A stretch of 64,000 nucleotides of DNA from Aegicerativicinus sediminis. Lineage in GTDB: Bacteria > Bacteroidota > Bacteroidia > Flavobacteriales > Flavobacteriaceae. A model generated the notes under the pieces. That model made no database searches. It was not told where the DNA came from and saw only the letters and a list, made by a program, of their open reading frames with translations. The stretch covers positions 3,094,001 through 3,158,000 of the forward strand of contig NZ_CP064295.1 in NCBI RefSeq assembly GCF_015476115.1, in the 5' to 3' direction. Shown piece by piece: positions 1-64,000 of this stretch. The position numbers were made by a program, and so were the translations under genes. Each line of letters opens with the position of its first letter. The stretch's first letter is position 1.

Positions 1-305
1 CGATCAACGGTTTCGGGTTCATAAAGTACAGCATTGAATAAAGCCTCTGGCGAAGAGTAATTGTTTAAAAAATTATTATAATCAGCCATTGATCCAAAGC
101 GATCTTCATCTAGGAGAGGCACTTGATCTTTATATAAATACACAAGATTCATTGATTTCCAAATGAAATCTTTAACCTCATCTAGAATAATTTCGGTGTC
201 CGTTTCTATTTCATCGTCATTGTCCTTCGAACAATTTTGGAATAAACTGATGCTCACCACTAATAAAAGTAGCAAGCTAATTTTTTTAAAAAGCTTAATG
301 TTCAT
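1..305 (-). CDS. S41-family peptidase-like lipoprotein, N-terminal part (cut by window edge)
   Basis: Reading the minus strand from the ATG at 305 gives an open frame to the window edge, about 101 residues. It begins with a basic N-terminus, a hydrophobic stretch and a Cys at residue 25 (LFQNCSKDND), which fits a lipoprotein signal followed by an acidic spacer. The next part (IWKSMNLVYLYKDQVPLL, then a Phe/Tyr-rich segment and SPEALFNAVLY) resembles the N-terminal region seen before the PDZ and S41 protease domains of flavobacterial C-terminal-processing-peptidase-like lipoproteins. The catalytic part lies outside the window, so the family is inferred from this region alone. It is divergent from the sigma factor gene, with 157 bp between them. 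Confidence 0.6.
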   Translation of the reverse strand, partial: MNIKLFKKISLLLLLVVSISLFQNCSKDNDDEIETDTEIILDEVKDFIWKSMNLVYLYKDQVPLLDEDRFGSMADYNNFLNNYSSPEALFNAVLYEPETVD

Positions 306-462
306 AGCAAGAATTTAAGGGTTCGCGCAAAAAAATGCGGTATATTCAATATCGTAAAAATACTTACAATATTGTTATTGAAAAATATTTGTAACAAATT
401 TTAGAGTTGTTCGTCGTAATTGTAGAAAAGGGAAATTAAATCCTAACTAACCAAACCAACCG

Positions 463-972
463 ATGACCCATAAGGATTTTGAAAAAGCAATAATGCCATT
501 TAAAGACAAGCTTTATAGGCTTGCTAAAAGGTTATTGGTTAGCAAAGAGGAAGCAGAGGATGCGACCCAAGAAGTTCTTTTAAAATTGTGGAATAATAAG
601 AGTCATTTCGACAACTATAAAAATGTTGAGGCTTTTTCTATGACGATGACAAAAAATTTTTGTTTGGATAGGTTAAAATCTAAACAGGCACAGAATTTGA
701 AAATTGTTCATAGTAACTATCAAGATAACAATGTTTCCTTGCAAAAGGAAATCGAGGTTAAGGATAGCCTCTCCTGGGTTGGAAGAATGATGGAAGATTT
801 GCCCGAACAGCAAAAAATTATTCTACAATTGCGAGATATTGAACAATATGAGTTTGATGAAATTGGCAAGATGCTGGATATGAATCAAACCGCAATTAGA
901 GTTGCTCTATCAAGAGCAAGAAAAACATTAAGAGAAAAATTAACTAATACTCATAATTATGGTATTAAATAA
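463..972 (+). CDS. ECF-type RNA polymerase sigma factor
   Basis: 169 residues, the usual length for a group 4 (ECF) sigma factor with only regions 2 and 4. Region 2 is visible around residues 12-75, with AEDATQEVLLKLW at 31-43 as the core-binding helix. Region 4 is at about 112-160, with LPEQQKIILQLRDIE and the helix-turn-helix segment FDEIGKMLDMNQTAIRVAL. It would bind core RNA polymerase and direct it to a small regulon. The ATG at 463 follows an A/C-rich leader with no Shine-Dalgarno. The last 14 bases overlap the next gene, so the two are probably translationally coupled. That gene has the size and single membrane segment expected of an anti-sigma factor. Confidence 0.93.
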   Translation: MTHKDFEKAIMPFKDKLYRLAKRLLVSKEEAEDATQEVLLKLWNNKSHFDNYKNVEAFSMTMTKNFCLDRLKSKQAQNLKIVHSNYQDNNVSLQKEIEVKDSLSWVGRMMEDLPEQQKIILQLRDIEQYEFDEIGKMLDMNQTAIRVALSRARKTLREKLTNTHNYGIK

Positions 973-1441
973 TATAGAAAAACTAATAGAGAAGTACGAG
1001 AACGCAGAAACTTCCATTAAAGAAGAAAAGATACTACAAGAGTATTTTTCAAGGGAAGATGTTCCTCCACATTTGGAAGTATATAAACCTTTGTTCAATT
1101 ATTTCACTTTTACCCGAACAGAGCAGTTCACTAAAGAGGTGCCACTAAAAACTAAAAATACTGTATGGTATAAGTGGTTGTCCGTTGCTGCAGTCGCTGT
1201 TGTAATGTTTGGAGTTTATATGTCTCAATTGGCAGGTCCGACTGAGGCAGAAAAGCAGGAGGCACTGTTAGCTTACAACCAGACGATGGAAGCTTTGTCT
1301 ATGGTGTCTAATCAACTAGAAATTGGAAAGAATCAATTAACGCCTTTAAATGTTATGGCTTCAAACTTAGATGAAGGCATCGAAATGGCGGGAATGATCA
1401 CCGAATTTTCAGAAACAACGAATTTAATTTATAACCCTTAA
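959..1441 (+). CDS. Putative membrane-anchored anti-sigma factor (unnamed family)
   Basis: 160 residues with no family I can name. An N-terminal soluble helical part (residues 1-70, rich in Glu and Lys) is followed by one hydrophobic segment at about 72-89 and a C-terminal part of about 70 residues. This layout, a cytoplasmic N-terminus, one membrane pass and an outer domain, together with the 14-bp overlap with the ECF sigma gene, suggests a cognate anti-sigma factor. No zinc-binding HxxxCxxC motif is visible, so it is not a ZAS-type anti-sigma. The role is inferred from position and topology only. Two DUF4252 genes follow in the same direction. Confidence 0.75.
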   Translation: MVLNNIEKLIEKYENAETSIKEEKILQEYFSREDVPPHLEVYKPLFNYFTFTRTEQFTKEVPLKTKNTVWYKWLSVAAVAVVMFGVYMSQLAGPTEAEKQEALLAYNQTMEALSMVSNQLEIGKNQLTPLNVMASNLDEGIEMAGMITEFSETTNLIYNP

Positions 1442-1461
1442 AACCACTAAATCAAAAAACG

Positions 1462-2037
1462 ATGAAAAAGTTATTAGTAATCGCTGCAATTGTTTTGGCT
1501 CCGGCCTTGGCTTCTTCCCAAAGTATATTCGATAAATTTGAGGATCTAGAAGAAGTGACATCTATAATCGTCAACCAGAAAATGTTTACAATGCTGGCAA
1601 AGATAGATATAGATACCGATGACCCTGAAAGTCAAGAATACCTAAATATGGTGAAAAAAATTACCGGTTTGAAAGTATTCACCACTGGAGATGAAAAGAT
1701 CTCTAAAGATATGGGCGCTACTGTTAATCAGTATTTAAAGTCTAATCAATTGGCTGAATTGATGCGAATTAAAGATGGCGATCAAACAGTTCAATTTTAT
1801 GTGAAAGAAGGAAGAGACGATGATCACGTTAAGGAATTGTTGATGTATGTGAACGGTCTTAAAGAAATTACCAAAGACCAAGACATTGAAATAAATGGCA
1901 AAAAACGTGAAATTGAAACAGTATTACTGTCGTTGACAGGAGATATAGATCTTAACCAGATTTCAAAAATCACTAGTAAAATGAATGTTCCTGGTGGAGA
2001 CAAATTGAAAAAGGTTGAGAAAGCCAACAAAAATTAA
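1462..2037 (+). CDS. DUF4252 domain-containing exported protein
   Basis: 191 residues. Residues 1-20 are a Sec signal peptide (MKKLLVIAAIVLAPALASSQ), so the protein is exported to the periplasm. The mature part matches my memory of DUF4252, with a segment on residue changes under IVNQKMFTMLAKI, a KKITGLKVFTTGD strand and a QFYVKEGRDDDHVKELLMYV region. The biochemical function of the family is unknown. It lies 20 bp after the putative anti-sigma gene and 4 bp before a second DUF4252 gene, so all four genes are probably one transcript. Its likely role, as an output or sensor of the sigma system, is inference from the operon. Confidence 0.85.
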   Translation: MKKLLVIAAIVLAPALASSQSIFDKFEDLEEVTSIIVNQKMFTMLAKIDIDTDDPESQEYLNMVKKITGLKVFTTGDEKISKDMGATVNQYLKSNQLAELMRIKDGDQTVQFYVKEGRDDDHVKELLMYVNGLKEITKDQDIEINGKKREIETVLLSLTGDIDLNQISKITSKMNVPGGDKLKKVEKANKN

Positions 2038-2041
2038 ACAA

Positions 2042-2587
2042 ATGAACACATCAATCAGAAATATAATCGCTTTGATGGTTTTGGTTGCAACCTTTGTGAG
2101 TTGCAACCAAAATTCGTCATTGCAGGCATACTATGTCGATAACGAATTGAAACCCGGTTTCACCTCTGTAGATATTCCTACAAGCTTTTTGAAAATAGAT
2201 GAAACATCGCTTACACCAGAGCAAAAGGAAGCCTACAATTCGGTGGACAAATTGAATATGTTAGCTTTTGTTATTACAGAGGATAATAAAGATCAATACC
2301 AAGAAGAATTAGCAAAGGTAAATAGCATTCTTAAGGACAGTAAGTATAATGAATTGATGCGTGCAGGAAATTCCGTTGATGGCAAATTTGTAATGAAATA
2401 TATTGGTGATGATGATGAAGTGGACGAGTTTATTTTATTTGGGAATGCCAACGATAAAGGTTTTGCCGTTATCAGAATATTAGGAGATGATATGAATCCT
2501 AATCAGATTGCATCCTTGGCTCAAGGGATTAATCTTTCAGATATTGATGCCTCACAAGTACAACAATTTGCAGAAATGTTTAAATAA
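2042..2587 (+). CDS. DUF4252 domain-containing lipoprotein
   Basis: 181 residues when started at the ATG at 2042. An in-frame ATG at 2015 lies inside the upstream gene and would put nine residues ahead of the signal peptide, so I prefer 2042. Residues 1-20 are hydrophobic and end at Cys21 (ATFVSCNQN), a lipobox. The mature part parallels the preceding gene product (KYNELMRAGNSVDGKFVMKY, then FILFGNANDKGFAVIRI), so the two look like tandem paralogs, one soluble and one lipid-anchored. A strong hairpin terminator follows at 2616-2654. Function unknown. Confidence 0.85.
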   Translation: MNTSIRNIIALMVLVATFVSCNQNSSLQAYYVDNELKPGFTSVDIPTSFLKIDETSLTPEQKEAYNSVDKLNMLAFVITEDNKDQYQEELAKVNSILKDSKYNELMRAGNSVDGKFVMKYIGDDDEVDEFILFGNANDKGFAVIRILGDDMNPNQIASLAQGINLSDIDASQVQQFAEMFK

Positions 2588-2615
2588 CTTCACTAAATAT
2601 TATAGGAGTGTTAAT

Positions 2616-2654
2616 AAAAAAACACCCAAGGATTTAATCTCTTGGGTGTTTTTT
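2616..2654. terminator. Bidirectional hairpin terminator between convergent genes
   Basis: A 14-bp inverted repeat: the arm AAAAAACACCCAAG (2617-2630) pairs with CTTGGGTGTTTTTT (2641-2654) across a 10-nt loop. It has A-runs on one side and T-runs on the other, so it can stop transcription from both directions. It ends the sigma/DUF4252 operon and the purB-side transcript. Confidence 0.85.
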
Positions 2655-2822
2655 ATTTTGATTTACAAGTAAATAGTAAATCATATAAAACAGTAAAACT
2701 AAAAAAGACAAAAACAGAATCAGTTTTACTATGAAATAATTTAGAACATCAAATATACCTGCAATTAAAAAAGCAACTGTTATAAAGATTGTAACCGTTA
2801 CGGCATATTTGTTATTGTTCAT
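2634..2822 (-). CDS. Small two-helix membrane protein, hypothetical
   Basis: 62 residues with two hydrophobic segments at about residues 8-25 and 30-53 (FIVKLILFLSFLVLLFYMIY) and a charged tail (NQNKKHPRD). The start is 12 bp after the purB stop on the same strand, so it could be co-transcribed with purB. Its last codons and stop lie inside the hairpin terminator at 2616-2654. I do not recognise a family. The regular membrane topology and tight spacing favour a real gene, but the length is near the limit at which chance AT-rich frames occur. Confidence 0.5.
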   Translation of the reverse strand: MNNNKYAVTVTIFITVAFLIAGIFDVLNYFIVKLILFLSFLVLLFYMIYYLLVNQNKKHPRD

Positions 2823-2834
2823 TCTTCACTTTTA

Positions 2835-4178
2835 TTAAATACCAGTGTAATTAGATGGCGTAATTTTTCTTAATTCCTGCTTAACTCCATCCTCCACATT
2901 TAGTGTTTCTATAAAGTTAGCGATGGATTTTTGATTGATCTTATTATTTGTCCGGGTAAGCTCTTTTAAAGCCTCATATGGATTAGGATAAGATTCACGT
3001 CGTAATATTGTTTGTATAGCCTCGGCTACAACAGCCCAATTATCTTCAAGATCGGCCTCTAATTTGGCTTTGTTAAGTAAAAGTTTATCTAGACCTTTCA
3101 TGGTTGATGCAAAAGCTATAAGGGTATGTCCAAAAGGTACTCCTACATTTCTAAGTACAGTACTATCCGTTAAATCCCTTTGTAGTCTTGATATGGGTAA
3201 TTTACTAGCAAGATGTTCAAAAAGTGCATTTGCAATTCCTAGGTTCCCTTCACTATTTTCAAAGTCGATAGGGTTAACTTTGTGTGGCATGGCAGAACTC
3301 CCTATTTCTCCTTCCTTTATTTTTTGCTTGAAATAATCCATGGAAATATAGGTCCATATATCCCTGTTGAAATCTATTAGGATCGTATTAATTCTCTTAA
3401 GGCAGTCAAACAAAGCGGCCATATGATCATAATGTTCAATCTGTGTAGTAGGGAAGGAGTGCTGAAGACCTAATTTGTCCTTTACAAACTGGTTTGCAAA
3501 AGCCAACCAATCAATCGTTGGATAAGCAATCTTATGTGCATTAAAATTTCCTGTTGCCCCACCAAATTTAGCCGCACTTGGTATATCATTCAGTAAATTG
3601 AATTGTTCTTTTAATCGTACAACAAAGACTTGGATTTCTTTACCTAGCCTTGTAGGAGATGCAGGCTGGCCGTGCGTTCGAGCAAGCATCGGTATGTCTT
3701 TCCACTCTTTGACGAAATGTTCTAATTTTTCCAGAATTTTATTAAACATCGGCACATATACTTGGTTCATTGCTTCTTTAATGCTCAATGGAACTGCAGT
3801 ATTATTTATGTCTTGAGAGGTAAGGCCAAAATGAATAAATTCTTTATAGTCTGCAATACCTAGGGTATCAAATTTCTGCTTAATAAAATATTCAACAGCC
3901 TTAACATCGTGATTGGTCGTTTTTTCAATCTCCTTAATCAATTCAGCATCTTCAGAGCTAAAGTTGAGATAAATGTTACGTAAATCTGAAAATAGAGCAG
4001 ATTCAAAATTTGCAAGTTGTGGGAGAGGATGTTCACAGAGAGCAATGAAGTATTCAATTTCCACTTGAACTCTATATTTTATTAAACCTTCCTCAGAGAA
4101 ATATTTAGAAAGATCCTTAGTTTTTCCGCTATACCTACCATCTATCGGGGAAATGGCTTGAAGTGAATTTAATGACAT
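2835..4178 (-). CDS. purB: Adenylosuccinate lyase
   Basis: Cleaves adenylosuccinate to AMP and SAICAR to AICAR (both with fumarate release) in purine synthesis; cytoplasmic homotetramer. I start it at the ATG at 4178, giving 447 residues beginning MSLNSLQAISPIDGRYSGKT, which matches the family N-terminus. The longer frame from 4202 adds eight unlikely residues. The fumarase/aspartase-superfamily signature GSSAMPHKVNPIDFENSEGN lies in the last third, and TSQDINN and ARTHGQPASPT supply the other active-site segments. A small membrane protein gene follows at 12 bp, and a HEAT-repeat-like gene often found beside purB in flavobacteria lies 73 bp upstream on the same strand. Confidence 0.97.
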   Translation of the reverse strand: MSLNSLQAISPIDGRYSGKTKDLSKYFSEEGLIKYRVQVEIEYFIALCEHPLPQLANFESALFSDLRNIYLNFSSEDAELIKEIEKTTNHDVKAVEYFIKQKFDTLGIADYKEFIHFGLTSQDINNTAVPLSIKEAMNQVYVPMFNKILEKLEHFVKEWKDIPMLARTHGQPASPTRLGKEIQVFVVRLKEQFNLLNDIPSAAKFGGATGNFNAHKIAYPTIDWLAFANQFVKDKLGLQHSFPTTQIEHYDHMAALFDCLKRINTILIDFNRDIWTYISMDYFKQKIKEGEIGSSAMPHKVNPIDFENSEGNLGIANALFEHLASKLPISRLQRDLTDSTVLRNVGVPFGHTLIAFASTMKGLDKLLLNKAKLEADLEDNWAVVAEAIQTILRRESYPNPYEALKELTRTNNKINQKSIANFIETLNVEDGVKQELRKITPSNYTGI

Positions 4179-4251
4179 AAAGGTTGCTGTATTAAAGTGC
4201 AAAAATAAGATTTCTCTATTATTATTTAGACATTGGGGCCGCCCAATTTGC

Positions 4252-4842
4252 TTATTCGAGTTGCTTTAAAATTTGTCGGGCTCTTGCTTGGAATCCTTTT
4301 GATTCTCTGCTGTAATTATCCTTAAGATGGGAAATCAATTCCTCCTTGACCCAAGGATGTTTAAAAGCGAAAAGGGCTAAAGTTGACATTGCAAATGCCG
4401 AACCAGAAATGGACTTTTTTCCTAATAAGGTTTCAAATGAAAACTCTATGAATTGAAGTTCCTGAGCATCTGTAATTTGATTTTTTGTTTGTTTGTCGTC
4501 GTCAAGGAAATAATTCAAAAAATGAAAATTAATGCGGTTAAGAACCCTAATTATGGAATCTGTCTTTATTATTTTTAGTTGCCTTAGATAGTCTTCAAGT
4601 AAGTTTATTAAACAGGATGGCTGCATTTCTACTGCTAAATCTAAGCCCCAATATGCTTTTGTAGCAAGATTTTCATCACTGAAAGAATAATTAAGCAAAA
4701 ATTCAAGATGGACAGGATCACTCAGTAGCCATTTTGCAAATTGTACTCTCGAATTTTTTTCGGAATTTACTTTAAACAACCTTTGTTGAAATTGATATTC
4801 TATCGGCACTATTAAGTATCTTGTAGTCCTAAAAGTAAACAA
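4252..4842 (-). CDS. Helical-repeat protein upstream of purB (start uncertain)
   Basis: Up to 196 residues, nearly all helical by appearance, with the look of HEAT-type repeats (SRVQFAKWLLSDPVHLEFLL, then a second segment around LAVEMQPSCLINLLEDYL). Flavobacterial genomes commonly carry such a protein beside purB, sometimes labelled adenylosuccinate lyase by position. It has no lyase motifs. The ATG at 4842 is only 3 bp from the start of the divergent gene at 4846, leaving no room for promoters. A GTG at 4809 would begin MPIEYQFQQRLFKVNSEKN, closer to the N-terminus I expect, and is the better start. Function unknown. Confidence 0.75.
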   Translation of the reverse strand: MFTFRTTRYLIVPIEYQFQQRLFKVNSEKNSRVQFAKWLLSDPVHLEFLLNYSFSDENLATKAYWGLDLAVEMQPSCLINLLEDYLRQLKIIKTDSIIRVLNRINFHFLNYFLDDDKQTKNQITDAQELQFIEFSFETLLGKKSISGSAFAMSTLALFAFKHPWVKEELISHLKDNYSRESKGFQARARQILKQLE

Positions 4843-4845
4843 ATC

Positions 4846-5298
4846 ATGTTAAAAAAAATTCTCCTCGTACTTCTAGTAATTTTTGTGGTTGCTCAATTTT
4901 TTGGGCCTGAAAAAAATCAAGGTGATATTCAATCGGTAGAGCCTTTCTTAAATGAAACTAAGCCTAATGCCGAAGTCACTGCTATATTGAAAGAAACATG
5001 TTTCGACTGCCATAGCTCTTTCACTCGTTATCCTTGGTATGATAAAATCACTCCTGTTAATTATTGGTTGGCCGAACATGTAGAGGATGGTAAGAAGCAC
5101 TTAGACTTTTCTCAATGGTCGACTTATGAGGCTAAGAAAAAGGACCATAAGCTTGAAGAATTAATTGAAATGGTGGAGGAAAAAGAAATGCCCCTTCCTT
5201 CTTATACTTGGACACATAAAGAGGCAAATCTGTCTGATGATCAGATTGAGGCGGTTATAAGTTGGGCAAAAAATGTGAGATCCAACATAAAACTATAA
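4846..5298 (+). CDS. Haem-binding domain protein (cytochrome c-like)
   Basis: 150 residues. An N-terminal hydrophobic anchor or signal (residues 3-19) is followed by a small domain with one haem c motif CFDCH (Cys52, Cys55, His56) in the context LKETCFDCHSSFTRYPWY, typical of the haem-binding domain family (PF14376-like). A conserved EMPLPSYTWTHKEANLSD segment supplies the likely second ligand region. It probably acts in the periplasm, carrying electrons or binding haem; the partner is unknown. The following glycosyltransferase frame overlaps its 3' end. Confidence 0.9.
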   Translation: MLKKILLVLLVIFVVAQFFGPEKNQGDIQSVEPFLNETKPNAEVTAILKETCFDCHSSFTRYPWYDKITPVNYWLAEHVEDGKKHLDFSQWSTYEAKKKDHKLEELIEMVEEKEMPLPSYTWTHKEANLSDDQIEAVISWAKNVRSNIKL

Positions 5299-6542
5299 AC
5301 TACTATTTTTTGAACAGTTCGAGAACCGTTCTTGTTATTGGGTTGGTTTGGCCAGAGCCAACGAGTTCTGCAGCAGGAGTTCGGATGATGCAGCTTATTG
5401 AAATGTTCCTTGCCAATGATTATAAGGTCGTCTTTTCTTGCGCAAGTTTAAAGACCGAACGGTCTGCAAAATTGATTGAATTCGGGGTCACCGAGGTTCC
5501 AATAAAATTAAATAATTCAGGTTTTGACGATTTTGTAAAGGAGCTACAACCTACCGTTGTTCTTTATGATCGCTACATTGTAGAGGAGCAATTTGGTTGG
5601 CGTGTTCGGTTAAACTGCCCCATTGTATTACAAATCTTGGATACGGAAGATTTACATTTTTTAAGAAATTATCGTCAAAGTCAACCAGATCTCAAAGTTT
5701 CTGAATCGACTTCCTTTTCACTAAATAAAATTGCATTAAGGGAAATTGCAAGTATATATAGGGTAGATTTGAGTCTTATCATTTCAGAGTATGAAATGAG
5801 AATACTTCAAAATAATTTCCACGTTCCTTCAAACTTATTGCATTATTTACCGATTCTATTTTCCCAAAAGGAAATGGAAGTAAGCAATATTACTTCCTAT
5901 CAGAATCGTTCAGATTTTATAACCATCGGAAATTTTCTACACCCACCCAATGTAGATTCTTTAATTTACCTTAAAGAAACTATCTGGCCTGCAATAAGAG
6001 CTAAATTACCTAAAGCCGTATTGAATGTTTATGGCGCTTATCCTAATCCCAAGATTTGGAAATTGTCGAATGAGTCTGATGGATTTATTATACGGGGAGA
6101 AGCTAAGGATGTTAATGAGGTAATGATGAAATCGAAAATTTGTTTAGCTCCGTTAAGGTTTGGTGCGGGTTTGAAAGGAAAAGTCCTAGATGCGTTTAAA
6201 AATGGAACTCCTTGTATTTTAACTTCAACCGCTTCAGAAGGTATAGTTGACCATGTTGAATATCCAGTTTGTGATTCGGCGGAAACTTTTGTCGAATTGG
6301 CTTTGGATATTTACAACAATGAGAAATCATGGAAAAGTCTCTCAGAAAAGGGTTCAAAAATTTTGCAACAAAAATTCGAAAAGTCAAAATTTGAAGTAAA
6401 ATTTTTCCAAGTTATTGACGATTCCCTCAATAATTTGGAGAACCATCGACAAATAAATTTTATAGGGGCGATGCTTAAGCATCACAACCAACAGAGCACC
6501 AAATATTTGAGTAAGTGGATAGAAGCTAAAAATAAGGGTTAA
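5262..6542 (+). CDS. Glycosyltransferase, GT-B fold (GT1/GT4-like)
   Basis: Up to 426 residues. The N-terminal half has the Rossmann start VLVIGLVWPEPTSSAAGVRM and DTEDLHFLRNYR. The C-terminal half has the nucleotide-sugar region FITIGNFLHPPNVDSL and ICLAPLRFGAGLKGKVLDAF with KNGTPCILTSTASEGI, as in retaining GT4-like enzymes. It would transfer a sugar from an activated donor to an unknown acceptor, perhaps a surface glycan. The ATG at 5262 overlaps the preceding gene by 37 bp. A TTG at 5310 sits just before VLVIG and may be the true start. It converges on the sirtuin gene with a 4-bp overlap. Confidence 0.9.
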   Translation: MGKKCEIQHKTINYYFLNSSRTVLVIGLVWPEPTSSAAGVRMMQLIEMFLANDYKVVFSCASLKTERSAKLIEFGVTEVPIKLNNSGFDDFVKELQPTVVLYDRYIVEEQFGWRVRLNCPIVLQILDTEDLHFLRNYRQSQPDLKVSESTSFSLNKIALREIASIYRVDLSLIISEYEMRILQNNFHVPSNLLHYLPILFSQKEMEVSNITSYQNRSDFITIGNFLHPPNVDSLIYLKETIWPAIRAKLPKAVLNVYGAYPNPKIWKLSNESDGFIIRGEAKDVNEVMMKSKICLAPLRFGAGLKGKVLDAFKNGTPCILTSTASEGIVDHVEYPVCDSAETFVELALDIYNNEKSWKSLSEKGSKILQQKFEKSKFEVKFFQVIDDSLNNLENHRQINFIGAMLKHHNQQSTKYLSKWIEAKNKG

Positions 6543-7222
6543 AGATATTCCTGCAATAATTCTTTTAACTGCTGGGTCCCAGTTGATGCAGTTTGTGCAA
6601 TTACATGTAAATTTTTTTGTGATCCTATGTTTGGTTTTGGGTCAATAAAGAAAATTGGTATGCCCGATGGCGCATAATGAATTAGGCTTGCTGCAGGATA
6701 GACCTGCATTGAAGTGCCAATTATTGCAAATACATCTGCAGTCTCACAAATTCTCATTGCGTCCTCAAAAAGTGGAACGGATTCTCCAAACCAAACTATG
6801 TGTGGACGAATTTGATATCCTTTGGAACATTTATTATTCAAGGTTATATCGTCATGCCAAGGAAATATATCATTTTCATCCCCACAACTTCTAGCCTTTA
6901 ATAACTCCCCATGAAGATGTAAAACATTTGAGCTACCAGCCCGTTCATGTAGATTATCTATATTTTGGGTGATGATTGAAACATTTAAACAACTCTCCAA
7001 TTCTGCCAACGTTAAATGTGCCAGGTTTGGGTTTACCGACTTAAGCTGCTTACGGCGATCATTATAAAACTGAAGTACTAATTGAGGGTTTCTTGCAAAA
7101 CCTTGAGGGGAAGCCACCTCTGTAACATCATGGCCTTCCCACAACCCTCCAGAATCCCGAAAGGTCTTTAAACCGCTTTCAGCACTAATTCCTGCTCCCG
7201 TTAATACAACTAGATTTTTCAA
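6539..7222 (-). CDS. cobB: NAD-dependent protein deacylase, sirtuin family (CobB/SIRT5-like)
   Basis: 227 residues. Sirtuins remove acyl groups from lysine using NAD, giving O-acyl-ADP-ribose and nicotinamide. Visible motifs are GAGISAESG (9-17), TQNIDNLHERAG (85-96) and HLHGEL with catalytic His104. FYNDRR carries the Tyr53-x-x-Arg56 pair that in SIRT5 and CobB favours succinyl and malonyl lysine. The zinc-ribbon region has only two Cys (113 and 132) instead of four, so it probably does not bind structural zinc. The C-terminal stop overlaps the convergent glycosyltransferase by 4 bp. Confidence 0.95.
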   Translation of the reverse strand: MKNLVVLTGAGISAESGLKTFRDSGGLWEGHDVTEVASPQGFARNPQLVLQFYNDRRKQLKSVNPNLAHLTLAELESCLNVSIITQNIDNLHERAGSSNVLHLHGELLKARSCGDENDIFPWHDDITLNNKCSKGYQIRPHIVWFGESVPLFEDAMRICETADVFAIIGTSMQVYPAASLIHYAPSGIPIFFIDPKPNIGSQKNLHVIAQTASTGTQQLKELLQEYL

Positions 7223-7291
7223 AGTTTTTGGGTTGTTTCTATTTTGATAAAATTAAAAAATTCATTTTTGCTTTTAGTAAGAATCATTTTT

Positions 7292-7945
7292 ATGGACCTG
7301 AAATTTCTTAACTATTTAGAAGAGTTTATTTCTGATGATCGTTTAAGGCGATATAATGAGGTGCTTTCTAAACGTACACGCTTTATAACTGCCGCCATTG
7401 AGGATGTTTATCATTTACACAATACAAGTGCCGTTATTAGATCTTGCGATGCATTTGGCATTCAAGATATACATGTAATTGAAGAACGAAACCGTAGAAA
7501 AATTGATAGGGAAATTGCACTTGGATCTCAACAATGGGTAAATACTCATCGCTACCATTCTACAGAAGATTGTATAGATTCGCTTAAGGAATCAGGTTAT
7601 GAAATTGTTGCTACAATGCCACATGATAAAGGATCAATTCTTTCAGATTTTGTTATTAAGCAAAGAAGTTGTTTTTTCTTTGGATCTGAGAAAAAGGGTT
7701 TAACGGATACCGTTATCAATAAGGCAGATAAATTTGTCCACATACCTATGGTTGGATTTACCCAAAGCTTAAATATTTCGGTATCTGCGGCTATTCTTAT
7801 TCAATATTTTTCTAGCCAAATTCGAAGTTCAAATCTTTATTGGCAGTTGTCTGAAATTGAAAAAAATGAAATCAAACTGAATTGGATTAAACATCAACTA
7901 AAAGATTTTCCATTGATTAAAGAAAGATTTTATAATGCAATTTGA
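7292..7945 (+). CDS. trmH: tRNA (guanosine-2'-O-)-methyltransferase, SpoU/TrmH family
   Basis: 217 residues from the ATG at 7292. A longer frame from 7244 would add a hydrophobic 16-residue lead not expected in this enzyme. SPOUT motif 1 is HNTSAVIRSCDAFGI, motif 2 is CFFFGSEKKGLTDTVI, and motif 3 is IPMVGFTQSLNISVSAAILI, the knot that binds S-adenosylmethionine. The match is closest to TrmH, which methylates G18 of tRNA, although SpoU paralogs with other targets cannot be excluded. It acts in the cytoplasm as a dimer. It is transcribed away from the sirtuin gene, with 69 bp between start codons. Confidence 0.9.
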   Translation: MDLKFLNYLEEFISDDRLRRYNEVLSKRTRFITAAIEDVYHLHNTSAVIRSCDAFGIQDIHVIEERNRRKIDREIALGSQQWVNTHRYHSTEDCIDSLKESGYEIVATMPHDKGSILSDFVIKQRSCFFFGSEKKGLTDTVINKADKFVHIPMVGFTQSLNISVSAAILIQYFSSQIRSSNLYWQLSEIEKNEIKLNWIKHQLKDFPLIKERFYNAI

Positions 7946-7979
7946 ATTCCTATCTTTATATAAATAAAATCATAACATT

Positions 7980-8354
7980 ATGAAAATGAATATGGTAGGT
8001 TGGTTCGAAATTCCTGTTGCAGATATGGATCGAGCCAAAAAGTTTTATGAAACTGTTTTCCAAATAGATATAAACGTTCATGATTTTGGTGGTTTATTGA
8101 TGGGCTGGTTTCCAGATCGTGGACAAGTGCCCGGTGCTAATGGGACTCTTATCAAGCAGGAATCTTATATTCCAAGTAAGGAGGGTACCTTAATTTATTT
8201 CAACTGTGAGGACGTTGATAATGAATTATCTAGAATTGTAGAGGCTGGAGGTTCAATCTATTTGAAGAAAACCCAGATTTCACCAGAATACGGTTATATG
8301 GGTGTTTTTATAGATACTGAAGGTAACAGGATAGCATTACATTCAAGAGCTTAA
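7980..8354 (+). CDS. VOC (glyoxalase-fold) family protein
   Basis: 124 residues, one vicinal-oxygen-chelate module pair. It starts MKMNMVGWFEIPVADMDRAKKFYE, the classic first beta strand and helix, and ends YGYMGVFIDTEGNRIALHS, the last strand with the metal-ligand Glu position (DTEGN). A small enzyme or binding protein of unknown substrate; many similar flavobacterial proteins are labelled glyoxalase or bleomycin-resistance-like without evidence. The stop overlaps the convergent gene by 4 bp. Confidence 0.88.
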   Translation: MKMNMVGWFEIPVADMDRAKKFYETVFQIDINVHDFGGLLMGWFPDRGQVPGANGTLIKQESYIPSKEGTLIYFNCEDVDNELSRIVEAGGSIYLKKTQISPEYGYMGVFIDTEGNRIALHSRA

Positions 8355-9130
8355 AACCTGTCAGAAGTCCTATTTCTGTTCAAGACCTTATATTCTTCAT
8401 AGCATTCGCTAATGGCATCCAAAATCTGAAGGTCGTTAGCAGTTTGAATGAAATCCTTTGAGTAATTACATTGGTTTACGATCTCGTCTAGATCATATTT
8501 GTCAACCTGAAGCAATACGGTAAGCATTTCCCTATCATATCTAGAAGCGAGAAGATTACGTATTTCATCGTCCTGTTTCATCTGTCTCAACTTACGCATC
8601 TCACTAGGTTTTTTCCCAAAAATATTATGCAGAAAATCTGCGGGATTAAATAAGGCACCTAAAACCTTATTTATAGCATTTGGAGCACTTTCACCAGCCT
8701 CATACCCTTTGTTCGGTAGCCCTGAAATACTATAACGATAATTCTGTTTAAGAGGTACCTGTCTAACATCTATATCCAAATAACCGGTAAGCCGAAGTTG
8801 ATTAACGACAACTTCTTCCAAGGCAAGCGCCAATTCAGTCAGTGTAATAGTGGTTTCACCGAATTTTAACCAATCGTTTGTAACCCTAACTTTTATAGAT
8901 TTATAGCCTAAGTAAGAAAAATGTAAGGTGTCATTTACTGAAGCCGGTAAACTAAATTTACCGTCATCATCCGTTGATGTACCAACCACTTTATTTAAGT
9001 TAACAATATTAACTCTATCCAATGGTTTTCCGTCAGCCGCATTTATAACAATACCAAATACTTTATCATCTTCTTGTCCAAAAGAAAGAAGTGTGAATAA
9101 CAAAGTAAACAGTATTAGTAGGCCTTTCAT
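8351..9130 (-). CDS. Exported carboxypeptidase-regulatory-like domain protein
   Basis: 259 residues. Residues 1-19 form a signal peptide ending SFGQ. Residues 22-105 form a carboxypeptidase-D-regulatory-like beta-sandwich (KVFGIVINAADGKPLDRVNI, then TSTDDDGKFSLPA and LHFSYLGYKSIKV), the same fold that opens TonB-dependent receptors of this phylum. The rest (MRQDDEIR-type helical segment near 175-255) is not a domain I recognise. There is no receptor barrel, so this is a stand-alone periplasmic or outer-membrane-associated protein of unknown role. Confidence 0.85.
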   Translation of the reverse strand: MKGLLILFTLLFTLLSFGQEDDKVFGIVINAADGKPLDRVNIVNLNKVVGTSTDDDGKFSLPASVNDTLHFSYLGYKSIKVRVTNDWLKFGETTITLTELALALEEVVVNQLRLTGYLDIDVRQVPLKQNYRYSISGLPNKGYEAGESAPNAINKVLGALFNPADFLHNIFGKKPSEMRKLRQMKQDDEIRNLLASRYDREMLTVLLQVDKYDLDEIVNQCNYSKDFIQTANDLQILDAISECYEEYKVLNRNRTSDRF

Positions 9131-9227
9131 AGTTCAAAGTTAGGCTATAAAAATAGAAAACAAATCTTAATACCGATTTTAAGCCGCAATAATTGACGAA
9201 ATATTAACAAGATGCGGTATTTACCGA

Positions 9228-10991
9228 TTACTTTCTCCTTGAACGTCTAGGTCTGCTAAGCGCAAATTCTCCAGAACTCTTCTTGTCTTTTCTCTTTGAT
9301 TTACTACCGCCTCGATTGCCGCCTTTTTTTGGGCCATCATTTTTAAATTTATCGAAGGATCGGGATTTTTTCCTTTTACCACCACCGGAAGATTTTCGTT
9401 GGCCCTTATTTTCAGTTACTTCAACATTGATAAAACGACCTTCTAATTTAAAATCTTTAAAAAATTCCAAAGGCTTATTTTTATTGTGCTCATCTAGGTT
9501 AAAGAATGAGAATGTATCCAAAACATCAACTTTATAGACATCTTCTTTGCCTAACTGTAGCATGTCCCTGATAAAGTCTTTTAACTTCATCCAATCATAA
9601 CCATCCTTACGCCCAACATTTATAAAGAAACGGATAGATTCTCCGGTAGCCTCATTACCTCTGCTTTTTTCAACGTTCAGTTCAGGGGCTTTTTGGTAAT
9701 AATTGTAAAAACGACTGAATTCAACGGAAAAGAATTTCTTTATAAGTTCTTCCTTAGAGGTTGATTCAAATAATTCGTTAATTTTTGGTAAATAGGAATC
9801 TATATCGTGATTGATTTGCGTGTCATGCACTTTATTGGCTAATGAAAACAATTGCTTTTCACAAATCTCCATCCCACTTGGAATGCTTTTCTCTTCAAAT
9901 GATTTTTGAATGATTTTTTCGATATGCTTTATTTTCCGCAGCTCGCTTTTGGTAATAATTACCATCGAAATCCCAGTTTTACCCGCTCTTCCCGTTCTAC
10001 CACTTCTATGAGTATAGGTTTCAATTTCGTCTGGGAGTTGATAATTTATTACGTGGGTAATTTCATCTACATCGATTCCGCGGGCAGCAACGTCTGTAGC
10101 CACCAACATTTGAATTTGCTTGTTTCTGAAGGACTTCATTACCAAATCTCTTTGGTTTTGACTTAAATCGCCATGTAGAGCACTAGCGTTATAACCATCC
10201 TCAATAAGTTTTTCAGCAACTTTTTGAGTATCTCTTTTTGTTCTACAGAAAACTACTGAGAAAATATCAGGATTTGCATCTGCCAATCGCTTTAGGGCTT
10301 CATACCTGTCACGGCTTCCTACAAGGTAAAATTCATGAGATACGTTTGAACTACCAACGTTTTTAGCGCCCACCGTTACTTCTTGTGGTTGGTGCATAAA
10401 ATCTTTGGCAATAGTGGCAACCTCTTTTGGCATAGTTGCAGAAAATAACCAGGTTGATTTGTCTTGGGGGGTAAAGGACAAAATATCGGTGATATCCTCA
10501 TAGAATCCCATATTCAACATCTCATCAGCTTCATCCAAAATACTATATTCAATTTTGGAAATATCCACCATTTTTCTCCCGATCATATCCTTCATTCTTC
10601 CAGGAGTGGCTACAATTATTTGAGCACCTCTCTTTATTTGGTTGGCTTGTTCGGTTATACTTGCCCCACCATAGATAGCAACGATGTTTAATCCTTTTAG
10701 ATTTTTCCCGTACAATTGCATTTCATTGGTAATTTGAAGACAAAGTTCTCTAGTAGGAGCTAAAATTAGTCCTTGGGTAACCCTGCTGGAAATGTCAATT
10801 TTATGTAATAGTGGGAATCCAAAAGCTGCAGTTTTACCTGTGCCAGTTTGGGCCAACGCAACCAAATCGGTTTCGTTTTCTAATAATAATGGAATTGTTT
10901 TTAATTGGATGTCACTTGGAGTAATAAACCCCATGTCATTGATAGCCTCCAATAGCTCTGATTGAAGACCTAATTCAGAAAATGTATTCAT
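9228..10991 (-). CDS. DEAD-box ATP-dependent RNA helicase with DbpA-like RNA-binding domain
   Basis: 587 residues. Motif Q and Walker A (AQTGTGKT, 47-54), PTRELCLQI, TPGRMKDM, DEAD in ILDEADEMLNMGF, SAT in LFSATMPKE, and motif VI HRSGRTGRAG define the helicase core. Residues from about 455 to 535 (FINVGRKDGYDWMKLKDFI onward) form a DbpA/CsdA-type RNA-binding domain, followed by a very basic Gly/Lys/Arg/Ser tail to the end. It most resembles DeaD/CshA enzymes that unwind rRNA or mRNA structures in ribosome assembly and cold adaptation. It has a leader of up to 165 bp with a -7-like box at 11088-11095, which would allow leader-based control. Confidence 0.95.
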   Translation of the reverse strand: MNTFSELGLQSELLEAINDMGFITPSDIQLKTIPLLLENETDLVALAQTGTGKTAAFGFPLLHKIDISSRVTQGLILAPTRELCLQITNEMQLYGKNLKGLNIVAIYGGASITEQANQIKRGAQIIVATPGRMKDMIGRKMVDISKIEYSILDEADEMLNMGFYEDITDILSFTPQDKSTWLFSATMPKEVATIAKDFMHQPQEVTVGAKNVGSSNVSHEFYLVGSRDRYEALKRLADANPDIFSVVFCRTKRDTQKVAEKLIEDGYNASALHGDLSQNQRDLVMKSFRNKQIQMLVATDVAARGIDVDEITHVINYQLPDEIETYTHRSGRTGRAGKTGISMVIITKSELRKIKHIEKIIQKSFEEKSIPSGMEICEKQLFSLANKVHDTQINHDIDSYLPKINELFESTSKEELIKKFFSVEFSRFYNYYQKAPELNVEKSRGNEATGESIRFFINVGRKDGYDWMKLKDFIRDMLQLGKEDVYKVDVLDTFSFFNLDEHNKNKPLEFFKDFKLEGRFINVEVTENKGQRKSSGGGKRKKSRSFDKFKNDGPKKGGNRGGSKSKRKDKKSSGEFALSRPRRSRRK

Positions 10992-11087
10992 TAGTATGTA
11001 TTAGTTTTATGTGCCTTAAGAAGTGTATCGACAGAAAAAAACCTAATACTTCCTAAATCACGACCTCACCCTGAGGTTTTAAGCCGG

Positions 11088-11095
11088 CAAAAGTA
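11088..11095 (-). promoter_or_regulatory. Candidate -7 box for the DEAD-box helicase gene
   Basis: On the minus strand TACTTTTG matches the Bacteroidota -7 consensus TAnnTTTG. No TTG lies at the usual 19-20 nt upstream, so support is partial. If used, the transcript would have a leader of about 90 nt that contains a short hairpin with arms CCTCA and TGAGG at about 11065-11077. Confidence 0.4.
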
Positions 11096-11156
11096 GTTAT
11101 TATATTTGGATTTACGGTCCTTAAAACAATTTATTTTCAGTAAGTTAAACTCGTCT

Positions 11157-11735
11157 TTAGTTGGAATTTAAAAAGCGCACCAACTTTTGAATAGCTTTTC
11201 CTCTATGACTTATCTTGTTTTTTTCATCCAAATCCATTTCAGCAAAAGTAATGTTATAACCAAGAGGAATGAAAATTGGATCATACCCAAAACCATTAGT
11301 TCCTCTAGGTGTTTCAGCAATATGGCCTTCACAAACTCCTTCATAGAAGTAAGTATTTCCATTGATGATTAGGGCTATTACGGTTTTAAAACGAGCAGAT
11401 CTAAGTGCATTTTCAGAGAGTTGATTTAAAAGTTTTTCATTATTATCCTTCGCATTTCTCTGTTGGCCTGCATACCTTGCTGAATAAACGCCCGGTGCAC
11501 CATCTAAAGCATCTACTTCCAAGCCGGTATCATCTGCAAAAACATTTTCATGAAAATTCTCATAGATATAATTCGCCTTTATAAATGCATTTTCTTTTAT
11601 GGTATCTCCAGTTTCTGGGATGTCAACAAAACAGTTAATATCTTTCAGGCTTTTTATTTCGAACTGATTGGGAATCAGTTGTTTTATTTCGTAAATTTTA
11701 TTCGAATTATTTGTGGCAAAGACGATTGATGTCAT
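11157..11735 (-). CDS. rdgB: Non-canonical purine NTP pyrophosphatase (dITP/XTP diphosphatase)
   Basis: 192 residues, the usual length of the HAM1/RdgB family. It hydrolyses ITP, dITP and XTP to monophosphates, keeping deaminated purines out of nucleic acids. Visible are the N-terminal FATNNSNKIYEI loop, the metal and catalytic segment VFADDTGLEVDALDGAPGVY, GTNGFGYDPIFIP and the C-terminal KNKISHRGKA. Cytoplasmic homodimer. It is transcribed in the same direction as the helicase gene downstream, but 165 bp separate them, so independent expression is likely. Confidence 0.95.
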   Translation of the reverse strand: MTSIVFATNNSNKIYEIKQLIPNQFEIKSLKDINCFVDIPETGDTIKENAFIKANYIYENFHENVFADDTGLEVDALDGAPGVYSARYAGQQRNAKDNNEKLLNQLSENALRSARFKTVIALIINGNTYFYEGVCEGHIAETPRGTNGFGYDPIFIPLGYNITFAEMDLDEKNKISHRGKAIQKLVRFLNSN

Positions 11736-11935
11736 GGCACTTAGTATTATTGAAATTAAGTATATTTTTTAGCAAAAAGCATTAATTTTTTCAATGATTT
11801 ATGCGTTTCATCGAAAAGAATGTAATCTTAATCCTACTAAGCGGCTAATGTAGTACTTTTATCATAGATAATTCAAGACCAAATCTGTCCTATTCCTAAA
11901 CCTATAACACTTTTTTGCTATTAAAAGATATTACT

Positions 11936-12658
11936 ATGAAGACAAACTACTATGTTATTATATTTCTTTCACTTTTATTTTCTTGCTCTGTAAATGAAGA
12001 TAATTCGATTAATGAACCTAATGTAGCCTTGGAGCTGGAGCCAGGCATTAATGAAGAAATTGCAAATTCGGCTCCAACTCAAGACCCAATTGGAAACTTC
12101 ACTGAAAGTAGTTCAGCCTATGCGGTTACTACATTTTTAAGAACTAGAAGTTCTGCCACGAATACTAGTAATGGTATCACTGTTTTTTATTCGGCTGATG
12201 GTATAGATTATGCGTTTACAATGGAGGATGGGAGGACATTGGTTGTAGAAGTACCGGCCGAAGATGGCAAAATTACGGCCTTACCAAATGGCCGTTACAA
12301 GTTTAAAACCCACGCTACCGATCCCGTATGCTATATAATTAATAGATATTATGAAATTGAGTACTCCAATTACTGCATGGATAAACGACAAGGCGTATTT
12401 AATTATAATGTAGTTTCAGATGCTCTTGTAACTACTGCTAGCAATGGAGGACTTGTTTATATGTCTACCGAACCATATTTTTCTGCAAGTGTTATAAATT
12501 ATGTTACTAAACTCAACAATTCATCCTTTGAACTAGACGATAATGAAATACCTATGAATTGTGGAGATGCAAGTGAGGAGGTTTCTGTTCAGCTAAAAAA
12601 ACTTGAAGGAAATCAAAACCAAGATAGCGAGATGAAATTTAAATTAACTATACGTTAA
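11936..12658 (+). CDS. Hypothetical lipoprotein
   Basis: 240 residues from the ATG at 11936; the in-frame ATG at 11915 would place seven residues ahead of the signal. A hydrophobic N-terminus ends in LLFSCSVNED with Cys17 as the probable lipidated residue. The mature part starts with an acidic, low-complexity linker (about 20-60) and then a beta-rich region (ITVFYSADGIDYAFTMEDG, then RYKFKTHATDPVCYIINRYY) with four Cys. I do not recognise a family. The gene stands alone between rdgB and rlmH and is followed by a terminator. The 200 bp before it is AT-rich, with no clear promoter. Confidence 0.8.
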   Translation: MKTNYYVIIFLSLLFSCSVNEDNSINEPNVALELEPGINEEIANSAPTQDPIGNFTESSSAYAVTTFLRTRSSATNTSNGITVFYSADGIDYAFTMEDGRTLVVEVPAEDGKITALPNGRYKFKTHATDPVCYIINRYYEIEYSNYCMDKRQGVFNYNVVSDALVTTASNGGLVYMSTEPYFSASVINYVTKLNNSSFELDDNEIPMNCGDASEEVSVQLKKLEGNQNQDSEMKFKLTIR

Positions 12659-12679
12659 TTAGAATACAACTTTACTAAA

Positions 12680-12714
12680 AGAGGATTTAGAAGAAATTTT
12701 AAATCCTTTTTTTA
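12680..12714 (+). terminator. Rho-independent terminator after the lipoprotein gene
   Basis: AGGATTTA (12682-12689) pairs with TAAATCCT (12700-12707) across a 10-nt loop and is followed by a seven-T run. It ends at the 3' end of the convergent rlmH gene. Confidence 0.7.
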
Positions 12715-13185
12715 TTGGTGATGGTAGGGTTCGTTTCTTAATATGGTAAATGCTCTATAGATTTGCTCCACAGTAAAAAGGCGTACCATTTGATGTGAAA
12801 ATGTCATTTTTGAAAGTGAAATGGTTTCCCTTGCCGTGCCATAAACCGCATCTGAAAACCCATAGGCTCCACCAATAACAAAAACAATTTGTTTTAACCC
12901 GGAATTCATTTTTTTTTGAAGGTATTCTGAAAAACCAATAGATGTAAATTGTTTACCGTTTTCATCCATTAGAACCAATTCATCAGAAGGTTTTAATTTA
13001 GCTAAAATCAAATCACCCTCTTTTTCCTTTATTTCGGCTTCACTAAGATTTTTTGCTTTTTTTATGTCTTGTATGATCTCAAAATCAAATTTAATGTAGT
13101 GTCTAAGGCGCTTTTCATAATCATCTATAAGGTTCTGCAACGCTTTACTATCTGTTTTTCCTATGGCAATTAATTTAATATTCAA
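12712..13185 (-). CDS. rlmH: 23S rRNA (pseudouridine1915-N3)-methyltransferase
   Basis: 157 residues, the family length. RlmH is a SPOUT methyltransferase that acts on pseudouridine 1915 of helix 69 in assembled 70S ribosomes, using S-adenosylmethionine. The knot region VFVIGGAYGFSDAVY, LSKMTFSHQMVRL and the invariant C-terminus EQIYRAF...NEPYHH are all present, as is the N-terminal MNIKLIAIGKT strand. Its 3' end shares a few bases with the terminator of the convergent lipoprotein gene. It is divergent from nadC, with 126 bp between starts. Confidence 0.97.
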   Translation of the reverse strand: MNIKLIAIGKTDSKALQNLIDDYEKRLRHYIKFDFEIIQDIKKAKNLSEAEIKEKEGDLILAKLKPSDELVLMDENGKQFTSIGFSEYLQKKMNSGLKQIVFVIGGAYGFSDAVYGTARETISLSKMTFSHQMVRLFTVEQIYRAFTILRNEPYHHQ

Positions 13186-13311
13186 ATCAATCCTATTTTT
13201 ACAACTTTGTAAAAATCGAATATTTTTTGGGCTTTTCCGAATTTGAGTATCCTCGATAATAATGATTTTGTTAGGTTTCCAATTCTTATTTTAGCATAAA
13301 TAAACTTGACA

Positions 13312-14169
13312 ATGATCTCAGTGCAACAATTCCAAAAAGAATTAGAAATAATAATATCAAACTCACTAAGGGAAGATGTTGGAGAAGGCGATCATAGTTC
13401 TTTAGCCTGTATCCCGTCAGATGCTCAAGGAAAAGCTAAACTATTGGTGAAAGATGAAGGTATAATTGCAGGGATTGAATTCGCCAGAATGGTATTCCAT
13501 AGCCTTGACCCGGAAACGGAATTTGAAGCGTTAATTAGTGACGGAGACAAGGTTAAGAATGGGGATGTTGCATTTTACATAACTGGTAAATCTCAGAGCA
13601 TACTAAAAGGGGAGCGGCTGGTTTTAAATGCGATGCAGAGAATGAGTGCCATAGCAACAAAAACTAATTATTTTGTAAAATTATTGGAAGGTACAGGAAC
13701 CAAAATCCTTGACACTAGAAAAACCACTCCTGGAATTCGTGCCCTTGAGAAATGGGCTGTAAAAATTGGTGGTGGTGAAAATCATCGTTTTGCATTGTAC
13801 GACATGATAATGTTAAAAGATAACCATATTGATTTTGCAGGTGGAATAACCAAGGCAATTGACAAAACCAAGGCTTATTTAAAAAGTATTGGAAAAAATT
13901 TGAAAATCATTGTTGAAGCGCGTGATTTAAAAGAGGTGGAAGAAATTCTTCTCTCAGATGGGATTTACAGGATATTATTGGACAATTTTAGTTTTGAAGA
14001 CACAAAATTGGCGGTTGAAATGATTGGAGATAGATGTTTAACTGAATCTTCTGGGGGAATTAATGAACAAACTATAAGAGAATATGCCCTTTGTGGTGTT
14101 GATTTCATTTCGTCGGGCGCATTAACCCATTCAGTTTATAATATGGACCTTAGTTTAAAAGCTGTGTAG
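13312..14169 (+). CDS. nadC: Nicotinate-nucleotide pyrophosphorylase (carboxylating)
   Basis: 285 residues from the ATG at 13312 (a TTG six bases earlier is in frame but less likely). NadC converts quinolinate and PRPP to nicotinate mononucleotide, CO2 and pyrophosphate in de novo NAD synthesis. Visible are LREDVGEGDHSS at the N-terminus, NAMQRMSAIAT, the substrate-binding DTRKTTPGIRALEKWAVKIGG and the C-terminal TESSGGINEQTI and GVDFISSGALTHS. First of three same-strand genes (nadC, yihY-like, priA) separated by 2-3 bp and so probably one operon. Confidence 0.97.
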   Translation: MISVQQFQKELEIIISNSLREDVGEGDHSSLACIPSDAQGKAKLLVKDEGIIAGIEFARMVFHSLDPETEFEALISDGDKVKNGDVAFYITGKSQSILKGERLVLNAMQRMSAIATKTNYFVKLLEGTGTKILDTRKTTPGIRALEKWAVKIGGGENHRFALYDMIMLKDNHIDFAGGITKAIDKTKAYLKSIGKNLKIIVEARDLKEVEEILLSDGIYRILLDNFSFEDTKLAVEMIGDRCLTESSGGINEQTIREYALCGVDFISSGALTHSVYNMDLSLKAV

Positions 14170-14172
14170 AGT

Positions 14173-15114
14173 ATGACCAAACCGGTTGAAGACAAGCTTT
14201 CCAAAATTCCGATAATCCGGTCAATCGTAAAGTTATTAAAGAGAATAAAGCTTTACGGGCTTGAGGGACTGTCTCTATACGACTTAGCCGAACTATATAT
14301 TATTGGGATTTTTAAAGGTGCACTTACGGAAAGAGCGAGCGCAATTTCCTTTAGTTTTTTCTCGGCCCTCTTCCCGTTTATATTATTCATTCTAATAATG
14401 ATTCCCTTTGTTCCGATAGATGGCTTTAAAGCGGAGTTTGAACAATTTTTGGAGTCATTTTTACCACCGCAAACCTCAGAATTTTTCTTTAATAATATTT
14501 TCAATAATATTGGAGTAAATGCACAGAGTGGATTAATATCTACAGTGTTTCTACTTTCAATAATTTTGATGGCAAATGGAGTCAGTGCCATTTTTGCAGG
14601 ATTTGAAAACAGTTATCATCAGCAGGCAACTAGAAGTATCGTAAAACAATATTTATATGCAATTGGTGTAGCAATTTTATTAGCATTTTTATTGATTTTT
14701 ACTGTAGCGATTTACGGTTACTTCGAAATTTTTGTAGTTAAGCCTTTCTTAGAAGAATTAAGCGGAGTGTCTTATGCACAGACTAAAACGGCCATGTTTT
14801 GGGTGATTTTGGCCAAGTATGTGTTTTTCGTTATGATGGTCTATATAGCAATCGCTACTTTATATTATTTTGGGACAACCGAAGGTAAGGAGTCTAGATT
14901 CTTTTCAGTTGGCGCCCTTTTTTCTACCATTCTCATTATGTTTACCTCATTCTTTTTTGCTGTTTATATTGAGAATTTTTCGCGTTATAATGAATTATAT
15001 GGTTCTATTGGGGCATTATTAATACTGCTTTTCTATTTATGGTTGAACAGTAACGTAATTTTGTTAGGATTCGAATTGAATGTGTCCTTGAATAAATTAC
15101 GCAAGAGTTTCTAG
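14173..15114 (+). CDS. YihY/BrkB-family inner-membrane protein
   Basis: 313 residues with about six membrane segments. The family pattern is clear: ALTERASAISFSFFSALFPF at the first segment, MANGVSAIFAGFENSYHQQ after the second, a Tyr/Gly segment YGSIGALLILLFYLWLNSNV and ILLGFELN at the end. Members were once called ribonuclease BN by mistake; the true function is unknown and may be transport. It starts 3 bp after nadC and ends 2 bp before priA, so it is probably translated from the same mRNA. Confidence 0.92.
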   Translation: MTKPVEDKLSKIPIIRSIVKLLKRIKLYGLEGLSLYDLAELYIIGIFKGALTERASAISFSFFSALFPFILFILIMIPFVPIDGFKAEFEQFLESFLPPQTSEFFFNNIFNNIGVNAQSGLISTVFLLSIILMANGVSAIFAGFENSYHQQATRSIVKQYLYAIGVAILLAFLLIFTVAIYGYFEIFVVKPFLEELSGVSYAQTKTAMFWVILAKYVFFVMMVYIAIATLYYFGTTEGKESRFFSVGALFSTILIMFTSFFFAVYIENFSRYNELYGSIGALLILLFYLWLNSNVILLGFELNVSLNKLRKSF

Positions 15115-15116
15115 GA

Positions 15117-17567
15117 ATGGTTGCTTTTGTAGATGTCATATTACCAATTCCCTTAGAGAATAAGTTTACCTACTCTATTACTGAAGCAGAATCTAAGTTT
15201 ATCCTTCCGGGTATGCGGATTGCAGTTTCCTTTGGAAAATCTAAAATCTACACTTCAATTGCTTTTAAAGTTCATCAACAGGCGCCTTTGGTTTATGAAG
15301 CTAAACCGATTGAGGAAATTTTGGATAACAGTCCGATCATTACAGAACGACAATTAAGCCATTGGCAATGGATTGCTGAATATTATATGTGTTCTATTGG
15401 GGAGGTTGTCCGCGCTGCATTGCCTTCTGGTTTTTTATTGGAAAGTGAAACACTTATAAAACTGAATACTGATGAAGTTGATATCGAAAAGAACTTGGAT
15501 GATCAGGAATTTCTAATCTATGAGGCGCTCCAATATCAAAGTTCCCTTATGGTCGGTGACGTTATTTCAATTTTAGACCGAAAAAAGGTAATGCCAGTAC
15601 TTTATGGCCTTATGAATAAGAAGGTCATAACCATAGAAGAAAGACTATTTGAAACTTTTAAGCCTAAGAAACAAAGGGTAATCCGTTTAAGTGACCGCTA
15701 CAAATCAGAATCTGAATTGAATAATCTTTTAGAAGAATTATCTAGGGCACCTAAGCAAAGGGATGTTGTTATGAATCTTTTTATGTTAGAAGCTAGACAA
15801 AAGTCGAAGGTCTCAGCCAAGGATTTAATGACAGCTAGTAAGGCATCATCCAGTATATTAAAAAGCCTAATTGATAAGGGAATCTTGGAAGAATCTTTTG
15901 ATGTTATAAGTCGGATAGAGGATGTCGGAAATGAGGGTGACAGATTAAAGTCGCTTAGCGTGTACCAAGAAGATGCTTATAAAAAACTTCAAACTGGTTT
16001 TGAGGAACAGGATGTGATGTTGTTACACGGTGTTACATCTTCTGGTAAAACTGAAATTTATGTGAAGTTTATCCATGAACATTTAAAAAACGGAAAAAGT
16101 GTTCTTTACTTATTGCCAGAAATAGCTTTAACCACCCAATTGGTCGAGCGTTTACAGGGGTATTTTGGAAACGACGTTCTTGTATATCATTCACGATACA
16201 ACCTAATGGAACGAATGGAATTGTGGAATTCGGTGTTGGAAGCCAATGAAGCCAAAGTTGTAATTGGTGCAAGATCATCATTATTCTTACCCTTTCATTC
16301 ATTAGGACTTATAATTGTTGATGAAGAACATGAAACTTCTTTTAAACAATTCGATCCTGCCCCTCGATACCATGCGCGAGATGCGGCTATTGTACTTGGC
16401 AACTTATTTCAAGCTAAAGTATTGTTAGGTTCCGCTACCCCAAGTTTAGAATCGTTTTACAACATAAAACAAAAAAAATACGGATTAGTTTCTTTAACAA
16501 AGCGCTTTAATGATGTGCTTATGCCTGATATTGAAATGGTGGATATTTCTGAGGCTTATAGAAAAAAACGAATGAAAGGTCATTTTAGTGAGCGCTTGCT
16601 TGAAGAAATTGAAAAGGCATTGGAAGAAAATAAACAAATTATTTTATTTCAAAATAGAAGAGGATATAGTCCAATCGTAGAATGTTTGAGTTGCGGGCAT
16701 AGTCCACAGTGTCCTAATTGCGACGTTACCTTAACCTATCACCAATATTCAGATCGATTGCGCTGTCATTACTGCGGTTATAATGTTCCGATGCATAAAA
16801 CATGTGAGGCTTGTGGCAATGCTAATTTAAACACCAAGGGTTTTGGTACGGAACAAGTCGAAGAAGAAGTGAATGAATTGTTTCCAAAAGCTAAAACTGC
16901 GAGGATGGATTTGGATACAACCCGTGGTAAATATGGGCACCAACGGATAATTTCGTCTTTTGAACGTCATGAAGTTGATATTTTAATAGGTACCCAAATG
17001 GTTACCAAGGGTTTGGATTTTAGAAATGTTATGCTTGTAGGTATTATGAATGCGGATACAATGCTAAATTTCCCAGATTTTAGAGCTCATGAACGATCCT
17101 TTCAAATGTTACTTCAAGTTTCGGGTAGGGCAGGGCGAACAGATGATCGAGGCAAGGTTTTAATTCAATCCTACAATCCTTACCATCAAATATTACAACA
17201 AGTTTCAAACAATGATTTTAAGAGTATGTATTTGGAGCAAATGGATGAACGGCATAATTATAAATATCCTCCCGTTGTACGTTTGATAAAGGTAACCTTA
17301 AGGCATAAGGATTTAAATAAGGTGAATGTAAGTGCGGATTGGTTAGCAAAATCATATAGGCAATTATTGCCTTGTGAAGTTTTAGGCCCCGAATTTGCAC
17401 CAATTGCAAGGATTAGAAATCAATACCATAAGAATATATTGGTAAAGATAAAATTTAGTAATTCACTTCAAAAAACTAAGAAAGCTATTATTAAGATTAA
17501 CAATAGCTTCCAGAGTATAAAAGATTTTAGGTCTGTCCGAGTAATTTTTAACGTAGATCCCTATTAG
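15117..17567 (+). CDS. priA: Primosomal protein N', replication restart helicase
   Basis: 816 residues. PriA recognises stalled forks and D-loops and reloads the replisome. The N-terminal DNA-binding domain (residues 1-100, VDVILPIPLENKFTY) precedes a winged-helix region and the helicase core with Walker A LLHGVTSSGKTEIY, the DEEHE box (LIIVDEEHETSFKQFD), GSATPSLES and QNRRGYSPIVEC. The zinc-binding insert has Cys pairs CLSCGHSPQCPNC and CHYCGY...CEACG. GTQMVTKGLDF and QVSGRAGRT are the last helicase motifs. It is the last gene of the nadC operon and is convergent with the LytTR regulator, 4 bp away. Confidence 0.97.
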   Translation: MVAFVDVILPIPLENKFTYSITEAESKFILPGMRIAVSFGKSKIYTSIAFKVHQQAPLVYEAKPIEEILDNSPIITERQLSHWQWIAEYYMCSIGEVVRAALPSGFLLESETLIKLNTDEVDIEKNLDDQEFLIYEALQYQSSLMVGDVISILDRKKVMPVLYGLMNKKVITIEERLFETFKPKKQRVIRLSDRYKSESELNNLLEELSRAPKQRDVVMNLFMLEARQKSKVSAKDLMTASKASSSILKSLIDKGILEESFDVISRIEDVGNEGDRLKSLSVYQEDAYKKLQTGFEEQDVMLLHGVTSSGKTEIYVKFIHEHLKNGKSVLYLLPEIALTTQLVERLQGYFGNDVLVYHSRYNLMERMELWNSVLEANEAKVVIGARSSLFLPFHSLGLIIVDEEHETSFKQFDPAPRYHARDAAIVLGNLFQAKVLLGSATPSLESFYNIKQKKYGLVSLTKRFNDVLMPDIEMVDISEAYRKKRMKGHFSERLLEEIEKALEENKQIILFQNRRGYSPIVECLSCGHSPQCPNCDVTLTYHQYSDRLRCHYCGYNVPMHKTCEACGNANLNTKGFGTEQVEEEVNELFPKAKTARMDLDTTRGKYGHQRIISSFERHEVDILIGTQMVTKGLDFRNVMLVGIMNADTMLNFPDFRAHERSFQMLLQVSGRAGRTDDRGKVLIQSYNPYHQILQQVSNNDFKSMYLEQMDERHNYKYPPVVRLIKVTLRHKDLNKVNVSADWLAKSYRQLLPCEVLGPEFAPIARIRNQYHKNILVKIKFSNSLQKTKKAIIKINNSFQSIKDFRSVRVIFNVDPY

Positions 17568-17571
17568 TTAG

Positions 17572-18267
17572 TTACATATTATTTAAGGCGTCCACCAATT
17601 GAGTTTTCTTGTTTCGGCTTAATGGAATTTCATAGGCACCAACTTCCACATTCTTACTATTAAATCTGTCGATTTTGTCTAAATTGACAATATAAGATTT
17701 ATGGATTCTTAAAAATTTGCCATCTGGTAATTCCTTTTCAAAGGCTTTCATAGTAGAAAGCACAACAAGACTGTTCTCTTCAGTAACGACCTTTACATAG
17801 TCACCAAGTGCTTCTATCCATTTGATGTCCTTGATGTAAACTTTACGTTTTTTTAGATTACTTTTGACAAAGATGTGTTCGCCATCAGTTTCATTGAAAT
17901 CTAATTTTAATTTGTGCTGCTCGATTGCCTTCTCGACCGCTTGATTGAAGCGCTCCCTGGTGATTGGTTTTTGCAGATAATCTGTAGCATCATAATTAAA
18001 AGCTTTGAATGCGTATTCTGTTTTACCGGTGACAAAAATAATCTGGGGCTTGTTATTTAAGACGTCCAATAATTCAAAACCGTTTAAAACGGGCATTTCA
18101 ATGTCTAAAAAGATGAGATCAACTTTGTGCGTATTGAGGCCATTTTTGGTTTCAAGGGCACTGCTGTATTCTGCGATTAGATTTAGGGAGCTATGATTTT
18201 CAATCAACTTAACAATGGACAGGCGCTGAATCGCAGAATCATCAACAACTACACAGTTTAAAGTCAT
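17572..18267 (-). CDS. LytTR-family response regulator (orphan)
   Basis: 231 residues. The receiver domain (1-118) has the acid pair Asp9-Asp10, the phosphoacceptor Asp55 in LIFLDIEMP, and VTGK followed by AFKAFNYDATDYLQKPI. The LytTR DNA-binding domain (about 130-231) has FVKSNLKKRKVYIKDIKWIE, LGDYVKVVT and FLRIHKSYIVNLDKI. Such regulators bind as dimers near promoters. No sensor kinase gene lies next to it, so the partner must be elsewhere. The upstream region (18268-18402) divides it from the ribosomal operon. Confidence 0.95.
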   Translation of the reverse strand: MTLNCVVVDDSAIQRLSIVKLIENHSSLNLIAEYSSALETKNGLNTHKVDLIFLDIEMPVLNGFELLDVLNNKPQIIFVTGKTEYAFKAFNYDATDYLQKPITRERFNQAVEKAIEQHKLKLDFNETDGEHIFVKSNLKKRKVYIKDIKWIEALGDYVKVVTEENSLVVLSTMKAFEKELPDGKFLRIHKSYIVNLDKIDRFNSKNVEVGAYEIPLSRNKKTQLVDALNNM

Positions 18268-18402
18268 AACATTTAATTATTTAGGTTAAGATATCGACAA
18301 TAGTACGAAATATTCGGTTAAAAACCAAAAAACATCGATAAAACGTATTATTTAACAAAATTTTAAGAAATTTTTAGTACAAAGAATTTATTATCAAAAA
18401 TG

Positions 18403-18433
18403 TTGCCAATAAGTAGATTAATAACTATTTTTG
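18403..18433 (+). promoter_or_regulatory. Promoter of the rpsF-rpsR-rplI operon
   Basis: The -33 element TTG at 18403-18405 and the -7 element TATTTTTG at 18426-18433 (consensus TAnnTTTG) are separated by 20 nt, the arrangement expected for the primary sigma factor of Bacteroidota. The rpsF start codon is 33 nt downstream of the -7 box. Confidence 0.8.
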
Positions 18434-18465
18434 CACCCGTTTTATCAATAAATATTAATTACAGT

Positions 18466-18804
18466 ATGAACAATTATGAAACTGTTTTCATCTTAAATCC
18501 CGTTTTATCTGATACTCAGATAAAGGAAACAGTTGAGAAATACGAAGAATTTCTTGTTTCGAGAGGGGCGAAGATGATAGCTAAGGAAGACTGGGGGCTT
18601 AAAAAATTGGCTTACCCAATCCAAAACAAAAAGAGTGGTTTTTATCACCTTTTTGAATTTCAAGCTGAAGGAGACGTTGTTGGTCCCCTTGAGTTAGAAT
18701 TTAGACGTGACGAACGCTTTATGCGTTATCTAACCGTTAAGTTAGACAAACATGCTATTGCATGGGCAGAGAAGAGACGAAACAGAAACAAACAAAAAGC
18801 GTAA
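18466..18804 (+). CDS. rpsF: 30S ribosomal protein S6
   Basis: 112 residues from the ATG at 18466 ([16 protein letters not shown]). A longer frame from 18400 would read through the promoter and is rejected. S6 pairs with S18 on the platform of the 30S subunit. The family pattern [40 protein letters not shown] and [19 protein letters not shown] is complete. First gene of the S6-S18-L9 operon, with rpsR starting 2 bp after its stop. S6:S18 may bind the leader and regulate the operon as known in other bacteria, but I see no obvious motif for it here. Confidence 0.98.
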
Positions 18805-18806
18805 TT

Positions 18807-19103
18807 ATGTCTTCAATTGAACAACAGGCAAAAGGAAAAAAAGACAGTGAGATTAGATATCTTACTCCTTTAAATATTGAGACTACGAAGAACAAAAAGT
18901 ATTGTAGGTTCAAAAAATCTGGAATCAAGTATGTTGATTATAAAGATGCTGATTTCTTATTAAGTTTTGTAAACGAACAAGGTAAATTGCTTCCACGTAG
19001 ATTAACTGGTACTTCTTTGAAATATCAAAGGAAAGTTGCTACTGCGGTTAAAAGAGCAAGACACTTGGCGTTAATGCCATATGTGGCAGATTTGTTAAAA
19101 TAA
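18807..19103 (+). CDS. rpsR: 30S ribosomal protein S18
   Basis: 98 residues starting [20 protein letters not shown] frame from 18762 extends into rpsF and is not used. The conserved core [19 protein letters not shown], the S18 signature [18 protein letters not shown] and the C-terminal [14 protein letters not shown] are present. It binds S6 and contacts the mRNA exit region of the 30S subunit. rplI follows 13 bp after. Confidence 0.98.
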
Positions 19104-19116
19104 TTAAATCGTAACT

Positions 19117-19578
19117 ATGGAATTGATATTAAAGCAAGATGTGGACAACTTAGGATTTAAGGATGACATCGTTACTGTAAAGAACGGTTATGGTAGAAAT
19201 TATTTGATACCTCAAGGTTATGCTGTAATGGCTACTTCCTCAGCTAAGAAAATGTTAGAGGAAACGTTGAGACAACGTTCTTACAAAGAAAAGAGTATAA
19301 TTGATGATGCTAAAAAGACTGCAGAAGCAATTAACAATTTAGAACTTAAAATTGCTGCTAAAGCTGCAGAAGGTGCTACCGTTGGTGATAAATTGTTTGG
19401 TTCTGTTACTAGCATAGATTTGGCAGAAGCATTAAATAAAGAAGGCCATACTATTGATAAAAAATATATTTCTATCAATGGTGGTAACATTAAGAGATTA
19501 GGACAATACGAAGCTGTAATAAGATTGCATCGTGAAGTAACTGTAGATTTTACTTTCGAGGTTGTACCTGAAGCTTAG
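19117..19578 (+). CDS. rplI: 50S ribosomal protein L9
   Basis: 153 residues. L9 has two globular domains joined by a long helix and reaches from the base of the L1 stalk; it helps keep the reading frame. The N-terminal rRNA-binding pattern MELILKQDVDNLGFKDDIVT, VKNGYGRNYLIPQGYAV, the central helix (about 45-75) and the C-terminal domain (LFGSVTSIDLAEAL) are visible. Last gene of the operon, followed by a terminator at 19602-19631. Confidence 0.98.
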   Translation: MELILKQDVDNLGFKDDIVTVKNGYGRNYLIPQGYAVMATSSAKKMLEETLRQRSYKEKSIIDDAKKTAEAINNLELKIAAKAAEGATVGDKLFGSVTSIDLAEALNKEGHTIDKKYISINGGNIKRLGQYEAVIRLHREVTVDFTFEVVPEA

Positions 19579-19601
19579 TAAATTATAGTAGGTTAATAAT
19601 T

Positions 19602-19631
19602 GTGAGAAGGGCTTTTAGCCCTTCTTTTTTT
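19602..19631 (+). terminator. Rho-independent terminator of the ribosomal operon
   Basis: AGAAGGGC pairs with GCCCTTCT across a loop of about five bases, followed by a run of T. It lies about 25 bp after the rplI stop. Confidence 0.85.
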
Positions 19632-19673
19632 GTTTTAACTTGAGGTACTAATAATCTTAACTCAATTAATTAA

Positions 19674-22600
19674 ATGAAAAAACTATTACCTTTTATTTTT
19701 TTGCTTTTTGGCTTTATTGTTTATGGCCAGGTAACTACATCTAATATCAATGGTGTGGTATTAGACGAGAATGGTGAACCGCTGCCGGGTGTTAATGTGG
19801 TGGCTGTTCATACTCCAACCAGCACTTCCACTGGGGCTGCAACCAATATAGATGGACGCTATAACCTAATAAACCTTCGTGTTGGTGGTCCATATACCGT
19901 AACATTTTCTTATGTGGGTTATAAGTCGGAAACCTTGGAAAACATTTTCTTAACACTTGGTGTTACTGAAAATATTAATATGAATATGGTTCCTGAAAAC
20001 GAAGCCTTAGAAACTGTTGTGATTACTGGTGGAGGATCCGGGACTTTTGGTAATGATAGAACAGGTGCTGAGACAAGTGTTGGTAGGAGAGAACTTACGA
20101 CTTTGCCAACGATTAGTCGTTCCGCTTCAGATTTTACTAGGTTGGAGCCTACAGCAAGTAATGGATCTTTTGCAGGTAGAAATGACCAATTCAATAACTT
20201 TTCTTTGGATGGGGCTATTTTTAATAATCCCTTTGGTTTAGATGCTGCAACTCCTGGCGGACAAACAGATGCCCAACCAATATCATTGGATGCCATTGAC
20301 CAGATTGTGGTTTCTACGGCGCCCTATGATGTTACACAATCTGGTTTTACAGGCGCTTCAGTGAATGCAGTTACTAAGAGCGGAACTAACGAATTCCATG
20401 GAACAGTATATGGATTTTTTAGAAATGAAGATTTAACAGGAGGAAAAATTAAGGGAGAAAACGTTGTAAAACCAAAATTAAATCAAAGTCAATACGGATT
20501 TAGTGTCGGTGGACCAATTATAAAAAACAAACTGTTCTTTTTTGCCAATTTTGAACGTGATGAGCGAGATGATTTGGGTACTAATGGTTGGGTGCCTAAT
20601 TCTGGGTCTGGAGCAATTAATGAATCTAGGGTTACAGAGGCTGACCTAATAACCGTTCAAAACGCACTTAGTAATTTAAGTAATGATTATAAGCCCGGCC
20701 GCTACAAGGGATTTACTTATGCAGCAGAATCTACCAAGGGTATTGTGAAATTAGATTGGAATGTCAATGATAATAATAGAATTGCATTCATTTATAATTT
20801 CTTAAATGCATCGAAAGAAAAACCTGCTCATCCAACTGCCTTAGGATTTAGAGGACCAAGTGCTACAACCTTGCAGTTTGAAAATACGGGTTATGAGATT
20901 AACAATAACATTCAGTCCTTACAAGTTGAGTGGAACTCGACCTTGTCTGAGACAATGGCCAATAAATTACAGATCGGCTATACCCATTTTGATGATTTTA
21001 GAAATCCTTTGTCGACACCGGCTCCAACAGTTACTATAACCAAGGATGGTTCAAACTACATAATTGCTGGTCACGAACCCTTTTCAATACACAACAAATT
21101 AGACCAAAAGGTTATTCAAATTACCGATAATTTCAATTTTTATTTTGGTGATCACACATTTACCGTTGGGGGAGCTTTTGAAAAATTTGAATTTGATAAT
21201 TCATTTAATCTAGGTGTTTATGGTGCTCAAGGAGTATTTTTTCCTACCACAACAATGGAGGATTTTCAATCCCTTGTGAGCAGTGGAGATTTACAAACAT
21301 TATTTGATGATGCCTTAGCGGCCCATGCTTCTTTAAGCGCAAATGGTGAAGGTGTTGCGGGAGGTTGGGCATTAGCGGAAACTAATGTCGGCCAATTGTC
21401 ATTTTATGCTCAAGATGCTTGGAATATTACAGATAAATTCAAATTAACTTATGGGCTAAGAATCGATAAGCCATTGTTTTTTGATACTTCAGACAAGGCC
21501 CAGGAAGTTATAGATCGTGCTTGTTGTTACGCACCAGATATACCATATGTTAATCCAAATAATGGGGAGACGGTTTTATTAGATAATACTAAGATGCCAA
21601 GTAAGAAATGGCTCTTATCTCCTCGAGTTGGATTTAATTATGATATTAAAGGAGACAAAACTTTACAGTTAAGAGGAGGTTCTGGTTTATTTACAGGTCG
21701 TTTTCCGTTTGTATGGTTAGGAAACCAAGTTGCTAACCCAGAAGTTTTCTTTTACCAGGCGGTCGACCCTGATTACAAGTTTCCTCAAGTATGGCGGACA
21801 AATATTGGTATTGATAACCGATTTGAAAATAATTTGGTTCTTACTGCGGATGTTTCGTATACCAAGGATATTAATGGACCTCATGTTCAAAACTGGGGTT
21901 TGTTGAACCCATCTGGTACTTTACAGGGAGTTGATAATAGACGGATTTACACTGCAAATGATTTGATCAATAATGCATATGTCTTTTCAAATTCTGATAA
22001 AGGAAGGATTTGGAATGCATCTGTAAAGGCCCAACGGACTTTCGATAATGGTCTTTATACGTTGCTTGGATATAACTATTTAAATTCCAAAGATGTCAAC
22101 TCTATTGAGGCAGAAATTACTGGTGATGCATTTGCTTTTAACCCTGCCTTGGGAAATGTTAATAATGACGTTTTAGCCTATTCAAAATATGGTGATACAC
22201 ATCGTGTATTTGGGGTTGCAAGTAAAAAGTGGACTTATGGTGATGACAAATGGGCCACTACCATAACAACCTTCTTCGAATATGCAAAAGGAGGTCGTTT
22301 CAATTATACTTATGGAGGGGATATAAACGGTGATGGATCTGCATTAAATGATTTAATTTATATACCAACTGATAGTGAAATTGATCAAATGCAATTCACG
22401 GGCTCTGGCCAGGCACAAGCATTTAAGGATTACATCTCACAAGATGATTATTTAAGTGATAGGAGAGGTGAATATGCTGAGCGTTATGGTGCACTAGCTC
22501 CTTGGAGGAGTAGATGGGACCTAAAAATTCTTCAAGACTATAATATTCAAATCAATGAGACTAAAACAAATACTATTCAATTGAGTATCGATGTTCTGAA

Positions 22601-22796
22601 TCTCGGTAATTTAATAAGTTCAGATTGGGGAGTGATTCAGCAACCAACCAATATTCAACCGATTGGAGTAACAGTCGATCCGGATACTCGTGTTCCTACC
22701 TATACTTTTAACCCAAATTTAGAGGACACTTTTACATATGATTCTAGTTTGGCATCAAGGTGGCAAGCTCAGATCGGATTGCGATACATATTCTAA
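19674..22796 (+). CDS. TonB-dependent outer-membrane receptor with carboxypeptidase-regulatory-like N-terminus
   Basis: 1040 residues. Residues 1-18 are a signal peptide. Residues 23-110 form a carboxypeptidase-regulatory-like domain (SNINGVVLDENGEPLPGVNV, TNIDGRYNLINLRVG, FSYVGYKSE). The plug region follows (about 115-235; ISLDAIDQIVVSTAPYDVTQ and GASVNAVTKSGTNEFHG), then a long barrel of aromatic beta strands ending in WQAQIGLRYIF with a terminal Phe, typical of Omp insertion. The pattern is Oar-like rather than SusC, and no SusD partner lies next to it. The substrate is unknown. It has its own terminator at 22821-22850. Confidence 0.93.
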   Translation: MKKLLPFIFLLFGFIVYGQVTTSNINGVVLDENGEPLPGVNVVAVHTPTSTSTGAATNIDGRYNLINLRVGGPYTVTFSYVGYKSETLENIFLTLGVTENINMNMVPENEALETVVITGGGSGTFGNDRTGAETSVGRRELTTLPTISRSASDFTRLEPTASNGSFAGRNDQFNNFSLDGAIFNNPFGLDAATPGGQTDAQPISLDAIDQIVVSTAPYDVTQSGFTGASVNAVTKSGTNEFHGTVYGFFRNEDLTGGKIKGENVVKPKLNQSQYGFSVGGPIIKNKLFFFANFERDERDDLGTNGWVPNSGSGAINESRVTEADLITVQNALSNLSNDYKPGRYKGFTYAAESTKGIVKLDWNVNDNNRIAFIYNFLNASKEKPAHPTALGFRGPSATTLQFENTGYEINNNIQSLQVEWNSTLSETMANKLQIGYTHFDDFRNPLSTPAPTVTITKDGSNYIIAGHEPFSIHNKLDQKVIQITDNFNFYFGDHTFTVGGAFEKFEFDNSFNLGVYGAQGVFFPTTTMEDFQSLVSSGDLQTLFDDALAAHASLSANGEGVAGGWALAETNVGQLSFYAQDAWNITDKFKLTYGLRIDKPLFFDTSDKAQEVIDRACCYAPDIPYVNPNNGETVLLDNTKMPSKKWLLSPRVGFNYDIKGDKTLQLRGGSGLFTGRFPFVWLGNQVANPEVFFYQAVDPDYKFPQVWRTNIGIDNRFENNLVLTADVSYTKDINGPHVQNWGLLNPSGTLQGVDNRRIYTANDLINNAYVFSNSDKGRIWNASVKAQRTFDNGLYTLLGYNYLNSKDVNSIEAEITGDAFAFNPALGNVNNDVLAYSKYGDTHRVFGVASKKWTYGDDKWATTITTFFEYAKGGRFNYTYGGDINGDGSALNDLIYIPTDSEIDQMQFTGSGQAQAFKDYISQDDYLSDRRGEYAERYGALAPWRSRWDLKILQDYNIQINETKTNTIQLSIDVLNLGNLISSDWGVIQQPTNIQPIGVTVDPDTRVPTYTFNPNLEDTFTYDSSLASRWQAQIGLRYIF

Positions 22797-22812
22797 AACC
22801 AAATACATTTTT

Positions 22813-22820
22813 TAATTTTG
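22813..22820 (+). promoter_or_regulatory. Candidate -7 box just before a terminator hairpin
   Basis: TAATTTTG matches TAnnTTTG. No TTG is seen at the ideal -33 distance. The box sits immediately before the hairpin at 22821-22850 and 31 nt from the ATG at 22851, so a transcript starting about 7 nt after the box would contain only the 3' arm of the hairpin. Confidence 0.45.
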
Positions 22821-22850
22821 AGCCCTGTTATTAGAAACAGGGCTTTTTTT
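22821..22850 (+). terminator. Terminator of the TonB receptor gene, abutting the next start codon
   Basis: Nine-base stem: AGCCCTGTT (22821-22829) pairs with AACAGGGCT (22836-22844), with a six-base loop and a seven-T run that ends exactly at the ATG at 22851. Confidence 0.85.
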
Positions 22851-23324
22851 ATGAAATATTCCAGACTGACAAAAGAACAATTTGAAGAATTGCACAAAGA
22901 GTTTATTAATTTTTTGGCTACCCAATCCATTACTAAGGAAGAATGGGATAATCTAAAAGTAAATAAGCCTGAATTGGCAGAACAAGAATTGGATATTTTT
23001 AGCGATTTAATATGGGAGGGAGTATTAAACAAAGTGGGCTACGTTGAACACTTTTCAGAGGAAATGATGTACCTCTTTAAATTTGAAGAAGATGTCATGA
23101 AATTAATCGCCGTTAAAGTCGAAAATCCTGATGTAAATCTTTCAACCTCTGAAGGATTTCAATGGTTAAGGGAAAATTTAATGTCAGAAGAGGTGGAAAT
23201 GTTCAATTCAAAAAAAGATTATTCGGAGGATCCTAATTATGACAAATTTAAATTAATTGAACAGGGAGGTAATATCACCAAAGGTGAACTGTTCGATTAT
23301 TTTGAGAAATTGATTGCAAATTAA
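22851..23324 (+). CDS. DUF6495-like cytoplasmic protein
   Basis: 157 residues from the ATG at 22851. An earlier ATG at 22818 is in frame but would be read through the terminator hairpin. The product is acidic and helical (MKYSRLTKEQFEELHKEFIN, FLATQSITKEEWDNL, KPELAEQELDIFSDLIWEG) and matches my memory of the flavobacterial family DUF6495; the number should be checked. No signal peptide or membrane segment, and function unknown. It is convergent with the ABC permease, 4 bp away. Confidence 0.8.
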   Translation: MKYSRLTKEQFEELHKEFINFLATQSITKEEWDNLKVNKPELAEQELDIFSDLIWEGVLNKVGYVEHFSEEMMYLFKFEEDVMKLIAVKVENPDVNLSTSEGFQWLRENLMSEEVEMFNSKKDYSEDPNYDKFKLIEQGGNITKGELFDYFEKLIAN

Positions 23325-23328
23325 GTGT

Positions 23329-24576
23329 TTATTCGTAGCGCAACGATTCTATAGGATCTAATTTTGAAGCCTTTGCAGCAGGATAAGAACCGGAAATAAT
23401 TGCAACTACGAAGGTTATAATCGAGGCCGAAATCATAGCAAACCAAGGAATCGTAAATTCAAGGTTTAGAGCGGAAGCAAATATTAAACCTATCAAAATT
23501 CCTAATACAATACCAGCAATTCCCCCCATCTGCCCAATAATAACGGTTTCAATTATAAACTGATTTGCGATTGTTCTAGGTTTTGCACCTAATGCCTTTC
23601 TTACCCCAATTTCTCTTGTTCTTTCTGAAACTGAAACGAGCATGATATTCATCAGAGCTATCGTTGACCCGAAAATGGTTATAATGCTAATAATCCAAGC
23701 GGCATAATACAAATATTGGGAGATTGAACTGATTCTATTAATTAAATCGTCGCTTCGACTTATTGAAAAATTATCTTCTTCTAGAGGTGTCAGTCCACGT
23801 ATATTTCTAAAAACTAATTTTGCATCATCGACTGCATTATCTATGATTTCTGGATTATCCGCTTTTATGGTTATGCCATAATTGACATTTGGCAATGGAT
23901 ATAAAGTTCGGGCTTGCTGAATGGGAATATATAAATTGTTGTCATCGTTTGAACCGAAATCACCACTATTAGACTTTTTTAAAACTCCTATAATCTTAAA
24001 CTTTGCGCCTCTAACACTAATTATTTTGTTTATTGGATTAACATTTTTTAGTAGGCCATTTTTTAGATCTTGTCCAATAACGCAGACATTTGAATTGTTG
24101 CTAATGTCGAAATAATTAAATTCCCTTCCTTCTTCAATTTCATACCCTCGGTTGTTGAAGGAATTTTCAGTTATACCCAAGACCAAAATTTCTGGATCGG
24201 TTTTCTGATTTTCAAATTTTACCTCTGCACTTGCAGTTGCGGTAAACGAAATTGAAACTTGAGTAAGAGGAAAATTATAATTTTCAATAAATTCTTTTGC
24301 TTGGCGATAGTCAATCACAGGATTTATTTTTTGCCTTTCACCCCTTCCAAAAGCCCTAAACGTATTTTGTTGCCGTTGAATTCCGAAAGTGTTTGATCCC
24401 ATTGAAGAAAAGTTGCTTGCAATAGTGTTTTCAAGGGCTTTTACTGAACTTAAAATACCGACAAGTGCCATTATACCAATTCCAATTATTAAAACTGTTA
24501 GAACGGTTCTAAGGATTTGGGTAGAAATAGATTGCAATGCAATCCGAATATTTTCCCTAACCAACGGAAACTTCAT
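23329..24576 (-). CDS. ABC transporter permease, MacB/FtsX type
   Basis: 415 residues. One N-terminal membrane segment (residues 21-43) is followed by a periplasmic MacB-type core domain (about 45-270) and three C-terminal membrane segments of the FtsX domain. The coupling region VSERTREIGVRKALGAKPRTI and the C-terminal GSYPAAKASKLDPIESLRYE are diagnostic. These permeases use ATP hydrolysis in the cytoplasm to move a periplasmic domain, typically for efflux or lipoprotein release. No ATPase gene is adjacent in this window, which is unusual for the family. It is divergent from hisS. Confidence 0.93.
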   Translation of the reverse strand: MKFPLVRENIRIALQSISTQILRTVLTVLIIGIGIMALVGILSSVKALENTIASNFSSMGSNTFGIQRQQNTFRAFGRGERQKINPVIDYRQAKEFIENYNFPLTQVSISFTATASAEVKFENQKTDPEILVLGITENSFNNRGYEIEEGREFNYFDISNNSNVCVIGQDLKNGLLKNVNPINKIISVRGAKFKIIGVLKKSNSGDFGSNDDNNLYIPIQQARTLYPLPNVNYGITIKADNPEIIDNAVDDAKLVFRNIRGLTPLEEDNFSISRSDDLINRISSISQYLYYAAWIISIITIFGSTIALMNIMLVSVSERTREIGVRKALGAKPRTIANQFIIETVIIGQMGGIAGIVLGILIGLIFASALNLEFTIPWFAMISASIITFVVAIISGSYPAAKASKLDPIESLRYE

Positions 24577-24665
24577 GAAATGTGCATGTTTTTCTATTAG
24601 ACACCAAAAGTAGTTTAAAGTTACTATAAAACTAGTCTATCTTTATCCTCCTCTAAAATTTCCCG

Positions 24666-24673
24666 TATTTTTG
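24666..24673 (+). promoter_or_regulatory. Candidate promoter -7 box for hisS
   Basis: TATTTTTG matches TAnnTTTG and lies 19 nt before the ATG at 24693. A CTTTA sequence sits at the -33 position with a 20-nt spacer, one base off the TTTG form. Confidence 0.5.
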
Positions 24674-24692
24674 CAGCGAAAATTGAATTAAG

Positions 24693-26063
24693 ATGGCAGC
24701 TAAACCTTCCGTTCCAAAGGGTACCAGAGATTTTGGACCTATTGAAGTGTCTAAAAGAAATTATATCATTGAAACAATAAAATCGAATTTCAAAAAATAT
24801 GGTTTTCAACCAATTGAAACACCAAGTTTTGAAAATTATGAAACCCTAATGGGGAAATATGGTGAGGAAGGGGATCGTTTAATTTTCAAAATATTGAATT
24901 CAGGAGATTATTTATCAAAAGTCCCAGAAGATCAATATGTCAAACGAGACAGTAATCAACTTATACCTTTTATCTCTGAAAAAGCGTTGCGCTATGATCT
25001 CACGGTTCCATTCGCTCGCTATGTTGTTCAGCATCAAAATGAAATCGATTTTCCATTCAAACGTTATCAAATTCAACCTGTTTGGCGTGCTGACCGCCCA
25101 CAAAAAGGACGATTTAGAGAGTTTTTTCAGTGTGATGCGGATGTGGTTGGTTCCAATTCCTTATGGCAGGAGGTTGAATTTATTCAATTGTATGACGACG
25201 TATTTTCATCATTAGGTCTTGAAGGTTGTACGATAAAAATAAATAATCGAAAAATTCTATCGGGAATAGCCGAGATAATGGGGGCTCAGGACAAATTGAT
25301 TGATTTTACAGTTGCCTTGGATAAGTTGGATAAAATAGGTAAAGAAAAGGTGGAAGCCGAAATGCTTTCCAAGGGTATCGGTTCTCAAAGCATTGAAAAA
25401 TTGACTCCACTCTTTAACTTATCTGGTGATTTTTCAGACAAGTTAGATCAACTAAGAAAACTTTTGTCAATTTCAGAGATTGGAATTCAAGGGGTTAATG
25501 AATTAGCCTTTATTGATGGTGCTTTTGAAAAGTTAAATCTCAAGTCTTCCAAATTAGTGTTGGATGTGACTTTGGCAAGAGGACTTAATTATTATACAGG
25601 TGCCATTTTCGAAGTCTCCGCCCCAGAAGGAGTTCAGCTTGGATCTATAGGCGGTGGTGGTCGTTATGATGATTTAACAGGTATATTTGGTTTAAAAGAT
25701 CTAAGTGGTATAGGCATAAGTTTCGGGTTGGATCGAATTTATTTAGCCATAGAACAACTTGACATATTTCCCATTACCGTCACTGAAACTACCAAAGTAC
25801 TTTTTGTAAATTTCGGTCAAAAGGAAGCTATGAAAGCCATGCAGGCAATTTCACTCATGCGTTCTAATGGAATTTCATCGGAGTTATTTCCGGATGATAA
25901 AAAACCAAACAAGCAATTGGCTTATGCCGATAAAAGGAATATTCCTTATGTAATTTTATTGGGAGATGAGGAATTGAAAGCAGGTAAGTATACCCTTAAA
26001 ATTATGAAAACGGGTGAACAACAAACTCTTACAATCGAAGAACTCATAAAAGTTTTAAAATAA
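24693..26063 (+). CDS. hisS: Histidyl-tRNA synthetase
   Basis: 456 residues. Class II synthetase that charges tRNA-His. Motif 1 is PKGTRDFGPIEVSKRNYI, motif 2 has QIQPVWRADRPQKGRFREFF, and the histidine-specific motif LARGLNYYTGAIFEV and motif 3 region GIGISFGLDRIYL are present. The C-terminal anticodon-binding domain (about 360-456) ends with AYADKRNIPYVILLGDEEL. The start is about 19 nt after a -7 box, so the mRNA leader would be very short. A terminator follows directly. Confidence 0.98.
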   Translation: MAAKPSVPKGTRDFGPIEVSKRNYIIETIKSNFKKYGFQPIETPSFENYETLMGKYGEEGDRLIFKILNSGDYLSKVPEDQYVKRDSNQLIPFISEKALRYDLTVPFARYVVQHQNEIDFPFKRYQIQPVWRADRPQKGRFREFFQCDADVVGSNSLWQEVEFIQLYDDVFSSLGLEGCTIKINNRKILSGIAEIMGAQDKLIDFTVALDKLDKIGKEKVEAEMLSKGIGSQSIEKLTPLFNLSGDFSDKLDQLRKLLSISEIGIQGVNELAFIDGAFEKLNLKSSKLVLDVTLARGLNYYTGAIFEVSAPEGVQLGSIGGGGRYDDLTGIFGLKDLSGIGISFGLDRIYLAIEQLDIFPITVTETTKVLFVNFGQKEAMKAMQAISLMRSNGISSELFPDDKKPNKQLAYADKRNIPYVILLGDEELKAGKYTLKIMKTGEQQTLTIEELIKVLK

Positions 26064-26089
26064 AAAATCCCGGCTTTAGGCCGGGATTT
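26064..26089. terminator. Hairpin terminator between hisS and the convergent T9SS protein gene
   Basis: AAATCCCGGC (26065-26074) pairs with GCCGGGATTT (26080-26089) across a five-base loop. A-runs and T-runs on either side allow use from both directions. Confidence 0.85.
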
Positions 26090-26117
26090 AATGTAGGTTA
26101 AGAATAAGATTTGGGGT

Positions 26118-28883
26118 TTATTTAACTAGAACTTTCTTCGATACCGAACCGCTTGCGGTATTGATTTTTAGAACGTAAGTTCCGCTACTTAAACTCTTAA
26201 CTACATATTCAGATGTAACCGCTTCTGAAATATTTTCTATATGGTAGGCAGATTGTCCGAGAAGATTAACTAACTCAAGACTTTTAACTGTTATGTTTTC
26301 AGGATTATGAAGAACAATGCTTTCGTTTGTATTATAAAAATAGGCGTTAAGTTTTTCTGAAATAGGATCAATAATTTCTTCAATCTCTAATGTTTGGTTA
26401 GAACTTAGTGTAATTTCAAATTGATTTAAATGTTCACCTTTATCTAATAGAATTTCTAATTTACCATCCCTTAAATTGAAATATGTGTCATTTATAATGT
26501 CATGTAAATAAACATTTTGGGCGTTTGTAAAATTCTCCAATCCATCAAGTTGAAAAGTGTATAAACCACCAGTTCCGGCCCTTATTCCAATTGGAAATTT
26601 TGCTGAACTACTTTCATCATTAGAACCTTGTATTACAAAACTTTTGTCATCAATTATCCAGAACATATCATCCTTGTTATTGTCCTTTAGCATACCGTCA
26701 TATCCCCAATCAATTGAAGGAGTCGTATTTTCATCAATGGTCAATAATATCTGTCTTCTCAAAGTGCTCGGTGAATAAAAACCTAACCTAATTTTTTTGC
26801 GATTATCTTCTGTAATTAAATCTCCAGAGTTAGACCGGGTGCGCATAAATTGTGAGTTAGATCCTTCTTTTTGAAAAATCCGTTGGCCATTATTAAAATT
26901 TATTTGACCACCGTTACCTTCAGCGTAAACAAAAAATCCTTGGCTTATAGGGATATATCTTCCAGGAGTCTTGGTTGGAGTACCACCTGTTGCAACAAGT
27001 GGATCATTAGTTCCCATGGCTGATACTGCCACACCACCAGACAGGTTGTAGGTTGCATAGCCGCCTTGGTACTCACTAAGATAGTGAGAAGCTCCACCCC
27101 AGTGCTCCCAAAAATAAAGGGTTCCAGAAATAGAGCCGGTATTGTTTAAAGCTGGACTGTTATCAATGATAAATTGATTTGCATCTAAGGCAGAAGGATA
27201 TGGATTTCCAACTAAATAATCGTTTCCTTGGTTCACTGTTAAGTTGATATCACCATTGTTTGGTTTTCCTCGAAACACATAATTCTGAAGATCGCTTATT
27301 GCACCAGTACCTGGGCCTTTCATTGTAAATCCCTCACCTGGTGTAAGTGTTCCTGTACTTCTTACATGCTGCCATTCAGAATAGGTATTGTGAGTTCTAT
27401 TGTCATATTTCCAAATCCAATAATCAGCAATACCAATAGGGGAAGTGGCCGTACCATCATATCCTGTTGTTAAGAAATTTATAGGACTACCACCATCGAG
27501 CAAAATATCTTTTACGGTGTAGCTATTATTGTTGGTGGCTGCATTTTGAATTCCCACAGGGCTAGACCAATAATTATAGGTGTATCTGTCTGCCGTACCT
27601 TGTTGATCTCTCTCTAAAGTGCCACCACTAGTAGGGTCGAAATCACTTCCAATAGGCTGAATCAGTTGAGATTCTCCTTCTAAATCCAATCTTGCTGTAG
27701 AGCTTACCTTTCCAATAGATAGATAATGGGTAATATTTAAGCCATACCCAATTTTGGCTGTATTATTACCGACAATAGTTAATCTACGTTCATTGACAGC
27801 TAGAGCCAAAAGAGATCGTGTGTCTTTGTTAATATGACTATTACTCATGAAAATGTTGTCGGAAGTTTCAACAATGTTCCAATCAACTGTTATATCTGAA
27901 TCTACGATAGAGTTTTCTCCTGGAATTGTTTGATAATCTCCATTTTCCCAGGTTCTATAATCATCCCAAGTTCCAGTTGAGGTTGATTTATAGGGTAGAG
28001 GCGCACTTTGTGTTTCTAGAGCAACTGAATTGACTAATTTTCCATGAAATTTATTACTAGATTCATCCTTCACTTGTGAAGCACTGAACTCCGTCATAGG
28101 AAAATAGGCTTCCAAACTAGACCAACTAAGCGTTGACACATCATTCTTTGCTGGAGTAAAATTATTGCTTATAAAGAATGAACCGGCCACAAAATTTGTG
28201 TCTTCTTCAATTTGCTGATTCATCATAAAATGCAGTTGATCTGTTGATAAGGCCACATTCCAAAAACGCACTTCGTCAATGGATCCGGCATAAAAATTTG
28301 AAGGACTATCCTCTCCAGAAGCGCCAATAAATAAATCCCAATCTGCATTATCAGGTCTATCCATCACAAATGCCGAATCTAACACGCCATCTATGTAAAT
28401 AGAGGTCAATGAACCTTCATAAATAATAGCTATTTCATGCCAAATAGAATAGGGAAGAACCGTTTTGGATGTAATACTTTCAAACGAACCATTACTCCAC
28501 CAACTGATTTGAAGTTGGTTTGAACCATTTAGTCCGAAATCAAATCCTTCGGTAAATGCGGCATTTCTTCTTGCAATTATACTTGAATTAGCAGATCCGA
28601 ATTCAGGTTTAATCCAAGCGGTTACCGTAAAATTATCCTGATTAAGGTAAAATTTCTTAAATACATTGATGTAAGCAGAATTAAGAGGATCAAACGAAAC
28701 GGAGCCTGTTAAACCCATGACAGGTGGTACCATTGCATTGTTAGCCTCTGAAATAAACTCACTGTTTATTCCATTTGGATTCTGTAGCGAAGATATATCG
28801 CTAGGCATAATATTTTCTTGAGCAATGATCTTTAAGCTATGGAATGCCAATAGCAGAATTAAAAAAAGTAGATATTTTTTCAT
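26118..28883 (-). CDS. Secreted LamG-domain protein with T9SS C-terminal signal
   Basis: 921 residues. Residues 1-21 are a signal peptide. A LamG/concanavalin-like domain spans about 60-240 (NFTVTAWIKPEFGSANSSII, YIDGVLDSAFVM, GSIDEVRFWNVALS). A conserved middle module follows (about 385-670) with LDLEGESQLIQ, LERDQQGT, YTYNYWSSPVG, GNPYPSALDANQF and PGRYIPISQGFFVY. A second module (about 695-845) has LHDIINDTYFNLRDGKLEI. The last 75 residues are a T9SS type A-like sorting domain ending SGTYVLKINTAS and KKVLVK. It would cross the outer membrane by T9SS and stay on the surface or be released. It starts 33 bp after the 263-residue gene. Ligand unknown. Confidence 0.9.
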   Translation of the reverse strand: MKKYLLFLILLLAFHSLKIIAQENIMPSDISSLQNPNGINSEFISEANNAMVPPVMGLTGSVSFDPLNSAYINVFKKFYLNQDNFTVTAWIKPEFGSANSSIIARRNAAFTEGFDFGLNGSNQLQISWWSNGSFESITSKTVLPYSIWHEIAIIYEGSLTSIYIDGVLDSAFVMDRPDNADWDLFIGASGEDSPSNFYAGSIDEVRFWNVALSTDQLHFMMNQQIEEDTNFVAGSFFISNNFTPAKNDVSTLSWSSLEAYFPMTEFSASQVKDESSNKFHGKLVNSVALETQSAPLPYKSTSTGTWDDYRTWENGDYQTIPGENSIVDSDITVDWNIVETSDNIFMSNSHINKDTRSLLALAVNERRLTIVGNNTAKIGYGLNITHYLSIGKVSSTARLDLEGESQLIQPIGSDFDPTSGGTLERDQQGTADRYTYNYWSSPVGIQNAATNNNSYTVKDILLDGGSPINFLTTGYDGTATSPIGIADYWIWKYDNRTHNTYSEWQHVRSTGTLTPGEGFTMKGPGTGAISDLQNYVFRGKPNNGDINLTVNQGNDYLVGNPYPSALDANQFIIDNSPALNNTGSISGTLYFWEHWGGASHYLSEYQGGYATYNLSGGVAVSAMGTNDPLVATGGTPTKTPGRYIPISQGFFVYAEGNGGQINFNNGQRIFQKEGSNSQFMRTRSNSGDLITEDNRKKIRLGFYSPSTLRRQILLTIDENTTPSIDWGYDGMLKDNNKDDMFWIIDDKSFVIQGSNDESSSAKFPIGIRAGTGGLYTFQLDGLENFTNAQNVYLHDIINDTYFNLRDGKLEILLDKGEHLNQFEITLSSNQTLEIEEIIDPISEKLNAYFYNTNESIVLHNPENITVKSLELVNLLGQSAYHIENISEAVTSEYVVKSLSSGTYVLKINTASGSVSKKVLVK

Positions 28884-28916
28884 AAGCGGCGGTTTGATTA
28901 CATATTCTCTGGCGGT

Positions 28917-29708
28917 TTAATCCGAGAGTGCAATAGATTTGGTTATATGGCTGCCATTATTATAAATAATTGAAAGCAAATAGGTCTTAGTTCTAAGGTT
29001 GTTTGTAGGAATAATTATCTTGGAATTATTGTTACCCGTAAATTTTTGAATGAGTTTACCAGAAAAATCGTAGAGTGAAACAATTTTTAAAATATTATCA
29101 GAGCCAGGTGAAACTGTCAATTCCTGTGAATATTTATTATAACTCAACTGAAAGTCATTGGTTGAAATCTCTTTATTTGAAAGTAAGTTTGAGCTGTTTA
29201 TAACATTTAAATCATTTGAAAAAGCAATATAGAATCGATCCAAATATTCCCCCGACTCAATTTCAGTTGACATATCTTTTTCATTGATTTGATAGAATTC
29301 ATCAAGTAAAGCATCGTAGATATAAACCGGGATCTCACTTTCGAAGTTCTCAAGGGCTTTCAACCTAATTTTAATAGGGCCTGAATCGCTCATAAACATT
29401 CCAAAAGGATAAATCTTTGAAGTTTCAAAATGACCAACGCCTTGTACAGTAAACCTGTAATTTTCAATCATAAAATTCAGGTCATTTGGCCGTGGATCAA
29501 TGGTGAATGAATCATAACCAACATCAATACCATCGGTAGCGGTGTCATTTTTGGTGAATCCAAGTAACAAGGGTCTCACTAATCCATCGGGTGCATGAAA
29601 TTCAATCCTTACTCTTTGTACTGAAAAAGAGTATGCTTTCGTGCTGCAAAATATTGAGGCTGAAATGCTTATTAAAAAAGCAAAACATAAGTAGGTAATT
29701 TTATTCAT
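28917..29708 (-). CDS. Secreted stand-alone copy of the shared C-terminal module, with T9SS-like tail
   Basis: 263 residues. A signal peptide (1-27) is followed directly by the module that closes the three large neighbours: RVRIEFHAPDGLVRPLLLGF, YRFTVQGVGHFETSKIYPFG, LKALENFESEIPVYIYDALL and IESGEYLDRFYIAF align with the corresponding region of the 4045-residue protein. The C-terminus (LRTKTYLLSIIYNNGSHITK) has the form of a T9SS sorting domain. It lacks LamG, HYR and middle modules. It lies upstream of the 921-residue gene on the same strand, so the two are probably co-transcribed from the promoter region at 29749-29797. Function unknown. Confidence 0.8.
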   Translation of the reverse strand: MNKITYLCFAFLISISASIFCSTKAYSFSVQRVRIEFHAPDGLVRPLLLGFTKNDTATDGIDVGYDSFTIDPRPNDLNFMIENYRFTVQGVGHFETSKIYPFGMFMSDSGPIKIRLKALENFESEIPVYIYDALLDEFYQINEKDMSTEIESGEYLDRFYIAFSNDLNVINSSNLLSNKEISTNDFQLSYNKYSQELTVSPGSDNILKIVSLYDFSGKLIQKFTGNNNSKIIIPTNNLRTKTYLLSIIYNNGSHITKSIALSD

Positions 29709-29748
29709 AGTTAGGGGCTTAGAATAAATATTAGTTTGATTTGGGACT

Positions 29749-29797
29749 CAAATATAGAATTATATTTTAAAAATATCCATAAAATGCAAAAAAAATC
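29749..29797 (-). promoter_or_regulatory. Promoter region with shared upstream element (site A)
   Basis: On the minus strand TATATTTG (29749-29756) matches TAnnTTTG. About 17 bp further upstream, 29773-29794 matches 49694-49715 at 21 of 22 bases, and the flanks are also similar. Read on the plus strand, the shared part is ATATCCATAAAATGC followed by an A-run. A TTG -33 is not visible, which fits a promoter that depends on an activator bound at the shared element. Confidence 0.5.
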
Positions 29798-29829
29798 GAT
29801 AAAGTGTATAATTTTTAATTTTCGAACAT

Positions 29830-29858
29830 AAAAAAAGCGGCTAGAAAATTGGCCGCTT
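29830..29858 (-). terminator. Terminator of the 4045-residue protein gene
   Basis: AAGCGGC (29835-29841) and GCCGCTT (29852-29858) form a seven-base stem. On the minus strand it is followed by a T-run (plus-strand A's 29830-29836). It lies about 20 bp after the stop codon. Confidence 0.85.
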
Positions 29859-29880
29859 AGTTTAATTTATATTGGTGGGT

Positions 29881-32800
29881 TTAATCAATAATTACCTTTT
29901 TATTTATAATGCCTTTGTTGGTAACTAACTTTATAATGTAATTGCCCGAAGCCGCTTGTTTCACTGGGATTCTAAACTCATTCACCATGTTTGGTAAGTT
30001 GGTAGAATTCCAATCCTTGACCGTTTGACCAATGATATTTATAAGATAAATTTGTTTTGCATAAACATCTTCAGGCATTTGAACATAAATTTCATGAGAG
30101 TCACTTAAGAAATTAACTATAACTGATTCAACGTTAGAATTGTCAATTTTCTCATTTTTCTTTTGATCTTTAGTAAAGGTTACATAAAATCTATCGTTAT
30201 ATTCACCTGCTTCCAAAACAATCTGAAGGTCTTTATCTTTAATATCAAAGTAAGTATCATTTAACACATCGTGAATGTATACTTCTGGAATGACTTCAAA
30301 ATTTTCAAATTTTTCTATGGATATTTTTAATTTCTGCGTTTTTCCAACAACTAGATAAAGGGGATAGCGTTTGGTAACTTCAAATTCTCCAACTCCTTGT
30401 GTTGAATATGTTTGGTCATCAATGGACCATAATAAATCACTTTCATTGATACCAAGGCTAGGAGCATCATAAGCATTATTGAAGGAATCATCTGCTTTGT
30501 TATTGGGGATAAATCCTAGCAATAAGGGTCTTATATAATTCTTTTCATTTGTAAATTTCAAACGGATTCTTTGGATAATATTATCATTTGTATCATTATC
30601 TATCGAATTATTCTTATTACTAACTCTTAGAAATTGTGATGTATTGTCACTGGTGGTACCTTCTTGTTCAGGGAAAAATACCCGCTGGTCATTTCTAAAA
30701 TCTACAAAATCTACGTCACTACTTCCGTTTACCCAGTCTGAATAAACGAAAAATCCTTGTCCCACCGGTATATATCTACCCGGTGTTTTGTTAGGTGTAC
30801 CGTCACCACTGATTAAATTAGAGTTATAAGTGGCCGCATCGTTACCGCCTGTTAAATTATAGGTTGCATATCCACCTTGGTAGAGAGAGAGCCAATGAGA
30901 GTCATTATCAATATAATGTTCCCAAAAGAACAATGTGCCCCACATCGACCCTGTAGTATCAGGATTTCCTCCATACTCAGTCTGTATATTGTCAAATATG
31001 AATTCATCTGCATCAATGGCAGAAAGGTATGGGTTTCCAACTACCATTAAATTTTGAAACCCTAAGTCAACGGCAATTTCGGCATTATTAGGTTTACCTT
31101 TATATGTGTAATAATGTTGACCATTTGTTCCATCGGGCCCACTACCTTTCATGGTATGTCCTAAACCAATTTTAAATGCTGTATTCTCAGTGATTTGCTG
31201 CCACTGATAATAATCTAACCATTCATCAGCGTTCCAACCATAATTATCATAAATGTTGAGCCAATAACGTGGCTTTTGAAGATTAGGATAAGTTCCGAAA
31301 GCATCATATCCGCCTATCCAAGTTATAGATACTGGAGGATTTCCGGCATCATAGTTAATGCCGTCGTAAAATACATCCTGAATTGAAGAATTCACATTAT
31401 TGGCATTGGTGTTAATTTTTGACACTGGAAATGCAAAATAATTATAGTTATACATATTTGTATTACCGTATCGCACCTTGGTAGCATGCCCTTCGCTGGA
31501 AGTATCCAAAGTACTTTCACTGAATTGATCTCCCAGGATATTGCTTGGATCCAAAACGTCAGTAACAATTGGTCCATGAAGGTTATTTGGATAATGTAAA
31601 TAATATTTCTTCTGCACCAGCTGAGACTCACCAATCAAATCCATTGTGCCATCAAGCTTTAAATAATGGGTAATCCATAAACCTCTACCTGCATTAGTTT
31701 CATTGTATGGAGAGCCTTCCCTGAAAACAGTAACGTTGCCTACAGGTCCAGGATTATCAAGATCCTCAATTGCAGATAATCCCAGTACGGTAGTTATATT
31801 ATCACTGTCTGATGAGTTTGGATCATCCTCATTTAAATCTACATCATGATAAATTTTTACAATATTCCAATCTATTTGGTTCCCATTAATACCAGCACTA
31901 TTAGGAGCATCCCACACATCAGGATGAGCCCAAGTATTTATGTTATACCAATCACCATTTTGTTTGGTATAATAAGGTAAAGGAGCCGTTTCATCTTGAA
32001 CTGTGATAATGTTAACCAATTTTCCATCTATTCCAGATCCATTATTAGGGTATAAATAGCCATTAGCAACATCTCCTCCAGTTAATTGGTTCATTTGGTA
32101 ATAGGAAACTAGATTACTCCAACTTAAAACTCCATTATTTGCAACATTTGGTATATTCAATGGAATTTCATCTCCCATAACTCCTCCATTGTCATGGATC
32201 TGCTGGTTCATCATATGGCGTATTTGTCTATGATTGAGGGCTACATTCCAGATTCTTAATTCATCCATCCAGCCTTTAAAATGGTTGGTTGGAGCGTCAG
32301 GGTTTGGACGGTCCATTGCACCAAGTAAAAATTTCTCGTTACCATCGGTACTAGTCGGTAAATTTCCTCCAGACGTTGCCATTAATATTCCGTCTACATA
32401 TAATTTATAATTGGATCCGTCAAAAGATACTGCTGTATGATACCATCTATTGGTACCAATAGTTCCTGCTGTAAGTGAATTAAGGTTATTGTCCCATCTA
32501 AATTTTAAATTACCTCCTTCAAGAACCAAATCATAACCGCCTGCAGCGAGATCTGTTGCATTTCTTTTTGAATAAAGGGTTTGAGTAGAAAAGGTTGGAT
32601 TTTCATGATTTTTAATCCAAAGTTCAATCGTAAATTGTCTAGGATTTGTTTGAAATAATGGACTGTCGATAAAATCGAAATCATCACCATACCTAACATA
32701 ATCATTAAACCCATCAAAATCTAGGGTAGAACATGAGTTCAGAAACACTTCAACTGTATCGCTACATAATGTACTGCCATCAGTATCTAAAATAGTCCAA

Positions 32801-35800
32801 ACGAAGGTATAATTGCCAGCAGGTCCATTTACAAGTGCTTCAGGATTATTCTTGTCTGATACCACACCTAGATCCTGTAAATCTTGTGCAGATAAATTAA
32901 CCCAGTCATAGCCAGTATTTGCAGGTCCAGAACTGATGGTCCATTCACCTAATATATTGGTTGGTCGATAATCCTTGTAATATGTATCGTTCACGGCATC
33001 ATAATAGGCATAAGGATCACTTGAATCACTCAAATCCCAACTACCATCACCGGCCCCATCATTTTCATCGAAGTCAATTAGACCGAATTTTTCCTCAACC
33101 GGAATAAGATCCCAATCGCCATTATCTACTAATTCTTTATAATTTTGGTAAGGTGATTTAAAGTTGTCATAAGCCTTTAAATTAATTCCACCACCACAGT
33201 TGATAGGATCTGCCGCTCTTGCAGCTCCGGCTTGGGCATAATATACGGTTAGAGGAACAATTTCAACACTATTAGGATTTTCACAGCCATCAACTACGGC
33301 TCTTACGTTATAATCTTGTAGACCAGGAGTTTGAGGTGTTGCAACAACCTGATTAGTGTTTGTAATTGGCTCAACGGTTATACCATATTGATTTCTCCAT
33401 TCTACAAAGGCTGTACCATCATTGCCAGGTAAACTCATGCCTTCTATAGCCCATGAACTTCCGCAATTTCTAACCATTGTGAATCGAATTCTCAGGTTGT
33501 CATATAATCTATAAGCATTCAAGTCAATTTGTACTGTATTAAAATCGGTATAACTCGCCGTGCCACTATTTACAGTATTGCTTGTATCTCCTGAACCAAC
33601 AATAATGGAACTAGTTCTATGATTATGACCTGATTCTGGATTTTGGGTTACAAATTCACTGTCAAGGAATGGCTGATATGTTGTACCTCCGTCAGTGGAA
33701 ATTTCAATAATAGCGGCTGAAGGAGGGGCAGCCTCATATTGGCCAGAATTTTCATCCGTTTCACAGCTTGTCATGGCACCGGTTAAACTAAAGGATTCCA
33801 AATATTCAAACATTGGATCGTCTATACCATTCAGATTAAATATGGGAGTTTCTAAGGTTGTAACCCGCAAATCTTTATTCGTAAATCCATTATAATCAGT
33901 ATCGTAGGTATCGTCAGGGAAAATGTCACCATAAGCTTCATAAATTATTGGGTGCTTGTCACCGGTACCAGTAGTATTATAATAACCTGCGGTTATACCA
34001 AATTTACCACGATCTTCGTAAGGATTAGGATTGTCGTTATTATAGGTAATGCCATAATATGTTTTATCGGGGTTGGTAACCGACCAGTTATTTGGACAAA
34101 AGGCACAGTTTCCTGAGGCAGATAATTTTCCTAAATCATCATCCACCAACCAACTGCTCCAATCATTTGTATTTAATTGGCCCTGATCAAAACCACCAGA
34201 ATAATTAAGCTGGTCACCCCCATAATTAATAGTCGAAGACAATGTAGACGACCCTCCCAAACAGTATTCTGTCGGGGCGGCTTGAACGGGTTCGGGCTCT
34301 AAATCCTCTGGGCTAACCACTGCTACATAAGCAACATCAGAGTATTGTAATCCACAAGCTCCAGTAGCTGATGAGGTGTCAAAATCAAAAACAATTCGGT
34401 AAGCTCTTGAGTCTGGAATGTCACCAACTGCATAAGAGGTTAAACCTTCAGTTCCGCTAATCGGTTGCCAAGTACTTCCGGGGGCCAGTATTTCCCATCG
34501 AAGGATAAATTGAGAATTAATATTGCCAATTAAATCCAAAGTAACGTCAGGGTCATCATAACAAACAACAACACCACTACCCGTGCCTGAATTTCCTATA
34601 GTCGAAGTTCCAACAATTTCATAATCACTAGGATCTAAGAAAGGTTGAATTGAGATGGTTTCAGTATGTAAATCTCCCAAACATCCATTTGGTCCCGCCT
34701 CGGCAGGAATCGTATAGGTAATGTCATATTTAACTTCTTCGTTTCCGTCGAAGGACACAGTAATTTCTCCTGTATTCGTATCGATGGTGGCATAATTAGT
34801 TCCATTTGATGATACTATAGAATATGTTCCGCCAGAATCGGGTGCATTTGTTACCTGAATTGAGGTAATACTTCCACAATAAAATTCCTGGGAATAAGAA
34901 AATTCAGCTTCTGGGTTCGGACTAACAGTTAAGTTGAAGTTATCTGATTGTAAAGGAGGACAAATACTACTTGGTCCATTAATAACAAAATAATAATCTC
35001 CAGGATCATTGGTGTCATCAACATCATTAAAGGTATAATCTAAGGTAGTAATACCAGAATTAATGGTTCCGGTTAATCCAGAATCTAAAGGAGTACCAAT
35101 GCCAACCTTATACAGGTCAAAAGTTCCAATTGAACCTGAGGCTATAATTGTAACAGAAACATCATTTGTGCCACCCCCTAAACAAACTTCTATATCAGTA
35201 GGTTGTGTGGTAATACTTATTGTTTGATTCACATTTAAAGTTACCTCGTTGGAAGTTTTTACAGAACATAAACCGCTATTTCCAGAAACAACAACATAAT
35301 ATGCGCCAGCATCGCTCAGGGAAGCTGAATTAATTGCTAAGACATTAGAATTAGATCCAACTGCGACATCATCTGAAAATCCATCCGCAACATCACCTTT
35401 ATACCATTGATAAGATAGAGGTTCATCGCCAACGGCAACAACACTCAGTTCAGCATATTCTCCTGCACAGACTCCAACATTTTGTGGTTGGGTAGTAATG
35501 ACTACTTTGTCAATAATTGTTAGTGTCATTATTTGTGAAACTGCAATACAAGGTCCTGTACCATCTGGGTCATTTGTTGTATATTGTAAAGTAACCGTTC
35601 CGGCATTTGCATCTGCCTGATTAGGAGTATATTGGTCACCGGTTAAGGTTCCGGAAGCGGTTAACTTGGTCCATGTTCCACTAGTCGCTGAGCCACCAAA
35701 ACTTCCTAATAAGGTAATTGTTTCATCTTGACAAGCCGTTTGGTCCTGCACACCATTTATGGTCGCTGCAGGATTAATGGTAAGTACCATGGTGGTGCTT

Positions 35801-38800
35801 GCGGCCTCACAGGCTTCAGCTCCATCCGGATCATTTGTGGTATATGTTAAATTTACTATACCAGCAGTAATATCACCGGATCCCGGGGTGTAATCTGCAC
35901 TTACATTTACACCGCTATTGGAAATATTAGTAAACGCACCGTCTCCATCTGTGGTCCATTCTCCAGAATTCGCAATAGCGGCACCACCCACACTAGTAGA
36001 TAATGACGCTATTTCTCCCTCGCATATTGTTTGAGGCGTTAAATTTGCTACTGTTGCTTTAGGATTGATAGTAACTACCATTGAAGCACTCACCTCACCG
36101 CAAGGACTATTTGAATCTGTTGTAGTAAATGTTAAGGTTACATTTTGCTTGCCCAAATCACCGGGATCAGGTGTGTATATGGCAGTTGGTGAAGTAACGT
36201 CAGAGAAACTTCCTGGACCAGAATTGGTACTCCAAACTCCAGAGGAAATAACATTAGTGTCACTGAATTGAGCATTTAATTGAACTGTGTCATCCGAACA
36301 AATGGTTACGTCAGCCAGACCAGATATAAAGGGAATAGGAGTGACAGTTACAATGGCAGAACCAGTTAAACTTTGCGTGCAATTTAAATCACTATTCCAT
36401 GCTACATCAACTAAGGTATAGGTTGTGGTTTCAGATAAATCTCCTGTATCAATATTGGCCTCTCCATTACTATCTAATGGTATTGTAGCAGTGGTGGGTG
36501 TACCTCCATTATCAATTTCATATGTAACGGTGGAATTTGGTTCACCGTTACGTATTTCTATGGTAGTTCCGGTATTCTCACATATTTCAGAATCAACAGA
36601 TGAAATTGTAACATCATCATCTAGGATATAAATGTACATAGTATCAAATGCACCACCACAATCACCACCTGGATCAATAGTTTGGATATCAATTTTTATA
36701 ACATCGCCAGGTTGGACATCATCTGGAAGCGTATATGGCCCATTAACGTGAGTGCCATGATTTCCAGCATTTGGAAATGATCCCCCAGCATTATTGTCAT
36801 CCCACCACCAATGGCTATTTTTATTTGGGTTTATGGCTCCTCCACCAACATATCCACTTAAAGGAACTGAAACCGTAGAAGCACAAATATATTGATCAGG
36901 CCCTGCGTCCGCTTGTGCATCTGCACCTACCGTAATATCTAAAGTTGAACTTGTAGAGGTCCCACATACATTATTAGCGGTAACGGATAATATGCCACTT
37001 GTGGAGTTTCCAGAAACATCAATAGAAATAGTATTGGTCCCTTGCCCAGTAATTGTAAAACCTGTTCCTGAGTAAGACCAGGTATACGATTGGATGTTAG
37101 GATCAGCCGGACCTATTGTATATACTCTATTTGTAACTGGTGGACAAAGTGAAGTTTCTCCTGTTGGAATAGGAGGAGTAGCCGGAGCTATAAACTCATT
37201 TACCACTACCGAATTTGAACTTGTAACAGCTTGACCATTTGTACAAATATCAGAATCGGGTGTCATCACCACATAAACTTCATTACCGTCCGCCAGAGTA
37301 GAAATATCTAAGGTGGAAGAATTTGTTCCAACAGCTACGTCATTTGCAGTTCCATCTTCTGGATCACCAACATACCATTGATAGGAAGGGGAAGTTCCTC
37401 CATTTGTTGGAGTAGCAGTAAAGGATACCTCTATTCCATCGCAAATATCCATTGGACTTGATTGGTCGATTACTACTGACTGAGGTAATAGAGGGTTAAC
37501 AGTTATAATAAATGAATCGATATTATAACAAGTTCCGTATGAGGAACGAACCCAATATTCAGCAGTGGAGGTTGGAGACACGTTAGTGTTTCCTCCAGTT
37601 AATTCATTAGTATTATTTTCTGCATCATTCAAGGAATTGAAATAACTTAGATTTGGGCCGTCGGTATCTGATTTAGTCGTTAATTCAAAACTTTCTCCTA
37701 AACATATTTCTATATCCTCTCCGGCATCAACTATAGGTAATGCATCTATCGAAATTAGAATATCTTCGGTTATAAAGCAACCTTCAATTGTTTCGGTTCG
37801 AACATAATACGTGGTTTCCGAAGTTGGACTAACGTTACTGTCAGAAAGTGCATTTGTTCCATCTTCAGCATCAGACAAAGTTGAGTGAAACGTAACTGTA
37901 TTTCCAGGACTTATGGCTAAGGTATTTAGATCAATACTAGTTTGACTATCTGCACAAACTGATCCATCTAATACTGCTGAATCAAATACAGGCAAAGGAT
38001 TTACCGTAATTTGAATGTTATTAGAAATTGCCAATAATGGATCTGGACATTGTACACTTGGTCCTGGAGTAACAACAAGATAAAATATATCGCCATCTTG
38101 AAGGTTTTCCGTCAAATCATCCCCATATACAAATGAATTAACAGTGGCTATTGAAATATCGTCGTCATTTGAAGGGTCTCCGTCTAATTTATCATCCTTA
38201 GATCCAACTACTTTAAACCATTCAAATTCTGGATTAGTACCGGTATTAAGGGTTTGTGCCGATATATTAGATAGGTTAATTGATTCTCCTTCACAAATAG
38301 TGTTAGTGGAAACTTGAGCAACAACAGAAGGAACTGCTGGGGTATTGGTTGTAATTGTTACAACATTACTTTCAGCCTCACAGGCAAATGTATTACTTGT
38401 TATTGTTAATTTAACTTTTGTGTTATTGGTAACTGGAGTAGGCAAGGGAAATTCATCTACATCAATACCATCAAGAGCTAATTCATACCCATTTCCATCT
38501 ACATCATCAACATACCATCTATAGTAAAGGTTTGAACCTGCATTTGATACAGTTGAGGTAAAATCAACTGGCACATTAGAACAAAATACAGTTTGATCTG
38601 TACTTATTGAAACATTGGCATTTTGGCTAGCATCTGTTACAGTAACTGTAGCCGTACAAGTGCTTTCATTTCCATTCCCATCATTAATGGTCAATGTAAC
38701 TTCATTGTCGCCTATATCATCGCAATCAAAGGTGCTAGGTAAAACACTTACTAAGTTTACGGTTCCGCAATTATCCGTTGAACCATTATTAATTTGATCA

Positions 38801-41800
38801 GGAGTTATTGAAGCATTTCCACTACTGTCTAATTGTATAGAAATATCTTGGCAAATTGCTGTTGGCGGGGTAGCGTCGCCCCCTGTGTTCGAATAAGTCT
38901 GTCCCGGAAGGTCGTTTCCGTTTGCGTCTGATACGGTGAATGTATATTCCACGGTCCATGCGTCGTCCGTCCCGGTCACGTTGGTTCCCGTAAGTGTTGC
39001 GCTCACGGCCCCTCCGCAGTTGTCGGTATATCCCTGGATGGCAAGTGCTGGGTCGAATGCCGCGGCAGTGCCTGCGTCTGCGCTACATGCGTCGGTTCCT
39101 GTTGTGCCCGCATAGGCGGTCCCGGTCAGCGATGGCGGGGTAGCGTCGCCCCCTGTGTTCGAATAAGTCTGTCCCGGAAGGTCGTTTCCGTTTGCGTCTG
39201 ATACGGTGAATGTATATTCCACGGTCCATGCGTCGTCCGTCCCGGTCACGTTGGTTCCCGTAAGTGTTGCGCTCACGGCCCCTCCGCAGTTGTCGGTATA
39301 TCCCTGGATGGCAAGTGCTGGGTCGAATGCCGCGGCAGTGCCTGCGTCTGCGCTACATGCGTCGGTTCCTGTTGTGCCCGCATAGGCGGTCCCGGTCAGC
39401 GATGGCGGGGTAGCGTCGCCCCCTGTGTTCGAATAAGTCTGTCCCGGAAGGTCGTTTCCGTTTGCGTCTGATACGGTGAATGTATATTCCACGGTCCATG
39501 CGTCGTCCGTCCCGGTCACGTTGGTTCCCGTAAGTGTTGCGCTCACGGCCCCTCCGCAGTTGTCGGTATATCCCTGGATGGCAAGTGCTGGGTCGAATGC
39601 CGCGGCAGTGCCTGCGTCTGCGCTACATGCGTCGGTTCCTGTTGTGCCCGCATAGGCGGTCCCGGTCAGCGATGGCGGGGTAGCGTCGCCCCCTGTGTTC
39701 GAATAAGTCTGTCCCGGAAGGTCGTTTCCGTTTGCGTCTGATACGGTGAATGTATATTCCACGGTCCATGCGTCGTCCGTCCCGGTCACGTTGGTTCCCG
39801 TAAGTGTTGCGCTCACGGCCCCTCCGCAGTTGTCGGTATATCCCTGGATGGCAAGTGCTGGGTCGAATGCCGCGGCAGTGCCTGCGTCTGCGCTACATGC
39901 GTCGGTTCCTGTTGTGCCCGCATAGGCGGTCCCGGTCAGCGATGGCGGGGTAGCGTCGCCCCCTGTGTTCGAATAAGTCTGTCCCGGAAGGTCGTTTCCG
40001 TTTGCGTCTGATACGGTGAATGTATATTCCACGGTCCATGCGTCGTCCGTCCCGGTCACGTTGGTTCCCGTAAGTGTTGCGCTCACGGCCCCTCCGCAGT
40101 TGTCGGTATATCCCTGGATGGCAAGTGCTGGGTCGAATGCCGCGGCAGTGCCTGCGTCTGCGCTACATGCGTCGGTTCCTGTTGTGCCCGCATAGGCGGT
40201 CCCGGTCAGCGATGGCGGGGTAGCGTCGCCCCCTGTGTTCGAATAAGTCTGTCCCGGAAGGTCGTTTCCGTTTGCGTCTGATACGGTGAATGTATATTCC
40301 ACGGTCCATGCGTCGTCCGTCCCGGTCACGTTGGTTCCCGTAAGTGTTGCGCTCACGGCCCCTCCGCAGTTGTCGGTATATCCCTGGATGGCAAGTGCTG
40401 GGTCGAATGCCGCGGCAGTGCCTGCGTCTGCGCTACATGCGTCGGTTCCTGTTGTGCCCGCATAGGCGGTCCCGGTCAGCGATGGCGGGGTAGCGTCGCC
40501 CCCTGTGTTCGAATAAGTCTGTCCCGGAAGGTCGTTTCCGTTTGCGTCTGATACGGTGAATGTATATTCCACGGTCCATGCGTCGTCCGTCCCGGTCACG
40601 TTGGTTCCCGTAAGTGTTGCGCTCACGGCCCCTCCGCAGTTGTCGGTATATCCCTGGATGGCAAGTGCTGGGTCGAATGCCGCGGCAGTGCCTGCGTCTG
40701 CGCTACATGCGTCGGTTCCTGTTGTGCCCGCATAGGCGGTCCCGGTCAGCGATGGCGGGGTAGCGTCGCCCCCTGTGTTCGAATAAGTCTGTCCCGGAAG
40801 GTCGTTTCCGTTTGCGTCTGATACGGTGAATGTATATTCCACGGTCCATGCGTCGTCCGTCCCGGTCACGTTGGTTCCCGTAAGTGTTGCGCTCACGGCC
40901 CCTCCGCAGTTGTCGGTATATCCCTGGATGGCAAGTGCTGGGTCGAATGCCGCGGCAGTGCCTGCGTCTGCGCTACATGCGTCGGTTCCTGTTGTGCCCG
41001 CATAGGCGGTCCCGGTCAGCGATGGCGGGGTAGCGTCGCCCCCTGTGTTCGAATAAGTCTGTCCCGGAAGGTCGTTTCCGTTTGCGTCTGATACGGTGAA
41101 TGTATATTCCACGGTCCATGCGTCGTCCGTCCCGGTCACGTTGGTTCCCGTAAGTGTTGCGCTCACGGCCCCTCCGCAGTTGTCGGTATATCCCTGGATG
41201 GCAAGTGCTGGGTCGAATGCCGCGGCAGTGCCTGCGTCTGCGCTACATGCGTCGGTTCCTGTTGTGCCCGCATAGGCGGTCCCGGTCAGCGATGGCGGGG
41301 TAGCGTCGCCCCCTGTGTTCGAATAAGTCTGTCCCGGAAGGTCGTTTCCGTTTGCGTCTGATACGGTGAATGTATATTCCACGGTCCATGCGTCGTCCGT
41401 CCCGGTCACGTTGGTTCCCGTAAGTGTTGCGCTCACGGCCCCTCCGCAGTTGTCGGTATATCCCTGGATGGCAAGTGCTGGGTCGAATGCCGCGGCAGTG
41501 CCTGCGTCTGCGCTACATGCGTCGGTTCCTGTTGTGCCCGCATAGGCGGTCCCGGTCAGCGATGGCGGCAAATTATCAACTACAGTTACAGTTGAAACAC
41601 AGGAATCACTAGTTGTGTCATTACTATCAGTAACAGTTAAAGTAACGGAGTTTAGTCCTAGGTCAGCACAAGTGAAGTCAGATACATCAATTGATAGCCC
41701 ATTACCTGTACTGCCATTATCAACTTGAGCCGCAGTAATAGTTGCATTTCCATTAATATCTAAATATATGGTGATATTTTGACATAATGCAATGGCAACC

Positions 41801-42018
41801 AATGGGGTTGCTAAATTATTTTTGGTAATTTCAAAAACCCCAGAAGCTGAAACACTTTCAGAATTAGATAATTGCTGTTTAGTATCATTATCAATAACCC
41901 CAACCAAACTTGCATCTAGCGGAATTATTTTTGGGTTTTGCTCCAAAGGGGAGGTGCTACTGTTTCCAATAGCAATGAAGAGAAGAACGACAAGTAGGAA
42001 TAAGTAATTTTTCTTCAT
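29881..42018 (-). CDS. Giant secreted repeat protein (HYR-like, Ig/PKD-like, LamG, T9SS)
   Basis: 4045 residues in one unbroken frame. Signal peptide at 1-20. One HYR-like unit lies at about 73-150, then ten identical 90-residue units at 151-1050 (each with DACSADAG and YTDNCGG Cys sites), then another HYR-like unit to about 1130. Many Ig-like and PKD-like segments follow to about 2600 (for example YQWYKGDVADGFSDD), then a region with paired sandwich domains. LamG lies at about 3096-3270, then the middle module (GRGLWITHYLKLDG, DLIGESQLVQ, YNYNYFAFPVS, GNPYLSAIDADEF), the second module, and a T9SS type A-like tail (ASGNYIIKLVTNKG). Likely an adhesin-like or matrix surface protein; the binding partner is unknown. 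Flanked by its own terminator. Confidence 0.9.
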   Translation of the reverse strand: MKKNYLFLLVVLLFIAIGNSSTSPLEQNPKIIPLDASLVGVIDNDTKQQLSNSESVSASGVFEITKNNLATPLVAIALCQNITIYLDINGNATITAAQVDNGSTGNGLSIDVSDFTCADLGLNSVTLTVTDSNDTTSDSCVSTVTVVDNLPPSLTGTAYAGTTGTDACSADAGTAAAFDPALAIQGYTDNCGGAVSATLTGTNVTGTDDAWTVEYTFTVSDANGNDLPGQTYSNTGGDATPPSLTGTAYAGTTGTDACSADAGTAAAFDPALAIQGYTDNCGGAVSATLTGTNVTGTDDAWTVEYTFTVSDANGNDLPGQTYSNTGGDATPPSLTGTAYAGTTGTDACSADAGTAAAFDPALAIQGYTDNCGGAVSATLTGTNVTGTDDAWTVEYTFTVSDANGNDLPGQTYSNTGGDATPPSLTGTAYAGTTGTDACSADAGTAAAFDPALAIQGYTDNCGGAVSATLTGTNVTGTDDAWTVEYTFTVSDANGNDLPGQTYSNTGGDATPPSLTGTAYAGTTGTDACSADAGTAAAFDPALAIQGYTDNCGGAVSATLTGTNVTGTDDAWTVEYTFTVSDANGNDLPGQTYSNTGGDATPPSLTGTAYAGTTGTDACSADAGTAAAFDPALAIQGYTDNCGGAVSATLTGTNVTGTDDAWTVEYTFTVSDANGNDLPGQTYSNTGGDATPPSLTGTAYAGTTGTDACSADAGTAAAFDPALAIQGYTDNCGGAVSATLTGTNVTGTDDAWTVEYTFTVSDANGNDLPGQTYSNTGGDATPPSLTGTAYAGTTGTDACSADAGTAAAFDPALAIQGYTDNCGGAVSATLTGTNVTGTDDAWTVEYTFTVSDANGNDLPGQTYSNTGGDATPPSLTGTAYAGTTGTDACSADAGTAAAFDPALAIQGYTDNCGGAVSATLTGTNVTGTDDAWTVEYTFTVSDANGNDLPGQTYSNTGGDATPPSLTGTAYAGTTGTDACSADAGTAAAFDPALAIQGYTDNCGGAVSATLTGTNVTGTDDAWTVEYTFTVSDANGNDLPGQTYSNTGGDATPPTAICQDISIQLDSSGNASITPDQINNGSTDNCGTVNLVSVLPSTFDCDDIGDNEVTLTINDGNGNESTCTATVTVTDASQNANVSISTDQTVFCSNVPVDFTSTVSNAGSNLYYRWYVDDVDGNGYELALDGIDVDEFPLPTPVTNNTKVKLTITSNTFACEAESNVVTITTNTPAVPSVVAQVSTNTICEGESINLSNISAQTLNTGTNPEFEWFKVVGSKDDKLDGDPSNDDDISIATVNSFVYGDDLTENLQDGDIFYLVVTPGPSVQCPDPLLAISNNIQITVNPLPVFDSAVLDGSVCADSQTSIDLNTLAISPGNTVTFHSTLSDAEDGTNALSDSNVSPTSETTYYVRTETIEGCFITEDILISIDALPIVDAGEDIEICLGESFELTTKSDTDGPNLSYFNSLNDAENNTNELTGGNTNVSPTSTAEYWVRSSYGTCYNIDSFIITVNPLLPQSVVIDQSSPMDICDGIEVSFTATPTNGGTSPSYQWYVGDPEDGTANDVAVGTNSSTLDISTLADGNEVYVVMTPDSDICTNGQAVTSSNSVVVNEFIAPATPPIPTGETSLCPPVTNRVYTIGPADPNIQSYTWSYSGTGFTITGQGTNTISIDVSGNSTSGILSVTANNVCGTSTSSTLDITVGADAQADAGPDQYICASTVSVPLSGYVGGGAINPNKNSHWWWDDNNAGGSFPNAGNHGTHVNGPYTLPDDVQPGDVIKIDIQTIDPGGDCGGAFDTMYIYILDDDVTISSVDSEICENTGTTIEIRNGEPNSTVTYEIDNGGTPTTATIPLDSNGEANIDTGDLSETTTYTLVDVAWNSDLNCTQSLTGSAIVTVTPIPFISGLADVTICSDDTVQLNAQFSDTNVISSGVWSTNSGPGSFSDVTSPTAIYTPDPGDLGKQNVTLTFTTTDSNSPCGEVSASMVVTINPKATVANLTPQTICEGEIASLSTSVGGAAIANSGEWTTDGDGAFTNISNSGVNVSADYTPGSGDITAGIVNLTYTTNDPDGAEACEAASTTMVLTINPAATINGVQDQTACQDETITLLGSFGGSATSGTWTKLTASGTLTGDQYTPNQADANAGTVTLQYTTNDPDGTGPCIAVSQIMTLTIIDKVVITTQPQNVGVCAGEYAELSVVAVGDEPLSYQWYKGDVADGFSDDVAVGSNSNVLAINSASLSDAGAYYVVVSGNSGLCSVKTSNEVTLNVNQTISITTQPTDIEVCLGGGTNDVSVTIIASGSIGTFDLYKVGIGTPLDSGLTGTINSGITTLDYTFNDVDDTNDPGDYYFVINGPSSICPPLQSDNFNLTVSPNPEAEFSYSQEFYCGSITSIQVTNAPDSGGTYSIVSSNGTNYATIDTNTGEITVSFDGNEEVKYDITYTIPAEAGPNGCLGDLHTETISIQPFLDPSDYEIVGTSTIGNSGTGSGVVVCYDDPDVTLDLIGNINSQFILRWEILAPGSTWQPISGTEGLTSYAVGDIPDSRAYRIVFDFDTSSATGACGLQYSDVAYVAVVSPEDLEPEPVQAAPTEYCLGGSSTLSSTINYGGDQLNYSGGFDQGQLNTNDWSSWLVDDDLGKLSASGNCAFCPNNWSVTNPDKTYYGITYNNDNPNPYEDRGKFGITAGYYNTTGTGDKHPIIYEAYGDIFPDDTYDTDYNGFTNKDLRVTTLETPIFNLNGIDDPMFEYLESFSLTGAMTSCETDENSGQYEAAPPSAAIIEISTDGGTTYQPFLDSEFVTQNPESGHNHRTSSIIVGSGDTSNTVNSGTASYTDFNTVQIDLNAYRLYDNLRIRFTMVRNCGSSWAIEGMSLPGNDGTAFVEWRNQYGITVEPITNTNQVVATPQTPGLQDYNVRAVVDGCENPNSVEIVPLTVYYAQAGAARAADPINCGGGINLKAYDNFKSPYQNYKELVDNGDWDLIPVEEKFGLIDFDENDGAGDGSWDLSDSSDPYAYYDAVNDTYYKDYRPTNILGEWTISSGPANTGYDWVNLSAQDLQDLGVVSDKNNPEALVNGPAGNYTFVWTILDTDGSTLCSDTVEVFLNSCSTLDFDGFNDYVRYGDDFDFIDSPLFQTNPRQFTIELWIKNHENPTFSTQTLYSKRNATDLAAGGYDLVLEGGNLKFRWDNNLNSLTAGTIGTNRWYHTAVSFDGSNYKLYVDGILMATSGGNLPTSTDGNEKFLLGAMDRPNPDAPTNHFKGWMDELRIWNVALNHRQIRHMMNQQIHDNGGVMGDEIPLNIPNVANNGVLSWSNLVSYYQMNQLTGGDVANGYLYPNNGSGIDGKLVNIITVQDETAPLPYYTKQNGDWYNINTWAHPDVWDAPNSAGINGNQIDWNIVKIYHDVDLNEDDPNSSDSDNITTVLGLSAIEDLDNPGPVGNVTVFREGSPYNETNAGRGLWITHYLKLDGTMDLIGESQLVQKKYYLHYPNNLHGPIVTDVLDPSNILGDQFSESTLDTSSEGHATKVRYGNTNMYNYNYFAFPVSKINTNANNVNSSIQDVFYDGINYDAGNPPVSITWIGGYDAFGTYPNLQKPRYWLNIYDNYGWNADEWLDYYQWQQITENTAFKIGLGHTMKGSGPDGTNGQHYYTYKGKPNNAEIAVDLGFQNLMVVGNPYLSAIDADEFIFDNIQTEYGGNPDTTGSMWGTLFFWEHYIDNDSHWLSLYQGGYATYNLTGGNDAATYNSNLISGDGTPNKTPGRYIPVGQGFFVYSDWVNGSSDVDFVDFRNDQRVFFPEQEGTTSDNTSQFLRVSNKNNSIDNDTNDNIIQRIRLKFTNEKNYIRPLLLGFIPNNKADDSFNNAYDAPSLGINESDLLWSIDDQTYSTQGVGEFEVTKRYPLYLVVGKTQKLKISIEKFENFEVIPEVYIHDVLNDTYFDIKDKDLQIVLEAGEYNDRFYVTFTKDQKKNEKIDNSNVESVIVNFLSDSHEIYVQMPEDVYAKQIYLINIIGQTVKDWNSTNLPNMVNEFRIPVKQAASGNYIIKLVTNKGIINKKVIID
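38869..41568 (-). repeat. Ten tandem 270-bp units, identical by eye, within the giant gene
   Basis: The array is exactly 10 x 270 bp, in frame (90 residues per unit, residues 151-1050). Each unit starts PPSLTGTAYAGTTGTD and ends SNTGGDAT. Comparing printed lines 540 bp apart, and the two phases against each other, I see no base difference between copies. My hand count gives 165 G or C in 270 (61%), against a clearly AT-rich surround. The first unit is preceded by VDNL and the last is followed by PPTAICQD, so the borders are sharp. Confidence 0.95.
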
Positions 42019-42264
42019 ATTATTTTGAGTTAGGGCTTTCTATAACACTAAAACCTCATTGATTTTAGTTTAAAAAATCATGAGGGACTGACTTTAATTA
42101 ATTTTAATGCTATTAATCGTTTAATGAGGGAGTTGTAAAATTATCAGTAGCCCCGTGCCATAACAAATATTATCGTTGAAATACCGTTTTAGTCTTTATA
42201 AACCGTTAAAGTGAGTTATCGGGTTAATTTCAAGATTTCGATTAAAGACTAATCGGATACAAAC

Positions 42265-42292
42265 GAAAAAAGGCTGCCAATTGGCAGCCTTT
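42265..42292 (-). terminator. Terminator of the 2400-residue protein gene
   Basis: A perfect palindrome, AAAGGCTGCCAA joined to TTGGCAGCCTTT (42269-42292), with a T-run on the minus strand. It lies about 18 bp after the stop codon. The rest of the gap from 42019 to 42309 is AT-rich; a TAATATTTG at 42164-42172 (minus strand) is one base longer than the -7 consensus, and I see nothing else. Confidence 0.85.
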
Positions 42293-42309
42293 AAATAAGT
42301 GATAAGTGG

Positions 42310-45300
42310 TTAGTTAATAACTATCTTTTTGTTGTAGGTTTTTTGTTCGGTTTCCATTTTCAACACATAATTCCCTGTTGCTGTATTATTAACCGGTATT
42401 CTTATTTCATTGGAGGAATTTATGGAGAATTTACTCCAACTATTCACCGTTTGCCCAATCATATTTACTAATTGAACAGATTTGATATTTAAATCGCTTG
42501 GGGCCTTAATATAGATTTCTCTACTGTTAGTTAAATAATTGATTATTAATCCAGTAAATTCTTCTACCTCAACAATTTCTTTTTCCTCTTTTTTAAAGAC
42601 CATATAAAATTGATCAGTATAATCTCCTGGTTCAAGAACTATTTCTAAATCACCTTTCGATAAGTTAAAATAAGTGTCATGGACTTGATCAAAGACATAT
42701 ACATTAACTTCATTTTCGAATCTTTGTACTTCGGTAAGTTTCATTCTATAAAGTCCTTGTGTTGTTATTTTTAAATTTAACGGTATTCGAATATTTTCAT
42801 TGAACTCCTCCCTACATTGAATAGTACATAATTTATCTTCTACTTTAAAGGAGAGATCATCAATCAAATTATCATTATTTACAGCGTCATATCCTGGGTC
42901 AAAATTTTCAGTGGCTTTGTTCAAAGTTGAAAATCCTAACAACAAATTTCTAACTGTTTTAGTAGGTGCTTCAAAAGAGAACCTCAAAGTTCTATTTGGA
43001 TAGGTTTCTTCCGGGTTATTTGTTAATTGATTTGTTTTCATAGTCCTCATAAAAGTGGAGTTTCCAGAGGATTCACGTTCAAAATAGCGTTGATCGTTTT
43101 CAAATTTTATTTTTCCTGAGGCAACACCACTAGACATTACAAAGAAACCCTGCCCCACTGGGATATACGGCCCGGGTAATTTGGATGAACTGCCTAGGCC
43201 ACTTATTAGAGAAGAATAGGGGGCTAAAACTGCTCCAGTTAAATTTCTTATAGCATACCCGCCTTCATAATCTTCCAAAATATGTGTTTTGTTTGATGGA
43301 TAGTGTTCCCAGAAATATAAACTGCCATACATGGTTTGTGTGCTATTAGAATTTCCTCCTGGTATATTATCCAAAATAAACTCATCAATCCATACTGAAG
43401 ATGGATAAGGGTTTCCGACCAAGGCCATATTGCCTGTTGTAATGGTTACCTCAATATCGGAGTTATTTGGTTTTCCTTTGAATGTGTAATTTTGCTCACC
43501 GTTAGAATATAAATTAGAACCTACTCCACTTCCTTTCATCGTAAATCCTAATCCAGGTGCAATTGAACCGGAATTACCGATGTAATTCCATTGTGCATAT
43601 TCGGCCCAAGCGTCATTTTCTATAATTCTATAATTTTCAAAAGCGTATAACCACCTCTTACTTAAGGTGATGGGGTTATTACCTCCTGTTGCGTCATAAC
43701 TATTGGTCCATTGAATGGATTTTGGATTGTTCGTATCTGAACCATCTAAGAGTGTATTGCCAATTGTATATGGCATATTGATGGAGGTGGTGTTAATTGT
43801 ACTTACCGGAGATCCCCAATAATTATAGTTGTAAATATTGGTAGTCCCTTGCTGGTCTCTCTCAATGAAACCTGAACTGGTAATGTCTAATTCGCTATCA
43901 TTTAATTGATCGGCGGTATATCGCTTTTGAATTAATTGAGAATCTCCAACTAAATCAATTGAGCCGTCAAGTTTTAAATAATGAGTTATCCACATGCCAC
44001 GACCAGGATTATATTCATTTTTGGTACCTGATTGAGCGACCGTTATTTCGTTTGAAGTAACAAGTAATCCTAAAAGGGTGACATCTTTCTGTTCTAAATC
44101 TACATTATGACTAGTCTTAACTATATTCCATTTAATCTCTTTTCCATTAATTCCGGTAGAGTTTGGATAGTCCCAAACGGTGTTTCCATAAGTCCAAGGG
44201 GTAGCGGTAGAGGTGTTGGTCCATTTGCCATTTCTAATAGTGGTGTAGGGTATTGGTGCCGTTTCCTCTTCAGGTGTAAAAATGTTTCTAAGTCTACCGT
44301 TTACACCTTTATAAGCTGTTAAGAAACCACAATCAACATTCATTCTGTAATATCCATCTAAATTGCTCCACGTTAGAGTTTCATCTTCGGTTCCATTTTG
44401 ATCTGTGTCTCGGCCTGCAATACGTCTCGGAATGACTTCGCCCATTACATCATTTCCAGAGGCTTTTATTTCCTGGTTCATCATCTGATGAATCATTTCA
44501 TCACTTAAGCCAATATTCCAAACTCGAACCTCGTCAATCCATCCATTAAAATAGTTTACAGGTGGATCATTAGATGCTCCACCGTTATCCATAGCCCCCA
44601 AAATGCAATCTATATCCGTTGGTGTAATTCCTGGAGCCACAGCTGAGCCCGATTGATTCCCAACATCCAATCCATCTACATAGAGCTTATAAGCACCGTT
44701 AAAGGTTACTGCGATATGATACCATCTATTAGAAGATATGGCATGGCTTGAGGTAATTGTTCCAGAACCTGAAGTGGAATACCATTCAAATCGTGGTTTT
44801 CCTCCCACTAATCTTAAGGCGTATCCCGCACTATTGCTATTGGCGTTCTTTTTTGAAATTATGGTTGGACTTCCAGAAGTGCTATTGGGCTTTACCCACA
44901 TTTCTAAAGAAAAGTTACCATTAAGGGCATAATTGTCCCTGAAATTCACATAGTCGTTAATTCCATCAAAATTCACATAATCACAATTTGTGATGGTGAT
45001 ACTAACGTCGTCATAACAACCATTAGTAAGAGTCCATCTTAATACATAGGTTCCAGGTTGTCCAGTGAAAGTGGCTCTGGGGTCCGTGTTACTTGAAAAT
45101 GTTGCAGTTGCACCGCAGGTCGTGGTTGGACCTGAAACAATGCTCCAACTTCCAGTGACTCCCGTTCCTTGGAAATTTATATCACCAATAGCGGTGTTTG
45201 GAACAACATAAAGTCCATTTTCATAGGCTCCATTATTGTAATTTTCAACAGCTGTTAATGTATTGTCATAGGCGTTAAGTGGTACAGTTGTTTGTCCACA

Positions 45301-48300
45301 TTCTCCTGAATTTGGAGTGCGATCCTGACCGGCATAAGCCAGACTTGTATTTATATTAATGAATTCGGTTCCATCATCGGTATCTGCCCTACATCCATTT
45401 ACTAAAGCGGTTACTCCATATTCCCTAATACCTGGTGTTACAGGCTCTACCGCAACGGTGGTTCCGGTTGCCACAACAGTTCCTTTTTCATCTGTCCATT
45501 CCAAAACTTCATCAATAGGGGCGTAAGGAAATCCTACATCATCAATAACCCATGCGCTATAAACATCAAAATTATGAGGTACTGAAGAACACGTATTACC
45601 CGCACCAGTTGGAAAGTAGGCGCCATTACATTTTGACTGTCCTTGCGCATCATAAGAAAAACGAACCCTTAAGCTTGATAAATTAATATAATCGGAAAGG
45701 TCTACTGAAGTGTATCTGAATGGGTCAGATGTTGGTTGCTGCCCATTTGGTCCAGTACCACACGAACCACTATTGGTCTTAACTGAAACTCCAGTATTAT
45801 TGCCGGATGTAAAGTTGTCATTTTGTTGGGTGTTTAACACAATATCATAGGTATTTCCACCGTCTAACGACAATTCAATTTTTCCATTGGCACCATTACA
45901 GAAATAATAGGCTGTGTAAAAAGTTAAAATAGCATCTCCAGGATTCATTCCCACCGTATTGAAAACAGGTGTTTCCAATGTAGAGGAATAGGGACCTTGT
46001 GCAATTGCAAATTTTGTATTGTCGCTGGTGTCGTAACGAATACCTGACTGAATTACAGGACCGTTCGTTTCTTTCCAGGTAGGCTCATTTGTATTATTAC
46101 CACTTGCGGGAAAAAATCCGTCAATACCATTAACTCGCCATCCATCAGGCTGAGCATAGTTGAAAAGTCCTCCATCTCCAAATTGACCAAAGGCTTCAAA
46201 ATAACTTTCGGCCACAACGGTTACGTCATCTCCTAAGCAGATATCCAAAGCAGTAGTACTAACAATTATTGGTGGTTCATCTGGGGGTAAAAACCTAATG
46301 ACAGCAACTGGTGAAAATTCTATACAATCACCAGATTGTATTACGGCTCTAACCACGGTTGTGGTGGTTAGATTTAGTAAGGTTATCTGAAGTTTTCCAG
46401 CTGAATTGGAAACTGTTGTCCAATTGGCACCTTGGTCATTAGAAAATTGCCAATTCTTAATGTTTGCTGTAGTGATATTGCTACTTCCATCAAGATTCAA
46501 TGTTAATTGAACATCTTTCGGAATTGTAACACCTCCTGGACAAGCAGTAACCTCAATTAGATCATCGGCAGGTTGAGGATTATCAGGTATGGGGTTTACA
46601 ACAACACCGGTAACTGTACCACTTGTAATTGTTGGAGCTTCCACAATAACTGTAACGTTGCAGCTACTACTATTGCCATAGGCATCAGTAATTGTAAGGG
46701 GAATGGTTCGTGTTCCAATATCGTTACATCCAAAGGAAGTTTGCGACATGCTTAGTGTAATGTTCGAACATGTATCTCCAGAACCATTATATATTGAATT
46801 TATATCAGTAATATTTGCTTGACCAGTTGAAGGATCGAGAGTTAAGGTTATTGGTCCGGCACAAGAAGCGTCTGGTGCGGTAACGTCTTTCACTAAAACA
46901 TTTGCTGTGCAGGTTGAGGAATTTCCATTGGCATCAGTAACCGTTAAGGTTACCGTATTGTTTCCAATATTACTACAATCAAAATTTGCAGGGGAAACCG
47001 ATAAGGTTGGTACACTACAATTGTCATAAGAGCCGTTATCAATATCATCAGCATTTATAGTTGCCTGTCCATTTCCAAGTTCAACCGTTATATCCCTACA
47101 TAAGGCTACAGGAGGGGTGGTGTCAGATGGAATTACGCTAAATGTACAGGATGATGAATTTCCTGAATCATCTGTTGCAGTTAATGTTATTTGAGTGTTT
47201 GAGGTTATCACGGTTCCTACTGCTGGTGACTGTGAAATACTTAGGTTGTTACCACAATTATCAGATGCATTCAAAAGCCCTGTAAAATCAATAAGTGTAT
47301 AGTTGCAGGTGGAATCAAAACTTACGTTTTGGTTGCTTGGACAGGTTATTGTGGGATTAATATTATCCTCCACGGTGACCGTTGCGGTGCAGGTGGATGT
47401 GTTGTCGTTGTTGTCGGTGACGGTAAGTGTCACGGTGTTCGCACCAATATCGGCACAGCTGAAACTTGTCTTGCTGGCGGTTATTGACTTGATGCCACAG
47501 GCATCATCGGACCCGTTGTCGATATCGGCGGCCGTCATGGTCGCATTCCCAGAGCTGTCCAGCTGAAGTGTTATGTTCCTGCAAAGGGCAGTCGGGGCCA
47601 CATTATCCTCAACGGTGACCGTTGCGGTGCAGGTTGCTATGTTATCGTTGTTGTCGGTGATGCTAAGTGTCACAGTATTCGCACCAATATCGGCACAGCT
47701 GAAACTTGTCTTGCTGGCGGTTATTGACTTGATGCCACAAGCATCATCGGACCCGTTGTCGATCTCCGCGGCGGTCATGGTCGCATTCCCAGAGCTGTCC
47801 AGCTGAAGTGTTATGTTCCTGCAAAGGGCAGTCGGGGCCACATTATCCTCAACGGTGACCGTTGCGGTGCAGGTTGCTATGTTATCGTTGTTGTCGGTGA
47901 TGCTAAGTGTCACCGTGTTCGCACCAATATCGGCACAGCTGAAACTTGTCTTGCTGGCGGTTATTGACTTGATGCCACAGGCATCATCGGACCCGTTGTC
48001 GATATCGGCGGCCGTCATGGTCGCATTCCCAGAGCCGTCCAGCTGAAGGGTGATATTCCTGCAAAGGGCAGTCGGGGCCACATTGTCCTCCACGGTGACC
48101 GTTGCGGTGCAGGTGGATATGTTGTCGTTGTTGTCGGTGACGGTAAGTGTCACGGTGTTCGCACCAATATCGGCACAGCCGAAGCTTGTCTTGCTGGCGG
48201 TTATTGACTTGATGCCACAGGCATCATCGGACCCGTTGTCTATATCGGCGGCCGTCATGGTCGCATTCCCAGAGCCGTCCAGCTGAAGGGTGATATTCCT

Positions 48301-49512
48301 GCAAAGGGCAGTCGGGGCCACATTGTCCTCCACGGTGACCGTTGCGGTGCAGGTGGATATGTTGTCGTTGTTGTCGGTGACGGTAAGTGTCACGGTGTTC
48401 GCACCAATATCGGCACAGCCGAAGCTTGTCTTGCTGGCGGTTATTGACTTGATGCCACAGGCATCATCGGACCCATTGTCGATATCGGCGGCCGTCATGG
48501 TCGCATTCCCAGAGCCGTCCAGCTGAAGTGTTATGTTCCTGCAAAGGGCAGTCGGGGCCACATTATCCTCAACGGTGACCGTTGCATTGCAGGTTGCTAT
48601 GTTATCGTTGTTGTCGGTGATGGTAAGTGTCACGGTGTTCGCACCAATATCTGCACAGCTGAAACTTGTCTTGCTGGCGGTTATTGATTTGATGCCACAG
48701 GCATCATCGGACCCGTTGTCGATATCGGCGGCCGTCATGGTCGCATTCCCAGAGCCGTCCAGTTGAAGTGTTATGTTCCTGCAAAGGGCAGTCGGGGCCA
48801 GATTGTCTTCTACAATAACATTGGTGGTACAAGAAGAGGTGTTTCCTGCTGTATCAGTAACAGTAAGTGTAACTGTATTACTTCCGATATCGGAACAATT
48901 GAAATTAGTTTTACTTAATGAAAGATTGGCAATACCCACATTATCCGTGGATCCAGAGTTGATATCGTTTACATTGATGGAAGCATTACCAGAACCATCA
49001 AGACTAATTGTAAAATTAGCTACACAATTAGCTGCCGGATTTTCATTATCTGTAACATTAATATTGAATGAACATGTTCCTAATATAGTTCCAGTCGCAT
49101 TTTCTTCTTCCTGAAATGTTATTGTGGTTGACCCAATTGGAAATTGTGATCCAGAAATAGGTCCTTCAGTTTGTGTTATGGTACTTAAACCTGCTCCCAA
49201 AGTTGGAGAAGGGTCAGAAAAATTTACGACTGCATAGTCTAATCCAGTATCAGTGTCTGAATCTATATCCCCTTGACAACTAATTGCCAAAGTTGATTCT
49301 ATTTTATGTGAAGTGGTCGCCTCAAATTTATATTGATTAATGTCCCAGTTGTTATCTAGCTTGTGACCATTTTTAATTTCTACAATGGATAAACCAGCCA
49401 AATTGCTATCTAAAGGAACAATTTGGGGTTGTAAATAAGAGATATTAGTAGAGGCTTGAAACTTGTATATAACAAGTATAAGGATGACAAAGCTGAAATA
49501 TAGTTTTTTCAT
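42310..49512 (-). CDS. Large secreted HYR-repeat, LamG protein with T9SS signal
   Basis: 2400 residues from the ATG at 49512 (MKKLYFSFVILILVIYKFQA, a signal peptide); an in-frame ATG at 49584 would add a 24-residue non-signal lead. HYR-like units run from about 80 to 1000, including six closely related 80-residue units at 239-718. A sandwich domain with GKIELSLDGGNTYD follows, then LamG at about 1512-1671 (FSLEMWVKPNS, WYHIAVTFNGAYKLYVDG). The middle module (GRGMWITHYLKLDGSIDLVG, ERDQQGT, YNYNYWGSPVS, GNPYPSSVW), the second module (VYVFDQVHDTYFNLSKGDLE) and the T9SS tail (ATGNYVLKMETEQ) complete it. It shares its plan with the 4045-residue protein but not its 90-residue units. Presumed surface role; ligand unknown. 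Confidence 0.9.
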   Translation of the reverse strand: MKKLYFSFVILILVIYKFQASTNISYLQPQIVPLDSNLAGLSIVEIKNGHKLDNNWDINQYKFEATTSHKIESTLAISCQGDIDSDTDTGLDYAVVNFSDPSPTLGAGLSTITQTEGPISGSQFPIGSTTITFQEEENATGTILGTCSFNINVTDNENPAANCVANFTISLDGSGNASINVNDINSGSTDNVGIANLSLSKTNFNCSDIGSNTVTLTVTDTAGNTSSCTTNVIVEDNLAPTALCRNITLQLDGSGNATMTAADIDNGSDDACGIKSITASKTSFSCADIGANTVTLTITDNNDNIATCNATVTVEDNVAPTALCRNITLQLDGSGNATMTAADIDNGSDDACGIKSITASKTSFGCADIGANTVTLTVTDNNDNISTCTATVTVEDNVAPTALCRNITLQLDGSGNATMTAADIDNGSDDACGIKSITASKTSFGCADIGANTVTLTVTDNNDNISTCTATVTVEDNVAPTALCRNITLQLDGSGNATMTAADIDNGSDDACGIKSITASKTSFSCADIGANTVTLSITDNNDNIATCTATVTVEDNVAPTALCRNITLQLDSSGNATMTAAEIDNGSDDACGIKSITASKTSFSCADIGANTVTLSITDNNDNIATCTATVTVEDNVAPTALCRNITLQLDSSGNATMTAADIDNGSDDACGIKSITASKTSFSCADIGANTVTLTVTDNNDNTSTCTATVTVEDNINPTITCPSNQNVSFDSTCNYTLIDFTGLLNASDNCGNNLSISQSPAVGTVITSNTQITLTATDDSGNSSSCTFSVIPSDTTPPVALCRDITVELGNGQATINADDIDNGSYDNCSVPTLSVSPANFDCSNIGNNTVTLTVTDANGNSSTCTANVLVKDVTAPDASCAGPITLTLDPSTGQANITDINSIYNGSGDTCSNITLSMSQTSFGCNDIGTRTIPLTITDAYGNSSSCNVTVIVEAPTITSGTVTGVVVNPIPDNPQPADDLIEVTACPGGVTIPKDVQLTLNLDGSSNITTANIKNWQFSNDQGANWTTVSNSAGKLQITLLNLTTTTVVRAVIQSGDCIEFSPVAVIRFLPPDEPPIIVSTTALDICLGDDVTVVAESYFEAFGQFGDGGLFNYAQPDGWRVNGIDGFFPASGNNTNEPTWKETNGPVIQSGIRYDTSDNTKFAIAQGPYSSTLETPVFNTVGMNPGDAILTFYTAYYFCNGANGKIELSLDGGNTYDIVLNTQQNDNFTSGNNTGVSVKTNSGSCGTGPNGQQPTSDPFRYTSVDLSDYINLSSLRVRFSYDAQGQSKCNGAYFPTGAGNTCSSVPHNFDVYSAWVIDDVGFPYAPIDEVLEWTDEKGTVVATGTTVAVEPVTPGIREYGVTALVNGCRADTDDGTEFININTSLAYAGQDRTPNSGECGQTTVPLNAYDNTLTAVENYNNGAYENGLYVVPNTAIGDINFQGTGVTGSWSIVSGPTTTCGATATFSSNTDPRATFTGQPGTYVLRWTLTNGCYDDVSITITNCDYVNFDGINDYVNFRDNYALNGNFSLEMWVKPNSTSGSPTIISKKNANSNSAGYALRLVGGKPRFEWYSTSGSGTITSSHAISSNRWYHIAVTFNGAYKLYVDGLDVGNQSGSAVAPGITPTDIDCILGAMDNGGASNDPPVNYFNGWIDEVRVWNIGLSDEMIHQMMNQEIKASGNDVMGEVIPRRIAGRDTDQNGTEDETLTWSNLDGYYRMNVDCGFLTAYKGVNGRLRNIFTPEEETAPIPYTTIRNGKWTNTSTATPWTYGNTVWDYPNSTGINGKEIKWNIVKTSHNVDLEQKDVTLLGLLVTSNEITVAQSGTKNEYNPGRGMWITHYLKLDGSIDLVGDSQLIQKRYTADQLNDSELDITSSGFIERDQQGTTNIYNYNYWGSPVSTINTTSINMPYTIGNTLLDGSDTNNPKSIQWTNSYDATGGNNPITLSKRWLYAFENYRIIENDAWAEYAQWNYIGNSGSIAPGLGFTMKGSGVGSNLYSNGEQNYTFKGKPNNSDIEVTITTGNMALVGNPYPSSVWIDEFILDNIPGGNSNSTQTMYGSLYFWEHYPSNKTHILEDYEGGYAIRNLTGAVLAPYSSLISGLGSSSKLPGPYIPVGQGFFVMSSGVASGKIKFENDQRYFERESSGNSTFMRTMKTNQLTNNPEETYPNRTLRFSFEAPTKTVRNLLLGFSTLNKATENFDPGYDAVNNDNLIDDLSFKVEDKLCTIQCREEFNENIRIPLNLKITTQGLYRMKLTEVQRFENEVNVYVFDQVHDTYFNLSKGDLEIVLEPGDYTDQFYMVFKKEEKEIVEVEEFTGLIINYLTNSREIYIKAPSDLNIKSVQLVNMIGQTVNSWSKFSINSSNEIRIPVNNTATGNYVLKMETEQKTYNKKIVIN
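47359..48798 (-). repeat. Six tandem 240-bp HYR-like units with mosaic differences
   Basis: Six in-frame units of 80 residues (residues 239-718), starting APTALCRNITLQLD and ending TATVTVEDN. Unlike the 270-bp array they differ at scattered sites: SFSCADIG or SFGCADIG, DGSGN or DSSGN, TLTVTDNNDNIS, TLSITDNNDNIA or TLTVTDNNDNTS, and one AADID to AAEID change. Different sites group the units differently, which suggests exchange between copies. Units 2 and 3 are identical in protein sequence. The block is visibly richer in GC than the flanking HYR units. Confidence 0.9.
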
Positions 49513-49667
49513 CATAAGTAGGCATTTAGGGCAGAGGGAATAATCTAAACTTAAATTGTATACAGTCAGTAAAGTAGGGGGCACTGACTGATTTTAAATC
49601 CTAGATTCTGTTTCCCAGTATGTTGTGATTACTAGTTATTGTTATGTCATGCTTTTATAATTCAGGC

Positions 49668-49719
49668 GAAAGATAGAATAAAATTTTTAATTTATATCCA
49701 TGAAATGCAAAAAAATCCG
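49668..49719 (-). promoter_or_regulatory. Promoter region with shared upstream element (site B)
   Basis: The 22 bases 49694-49715 match 29773-29794 at 21 positions, and the segment between this element and the -7 position is also similar (ATAGAAT followed by A/T-rich DNA). The -7 here reads TATCTTTC on the minus strand, one base from TAnnTTTG. It lies about 155-205 bp upstream of the start codon at 49512. Confidence 0.45.
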
Positions 49720-49804
49720 ACAAAAAGCAAAGTTGAATGACATTTAACCATGTTTCTGTGTACTCAAATAGGCTGAAACGTTCAGTCTATACACGTTTTA
49801 ATGA

Positions 49805-49842
49805 TAAAAAAAGAGGGCATAACTGAATAGTTATGCCCTCTT
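49805..49842 (-). terminator. Terminator of aqpZ
   Basis: A 14-base stem, AAGAGGGCATAACT (49811-49824) with AGTTATGCCCTCTT (49829-49842), and a four-base loop. A T-run follows on the minus strand. It starts 19 bp after the aqpZ stop. Confidence 0.88.
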
Positions 49843-49860
49843 AAAATTTTCTGCTTGTAA

Positions 49861-50550
49861 TTAGTCTTCTTTGCCTAATTTCAAAAACTTGTATACAAAG
49901 CCGGCTAATAGTGCGCCTATAATTGGAGCTACCCAAAACAACCATAATTGGCCTATTGCCCAATCTCCGACGAAAATAGCTTGACTTGTGCTTCTAGCCG
50001 GGTTTACAGAAGTATTGGTAACGGGTATACTAATGAGGTGGATTAATGTAAGAGTTAAACCAATAGCTATTCCTGCGAAACCTGCCGGGGCTTTAACATA
50101 GGTCGATCCAAGAATTATAAATAGAAATACAAACGTTAGGACAGCCTCGGTTACAAATCCTGAAAGCAAACTAAAGCCTCCTGGGGAGTGATCACCATAG
50201 CCATTGGCTGCAAAAGAACCTATATCATTCCCTGGAGTTCCAGTGACGATTAGGTAAAGAATTGCTGCTCCTGCAATTCCGCCAAGAACTTGTGAGATAA
50301 TGTATGGAAGAAGTTTGTTAGTTTCAAACCGTCCACCTGCCCAAAGGCCAATGCTAACCGCAGGATTTAGATGACAGCCAGAAATGTGTCCAATAGCATA
50401 AGCCATTGTCAATACGGTTAGACCAAAGGCAAATGACACACCGACAAATCCTATTCCTAATTCAGGAAAACCTGCGGCCAATACAGCGCTACCGCAGCCA
50501 CCAAGAACCAACCAGGCGGTTCCAATGAATTCAGCAAGATAACTTTTCAT
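49861..50550 (-). CDS. aqpZ: Aquaporin Z, water channel
   Basis: 229 residues with six membrane segments and the two half-helices of the MIP family: NPA at 62-64 ([10 protein letters not shown]) and NPA at 183-185 ([10 protein letters not shown]). The selectivity filter positions Phe42, His171, Thr180 and Arg186 match E. coli AqpZ, so water rather than glycerol is the expected substrate. Located in the inner membrane as a tetramer. It is transcribed alone; its terminator is at 49805-49842. The 140 bp upstream (50551-50690) shows no clear -7 box. Confidence 0.95.
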
Positions 50551-50690
50551 AAAATAATTTAGATTAATTAGTGAATAACTAAGGATTGGTTAATATCCTG
50601 AGAATAAAAATATTAAAATATTGATTATGATTTTGTTATGTTTCTAAAATCGAACTTAAAAAGTTTAATTTAATTTTTCAATGGCAATAA

Positions 50691-52175
50691 TTATTGGATA
50701 TCATTTTCTCCGTTTACATGCTTTTGATAAAATTTCCAATCTTCCTTGGCAACGTTTCTACCCAATTTTAATCCTTCAATATTATCCGCTTGAATATGAT
50801 AACCACCCAAAACCCTAGAGATACCAGCCATTTCAGCTGTTTTTGAAAATGTCGGGAAACTTAAAGTCACCGTATCACCCAAATTTTCAGGTTCTGTTAA
50901 AGCACCTGCAACCAATTCTACCTCTTCCCCAAATTCATCACTTCCTGTCCATAATCTCAAGGCTTCAGCACATCCACCGCTAATAGTACTATGCCCAGAG
51001 GTGTAACTTGGGAATGGAGGACATAAAAATGTATCTGGGGAGTATGGCCGCCAATTTTTTCCTTCCATTTCCATGATTCCTTTACCGATGCCTCCCCAAG
51101 CTTTTATTTTTTGTTCCCCGAAATATTCGTGAACTAGGGCATAGGGCCGAGCAAAATCATAAAACATTTTAGAATCCCATGAGGCTATAAACGCATCCAT
51201 GGCGACAATTTGATTGTAGAAATACATTTTAACATCTTCATCTAGAGTATGCTCGTCACGACGTGATACGTCTTGGGCAAATTTTAACCAATGTCCGGCT
51301 TGTTGTACAGATTGAGGACCATCTCTCATAAATTCAACTAGGGCTTTCTGCTCATCAGTTAAATTAGCCTGCAATTCAATGACTTCCCAAACCTCTTTTT
51401 CCAATTGTTCAGAACCGATCATTGGTGGTGGTCCTGGCCTAAATTGATCTCCAGATTCCAATCCAATTGGTGTCACTTTATCCCAATAGGGGGTTAAACA
51501 TTCTGGTGCAAAACGTCCACCTTGCCCATCTGAAAAATATTTTGGCTGCCATCTATTAGGATCTATGTTTTTATCAACAGGGTTAATTGGTTCATAATTA
51601 ACATAATTATGATATGGTCGGCCTTGTGACCCTTTTTCCTCACCGTATTGATTGGAACCATCACCCCGTCGAGCTTCAATAACCGCTTTGGCAGCAAGAT
51701 TACCTATTCCTTGGGGAGTCGTTGGGTCTAAAGAATTGTCATTAGGATTTAAACCGAAATCTAACATTACTTTTTTTAAATAGATTGAATCGGAATAATA
51801 ATACTCATTCATTGCACGGTAAGCTGCATAACTAATGGCAATCTCTTTATTTTTTAAATTTTGTTCTTCAATAGGTCTCCTAGCAATACCATTTAAATAA
51901 ACTGGAGTAGCCACTGAATCGTAGCGGGTCCAAGCATCAAAAACGGAAACAAAAATTAAAGCCAAGTATCTAGAAGTTATAGTTGGTCTGGGTTTAAACC
52001 ATTCTGTATCATGAGCAGTGGCCTCAAGAGCTACTTTCCCCCATTTATAAGCCACATTGTTTTCTCCAAGAGGTTCGGCAAATGCAGTTTTTTGGACAGT
52101 ATTTATAGTCGATTTTTCTTCTTTACAAGAAAATAAACTAATAAATACACAGACCGAAAAGAAGATTCTGATCAT
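50691..52175 (-). CDS. Haloperoxidase / PAP2-type phosphatase-like lipoprotein
   Basis: 494 residues. A lipobox Cys at residue 17 (FISLFSCKEEK) indicates a lipid-anchored exported protein. The catalytic signature of vanadium haloperoxidases and acid phosphatases is intact: Lys-x6-Arg-Pro in KMFYDFARP, the SGH motif in SYTSGHSTISGG and Ser-Arg-x5-His in SRVLGGYH. The central and N-terminal helices (TITSRYLALIFVSVFDAWTR) match the flavobacterial vanadium-dependent haloperoxidase-like family. Either halide oxidation with H2O2 or phosphoester cleavage is possible, and the sequence alone does not settle which. It is transcribed alone; 265 AT-rich bp upstream contain no feature I can support. Confidence 0.88.
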   Translation of the reverse strand: MIRIFFSVCVFISLFSCKEEKSTINTVQKTAFAEPLGENNVAYKWGKVALEATAHDTEWFKPRPTITSRYLALIFVSVFDAWTRYDSVATPVYLNGIARRPIEEQNLKNKEIAISYAAYRAMNEYYYSDSIYLKKVMLDFGLNPNDNSLDPTTPQGIGNLAAKAVIEARRGDGSNQYGEEKGSQGRPYHNYVNYEPINPVDKNIDPNRWQPKYFSDGQGGRFAPECLTPYWDKVTPIGLESGDQFRPGPPPMIGSEQLEKEVWEVIELQANLTDEQKALVEFMRDGPQSVQQAGHWLKFAQDVSRRDEHTLDEDVKMYFYNQIVAMDAFIASWDSKMFYDFARPYALVHEYFGEQKIKAWGGIGKGIMEMEGKNWRPYSPDTFLCPPFPSYTSGHSTISGGCAEALRLWTGSDEFGEEVELVAGALTEPENLGDTVTLSFPTFSKTAEMAGISRVLGGYHIQADNIEGLKLGRNVAKEDWKFYQKHVNGENDIQ

Positions 52176-52440
52176 TAAATTAGATTGACAAAGATTAGTA
52201 GTTAGTTGACTGAATACTAGTTTGTTTTGGAAATTAATAAAACTTTTTTATCCGATTAAAACTAGCCATTCACAGTACTAATATATTAATCGCAATCGAT
52301 TGTTTAAAGTTTTTCTAGGTTAAATCATTCTTTAACGATAAAAGCTAAGAAATAATAAAGGGATTTAATGAATGCGAATCAGATATTTCAGTATTAAGAT
52401 TTAGTAATTCTTAAACCAATTAATCTAAAATGGTGAAATA

Positions 52441-52468
52441 AAAAAACCGGCAGAATTTACCGGTTTTT
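52441..52468 (-). terminator. Terminator after the tRNA gene
   Basis: AAAAACCGG and CCGGTTTTT arms flank a loop of about nine bases. On the minus strand the stem is followed by a T-run, directly after the tRNA 3' end. Confidence 0.8.
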
Positions 52469-52472
52469 ATTG

Positions 52473-52546
52473 TAGCGAGGACGAGATTTGAACTCGTGAC
52501 CTCCGGGTTATGAATCCGACGCTCTAACCAACTGAGCTACCTCGCC
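52473..52546 (-). tRNA. tRNA with anticodon CAT (elongator Met or Ile2)
   Basis: A 74-nt cloverleaf: acceptor stem GGCGAGG with CCTCGCT (G1-T72 wobble), D-arm TAGCTCAGTTGGTTAGAGC, anticodon loop TTCATAA, and T-arm ACGAG-TTCAAAT-CTCGT. The D-arm is not that of an initiator tRNA, so it is the elongator tRNA-Met or an Ile tRNA whose CAT is modified to lysidine. The anticodon stem TCGGA/CCCGG has one A31-C39 mismatch next to the loop. No CCA is encoded; the 3' end continues C-A after the discriminator A. Confidence 0.9.
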
Positions 52547-52683
52547 TAATCGTTTTTAGCGGGTGCAAATATAGCAACATTTTCAATGCTTGCAAACAAG
52601 CTTGTTCAAATTATTTTTAAGTAAATAAGTTTTAATGTTTACAATTAATGTATATATTGAGCGATCTAAAATTGAATTCGCAT

Positions 52684-53076
52684 ATGGATGAAAAAATAAA
52701 GTTTGAGATGGAGTTCCCCATCCACGCTTCACCACAACTTTTGTATCAATATATTTCAACACCTTCAGGTTTGTCTGAATGGTTTGCTGACAACGTAAAT
52801 TCTAGAGGTGAGAAATTCACTTTTATTTGGGATGCCAGTCAGGAAAAAGCTAAGCTACTTAGTAAAAAGAGTGGTGAACGAGTTAAATTTCGTTGGTTAG
52901 TCGACGAGGAAGATGGGCATTCTTATTTTTTCGAAATACGTATCCAAGTAGATGATATTACAAAAGATGTCTCGTTAATAGTAACGGATTTCGCTGAGGA
53001 AGATGAAGTGGAAGAAGCCAAAATGTTATGGGATAATCAAATTTCCGATTTAAAGCATGTATTAGGTTCGCCCTAA
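52684..53076 (+). CDS. START-like (SRPBCC-fold) domain protein
   Basis: 130 residues from the ATG at 52684 (MDEKIKFEMEFPIHASPQLL); an in-frame ATG at 52648 would add twelve residues and is less like the family. The very conserved flavobacterial pattern YQYISTPSGLSEWFADNVNS, RGEKFTFIWD and DVSLIVTDFAEEDE is present, with the C-terminal helix MLWDNQISDLKHVLG. The fold has a hydrophobic pocket as in AHA1 and START proteins, but no ligand or activity is known. Single gene, divergent from the tRNA. The downstream terminator and promoter are compact (53092-53128). Confidence 0.88.
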   Translation: MDEKIKFEMEFPIHASPQLLYQYISTPSGLSEWFADNVNSRGEKFTFIWDASQEKAKLLSKKSGERVKFRWLVDEEDGHSYFFEIRIQVDDITKDVSLIVTDFAEEDEVEEAKMLWDNQISDLKHVLGSP

Positions 53077-53091
53077 CCTTAAATAAGATTG

Positions 53092-53099
53092 TATTTTTG
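53092..53099 (+). promoter_or_regulatory. Candidate -7 box before the aminotransferase gene
   Basis: TATTTTTG matches TAnnTTTG. It touches the 5' arm of the terminator hairpin at 53100, and no TTG stands at the ideal -33 distance. Confidence 0.45.
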
Positions 53100-53128
53100 T
53101 CCCGATTAATTTTTAATCGGGATTTTTT
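53100..53128 (+). terminator. Terminator of the START-like gene, abutting the next start codon
   Basis: Nine-base stem: TCCCGATTA (53100-53108) with TAATCGGGA (53114-53122) across a five-base loop, followed by six T that end exactly at the ATG at 53129. Confidence 0.85.
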
Positions 53129-53977
53129 ATGATTAATGTTAACGGTAGATTATTACAGCAAGACGCTCCTTCTATTTATTTAGATAATAGAGGATTTAAA
53201 TATGCCGATAGTGTTTTTGAAACGCTTAAAGTAGTACGGGGAAAAATTCTTTTCTGGGAAGATCATTATTTTCGTTTGATGTCTTCCATGCGAATAATGA
53301 GGATGGAAATCCCTATGACCTTCACTATGGAATTTTTGGAAGAAGAAATTCGTAAAACGATTGAGACTGAACCTAATGAAAATTCTGTGTACCGTGTTAG
53401 ATTAGTTGTTGCAAGAACAGGAGGAGGGCTTTATAGTCCAAATACTAATGACATAGATTATTATATAAGTTTCGCTTCCTTACAAAATGAATTATATTCA
53501 ATAAACGAAGATGATTATGAAGTTGATTTATTTAAGGATTATTACGTCAATACTGGTCTGTTATCGAATATTAAAAAGTCAGATAAAAGTTTGAATGTTT
53601 TAGGGAGTATATATGCCAAGGAAAATGATTTTCAAAATTGTTTGCTTTTAAATAATGACAAGCATTTGGTTGAGGCCCTAAATGGAAACATATTCCTAGT
53701 TTTTGGTAACACCATAAAGACACCTTCATTAGATCAGGGAGTTTTAAAGGGAATCATAAGGCAACAGCTGATTGAAATAATTAAAAAAGATCCAAATTAT
53801 AATTTGGAAGAAACTTCAATTTCACCTTTTGAACTTCAAAGAGCCGATGAGGTTTTTATTACTAACGTTATTATTGGGATACAGCCTGTTAGTAGATACC
53901 GCAAAAAGGATTTCGAAAAAGTTAACGTTAATTATTTACTAGAACAGTTAAACGAGAAGGTTAAAAATCAGTTATAA
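53129..53977 (+). CDS. Class IV aminotransferase (PLP-dependent)
   Basis: 282 residues. The fold-type IV pattern is visible: DNRGFKYADSVFETLKVVRG near the N-terminus, the RVRLVVAR segment, the probable PLP Lys near 153 in KKSDKSLNVLGSIYAKE, the PLP-binding LVEALNGNIFLV and TPSLDQGVLKGIIRQ, and ADEVFITNVIIGIQPV. The sub-type (branched-chain aminotransferase, D-amino acid aminotransferase or aminodeoxychorismate lyase) cannot be fixed from sequence alone. Homologs next to YqgE and START-like genes in this phylum are usually left as class IV. It overlaps the convergent yqgE-like gene by 10 bp. Confidence 0.9.
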   Translation: MINVNGRLLQQDAPSIYLDNRGFKYADSVFETLKVVRGKILFWEDHYFRLMSSMRIMRMEIPMTFTMEFLEEEIRKTIETEPNENSVYRVRLVVARTGGGLYSPNTNDIDYYISFASLQNELYSINEDDYEVDLFKDYYVNTGLLSNIKKSDKSLNVLGSIYAKENDFQNCLLLNNDKHLVEALNGNIFLVFGNTIKTPSLDQGVLKGIIRQQLIEIIKKDPNYNLEETSISPFELQRADEVFITNVIIGIQPVSRYRKKDFEKVNVNYLLEQLNEKVKNQL

Positions 53978-54528
53978 CTTGGGTTTTCAGGAGCATTGGA
54001 CCAAATGGAATATTCACCTCCAAGTTCAAGCATTTTATCTTTCCAAAAATTGTTACAACATTTTTTGATTAACTCATTGGCAAATTCATTTTTAGTAACT
54101 ACCCATGAATTTGCAGAAAGCTCATTTTCCAGCTGATTGGGTTCCCACCCAGAATATCCTAAGAAGAATCGAATATCCGTTTCTTTTAATTGGTTGGTGG
54201 TTAATAATTCCAATACCTTGTCGAAATCTCCACCCCAATAAATTCCTAAAGAAATTTCAATACTATCAGGAATGAGATGAGGAACCGTATGGATAAAGAA
54301 TAAATTGTCTTGTTCCACAGGACCCCCATTGTAAACCTTAAACGATTTATCTGTTGTGGAGATAAGTTCATTAAGCGTAAATTTTAATGGTTTATTCATA
54401 ATGAAACCAATAGTCCCCTCAGAAGAATGATCAGCCAATAGAATGACCGATCGGTTGAAAGACATATCACCGATGATAGATGGTTCAGCAATAAGCAGAT
54501 GTCCTTTTTCGGGCTTTAGAGTAATCAT
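53968..54528 (-). CDS. YqgE/AlgH family protein
   Basis: 186 residues. The family start LIAEPSIIGDMSFNRSVILL, the glycine-rich segment SSEGTIGFIMNKPL, and the central VYNGGPVEQDNLFFIH and FFLGYSGWEPNQLENEL are all present. The family is widespread and conserved but its function is not settled; one member (AlgH) affects alginate regulation. No signal peptide, so cytoplasmic. It overlaps the class IV aminotransferase by 10 bp in a tail-to-tail arrangement. It is separated from HU by 122 bp with a terminator. Confidence 0.93.
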   Translation of the reverse strand: MITLKPEKGHLLIAEPSIIGDMSFNRSVILLADHSSEGTIGFIMNKPLKFTLNELISTTDKSFKVYNGGPVEQDNLFFIHTVPHLIPDSIEISLGIYWGGDFDKVLELLTTNQLKETDIRFFLGYSGWEPNQLENELSANSWVVTKNEFANELIKKCCNNFWKDKMLELGGEYSIWSNAPENPSYN

Positions 54529-54601
54529 TTGTAGGATGATTTAAAATAAAACTATAACATTTTTATTTAAAAAACAATAATTTGACGGGCTAACCTAAAA
54601 C

Positions 54602-54627
54602 AAAAAAAGCCTGCTGGGAGCAGGCTT
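54602..54627 (-). terminator. Terminator of the HU gene
   Basis: AAGCCTGCT (54607-54615) pairs with AGCAGGCTT (54619-54627) across three bases. On the minus strand it is followed by a T-run. It lies 23 bp after the HU stop. Confidence 0.88.
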
Positions 54628-54650
54628 CTTATTTTTTATAACATCAAATG

Positions 54651-54923
54651 TTAGTTAATTGCGTCATTCAAGTCTGAACCTGCTTTAAACTTCACAACAT
54701 TTTTTGCTTTAATTTTAATAGTTTTGCCAGTTTGTGGGTTTCTACCTTCGCGAGCTGCTCTTTTAGCAACTGACCAAGATCCAAATCCTACTAAAGAAAC
54801 TCTTTTACCTTTTTGAAGAGCACCTTCTATATCTATTAAAAAAGAATCTAATGCTTTCTTAGCCGCAGCTTTAGTAATTCCAGCATTTTCTGCCATTCCA
54901 TCGATTAAATCTGATTTGTTCAT
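54651..54923 (-). CDS. hup: HU-family DNA-binding protein
   Basis: 90 residues. HU dimers bend and wrap DNA without strong sequence preference. The family pattern is complete: MNKSDLIDGMAENAGITKAA, the helix AAKKALDSFLIDIEGAL, the beta arm RVSLVGFGSWSVAKRAAREG and RNPQTGKTIKIKAKNVVKFK with the Arg-Asn-Pro tip that inserts between bases. The gene has its own good promoter (54981-55010) and a strong terminator, in line with high monocistronic expression. The symbol is used in the generic sense. Confidence 0.97.
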   Translation of the reverse strand: MNKSDLIDGMAENAGITKAAAKKALDSFLIDIEGALQKGKRVSLVGFGSWSVAKRAAREGRNPQTGKTIKIKAKNVVKFKAGSDLNDAIN

Positions 54924-54980
54924 AAATTTTAATTTTTAAATTGTTTAAAGTAAGGTTAAATAATTTGGTTTTACCCTATA

Positions 54981-55010
54981 CAAATTTAGACGGAATATTA
55001 AGCTACACAA
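54981..55010 (-). promoter_or_regulatory. Promoter of the HU gene
   Basis: On the minus strand the -33 TTG (55008-55010) and the -7 TAAATTTG (54981-54988) are separated by 19 nt, a full match to the Bacteroidota consensus. The predicted leader is about 50 nt. Confidence 0.8.
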
Positions 55011-55115
55011 GGAATAGCAAGGGAAATTGGGATTTTTGTTGATAACTTGGAGCATTTGTTGATAACAGTAGGCGTAGTATCGACGAAATACGCCAATTCC
55101 AACAGTAATAAGGGT

Positions 55116-56066
55116 TTAGAGCATTTTTGCGTCTTTGGAAAATGAAAAACCATTTAAAAAGGATTTTATATCCATTTTCCTTTTTCCTTGAAGCTGCAAT
55201 TCATTCACCAAAATAAAGCCATCCTTTGCGCTAACCTTCATGCTGTCTCCCTCAATAATTATAGTTCCAACAGGTTTAGGATGTTCAGTAGATTCAAAAT
55301 CAACATCGTACAATTTAACTAAGTATTCAGTATCGTTCGTAAGGAGCACAGACCATGCGGCAGGATATGGATTTAACCCCCTTATTTTATTAAATATAGA
55401 TTCAACTGGAAGAGACCAATCAATTTTAGTGTTTTCTTTAGTTAGCTTGTTGGCTGTTTTAAGCTGTTCACTTTCAGGTTGCTTTTCGGTTTTAATATTT
55501 CCGTTTTTAATAAGATCTACAGTTTCAATGACCAATTCGCCTCCTAGTTCCATCATTTTATCATGCAATTCACCAACCGTTGTAGTTTTGCCAATTTCGA
55601 TCGTTTTGCTTAAAATAATTTCACCAGTATCGATTTTATCGTCGATAAAGAATGTGGTCACACCAGATTTTTTTTCACCATTAATAATAGCCCAATGGAT
55701 TGGTGCTGCACCACGGTAATCTGGAAGCAGGGAGGCATGTAAATTAAATGTGCCAAACTTGGGCATCTGCCATACCGCTTTCGGTAACATTCTAAATGCA
55801 ACCACGACTTGCAGATTTGCATTTAACGACTTCAATTCTTCCAAAAACTGTTCAGATTTTAGGTTGGTTGGCTGCATTACATGTAAATTCTTTTCTATGG
55901 CATAATTTTTTACAGCCGATTGCTTAAGTTTTTGGCCTCTACCGGCAGGTCTATCTGGTGCGGTGATTACTCCAACTATATTATAATTGTTTTCAACTAA
56001 CTTTTTTAATGTGGCCACCGCGAAATCTGGGGTGCCCATAAATACGATACGTAGATCCTCGTGCAT
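55116..56066 (-). CDS. fmt: Methionyl-tRNA formyltransferase
   Basis: 316 residues. Formylates the initiator Met-tRNA using 10-formyltetrahydrofolate. N-terminal VFMGTPDFAVATLKKL, the AGRGQKLKQSAVK segment, the catalytic NLHASLLPDYRGAAPIHWAI, GVTTFFIDDKIDTGEI and the C-terminal tRNA-binding domain with RGLNPYPAAWSVL are all visible. Its start overlaps the recQ stop by one base in an ATGA arrangement, so it is probably translationally coupled to recQ. It is the last gene of a three-gene operon. Confidence 0.97.
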   Translation of the reverse strand: MHEDLRIVFMGTPDFAVATLKKLVENNYNIVGVITAPDRPAGRGQKLKQSAVKNYAIEKNLHVMQPTNLKSEQFLEELKSLNANLQVVVAFRMLPKAVWQMPKFGTFNLHASLLPDYRGAAPIHWAIINGEKKSGVTTFFIDDKIDTGEIILSKTIEIGKTTTVGELHDKMMELGGELVIETVDLIKNGNIKTEKQPESEQLKTANKLTKENTKIDWSLPVESIFNKIRGLNPYPAAWSVLLTNDTEYLVKLYDVDFESTEHPKPVGTIIIEGDSMKVSAKDGFILVNELQLQGKRKMDIKSFLNGFSFSKDAKML

Positions 56067-57973
56067 TACGAAAATTTGATTTTATATTGGTTATTATCTG
56101 TAATTTCAATTATGTCATCCTCTAGCATCCTTTTTAGGATTTCAATTAATACCTTTTGTTCTAACTTGGTTTTTTGCTGAATTAGACGACTTGTTAGCGG
56201 ACCGGATTCTAATATGGTGATAATAGTATTCCTTAATTGCCTGTAATCTAAACCCAGGGGTTTTGTAGTCTTTTCCAAACATACTGAACAAACACCACAA
56301 TTATTAGGTAATTCTTCTCCAAAATAAGATACCAAGGATCTCATTTTGCATTCATTGTTATCATAAAAGAAATGGATGACAGAATGAATATTGGATTCTT
56401 TGGTCGAATAATACTCTTTCAATTTAGAAGCAATTCTGTTTATGGTTGCATCATCCTCTCTGGGCTCTAAAAAAGTTACTTGGGTATCAGTTACAGAATT
56501 ATGAAAAACAATCAAACCATCTGTTTCCAACTTCTTTAATCGATTAACTATTTCACTTTCTGGTATACTGGTTTTTTGAGCTAACAATTCAAGATTTATT
56601 GGCAATTCATGCTCGAATATTCCTCCATAGGTTCTTAAAATTGTTTGTACCAAACCTTGCATACTTTTATTGTTTTCAAGGTATTTGAAAATTTCCTGGG
56701 TACTGGTTTCAAATTTGAGGGTTGTTTTATACTTAAAATTTTGGGCAAGTTCAATTACACTATTACGATCTAATAATTCTAAGGCATTATAAGCCATTAA
56801 GGTATTAAAGCCATAAACATTGCAAAACTTCTTAAAATTTAAAGGGAATATGTCATTTGTTCCTTCGCCGTATGGGATTTGAAGAAAGCTACTAAGTTTG
56901 CGATAAATCAGTTTTAAATCTTTTACGGTTGGAAGGTTAGCCAAAAACTGTTCGATTAACCTAGATTTATCATGTTGGTCTAATAAAATTAATGCTTTGG
57001 ATGCCTTTCCATCCCTTCCGGCACGCCCAATTTCTTGATAATAACTTTCTAAACTTTCAGGTAAGGAATAGTGGATTATCAATCGTACGTCTTTCTTGTC
57101 TATTCCCATTCCAAAGGCAGTGGTTGCTACCATAACTTGACATTGGTTAGATTTCCAGGATTCTAATCGCTCAGCTTTTTGATCATTACTTAATCCGCCA
57201 TGGAAAAAAGATGATTTGATATTATTCTTTATTAAATATTCTGAGACCTTTTCAGATTCATTTCTACTCCTGACGTAAATTATGCAGGATTCGGAAACGG
57301 TACTAACCTCATGGAGAATTTGGTAAAGTTTATCCTCAGTTTGCTTAACTGAAATGGCTAGGTTGTCTCGATGAAAGGTGCCTTTAAAAATATCTCTTGA
57401 TTCAATTTTTAAATAATTGCAAATTTCCTCGACTACTTTCGGTTTGGCCGTTGCAGTTAGAGCAATTATTGGCACATTGGGTTTAAGATCACGGATTTCT
57501 TGTAATTCCAAATAAGCTGGTCTAAAATCATGGCCCCATTGCGAAATACAATGCGCTTCATCTATAGCAATAAAGTTAATATCCATCTGGGCAATTCGTT
57601 CTTTAACCAAACTTTGCTGAAATCGCTCTGGAGATAGATAAAGAAATTTATAATTACCATAAACAGCATTATCCAGTAATTCATTTAGCCGGTTATAATG
57701 TATATTACCGCCTAGCCCAATAGCTTTAATTCCCTGCTCTTTCAAACGGTTTATTTGGTCGTTCATTAAGGCTATAAGTGGGGTAATTACCAAGCAAATT
57801 CCATCTGTTACCAATGAAGGAATTTGGTAACAAAGAGACTTTCCTCCACCAGTTGGTAATAGAACGAGAGCATCATTCATATCTAATACATGCTGGATTA
57901 TTTCCTTCTGATGTGGATTGAATTGGTTGTAACCCCAATAGTGCTGTAATATTTCGAAAGGTGATTTAGTCAT
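56066..57973 (-). CDS. recQ: RecQ-family ATP-dependent DNA helicase
   Basis: 635 residues. Walker A is LLPTGGGKSLCYQIP (38-52), the DEAH box is in AIDEAHCISQWGHDFRP, and motifs IV-VI include YVRSRNESEKV, ATTAFGMGIDKKDVR and QEIGRAGRDG. The zinc-binding Cys residues (CKMRSLVSYFG, CGVCSVC) are present, followed by a winged-helix RQC-type region (residues about 540-635). There is no clear HRDC domain at the C-terminus. It unwinds forks and recombination intermediates. It overlaps the upstream ATPase gene by 8 bp and fmt by 1 bp. Confidence 0.96.
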   Translation of the reverse strand: MTKSPFEILQHYWGYNQFNPHQKEIIQHVLDMNDALVLLPTGGGKSLCYQIPSLVTDGICLVITPLIALMNDQINRLKEQGIKAIGLGGNIHYNRLNELLDNAVYGNYKFLYLSPERFQQSLVKERIAQMDINFIAIDEAHCISQWGHDFRPAYLELQEIRDLKPNVPIIALTATAKPKVVEEICNYLKIESRDIFKGTFHRDNLAISVKQTEDKLYQILHEVSTVSESCIIYVRSRNESEKVSEYLIKNNIKSSFFHGGLSNDQKAERLESWKSNQCQVMVATTAFGMGIDKKDVRLIIHYSLPESLESYYQEIGRAGRDGKASKALILLDQHDKSRLIEQFLANLPTVKDLKLIYRKLSSFLQIPYGEGTNDIFPLNFKKFCNVYGFNTLMAYNALELLDRNSVIELAQNFKYKTTLKFETSTQEIFKYLENNKSMQGLVQTILRTYGGIFEHELPINLELLAQKTSIPESEIVNRLKKLETDGLIVFHNSVTDTQVTFLEPREDDATINRIASKLKEYYSTKESNIHSVIHFFYDNNECKMRSLVSYFGEELPNNCGVCSVCLEKTTKPLGLDYRQLRNTIITILESGPLTSRLIQQKTKLEQKVLIEILKRMLEDDIIEITDNNQYKIKFS

Positions 57974-58574
57974 TCTCTTTTAACACATCAAGAATGAAAT
58001 CTGCTCGGTGTACGATGCTTCCAAATGGAACTTCATGAAGTTGATAATCAAATTTAGAGTAGGTTTCCAGCAGGTTTTCATGAATTAATTTTGCCTGATC
58101 GAAATTTTCATATCGTTCACTATCACTTTCAAAAATTGATGCCCAAGGCGGCAATACAAAAACATGGTCGTAGCTGTGTAATTTAGATGCCTGCTTGAAA
58201 AAATCGGGATAAGGAACATTGATATAATGCATGTAAGCTAAAATGTCGGGTATTCCACGATCGATAAAAATAAGTGGATCCGGAAAAGATGATGCTTCTT
58301 CAAATTGGGCTATCCTTCCTTCTAATAACCTTCGACTAAATTCTACAGGATCGGTTAAAAATAGTTGTTCCGTTCCATCTTTTCTGGCATCTAGGGTCAC
58401 TTGTCTAGAAATTTCTTCAAGACAGGTGTAGCCTTGGTTTTTTAATTCATTGATAACAGAGGTTTTTCCTGTACCTGGCCCTCCGGTTATGACAATTTTT
58501 CTTGATTTCAAAATGGCAAGATTTTCGCTATAAAAGTCGTAATTAAACGAATAAATAAAAAATGCAAAGTTCAA
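57966..58574 (-). CDS. AAA_28-like P-loop ATPase (start uncertain)
   Basis: Up to 202 residues. The P-loop GGPGTGKT (31-38) follows the strand RKIVIT; the Walker B-like IFIDRGIPDILAY and the sensor segment VFVLPPWASIFESD fit the AAA_28 family of predicted ATPases or nucleotide kinases. The ATG at 58574 lies close to the divergent DUF493 promoter and gives an unusual aromatic lead; a TTG at 58511 starts LKSRKIVITGG and may be the real start. It is the first gene of the operon with recQ and fmt, overlapping recQ by 8 bp. Substrate unknown. Confidence 0.85.
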   Translation of the reverse strand: MNFAFFIYSFNYDFYSENLAILKSRKIVITGGPGTGKTSVINELKNQGYTCLEEISRQVTLDARKDGTEQLFLTDPVEFSRRLLEGRIAQFEEASSFPDPLIFIDRGIPDILAYMHYINVPYPDFFKQASKLHSYDHVFVLPPWASIFESDSERYENFDQAKLIHENLLETYSKFDYQLHEVPFGSIVHRADFILDVLKEND

Positions 58575-58576
58575 TG

Positions 58577-58584
58577 TATCTTTG
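58577..58584 (+). promoter_or_regulatory. Candidate -7 box for the DUF493 gene
   Basis: TATCTTTG matches TAnnTTTG and is 18 nt before the ATG at 58603. No TTG at the expected -33 position, so the call rests on the -7 box alone. Confidence 0.4.
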
Positions 58585-58602
58585 CGAAGAAAGGAATTAA
58601 AA

Positions 58603-58896
58603 ATGGCGTTAAGTAAAGAACAAGAAGAATTTTACAATAAATTAAGATCACAATTATTTGAAACGGCGAGCTGGCCGAGTGAATATTTATACAAGTTTAT
58701 TGTGCCTTCAGATAAAAATAAAATAAAACAGATTGAGGATTTGTTCGACAATTTAGGTGCGGTAATTAAAACCACTGAGTCTAAAAATGGAAAGTATACT
58801 AGCGTTTCCATAAATGTAAACATGAAAAATCCTGATGCTGTTATTGAAAAATATCAGGAAATTGGTGAAAAGGTTGAGGGCGTAATTTCTCTCTAA
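58603..58896 (+). CDS. DUF493 (YbeD-like) family protein
   Basis: 97 residues from the ATG at 58603 (MALSKEQEEFYNKLRSQLFE); the in-frame ATG at 58582 lies inside the predicted -7 box. The family strands WPSEYLYKFIVPSDKNKIKQ and YTSVSINVNMKNPDAVIEKY are present, an ACT-like fold. YbeD homologs are small cytoplasmic proteins of unknown function found next to lipoate genes in proteobacteria, a context not seen here. The gene is divergent from the ATPase-recQ-fmt operon. Confidence 0.88.
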   Translation: MALSKEQEEFYNKLRSQLFETASWPSEYLYKFIVPSDKNKIKQIEDLFDNLGAVIKTTESKNGKYTSVSINVNMKNPDAVIEKYQEIGEKVEGVISL

Positions 58897-58984
58897 TTTT
58901 CTGTCTTCTTGTCCTATTTTTTGTATTTTGCAAGCATGCAAATGAGCTTCATTTAGAATAATTAATCACAGACATTTTACGATT

Positions 58985-59617
58985 TTGACTAACGAATTAG
59001 AATATAATACAGAGCGGGAGCATCTTATCATACCAGAGTATGGTCGACACCTTCAAAAGATGGTGAATTATGCAAAGGATCTTCCGACAAAGGAGGAAAG
59101 AAATAAGGTGGCGAAGGCAATTATCTCTGTAATGGGAAATCTTCAACCACATTTAAGGGATGTGCCAGATTTTCAACATAAACTTTGGGATCAACTTTAT
59201 ATCATATCGAATTTTGAATTAGATGCAGATTCACCATATGAAATTCCCTCTAAAGAAGAATTGATGTCTCGTCCAGAGCCTTTAAAATATCCACAAAACC
59301 ATCCCAAATACCGGTTTTATGGTAACAACATTAAAACTATGATAGATGTTGCTAATACATGGGAAGACGGCGATATGAAGGATGCCTTAATTTATACAAT
59401 TGCCAATCACATGAAAAAATGTTTCCTCAATTGGAATAAAGATACCGTTGAGGATGATGTCATTTTTGGCCATTTAAAGGAACTTTCTGGAGGAAAAATT
59501 AGATTGAGTGAAAGCGATGAGGATCTTACGGATGCTTCAAGCTTAATGAGAGGCAAAAAGAAACATTCCAAAGGTCACCACAAGAAGAAATCTAACCGAG
59601 GTCGTAAACGTTACTAA
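58985..59617 (+). CDS. DUF4290 family protein (TTG start)
   Basis: 210 residues from a TTG at 58985 (MTNELEYNTEREHLIIPEYG), which matches the N-terminus expected for this Bacteroidota family; no ATG is available before residue 26. The conserved core HLQKMVNYAKDLPTKEERNK and DVPDFQHKLWDQLYIISNFE is present, and the C-terminus is a basic Lys/His-rich tail (MRGKKKHSKGHHKKKSNRGR). Function unknown. It is 9 bp before murA and is usually linked to it in this phylum. Confidence 0.88.
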   Translation: MTNELEYNTEREHLIIPEYGRHLQKMVNYAKDLPTKEERNKVAKAIISVMGNLQPHLRDVPDFQHKLWDQLYIISNFELDADSPYEIPSKEELMSRPEPLKYPQNHPKYRFYGNNIKTMIDVANTWEDGDMKDALIYTIANHMKKCFLNWNKDTVEDDVIFGHLKELSGGKIRLSESDEDLTDASSLMRGKKKHSKGHHKKKSNRGRKRY

Positions 59618-59626
59618 CCTAATTTC

Positions 59627-60934
59627 ATGTCTACATTTGTTATTGAAGGGGGACAACCTTTAAAAGGTAGTATTAAACCCCAAGGCGCAAAGAACGAAGC
59701 CCTTCAAATACTTTGTGCAGTTTTGCTTACTAAAGAAAAAATTGTCATTAATAATATTCCAGATATTGTTGATGTTAATAAATTGATTTCTCTTTTAGGT
59801 AAACTAGGGGTTAAAATTGAAAAGTTAAGTCAAGGCTCTTATTCGTTTCAAGCCGATGATATTAAACTTTCTTACTTAGAATCTCCTGAATTTAAGGAAG
59901 ACGGGAAGGGATTACGAGGAAGTATTATGATAGTAGGCCCTCTTTTGGCACGTTTTGGTAAGGGATATATTCCAAAACCAGGAGGTGATAAGATAGGAAG
60001 ACGGCGGTTGGATACGCATTTTGAAGGTTTTATAAACTTAGGTGCAAAATTCAGATACCGGAAAGAAGACCAATTTTATGGGGTTGAAGCTGATAGATTA
60101 AAAGGTGCTTACATGCTCTTAGATGAAGCCTCCGTAACCGGTACTGCGAACATTGTAATGGCTGCAGTTTTGGCTGAAGGAACAACTACCATTTATAATG
60201 CTGCTTGCGAACCATATCTCCAACAATTATGCAAAATGCTGAATAGGATGGGAGCTAAGATTAGCGGTATTGGTTCTAATCTTCTAAAAATAGAAGGTGT
60301 AGATGAGCTTCATGGTACAGAACATACAATGTTACCAGATATGATTGAAATTGGTAGTTGGATTGGGCTTGCCGCAATGACGCGTAGTGAACTTACCATT
60401 TCCAATGTAAGTTGGGATGATTTAGGACTTATTCCTAATGTTTTCAGAAAACTAGGGATTACCGTTGAAAAGGATGGAGATAATATTCATATTCCTAAAC
60501 ACAATGATGGTTATGAGATACAAAATTATATTGACGGTTCAATTTTAACCATTGCAGATGCGCCATGGCCTGGATTTACCCCTGATCTACTTAGTATAAT
60601 TTTGGTTGTGGCAACGCAAGCTAGAGGTAGTGTGTTAGTGCACCAAAAAATGTTCGAGAGTCGATTGTTTTTCGTTGATAAATTAATAGACATGGGAGCT
60701 AAAATCATACTGTGTGATCCCCATAGGGCAACAGTAATTGGTCATGATTTTAAGTCTACATTGAAGGCTACTACAATGACCTCACCTGATATCAGGGCAG
60801 GGGTTTCACTTTTAATTGCAGCTCTTTCCGCTAAAGGCACCTCTACGATTCACAATATTGAACAAATAGATCGTGGTTATGAAAGGATTGACGAACGCCT
60901 TAAAGCCATCGGAGCAAAGATCCAACGTGTTTAA
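59627..60934 (+). CDS. murA: UDP-N-acetylglucosamine 1-carboxyvinyltransferase (MurA), Cys-to-Asp active site
   Basis: 435 residues. Transfers enolpyruvate from PEP to UDP-GlcNAc, the first committed step of peptidoglycan synthesis. Visible are KPQGAKNEALQILCAVL with the substrate Lys22-Asn23, RGSIMIVGPLLARFG, RRRLDTHFEGFINLGAK and the C-terminal DIRAGVSLLIAAL. The loop that normally carries the catalytic Cys115 of the E. coli enzyme reads PKPGGDKIGRRRLD, with Asp121 in its place. Mycobacterium and Chlamydia MurA have the same change and are fosfomycin-resistant. It is the second gene after DUF4290. Confidence 0.97.
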   Translation: MSTFVIEGGQPLKGSIKPQGAKNEALQILCAVLLTKEKIVINNIPDIVDVNKLISLLGKLGVKIEKLSQGSYSFQADDIKLSYLESPEFKEDGKGLRGSIMIVGPLLARFGKGYIPKPGGDKIGRRRLDTHFEGFINLGAKFRYRKEDQFYGVEADRLKGAYMLLDEASVTGTANIVMAAVLAEGTTTIYNAACEPYLQQLCKMLNRMGAKISGIGSNLLKIEGVDELHGTEHTMLPDMIEIGSWIGLAAMTRSELTISNVSWDDLGLIPNVFRKLGITVEKDGDNIHIPKHNDGYEIQNYIDGSILTIADAPWPGFTPDLLSIILVVATQARGSVLVHQKMFESRLFFVDKLIDMGAKIILCDPHRATVIGHDFKSTLKATTMTSPDIRAGVSLLIAALSAKGTSTIHNIEQIDRGYERIDERLKAIGAKIQRV

Positions 60935-60939
60935 TAATT

Positions 60940-61659
60940 TTAGTTAGCAGGATATTTTTTCAGCTCGTTGTCAATTAAATTGGTAAGGTTATTTATTTCT
61001 GTCAATGCTAAATTATAGACGGCATTTTTTCCTTTGGTTAAAAAAATACTTTCAATAAATATATTTTGTAATTCTACTGAATAAAGTTTGTCTGGCTTTA
61101 CAATTTGAAGATTGGAATAATTTATAACCCCTCTTAATTCAGGGGATAATTCTTTCATTATTATTTCCCAATGGATATCCTCCAATTTATTCATATAGCT
61201 GTAAGTAGATTGAAGCTTTTGGAGTTTGTTTTGAATTTCGGTGTTTTCAATTAATTTAAAATCCCCACTGTTTACCAAGGTCTCGAACACATTCCCATTT
61301 CCATTAAAATCTGAATACTGAGATAGGTTCATGGCCATTATTGCTAGGGTATCTGCATTTTTAAAGTTTTTAGAAGAAATCAGATGATTGGCAAATTCAT
61401 ATTGATTACCATAAAACTCATTTTTGTTTTTAACTACTTTTATTTCTTCAAGATTCTGGGATATTTGGTCTTTAATGTTTTTATAGATTTCAATTTCCTC
61501 TTGTTTCTTAACCTTTTGTGTGTTCCAGTTATTGATTTTAAGCGCAATCAATATTCCAATCACAACCAAAATTATCTCACCGATAGCATAAAATACATAT
61601 TTCTTAATCTTATTTTGAAAGATATATTTAAAGCGTATAGATTTAAATATTTTCGGCAT
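60940..61659 (-). CDS. DUF6090 family membrane protein
   Basis: 239 residues. A short basic N-terminus is followed by one membrane segment at about residues 23-41 (AIGEIILVVIGILIALKI) and the motif NNWNTQKVKKQEE, which together are the hallmark of DUF6090 in flavobacteria. The rest is a long helical periplasmic domain (coiled-coil-like between about 45 and 90). Function unknown; such genes often occur in several copies in a genome. It is convergent with murA, 5 bp away. Confidence 0.85.
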   Translation of the reverse strand: MPKIFKSIRFKYIFQNKIKKYVFYAIGEIILVVIGILIALKINNWNTQKVKKQEEIEIYKNIKDQISQNLEEIKVVKNKNEFYGNQYEFANHLISSKNFKNADTLAIMAMNLSQYSDFNGNGNVFETLVNSGDFKLIENTEIQNKLQKLQSTYSYMNKLEDIHWEIIMKELSPELRGVINYSNLQIVKPDKLYSVELQNIFIESIFLTKGKNAVYNLALTEINNLTNLIDNELKKYPAN

Positions 61660-61742
61660 GATTCCCGAATTTATAATCTCTTCCCAGTAAATTTTTGGGA
61701 GATATAAACCTTGTAGATTATTTTTTTAGGCTTGAGGGGGAA

Positions 61743-61928
61743 TTAAAAATTGATTGTTTTTTTCCCTGAAATAATCGCAGTAATCAATAATCCCAATCCT
61801 AAACCTGCTATGATTGATCCAACAAAATATAGAGCGGAAGTTTGCAAGAATACGAATCCAATTCCTAAACCTAAAAGAAGACCACCGCCTATCGCCCAAG
61901 TACTTTTATCTCTATATAACTGTGACAT
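61743..61928 (-). CDS. Small two-helix membrane protein, hypothetical
   Basis: 61 residues. A polar N-terminus (MSQLYRDKSTWAIGG) is followed by two glycine-rich membrane segments, at about 13-30 and 34-54, and a basic tail GKKTINF. The Gly-rich helix pairs (GGGLLLGLGIGFVFL and GSIIAGLGLGLLI) suggest close helix packing. No family is recognised. The gap to the DUF6090 gene is 83 bp and no strong terminator is seen, so co-transcription is possible. Confidence 0.6.
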   Translation of the reverse strand: MSQLYRDKSTWAIGGGLLLGLGIGFVFLQTSALYFVGSIIAGLGLGLLITAIISGKKTINF

Positions 61929-62027
61929 AATAAGGATTTTATATTGTAAAAATAAGACAACCTATTTTTCAATATTATGATTTAAGTCAAGGTTTTAAGG
62001 TTTAAAGCATTGGGCCATTACTAAATA

Positions 62028-62053
62028 AGCCCCGATAAATCGAGGCTTTTATT
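62028..62053. terminator. Possible hairpin terminator after the M20 gene
   Basis: AAGCCCCG and CGAGGCTT arms pair with one G-T contact across a six-base loop. A T-rich tract follows on the plus strand and a weaker one on the minus strand, where the M20 gene ends one base away. Confidence 0.5.
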
Positions 62054-63496
62054 TTATTTACTACTGTTTGGAATTGGTGGAGGGCCATCAGGTATTATCG
62101 GTTCATATACTGTGTCTCCTTTTCGCATTTTAAATTCATCCTTCATTTTTTGGATTAAATCTGGATTTTCATACAAATCCGCCATTGTCATAGCCATTGC
62201 TTTTGCTGCGTAAATCATTCCTTTATGACCTATACTCATACCTCCGCATGCCACCACGGCCCAAGAATGCCATGGTGTGTTTTTTGGTGCAACGGTAACG
62301 CTAAGATTAATATTGGGTACATTCCAGCTAACATCTGCAACATCTGTAGAGCCTCCAGGTGGATTTTCTGCTGTTTCTCTTAGGGGTTTTATCGCACTGT
62401 CAAAACCGATTTGTGGTTTCTCTGTTGCCTCTTGGATTTTTTTCGCAAATGCAATTTCCTCCTCAGTGTAAGTAATAGGTCCCAACAATTCTAAATTCGA
62501 TTGCATTATTTTTTCTCCTTCCCGATTGACGAGCATTTCCCAGCAACCTGATATTAACGAGAATTTGGACTCAACATTTGCCATAATTGCAGCCCCTTCA
62601 GCCATTTTCTTAACTCGCTCAAATACAGGCATCATACCAGAACGCTTGGCATCTCTTACCCGAACCCAGATTCTTGCATAATCTGGGACAACATTTACAA
62701 CCTTGCCAGCTTCTTGTATATCATAATGCATTCTAACGGTTGGTTGGACATGTTCTCGGTAATAATTAATCCCAGCTGCATAAAGTTCTAAGGCATCACC
62801 AGCAGAGCGGCCATTCCATGGATCTGCGGCTGCATGGGCGGCTTGACCATAAAATTCTACTATAAAATCCACCAGGGCTTGGGAACTTTGGGCATCGGCC
62901 TCTGTTTTATCACCGGGATGCCAGCTAATATTTACATCAACATCGTCCCATAAACCAGCCTCGACCATCCATAGTTTACCGAAAAACTTTTCTTCACTGG
63001 GTGTTCCGAAAAATTTAACCGTTCCTTTAAAGGACCCCTTTTCAATTTGTTCTTTTATAGCAATTGCCGCACCTAAACTCGCTGCACCGAACAGATTGTG
63101 GCCACAACCATGCCCCGGTTCTCCATCGGCAACAGGATTTTTTGTTGGTACTGTTTTTTGGGATAAGCCTGGCAGGGCATCAAATTCTCCCAGAATTCCT
63201 ATAACTGGTTTTCCAGATCCATAAGTTGCAACAAATGCAGTAGGTTCGTTGGCAACGCCACGTTCTACCTTAAACCCTTGAGACTTGGCATAGTCGGAAA
63301 GTATTTTAGATGATTGGTTTTCTTCAAAAGCTGTTTCGGCAAGAGACCAGATTTCATCACTTATGTTGATTAATTTCGATTTATGATTTTCAACCGAAGC
63401 AATAACCGATTTTTTGGAATTGTTTATTTTTTTGGTTTGTGCAAAAGAAAGGCACCCCATTAAAAATAGGGAAGCGGTAATGGTTAATAATTTCAT
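62054..63496 (-). CDS. Exported M20-family amidohydrolase (AbgB-like)
   Basis: 480 residues with a signal peptide (1-19, ending LSFAQ). The M20 zinc-site pattern is present: GILGEFDALPGLSQ, GHGCGHNLFGAASLGAAIAI, the Glu-Glu segment FFGTPSEEKFFGKLW and IWVRVRDAKRSGM in the lid. It resembles the p-aminobenzoyl-glutamate hydrolase subunit AbgB and indole-acetyl-amino-acid hydrolases, but this copy is exported and so probably acts on extracellular peptides or amino-acid amides. The exact substrate is unknown. It sits 94 bp from the photolyase fragment on the same strand. Confidence 0.93.
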   Translation of the reverse strand: MKLLTITASLFLMGCLSFAQTKKINNSKKSVIASVENHKSKLINISDEIWSLAETAFEENQSSKILSDYAKSQGFKVERGVANEPTAFVATYGSGKPVIGILGEFDALPGLSQKTVPTKNPVADGEPGHGCGHNLFGAASLGAAIAIKEQIEKGSFKGTVKFFGTPSEEKFFGKLWMVEAGLWDDVDVNISWHPGDKTEADAQSSQALVDFIVEFYGQAAHAAADPWNGRSAGDALELYAAGINYYREHVQPTVRMHYDIQEAGKVVNVVPDYARIWVRVRDAKRSGMMPVFERVKKMAEGAAIMANVESKFSLISGCWEMLVNREGEKIMQSNLELLGPITYTEEEIAFAKKIQEATEKPQIGFDSAIKPLRETAENPPGGSTDVADVSWNVPNINLSVTVAPKNTPWHSWAVVACGGMSIGHKGMIYAAKAMAMTMADLYENPDLIQKMKDEFKMRKGDTVYEPIIPDGPPPIPNSSK

Positions 63497-63590
63497 CTAT
63501 GAGGTGTTTAATACTCTAAATATAGAGGAATAAAACCAAATTTTAAACATTCGATATTTATGGGTGCTTTTTCCTCTAGGTAGAAAAGGT

Positions 63591-64000
63591 CTATTGATTG
63601 ACTGCAGTTTTATAAACCTCTAAAGCTCGCTCTCGTGCCTCTTTATGATCAACCATAGGTTCAGGGTAATCGTCTGTATCGTATTCTGATACCCACTTTT
63701 TAATGTACTCGTAATTTTTATCGAATTTTTCGATTTGTGTTGTAGGATTAAATATTCTAAAATAAGGTGCAGCATCCACACCGCTACCTGCAACCCATTG
63801 CCAGTTACCTACATTGCTGGCCATTTCGTAATCATGTAATTTCTCAGCAAAATAGGCTTCACCCCAGCGCCAATCAATTAATAAGTGCTTGCATAAAAAA
63901 CTCCCGACTAACATTCTCACCCTATTATGCATAAAACCGGTTTCATTTAGTTGTCTCATTCCTGCATCTACTAAAGGATACCCAGTTTTACCCTCACACC
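63591..64000 (-). CDS. Cryptochrome/photolyase family protein, C-terminal part (cut by window edge)
   Basis: About 136 residues of the C-terminal FAD-binding domain. The frame continues past the right edge: before [16 protein letters not shown] it reads [13 protein letters not shown], the classical photolyase helix around the FAD pocket. Further conserved parts are [17 protein letters not shown], the [18 protein letters not shown] motif that contacts FAD, and [19 protein letters not shown]. It would repair cyclobutane pyrimidine dimers with blue light, although a cryptochrome role cannot be excluded without the N-terminal half. The stop is at 63591. Confidence 0.93.

Follow-up and report, generated by a model that had tools for sequence, protein, structure and literature searches.

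Stalks built of identical repeats are already known, and GC-biased gene conversion in bacteria has been proposed yet is disputed. Periscope Proteins are length-variable stalks on bacterial surfaces, and two papers propose recombination between the repeats as the way in which the length changes (PMC8201768, PMC9704523). The term "GC content" is absent from both papers. Regarding base composition, Lassalle et al. (2015) argue for GC-biased gene conversion in bacteria, with G+C, most of all at third codon positions, rising where recombination is frequent (PMC4450053); their text never uses the words "tandem", "paralog" or "Bacteroid". In contrast, another paper (PMC6867656) states that Bobay and Ochman reject bacterial GC-biased conversion, and that correlations across genes are small or inconsistent. 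In the literature consulted, mainly open-access, no report of homogenised coding arrays with raised GC in bacteria was recognised.

The window analysed here, a stretch of 64,000 nucleotides from the genome of Aegicerativicinus sediminis (contig NZ_CP064295.1, positions 3,094,001 to 3,158,000), contains a giant gene whose product is like the Periscope Proteins (PMC8201768, PMC9704523) in that it is a secreted or surface protein with long, near-identical tandem domain repeats. Long and highly identical tandem repeats, one of the marks of Periscope Proteins, are found here as ten identical units of 90 aa. The features of the locus are as follows.

29881..42018, minus strand: giant gene, an ORF of 4045 codons, carrying the array at codons 151-1050
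41950..42018, minus strand: signal-peptide-like N-terminal stretch, MKKNYLFLLVVLLFIAIGNSSTS, read by eye from the sequence
41575..41793, minus strand: single HYR-like unit preceding the array, of the unit type of the neighbouring paralogue P0002 (E 3.7e-20 to alignment A1)
38869..41568, minus strand: a 270-bp unit (90 aa) repeated ten times without change, GC 61%; TRF sets the start at 38863, because six further bases match
38632..38871, minus strand: one HYR-like unit immediately following the array, again of the P0002 type (E 2.1e-31 to alignment A1)
36934..37185, minus strand: PKD_6 domain, residues 1612-1695 (50.8 bits, cut-off 25)
35284..35502, minus strand: Ig-like domain, residues 2173-2245 (Ig_3, 37.1 bits, cut-off 30)
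32221..32655, minus strand: Laminin_G_3 / concanavalin-like domain, residues 3122-3266 (77.2 bits, cut-off 27.6)
29887..30060, minus strand: C-terminal T9SS type A sorting domain, residues 3987-4044 (TIGR04183, 27 bits, above the curated cut-off of 23)
42310..49584, minus strand: P0002, the adjoining giant paralogue of 2424 codons and the same build (ORF and domain search)
47362..48804, minus strand: second array, in P0002, 6.0 x 240 bp with 95% matches (TRF), HYR units, GC3 0.66 vs 0.27 elsewhere in P0002
26118..28883, minus strand: another member of the paralogue cluster (921 aa) with Laminin_G_3, similar to the giant gene in its final part (sequence match)
28917..29708, minus strand: protein of 263 aa resembling a part of the two giant proteins close to their ends (sequence match)

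The array lies near the N terminus of the giant protein and the Laminin_G_3 domain near its C terminus; Pfam Por_Secre_tail was not among the domain matches of the protein in the Pfam search. From this build, and by analogy with the Periscope Proteins, the array probably forms the stalk of a giant secreted protein. The giant genes are adjoined by genes for a MIP-family aquaporin-like channel (49861-50550) and a vanadium-haloperoxidase/PAP2-like protein (50691-52175).

In the assembly, to which copy number and identity refer, cutting 38869-41568 by program into ten 270-mers gave one distinct sequence, and TRF reported 38863-41568 with a period of 270, 10.0 copies, 100% matches and 0% indels, which bears out the original prediction of ten in-frame 270-bp units without base differences. 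The exact self-match at an offset of 270 forms a single unbroken run of 2436 positions from 38863, and the 270 bases flanking the array on each side match the unit at 23% and 29%, hence the array is not bordered by degenerate copies. It runs in frame within the giant ORF on the minus strand, and when the single-contig genome (4,094,245 bp) was searched at the DNA level, the unit was found ten times, every copy inside this array. Such an array of ten identical units could not arise by chance. A change of its copy number between isolates is plausible by analogy with Periscope-type proteins, for which variation in repeat number is known (PMC8201768); the change of antigenic form that the original prediction attached to it is speculative.

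The original prediction was silent on base composition, which is the feature that sets the array apart from its own gene. The unit has 61.1% G+C compared with 37.6% in the remainder of the gene, the values at the three codon positions are 0.578, 0.644 and 0.611 in the unit vs 0.462, 0.424 and 0.244 in the gene remainder, and the step is sharp and falls at the array edge. All six long-period arrays found in the genome, which come from several domain families, have 52-62% G+C. In the 6 x 240 array of P0002, GC3 is 0.663 vs 0.274 in the gene remainder, and within this one gene the six homogenised HYR units show GC3 values of 0.60-0.71 and five diverged HYR-type units values of 0.16-0.27. One gene at locus L167 holds two arrays, 7.1 x 249 with GC3 0.722 and 3.5 x 495 with GC3 0.527, vs 0.291 in the rest of the gene. 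The arrays at L276 (8640-10822, 9 x 243) and L307 (16180-19335, 13 x 243) are free of substitutions and reach GC3 0.778 vs 0.275 and 0.198 outside, and 0.765 vs 0.209 and 0.194 outside, respectively. According to Pfam, the units belong to HYR in P0002 (129.9 bits for the whole protein, cut-off 21.7), to HYR_4C, above its cut-off, in L276 and to Big_2 in L307; a 60-aa piece of an L167 unit matched no Pfam family.

The recent expansion or strong gene conversion proposed in the original prediction was right in kind, since zero differences in ten copies demand it, but recency alone leaves unexplained both the 61% GC in a gene of 37.6% GC and the GC-rich state of all six arrays. Pure recency without bias was hence rejected as an explanation, because it cannot create GC. 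The third option raised at that time, an artefact of assembly or polishing giving a wrong copy number or identity, is very unlikely. The arrays at L276 and L307 carry two single-base indels each, which break their reading frames in the assembly, as residual long-read errors might do. These indels, which could be either read errors or frame switching, show that the assembly is imperfect inside arrays. However, the genome is one contig, complete by its assembly figures, the window array is free of indels and its frame is open, and neither collapse nor expansion of copies can yield GC.

The rarity of such composition in this genome is evident from a content-blind sample of 40 position-chosen 20-kb stretches, 800 kb in total, in which the L276 and L307 arrays were the only arrays with a period of at least 60. 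The 2521 non-array tiles of 85 codons in this sample have a mean GC of 0.365 and a maximum of 0.482, so that none reaches 50%, and their GC3 averages 0.300 with a standard deviation of 0.058 and a single tile at 0.60. Outside this sample, two tiles beside the L167 arrays that were not called as arrays have a GC of 0.53-0.54. Within the sample, the non-array tiles with the highest GC lie in a gene run at L270 (4808-19107; G000:C1 ~1504.8-1519.1 kb) with GC3 ~0.39-0.50, which looks prophage-like from its translations.

The main rival explanation assumes that the unit came in from a GC-rich donor, was recently amplified and has yet to drift to the host composition. The 61% GC and the foreign codon use of the unit speak for it, as do the copies without differences and the congener: the orthologue-like gene there (G154:C1 ~363-375 kb, with an end that is 44% identical) has no match to the unit, hence the array is specific to the lineage of the source genome. 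An import could have occurred, most readily in the case of the window array, which may go back to a GC-rich founder. Furthermore, the units elsewhere that are nearest to the P0002 unit by amino acids (~70-74%) include two with GC3 0.46 and 0.44 besides those with 0.25, 0.14 and 0.11. The search for a donor points the other way. Sequences matching the unit occur in 32 of the 397 family genomes searched, 4 of 395 of the class and 1 of 395 of the phylum, with the source genome counted each time; the 19 best relatives with loci show 0.33-0.45 GC and 0.10-0.31 GC3 in the matched stretch, and no GC-rich relative appeared among the family, class and phylum genomes searched. By the searches used, the unit was also without match in the phage, plasmid, genome-contig and viral-contig sets. 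In addition, six arrays in five genes would call for separate imports, each bounded by native AT-rich sequence, and no non-array tile among the 2521 has 50% GC, the prophage-like stretch included. Finally, imports should deviate in either direction, but in GC-richer hosts (GC3 of the gene remainder at least 0.38, identity at least 0.82) 11 of 13 arrays still lie above their own gene. Hence, we regard an import as unlikely.

The relatives may also be difficult to assemble. Among the 19 non-own genomes with loci, of 31 that matched, the best unit match lies at most 1.5 kb from a contig end in seven, vs 0.58 expected, and a count of seven was reached in 0 of 200,000 simulations, as if the relatives too carried arrays that break draft assemblies. 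A separate observation concerns L049 (G409, ~7858-11612), where identical HYR units are spread over several short ORFs (five of them in one ORF, GC3 0.69); this looks like a broken or misassembled array.

The P0002 array consists of HYR repeats (PF02494), and the window unit aligns with HYR_4C (PF23237) below the gathering cut-off (22.9 bits, or 24.8 bits for two units; cut-off 27), with two cysteines per unit vs four in HYR_4C. The unit at 41299-41568 has lost both cysteines of the second pair, although 8 of 8 relatives in the alignment retain them, which looks as though one disulphide had been given up as a pair. The structure models are poor: a single-sequence model of two units had a mean pLDDT of 47, and a model from a 12-row alignment reached 60, with beta strands confined to the better-predicted half. 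Foldseek with the unit model returned nothing at E <= 0.001, and a sequence search of PDB chains gave two weak matches (E 0.093 and 0.21). Hence, the idea of a folded domain is drawn from the relatives of the unit. The GARP value is 0.34 in the window unit vs a mean of 0.21 across 107 related units, and the P0002 units show little GARP shift.

Whether raised GC accompanies homogenisation in general was addressed in a cross-genome survey, in which the GC3 of each in-ORF tandem array was compared with that of the remaining ORF. The codon usage of the ORF served to correct the difference for amino-acid content, and the resulting excess was related to the identity of adjacent copies. Survey 1 consisted of hand-picked regions, survey 2 of at least 77 loci from a separate scan and survey 3 of 40 regions from a phylum-wide search; the loci of surveys 1 and 3 were chosen by hand from search matches, several because the matches stood in tandem, and those of survey 2 were taken as the scan listed them. 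Left out were arrays lying less than 95% inside one ORF of 250 codons (which removes L276 and L307 with their broken frames), arrays whose gene has less than 1200 nt of non-array sequence (3 of 139), second instances of identical arrays and overlapping loci (L044, L046, L183). The headline set comprises the arrays with at least 4 copies, 59 of 136 usable ones, without duplicate loci; this cut was first applied on survey 1, and in survey 2 the relation between identity and GC3 excess is significant at cuts of 2, 3, 4 and 5 copies.

At the 4-copy cut and unadjusted, identity and GC3 excess correlate with rho 0.66 in survey 1 (n=18) and, independently, with rho 0.84 in survey 2 (n=24, p 3e-7); survey 3 alone, adjusted, gave rho 0.32 without significance (n=7, p 0.48), with only one array above 93% identity. 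The pooled adjusted value is rho 0.68 for 59 arrays from 43 genomes, nearly all of them Bacteroidota by kinship or record title; it is 0.63 without the source genome (n=56) and 0.58 when the most homogeneous array per genome is taken (n=42). The adjusted GC3 excess averages +0.167 at identities of at least 0.93 (13 of 14 arrays positive), +0.076 between 0.85 and 0.93 (9 of 10) and -0.003 below 0.85 (12 of 35). One array from another genus, 10 x 258 with all copies identical, has a PKD/Ig-like, non-HYR unit and GC3 0.50 vs 0.27. Thus, the G+C excess follows the degree of homogenisation, though not in every lineage.

There are exceptions. Copies are 92-99% alike yet the rise is absent or reversed in the arrays of G635, G1080, G348, G283 (L072) and L061, the first three, from survey 3, showing no rise. 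L072 combines 95% identity over 8 copies with a GC3 excess of -0.04, L117 98% identity over 2.1 copies with -0.07, and L227 97% identity over 2.5 copies with 0. The clearest case against a universal rise is L061 (9541-10083), in which 2.6 copies at a contig end are 99% alike and GC3 is 0.088 vs 0.208. The reverse also occurs, since L085 is 84% identical yet has an excess of +0.29, and L232 is 83% identical yet has +0.20. Comparisons inside genes and genomes gave mixed results. The within-gene rank test on HMM-found units was flat (median rho 0.00, 57 of 115 ORFs positive, p 0.94), and HYR_4C-type units alone reached no significance in the within-gene test. Contrasting units of at least 0.90 with those below 0.80 identity within genes gave 20 positive genes out of 34, yet this was significant by size (p 0.005). 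Edge units were not clearly GC-poorer than inner units (11 of 19 arrays, p 0.20; 4 of 5 risen arrays, p 0.19), and pairs of arrays within a genome went in the expected direction in 5 of 7 cases (p 0.45).

The correlation as such would also be predicted if causation ran in reverse, that is, if GC-rich units recombined more and their arrays became homogeneous for this reason, and PMC6867656 allows that high GC may raise local recombination. However, the genome offers no GC-rich raw material for such a process, because its 2521 unselected tiles, with the GC3 distribution given above, stand against array units at 0.61-0.78. We therefore consider reverse causation quite unlikely.

The kind of change bears on another alternative. 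In 20 arrays chosen for having risen, the mean shift at 4-fold sites is -0.096 for A, -0.125 for T, +0.102 for C and +0.120 for G, and C is up at two-fold pyrimidine sites in 18 of the 20 and G at two-fold purine sites in 17. The shift from A/T to G/C is thus strand-symmetric over codon families. Selection on codon usage or on mRNA or DNA properties, sharpened by concerted evolution, could be suspected from the low-GC giant genes at L070, L072-L074 and L079, where GC4 is 0.03-0.16, below GC3, and no rise is seen, as if codon selection ruled there. For the array the same explanation is very unlikely. It uses codons that are avoided by the ribosomal stretch, for example CTG, GTG, CCG and GCC, and shuns those favoured there, and its GC4 is 0.525 vs 0.177 in the ribosomal-operon stretch, a reference that pools the ORFs of 19 kb, some of them non-ribosomal; moreover, the flanks on the same mRNA are untouched and the shift is strand-symmetric. 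Codon selection as the source of the array GC was accordingly set aside on the codon preference of the ribosomal stretch. On their own account, the giant HYR-type genes at L069, L070, L073, L074 and L079, whose arrays have no GC rise, show GC4 values of 0.03-0.12, below GC3, as under strong codon selection.

Homogenisation without bias leaves the expected base composition unchanged, hence a directional factor is needed in addition. A repair bias towards G/C is favoured by the lack of GC-rich relatives, the six imports that would otherwise be needed, the 11 of 13 arrays above their own gene in GC-richer hosts and the low probability of codon selection. Therefore, concerted evolution by recombination with G/C-favouring repair is in our opinion the best reading, towards which we lean slightly rather than firmly. 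The tandem units of the extensible stalk of a giant protein with a T9SS sorting tail would recombine with each other by unequal exchange and gene conversion, which would keep the copies identical. If mismatch repair during recombination favoured G/C over A/T in the lineage of the source genome, every round of homogenisation would push the unit towards G+C, while AT-biased mutation would prevail outside the arrays and shape the rest of the genome. In this scheme we infer recombination as the homogenising agent and locate the bias in its repair step. Relative to a GC3 of 0.300, the ln odds ratios of the six genome arrays are 1.30, 1.52, 1.80, 0.96, 2.10 and 2.03, and the range from 0.96 to 2.10 would be the scaled bias size needed at equilibrium. 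In more general terms, tandem coding arrays in many Bacteroidota, most strongly in the source genome, might be hot spots of GC-biased conversion that lift GC3 from ~0.2-0.3 to 0.6-0.78 within one gene, with a fall back at the array edge; for this wider statement we see as much reason for belief as for doubt.

If true, the arrays would be natural recorders of the conversion bias that is argued over for bacteria, and this bias would also drive the repeat protein towards amino acids with GC-rich codons. Homogenised arrays offer a strong contrast in one gene, since expression, function and replication position do not differ between the two sides of a sharp edge, hence the disputed G/C bias of bacterial recombination becomes directly testable. 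There are practical consequences as well, because GC-rich islands in AT-rich giant genes would pass for horizontal transfer, and draft assemblies seem to break at such arrays, judging from the best unit matches near contig ends.

Regarding the known systems, the window protein differs from the Periscope Proteins by its T9SS-type export tail and its HYR/Ig-like units. In the work of Lassalle et al. (PMC4450053) the unit considered is the recombining gene; in the source genome it is a homogenised repeat array that makes up part of a single gene, and the effect is far larger.
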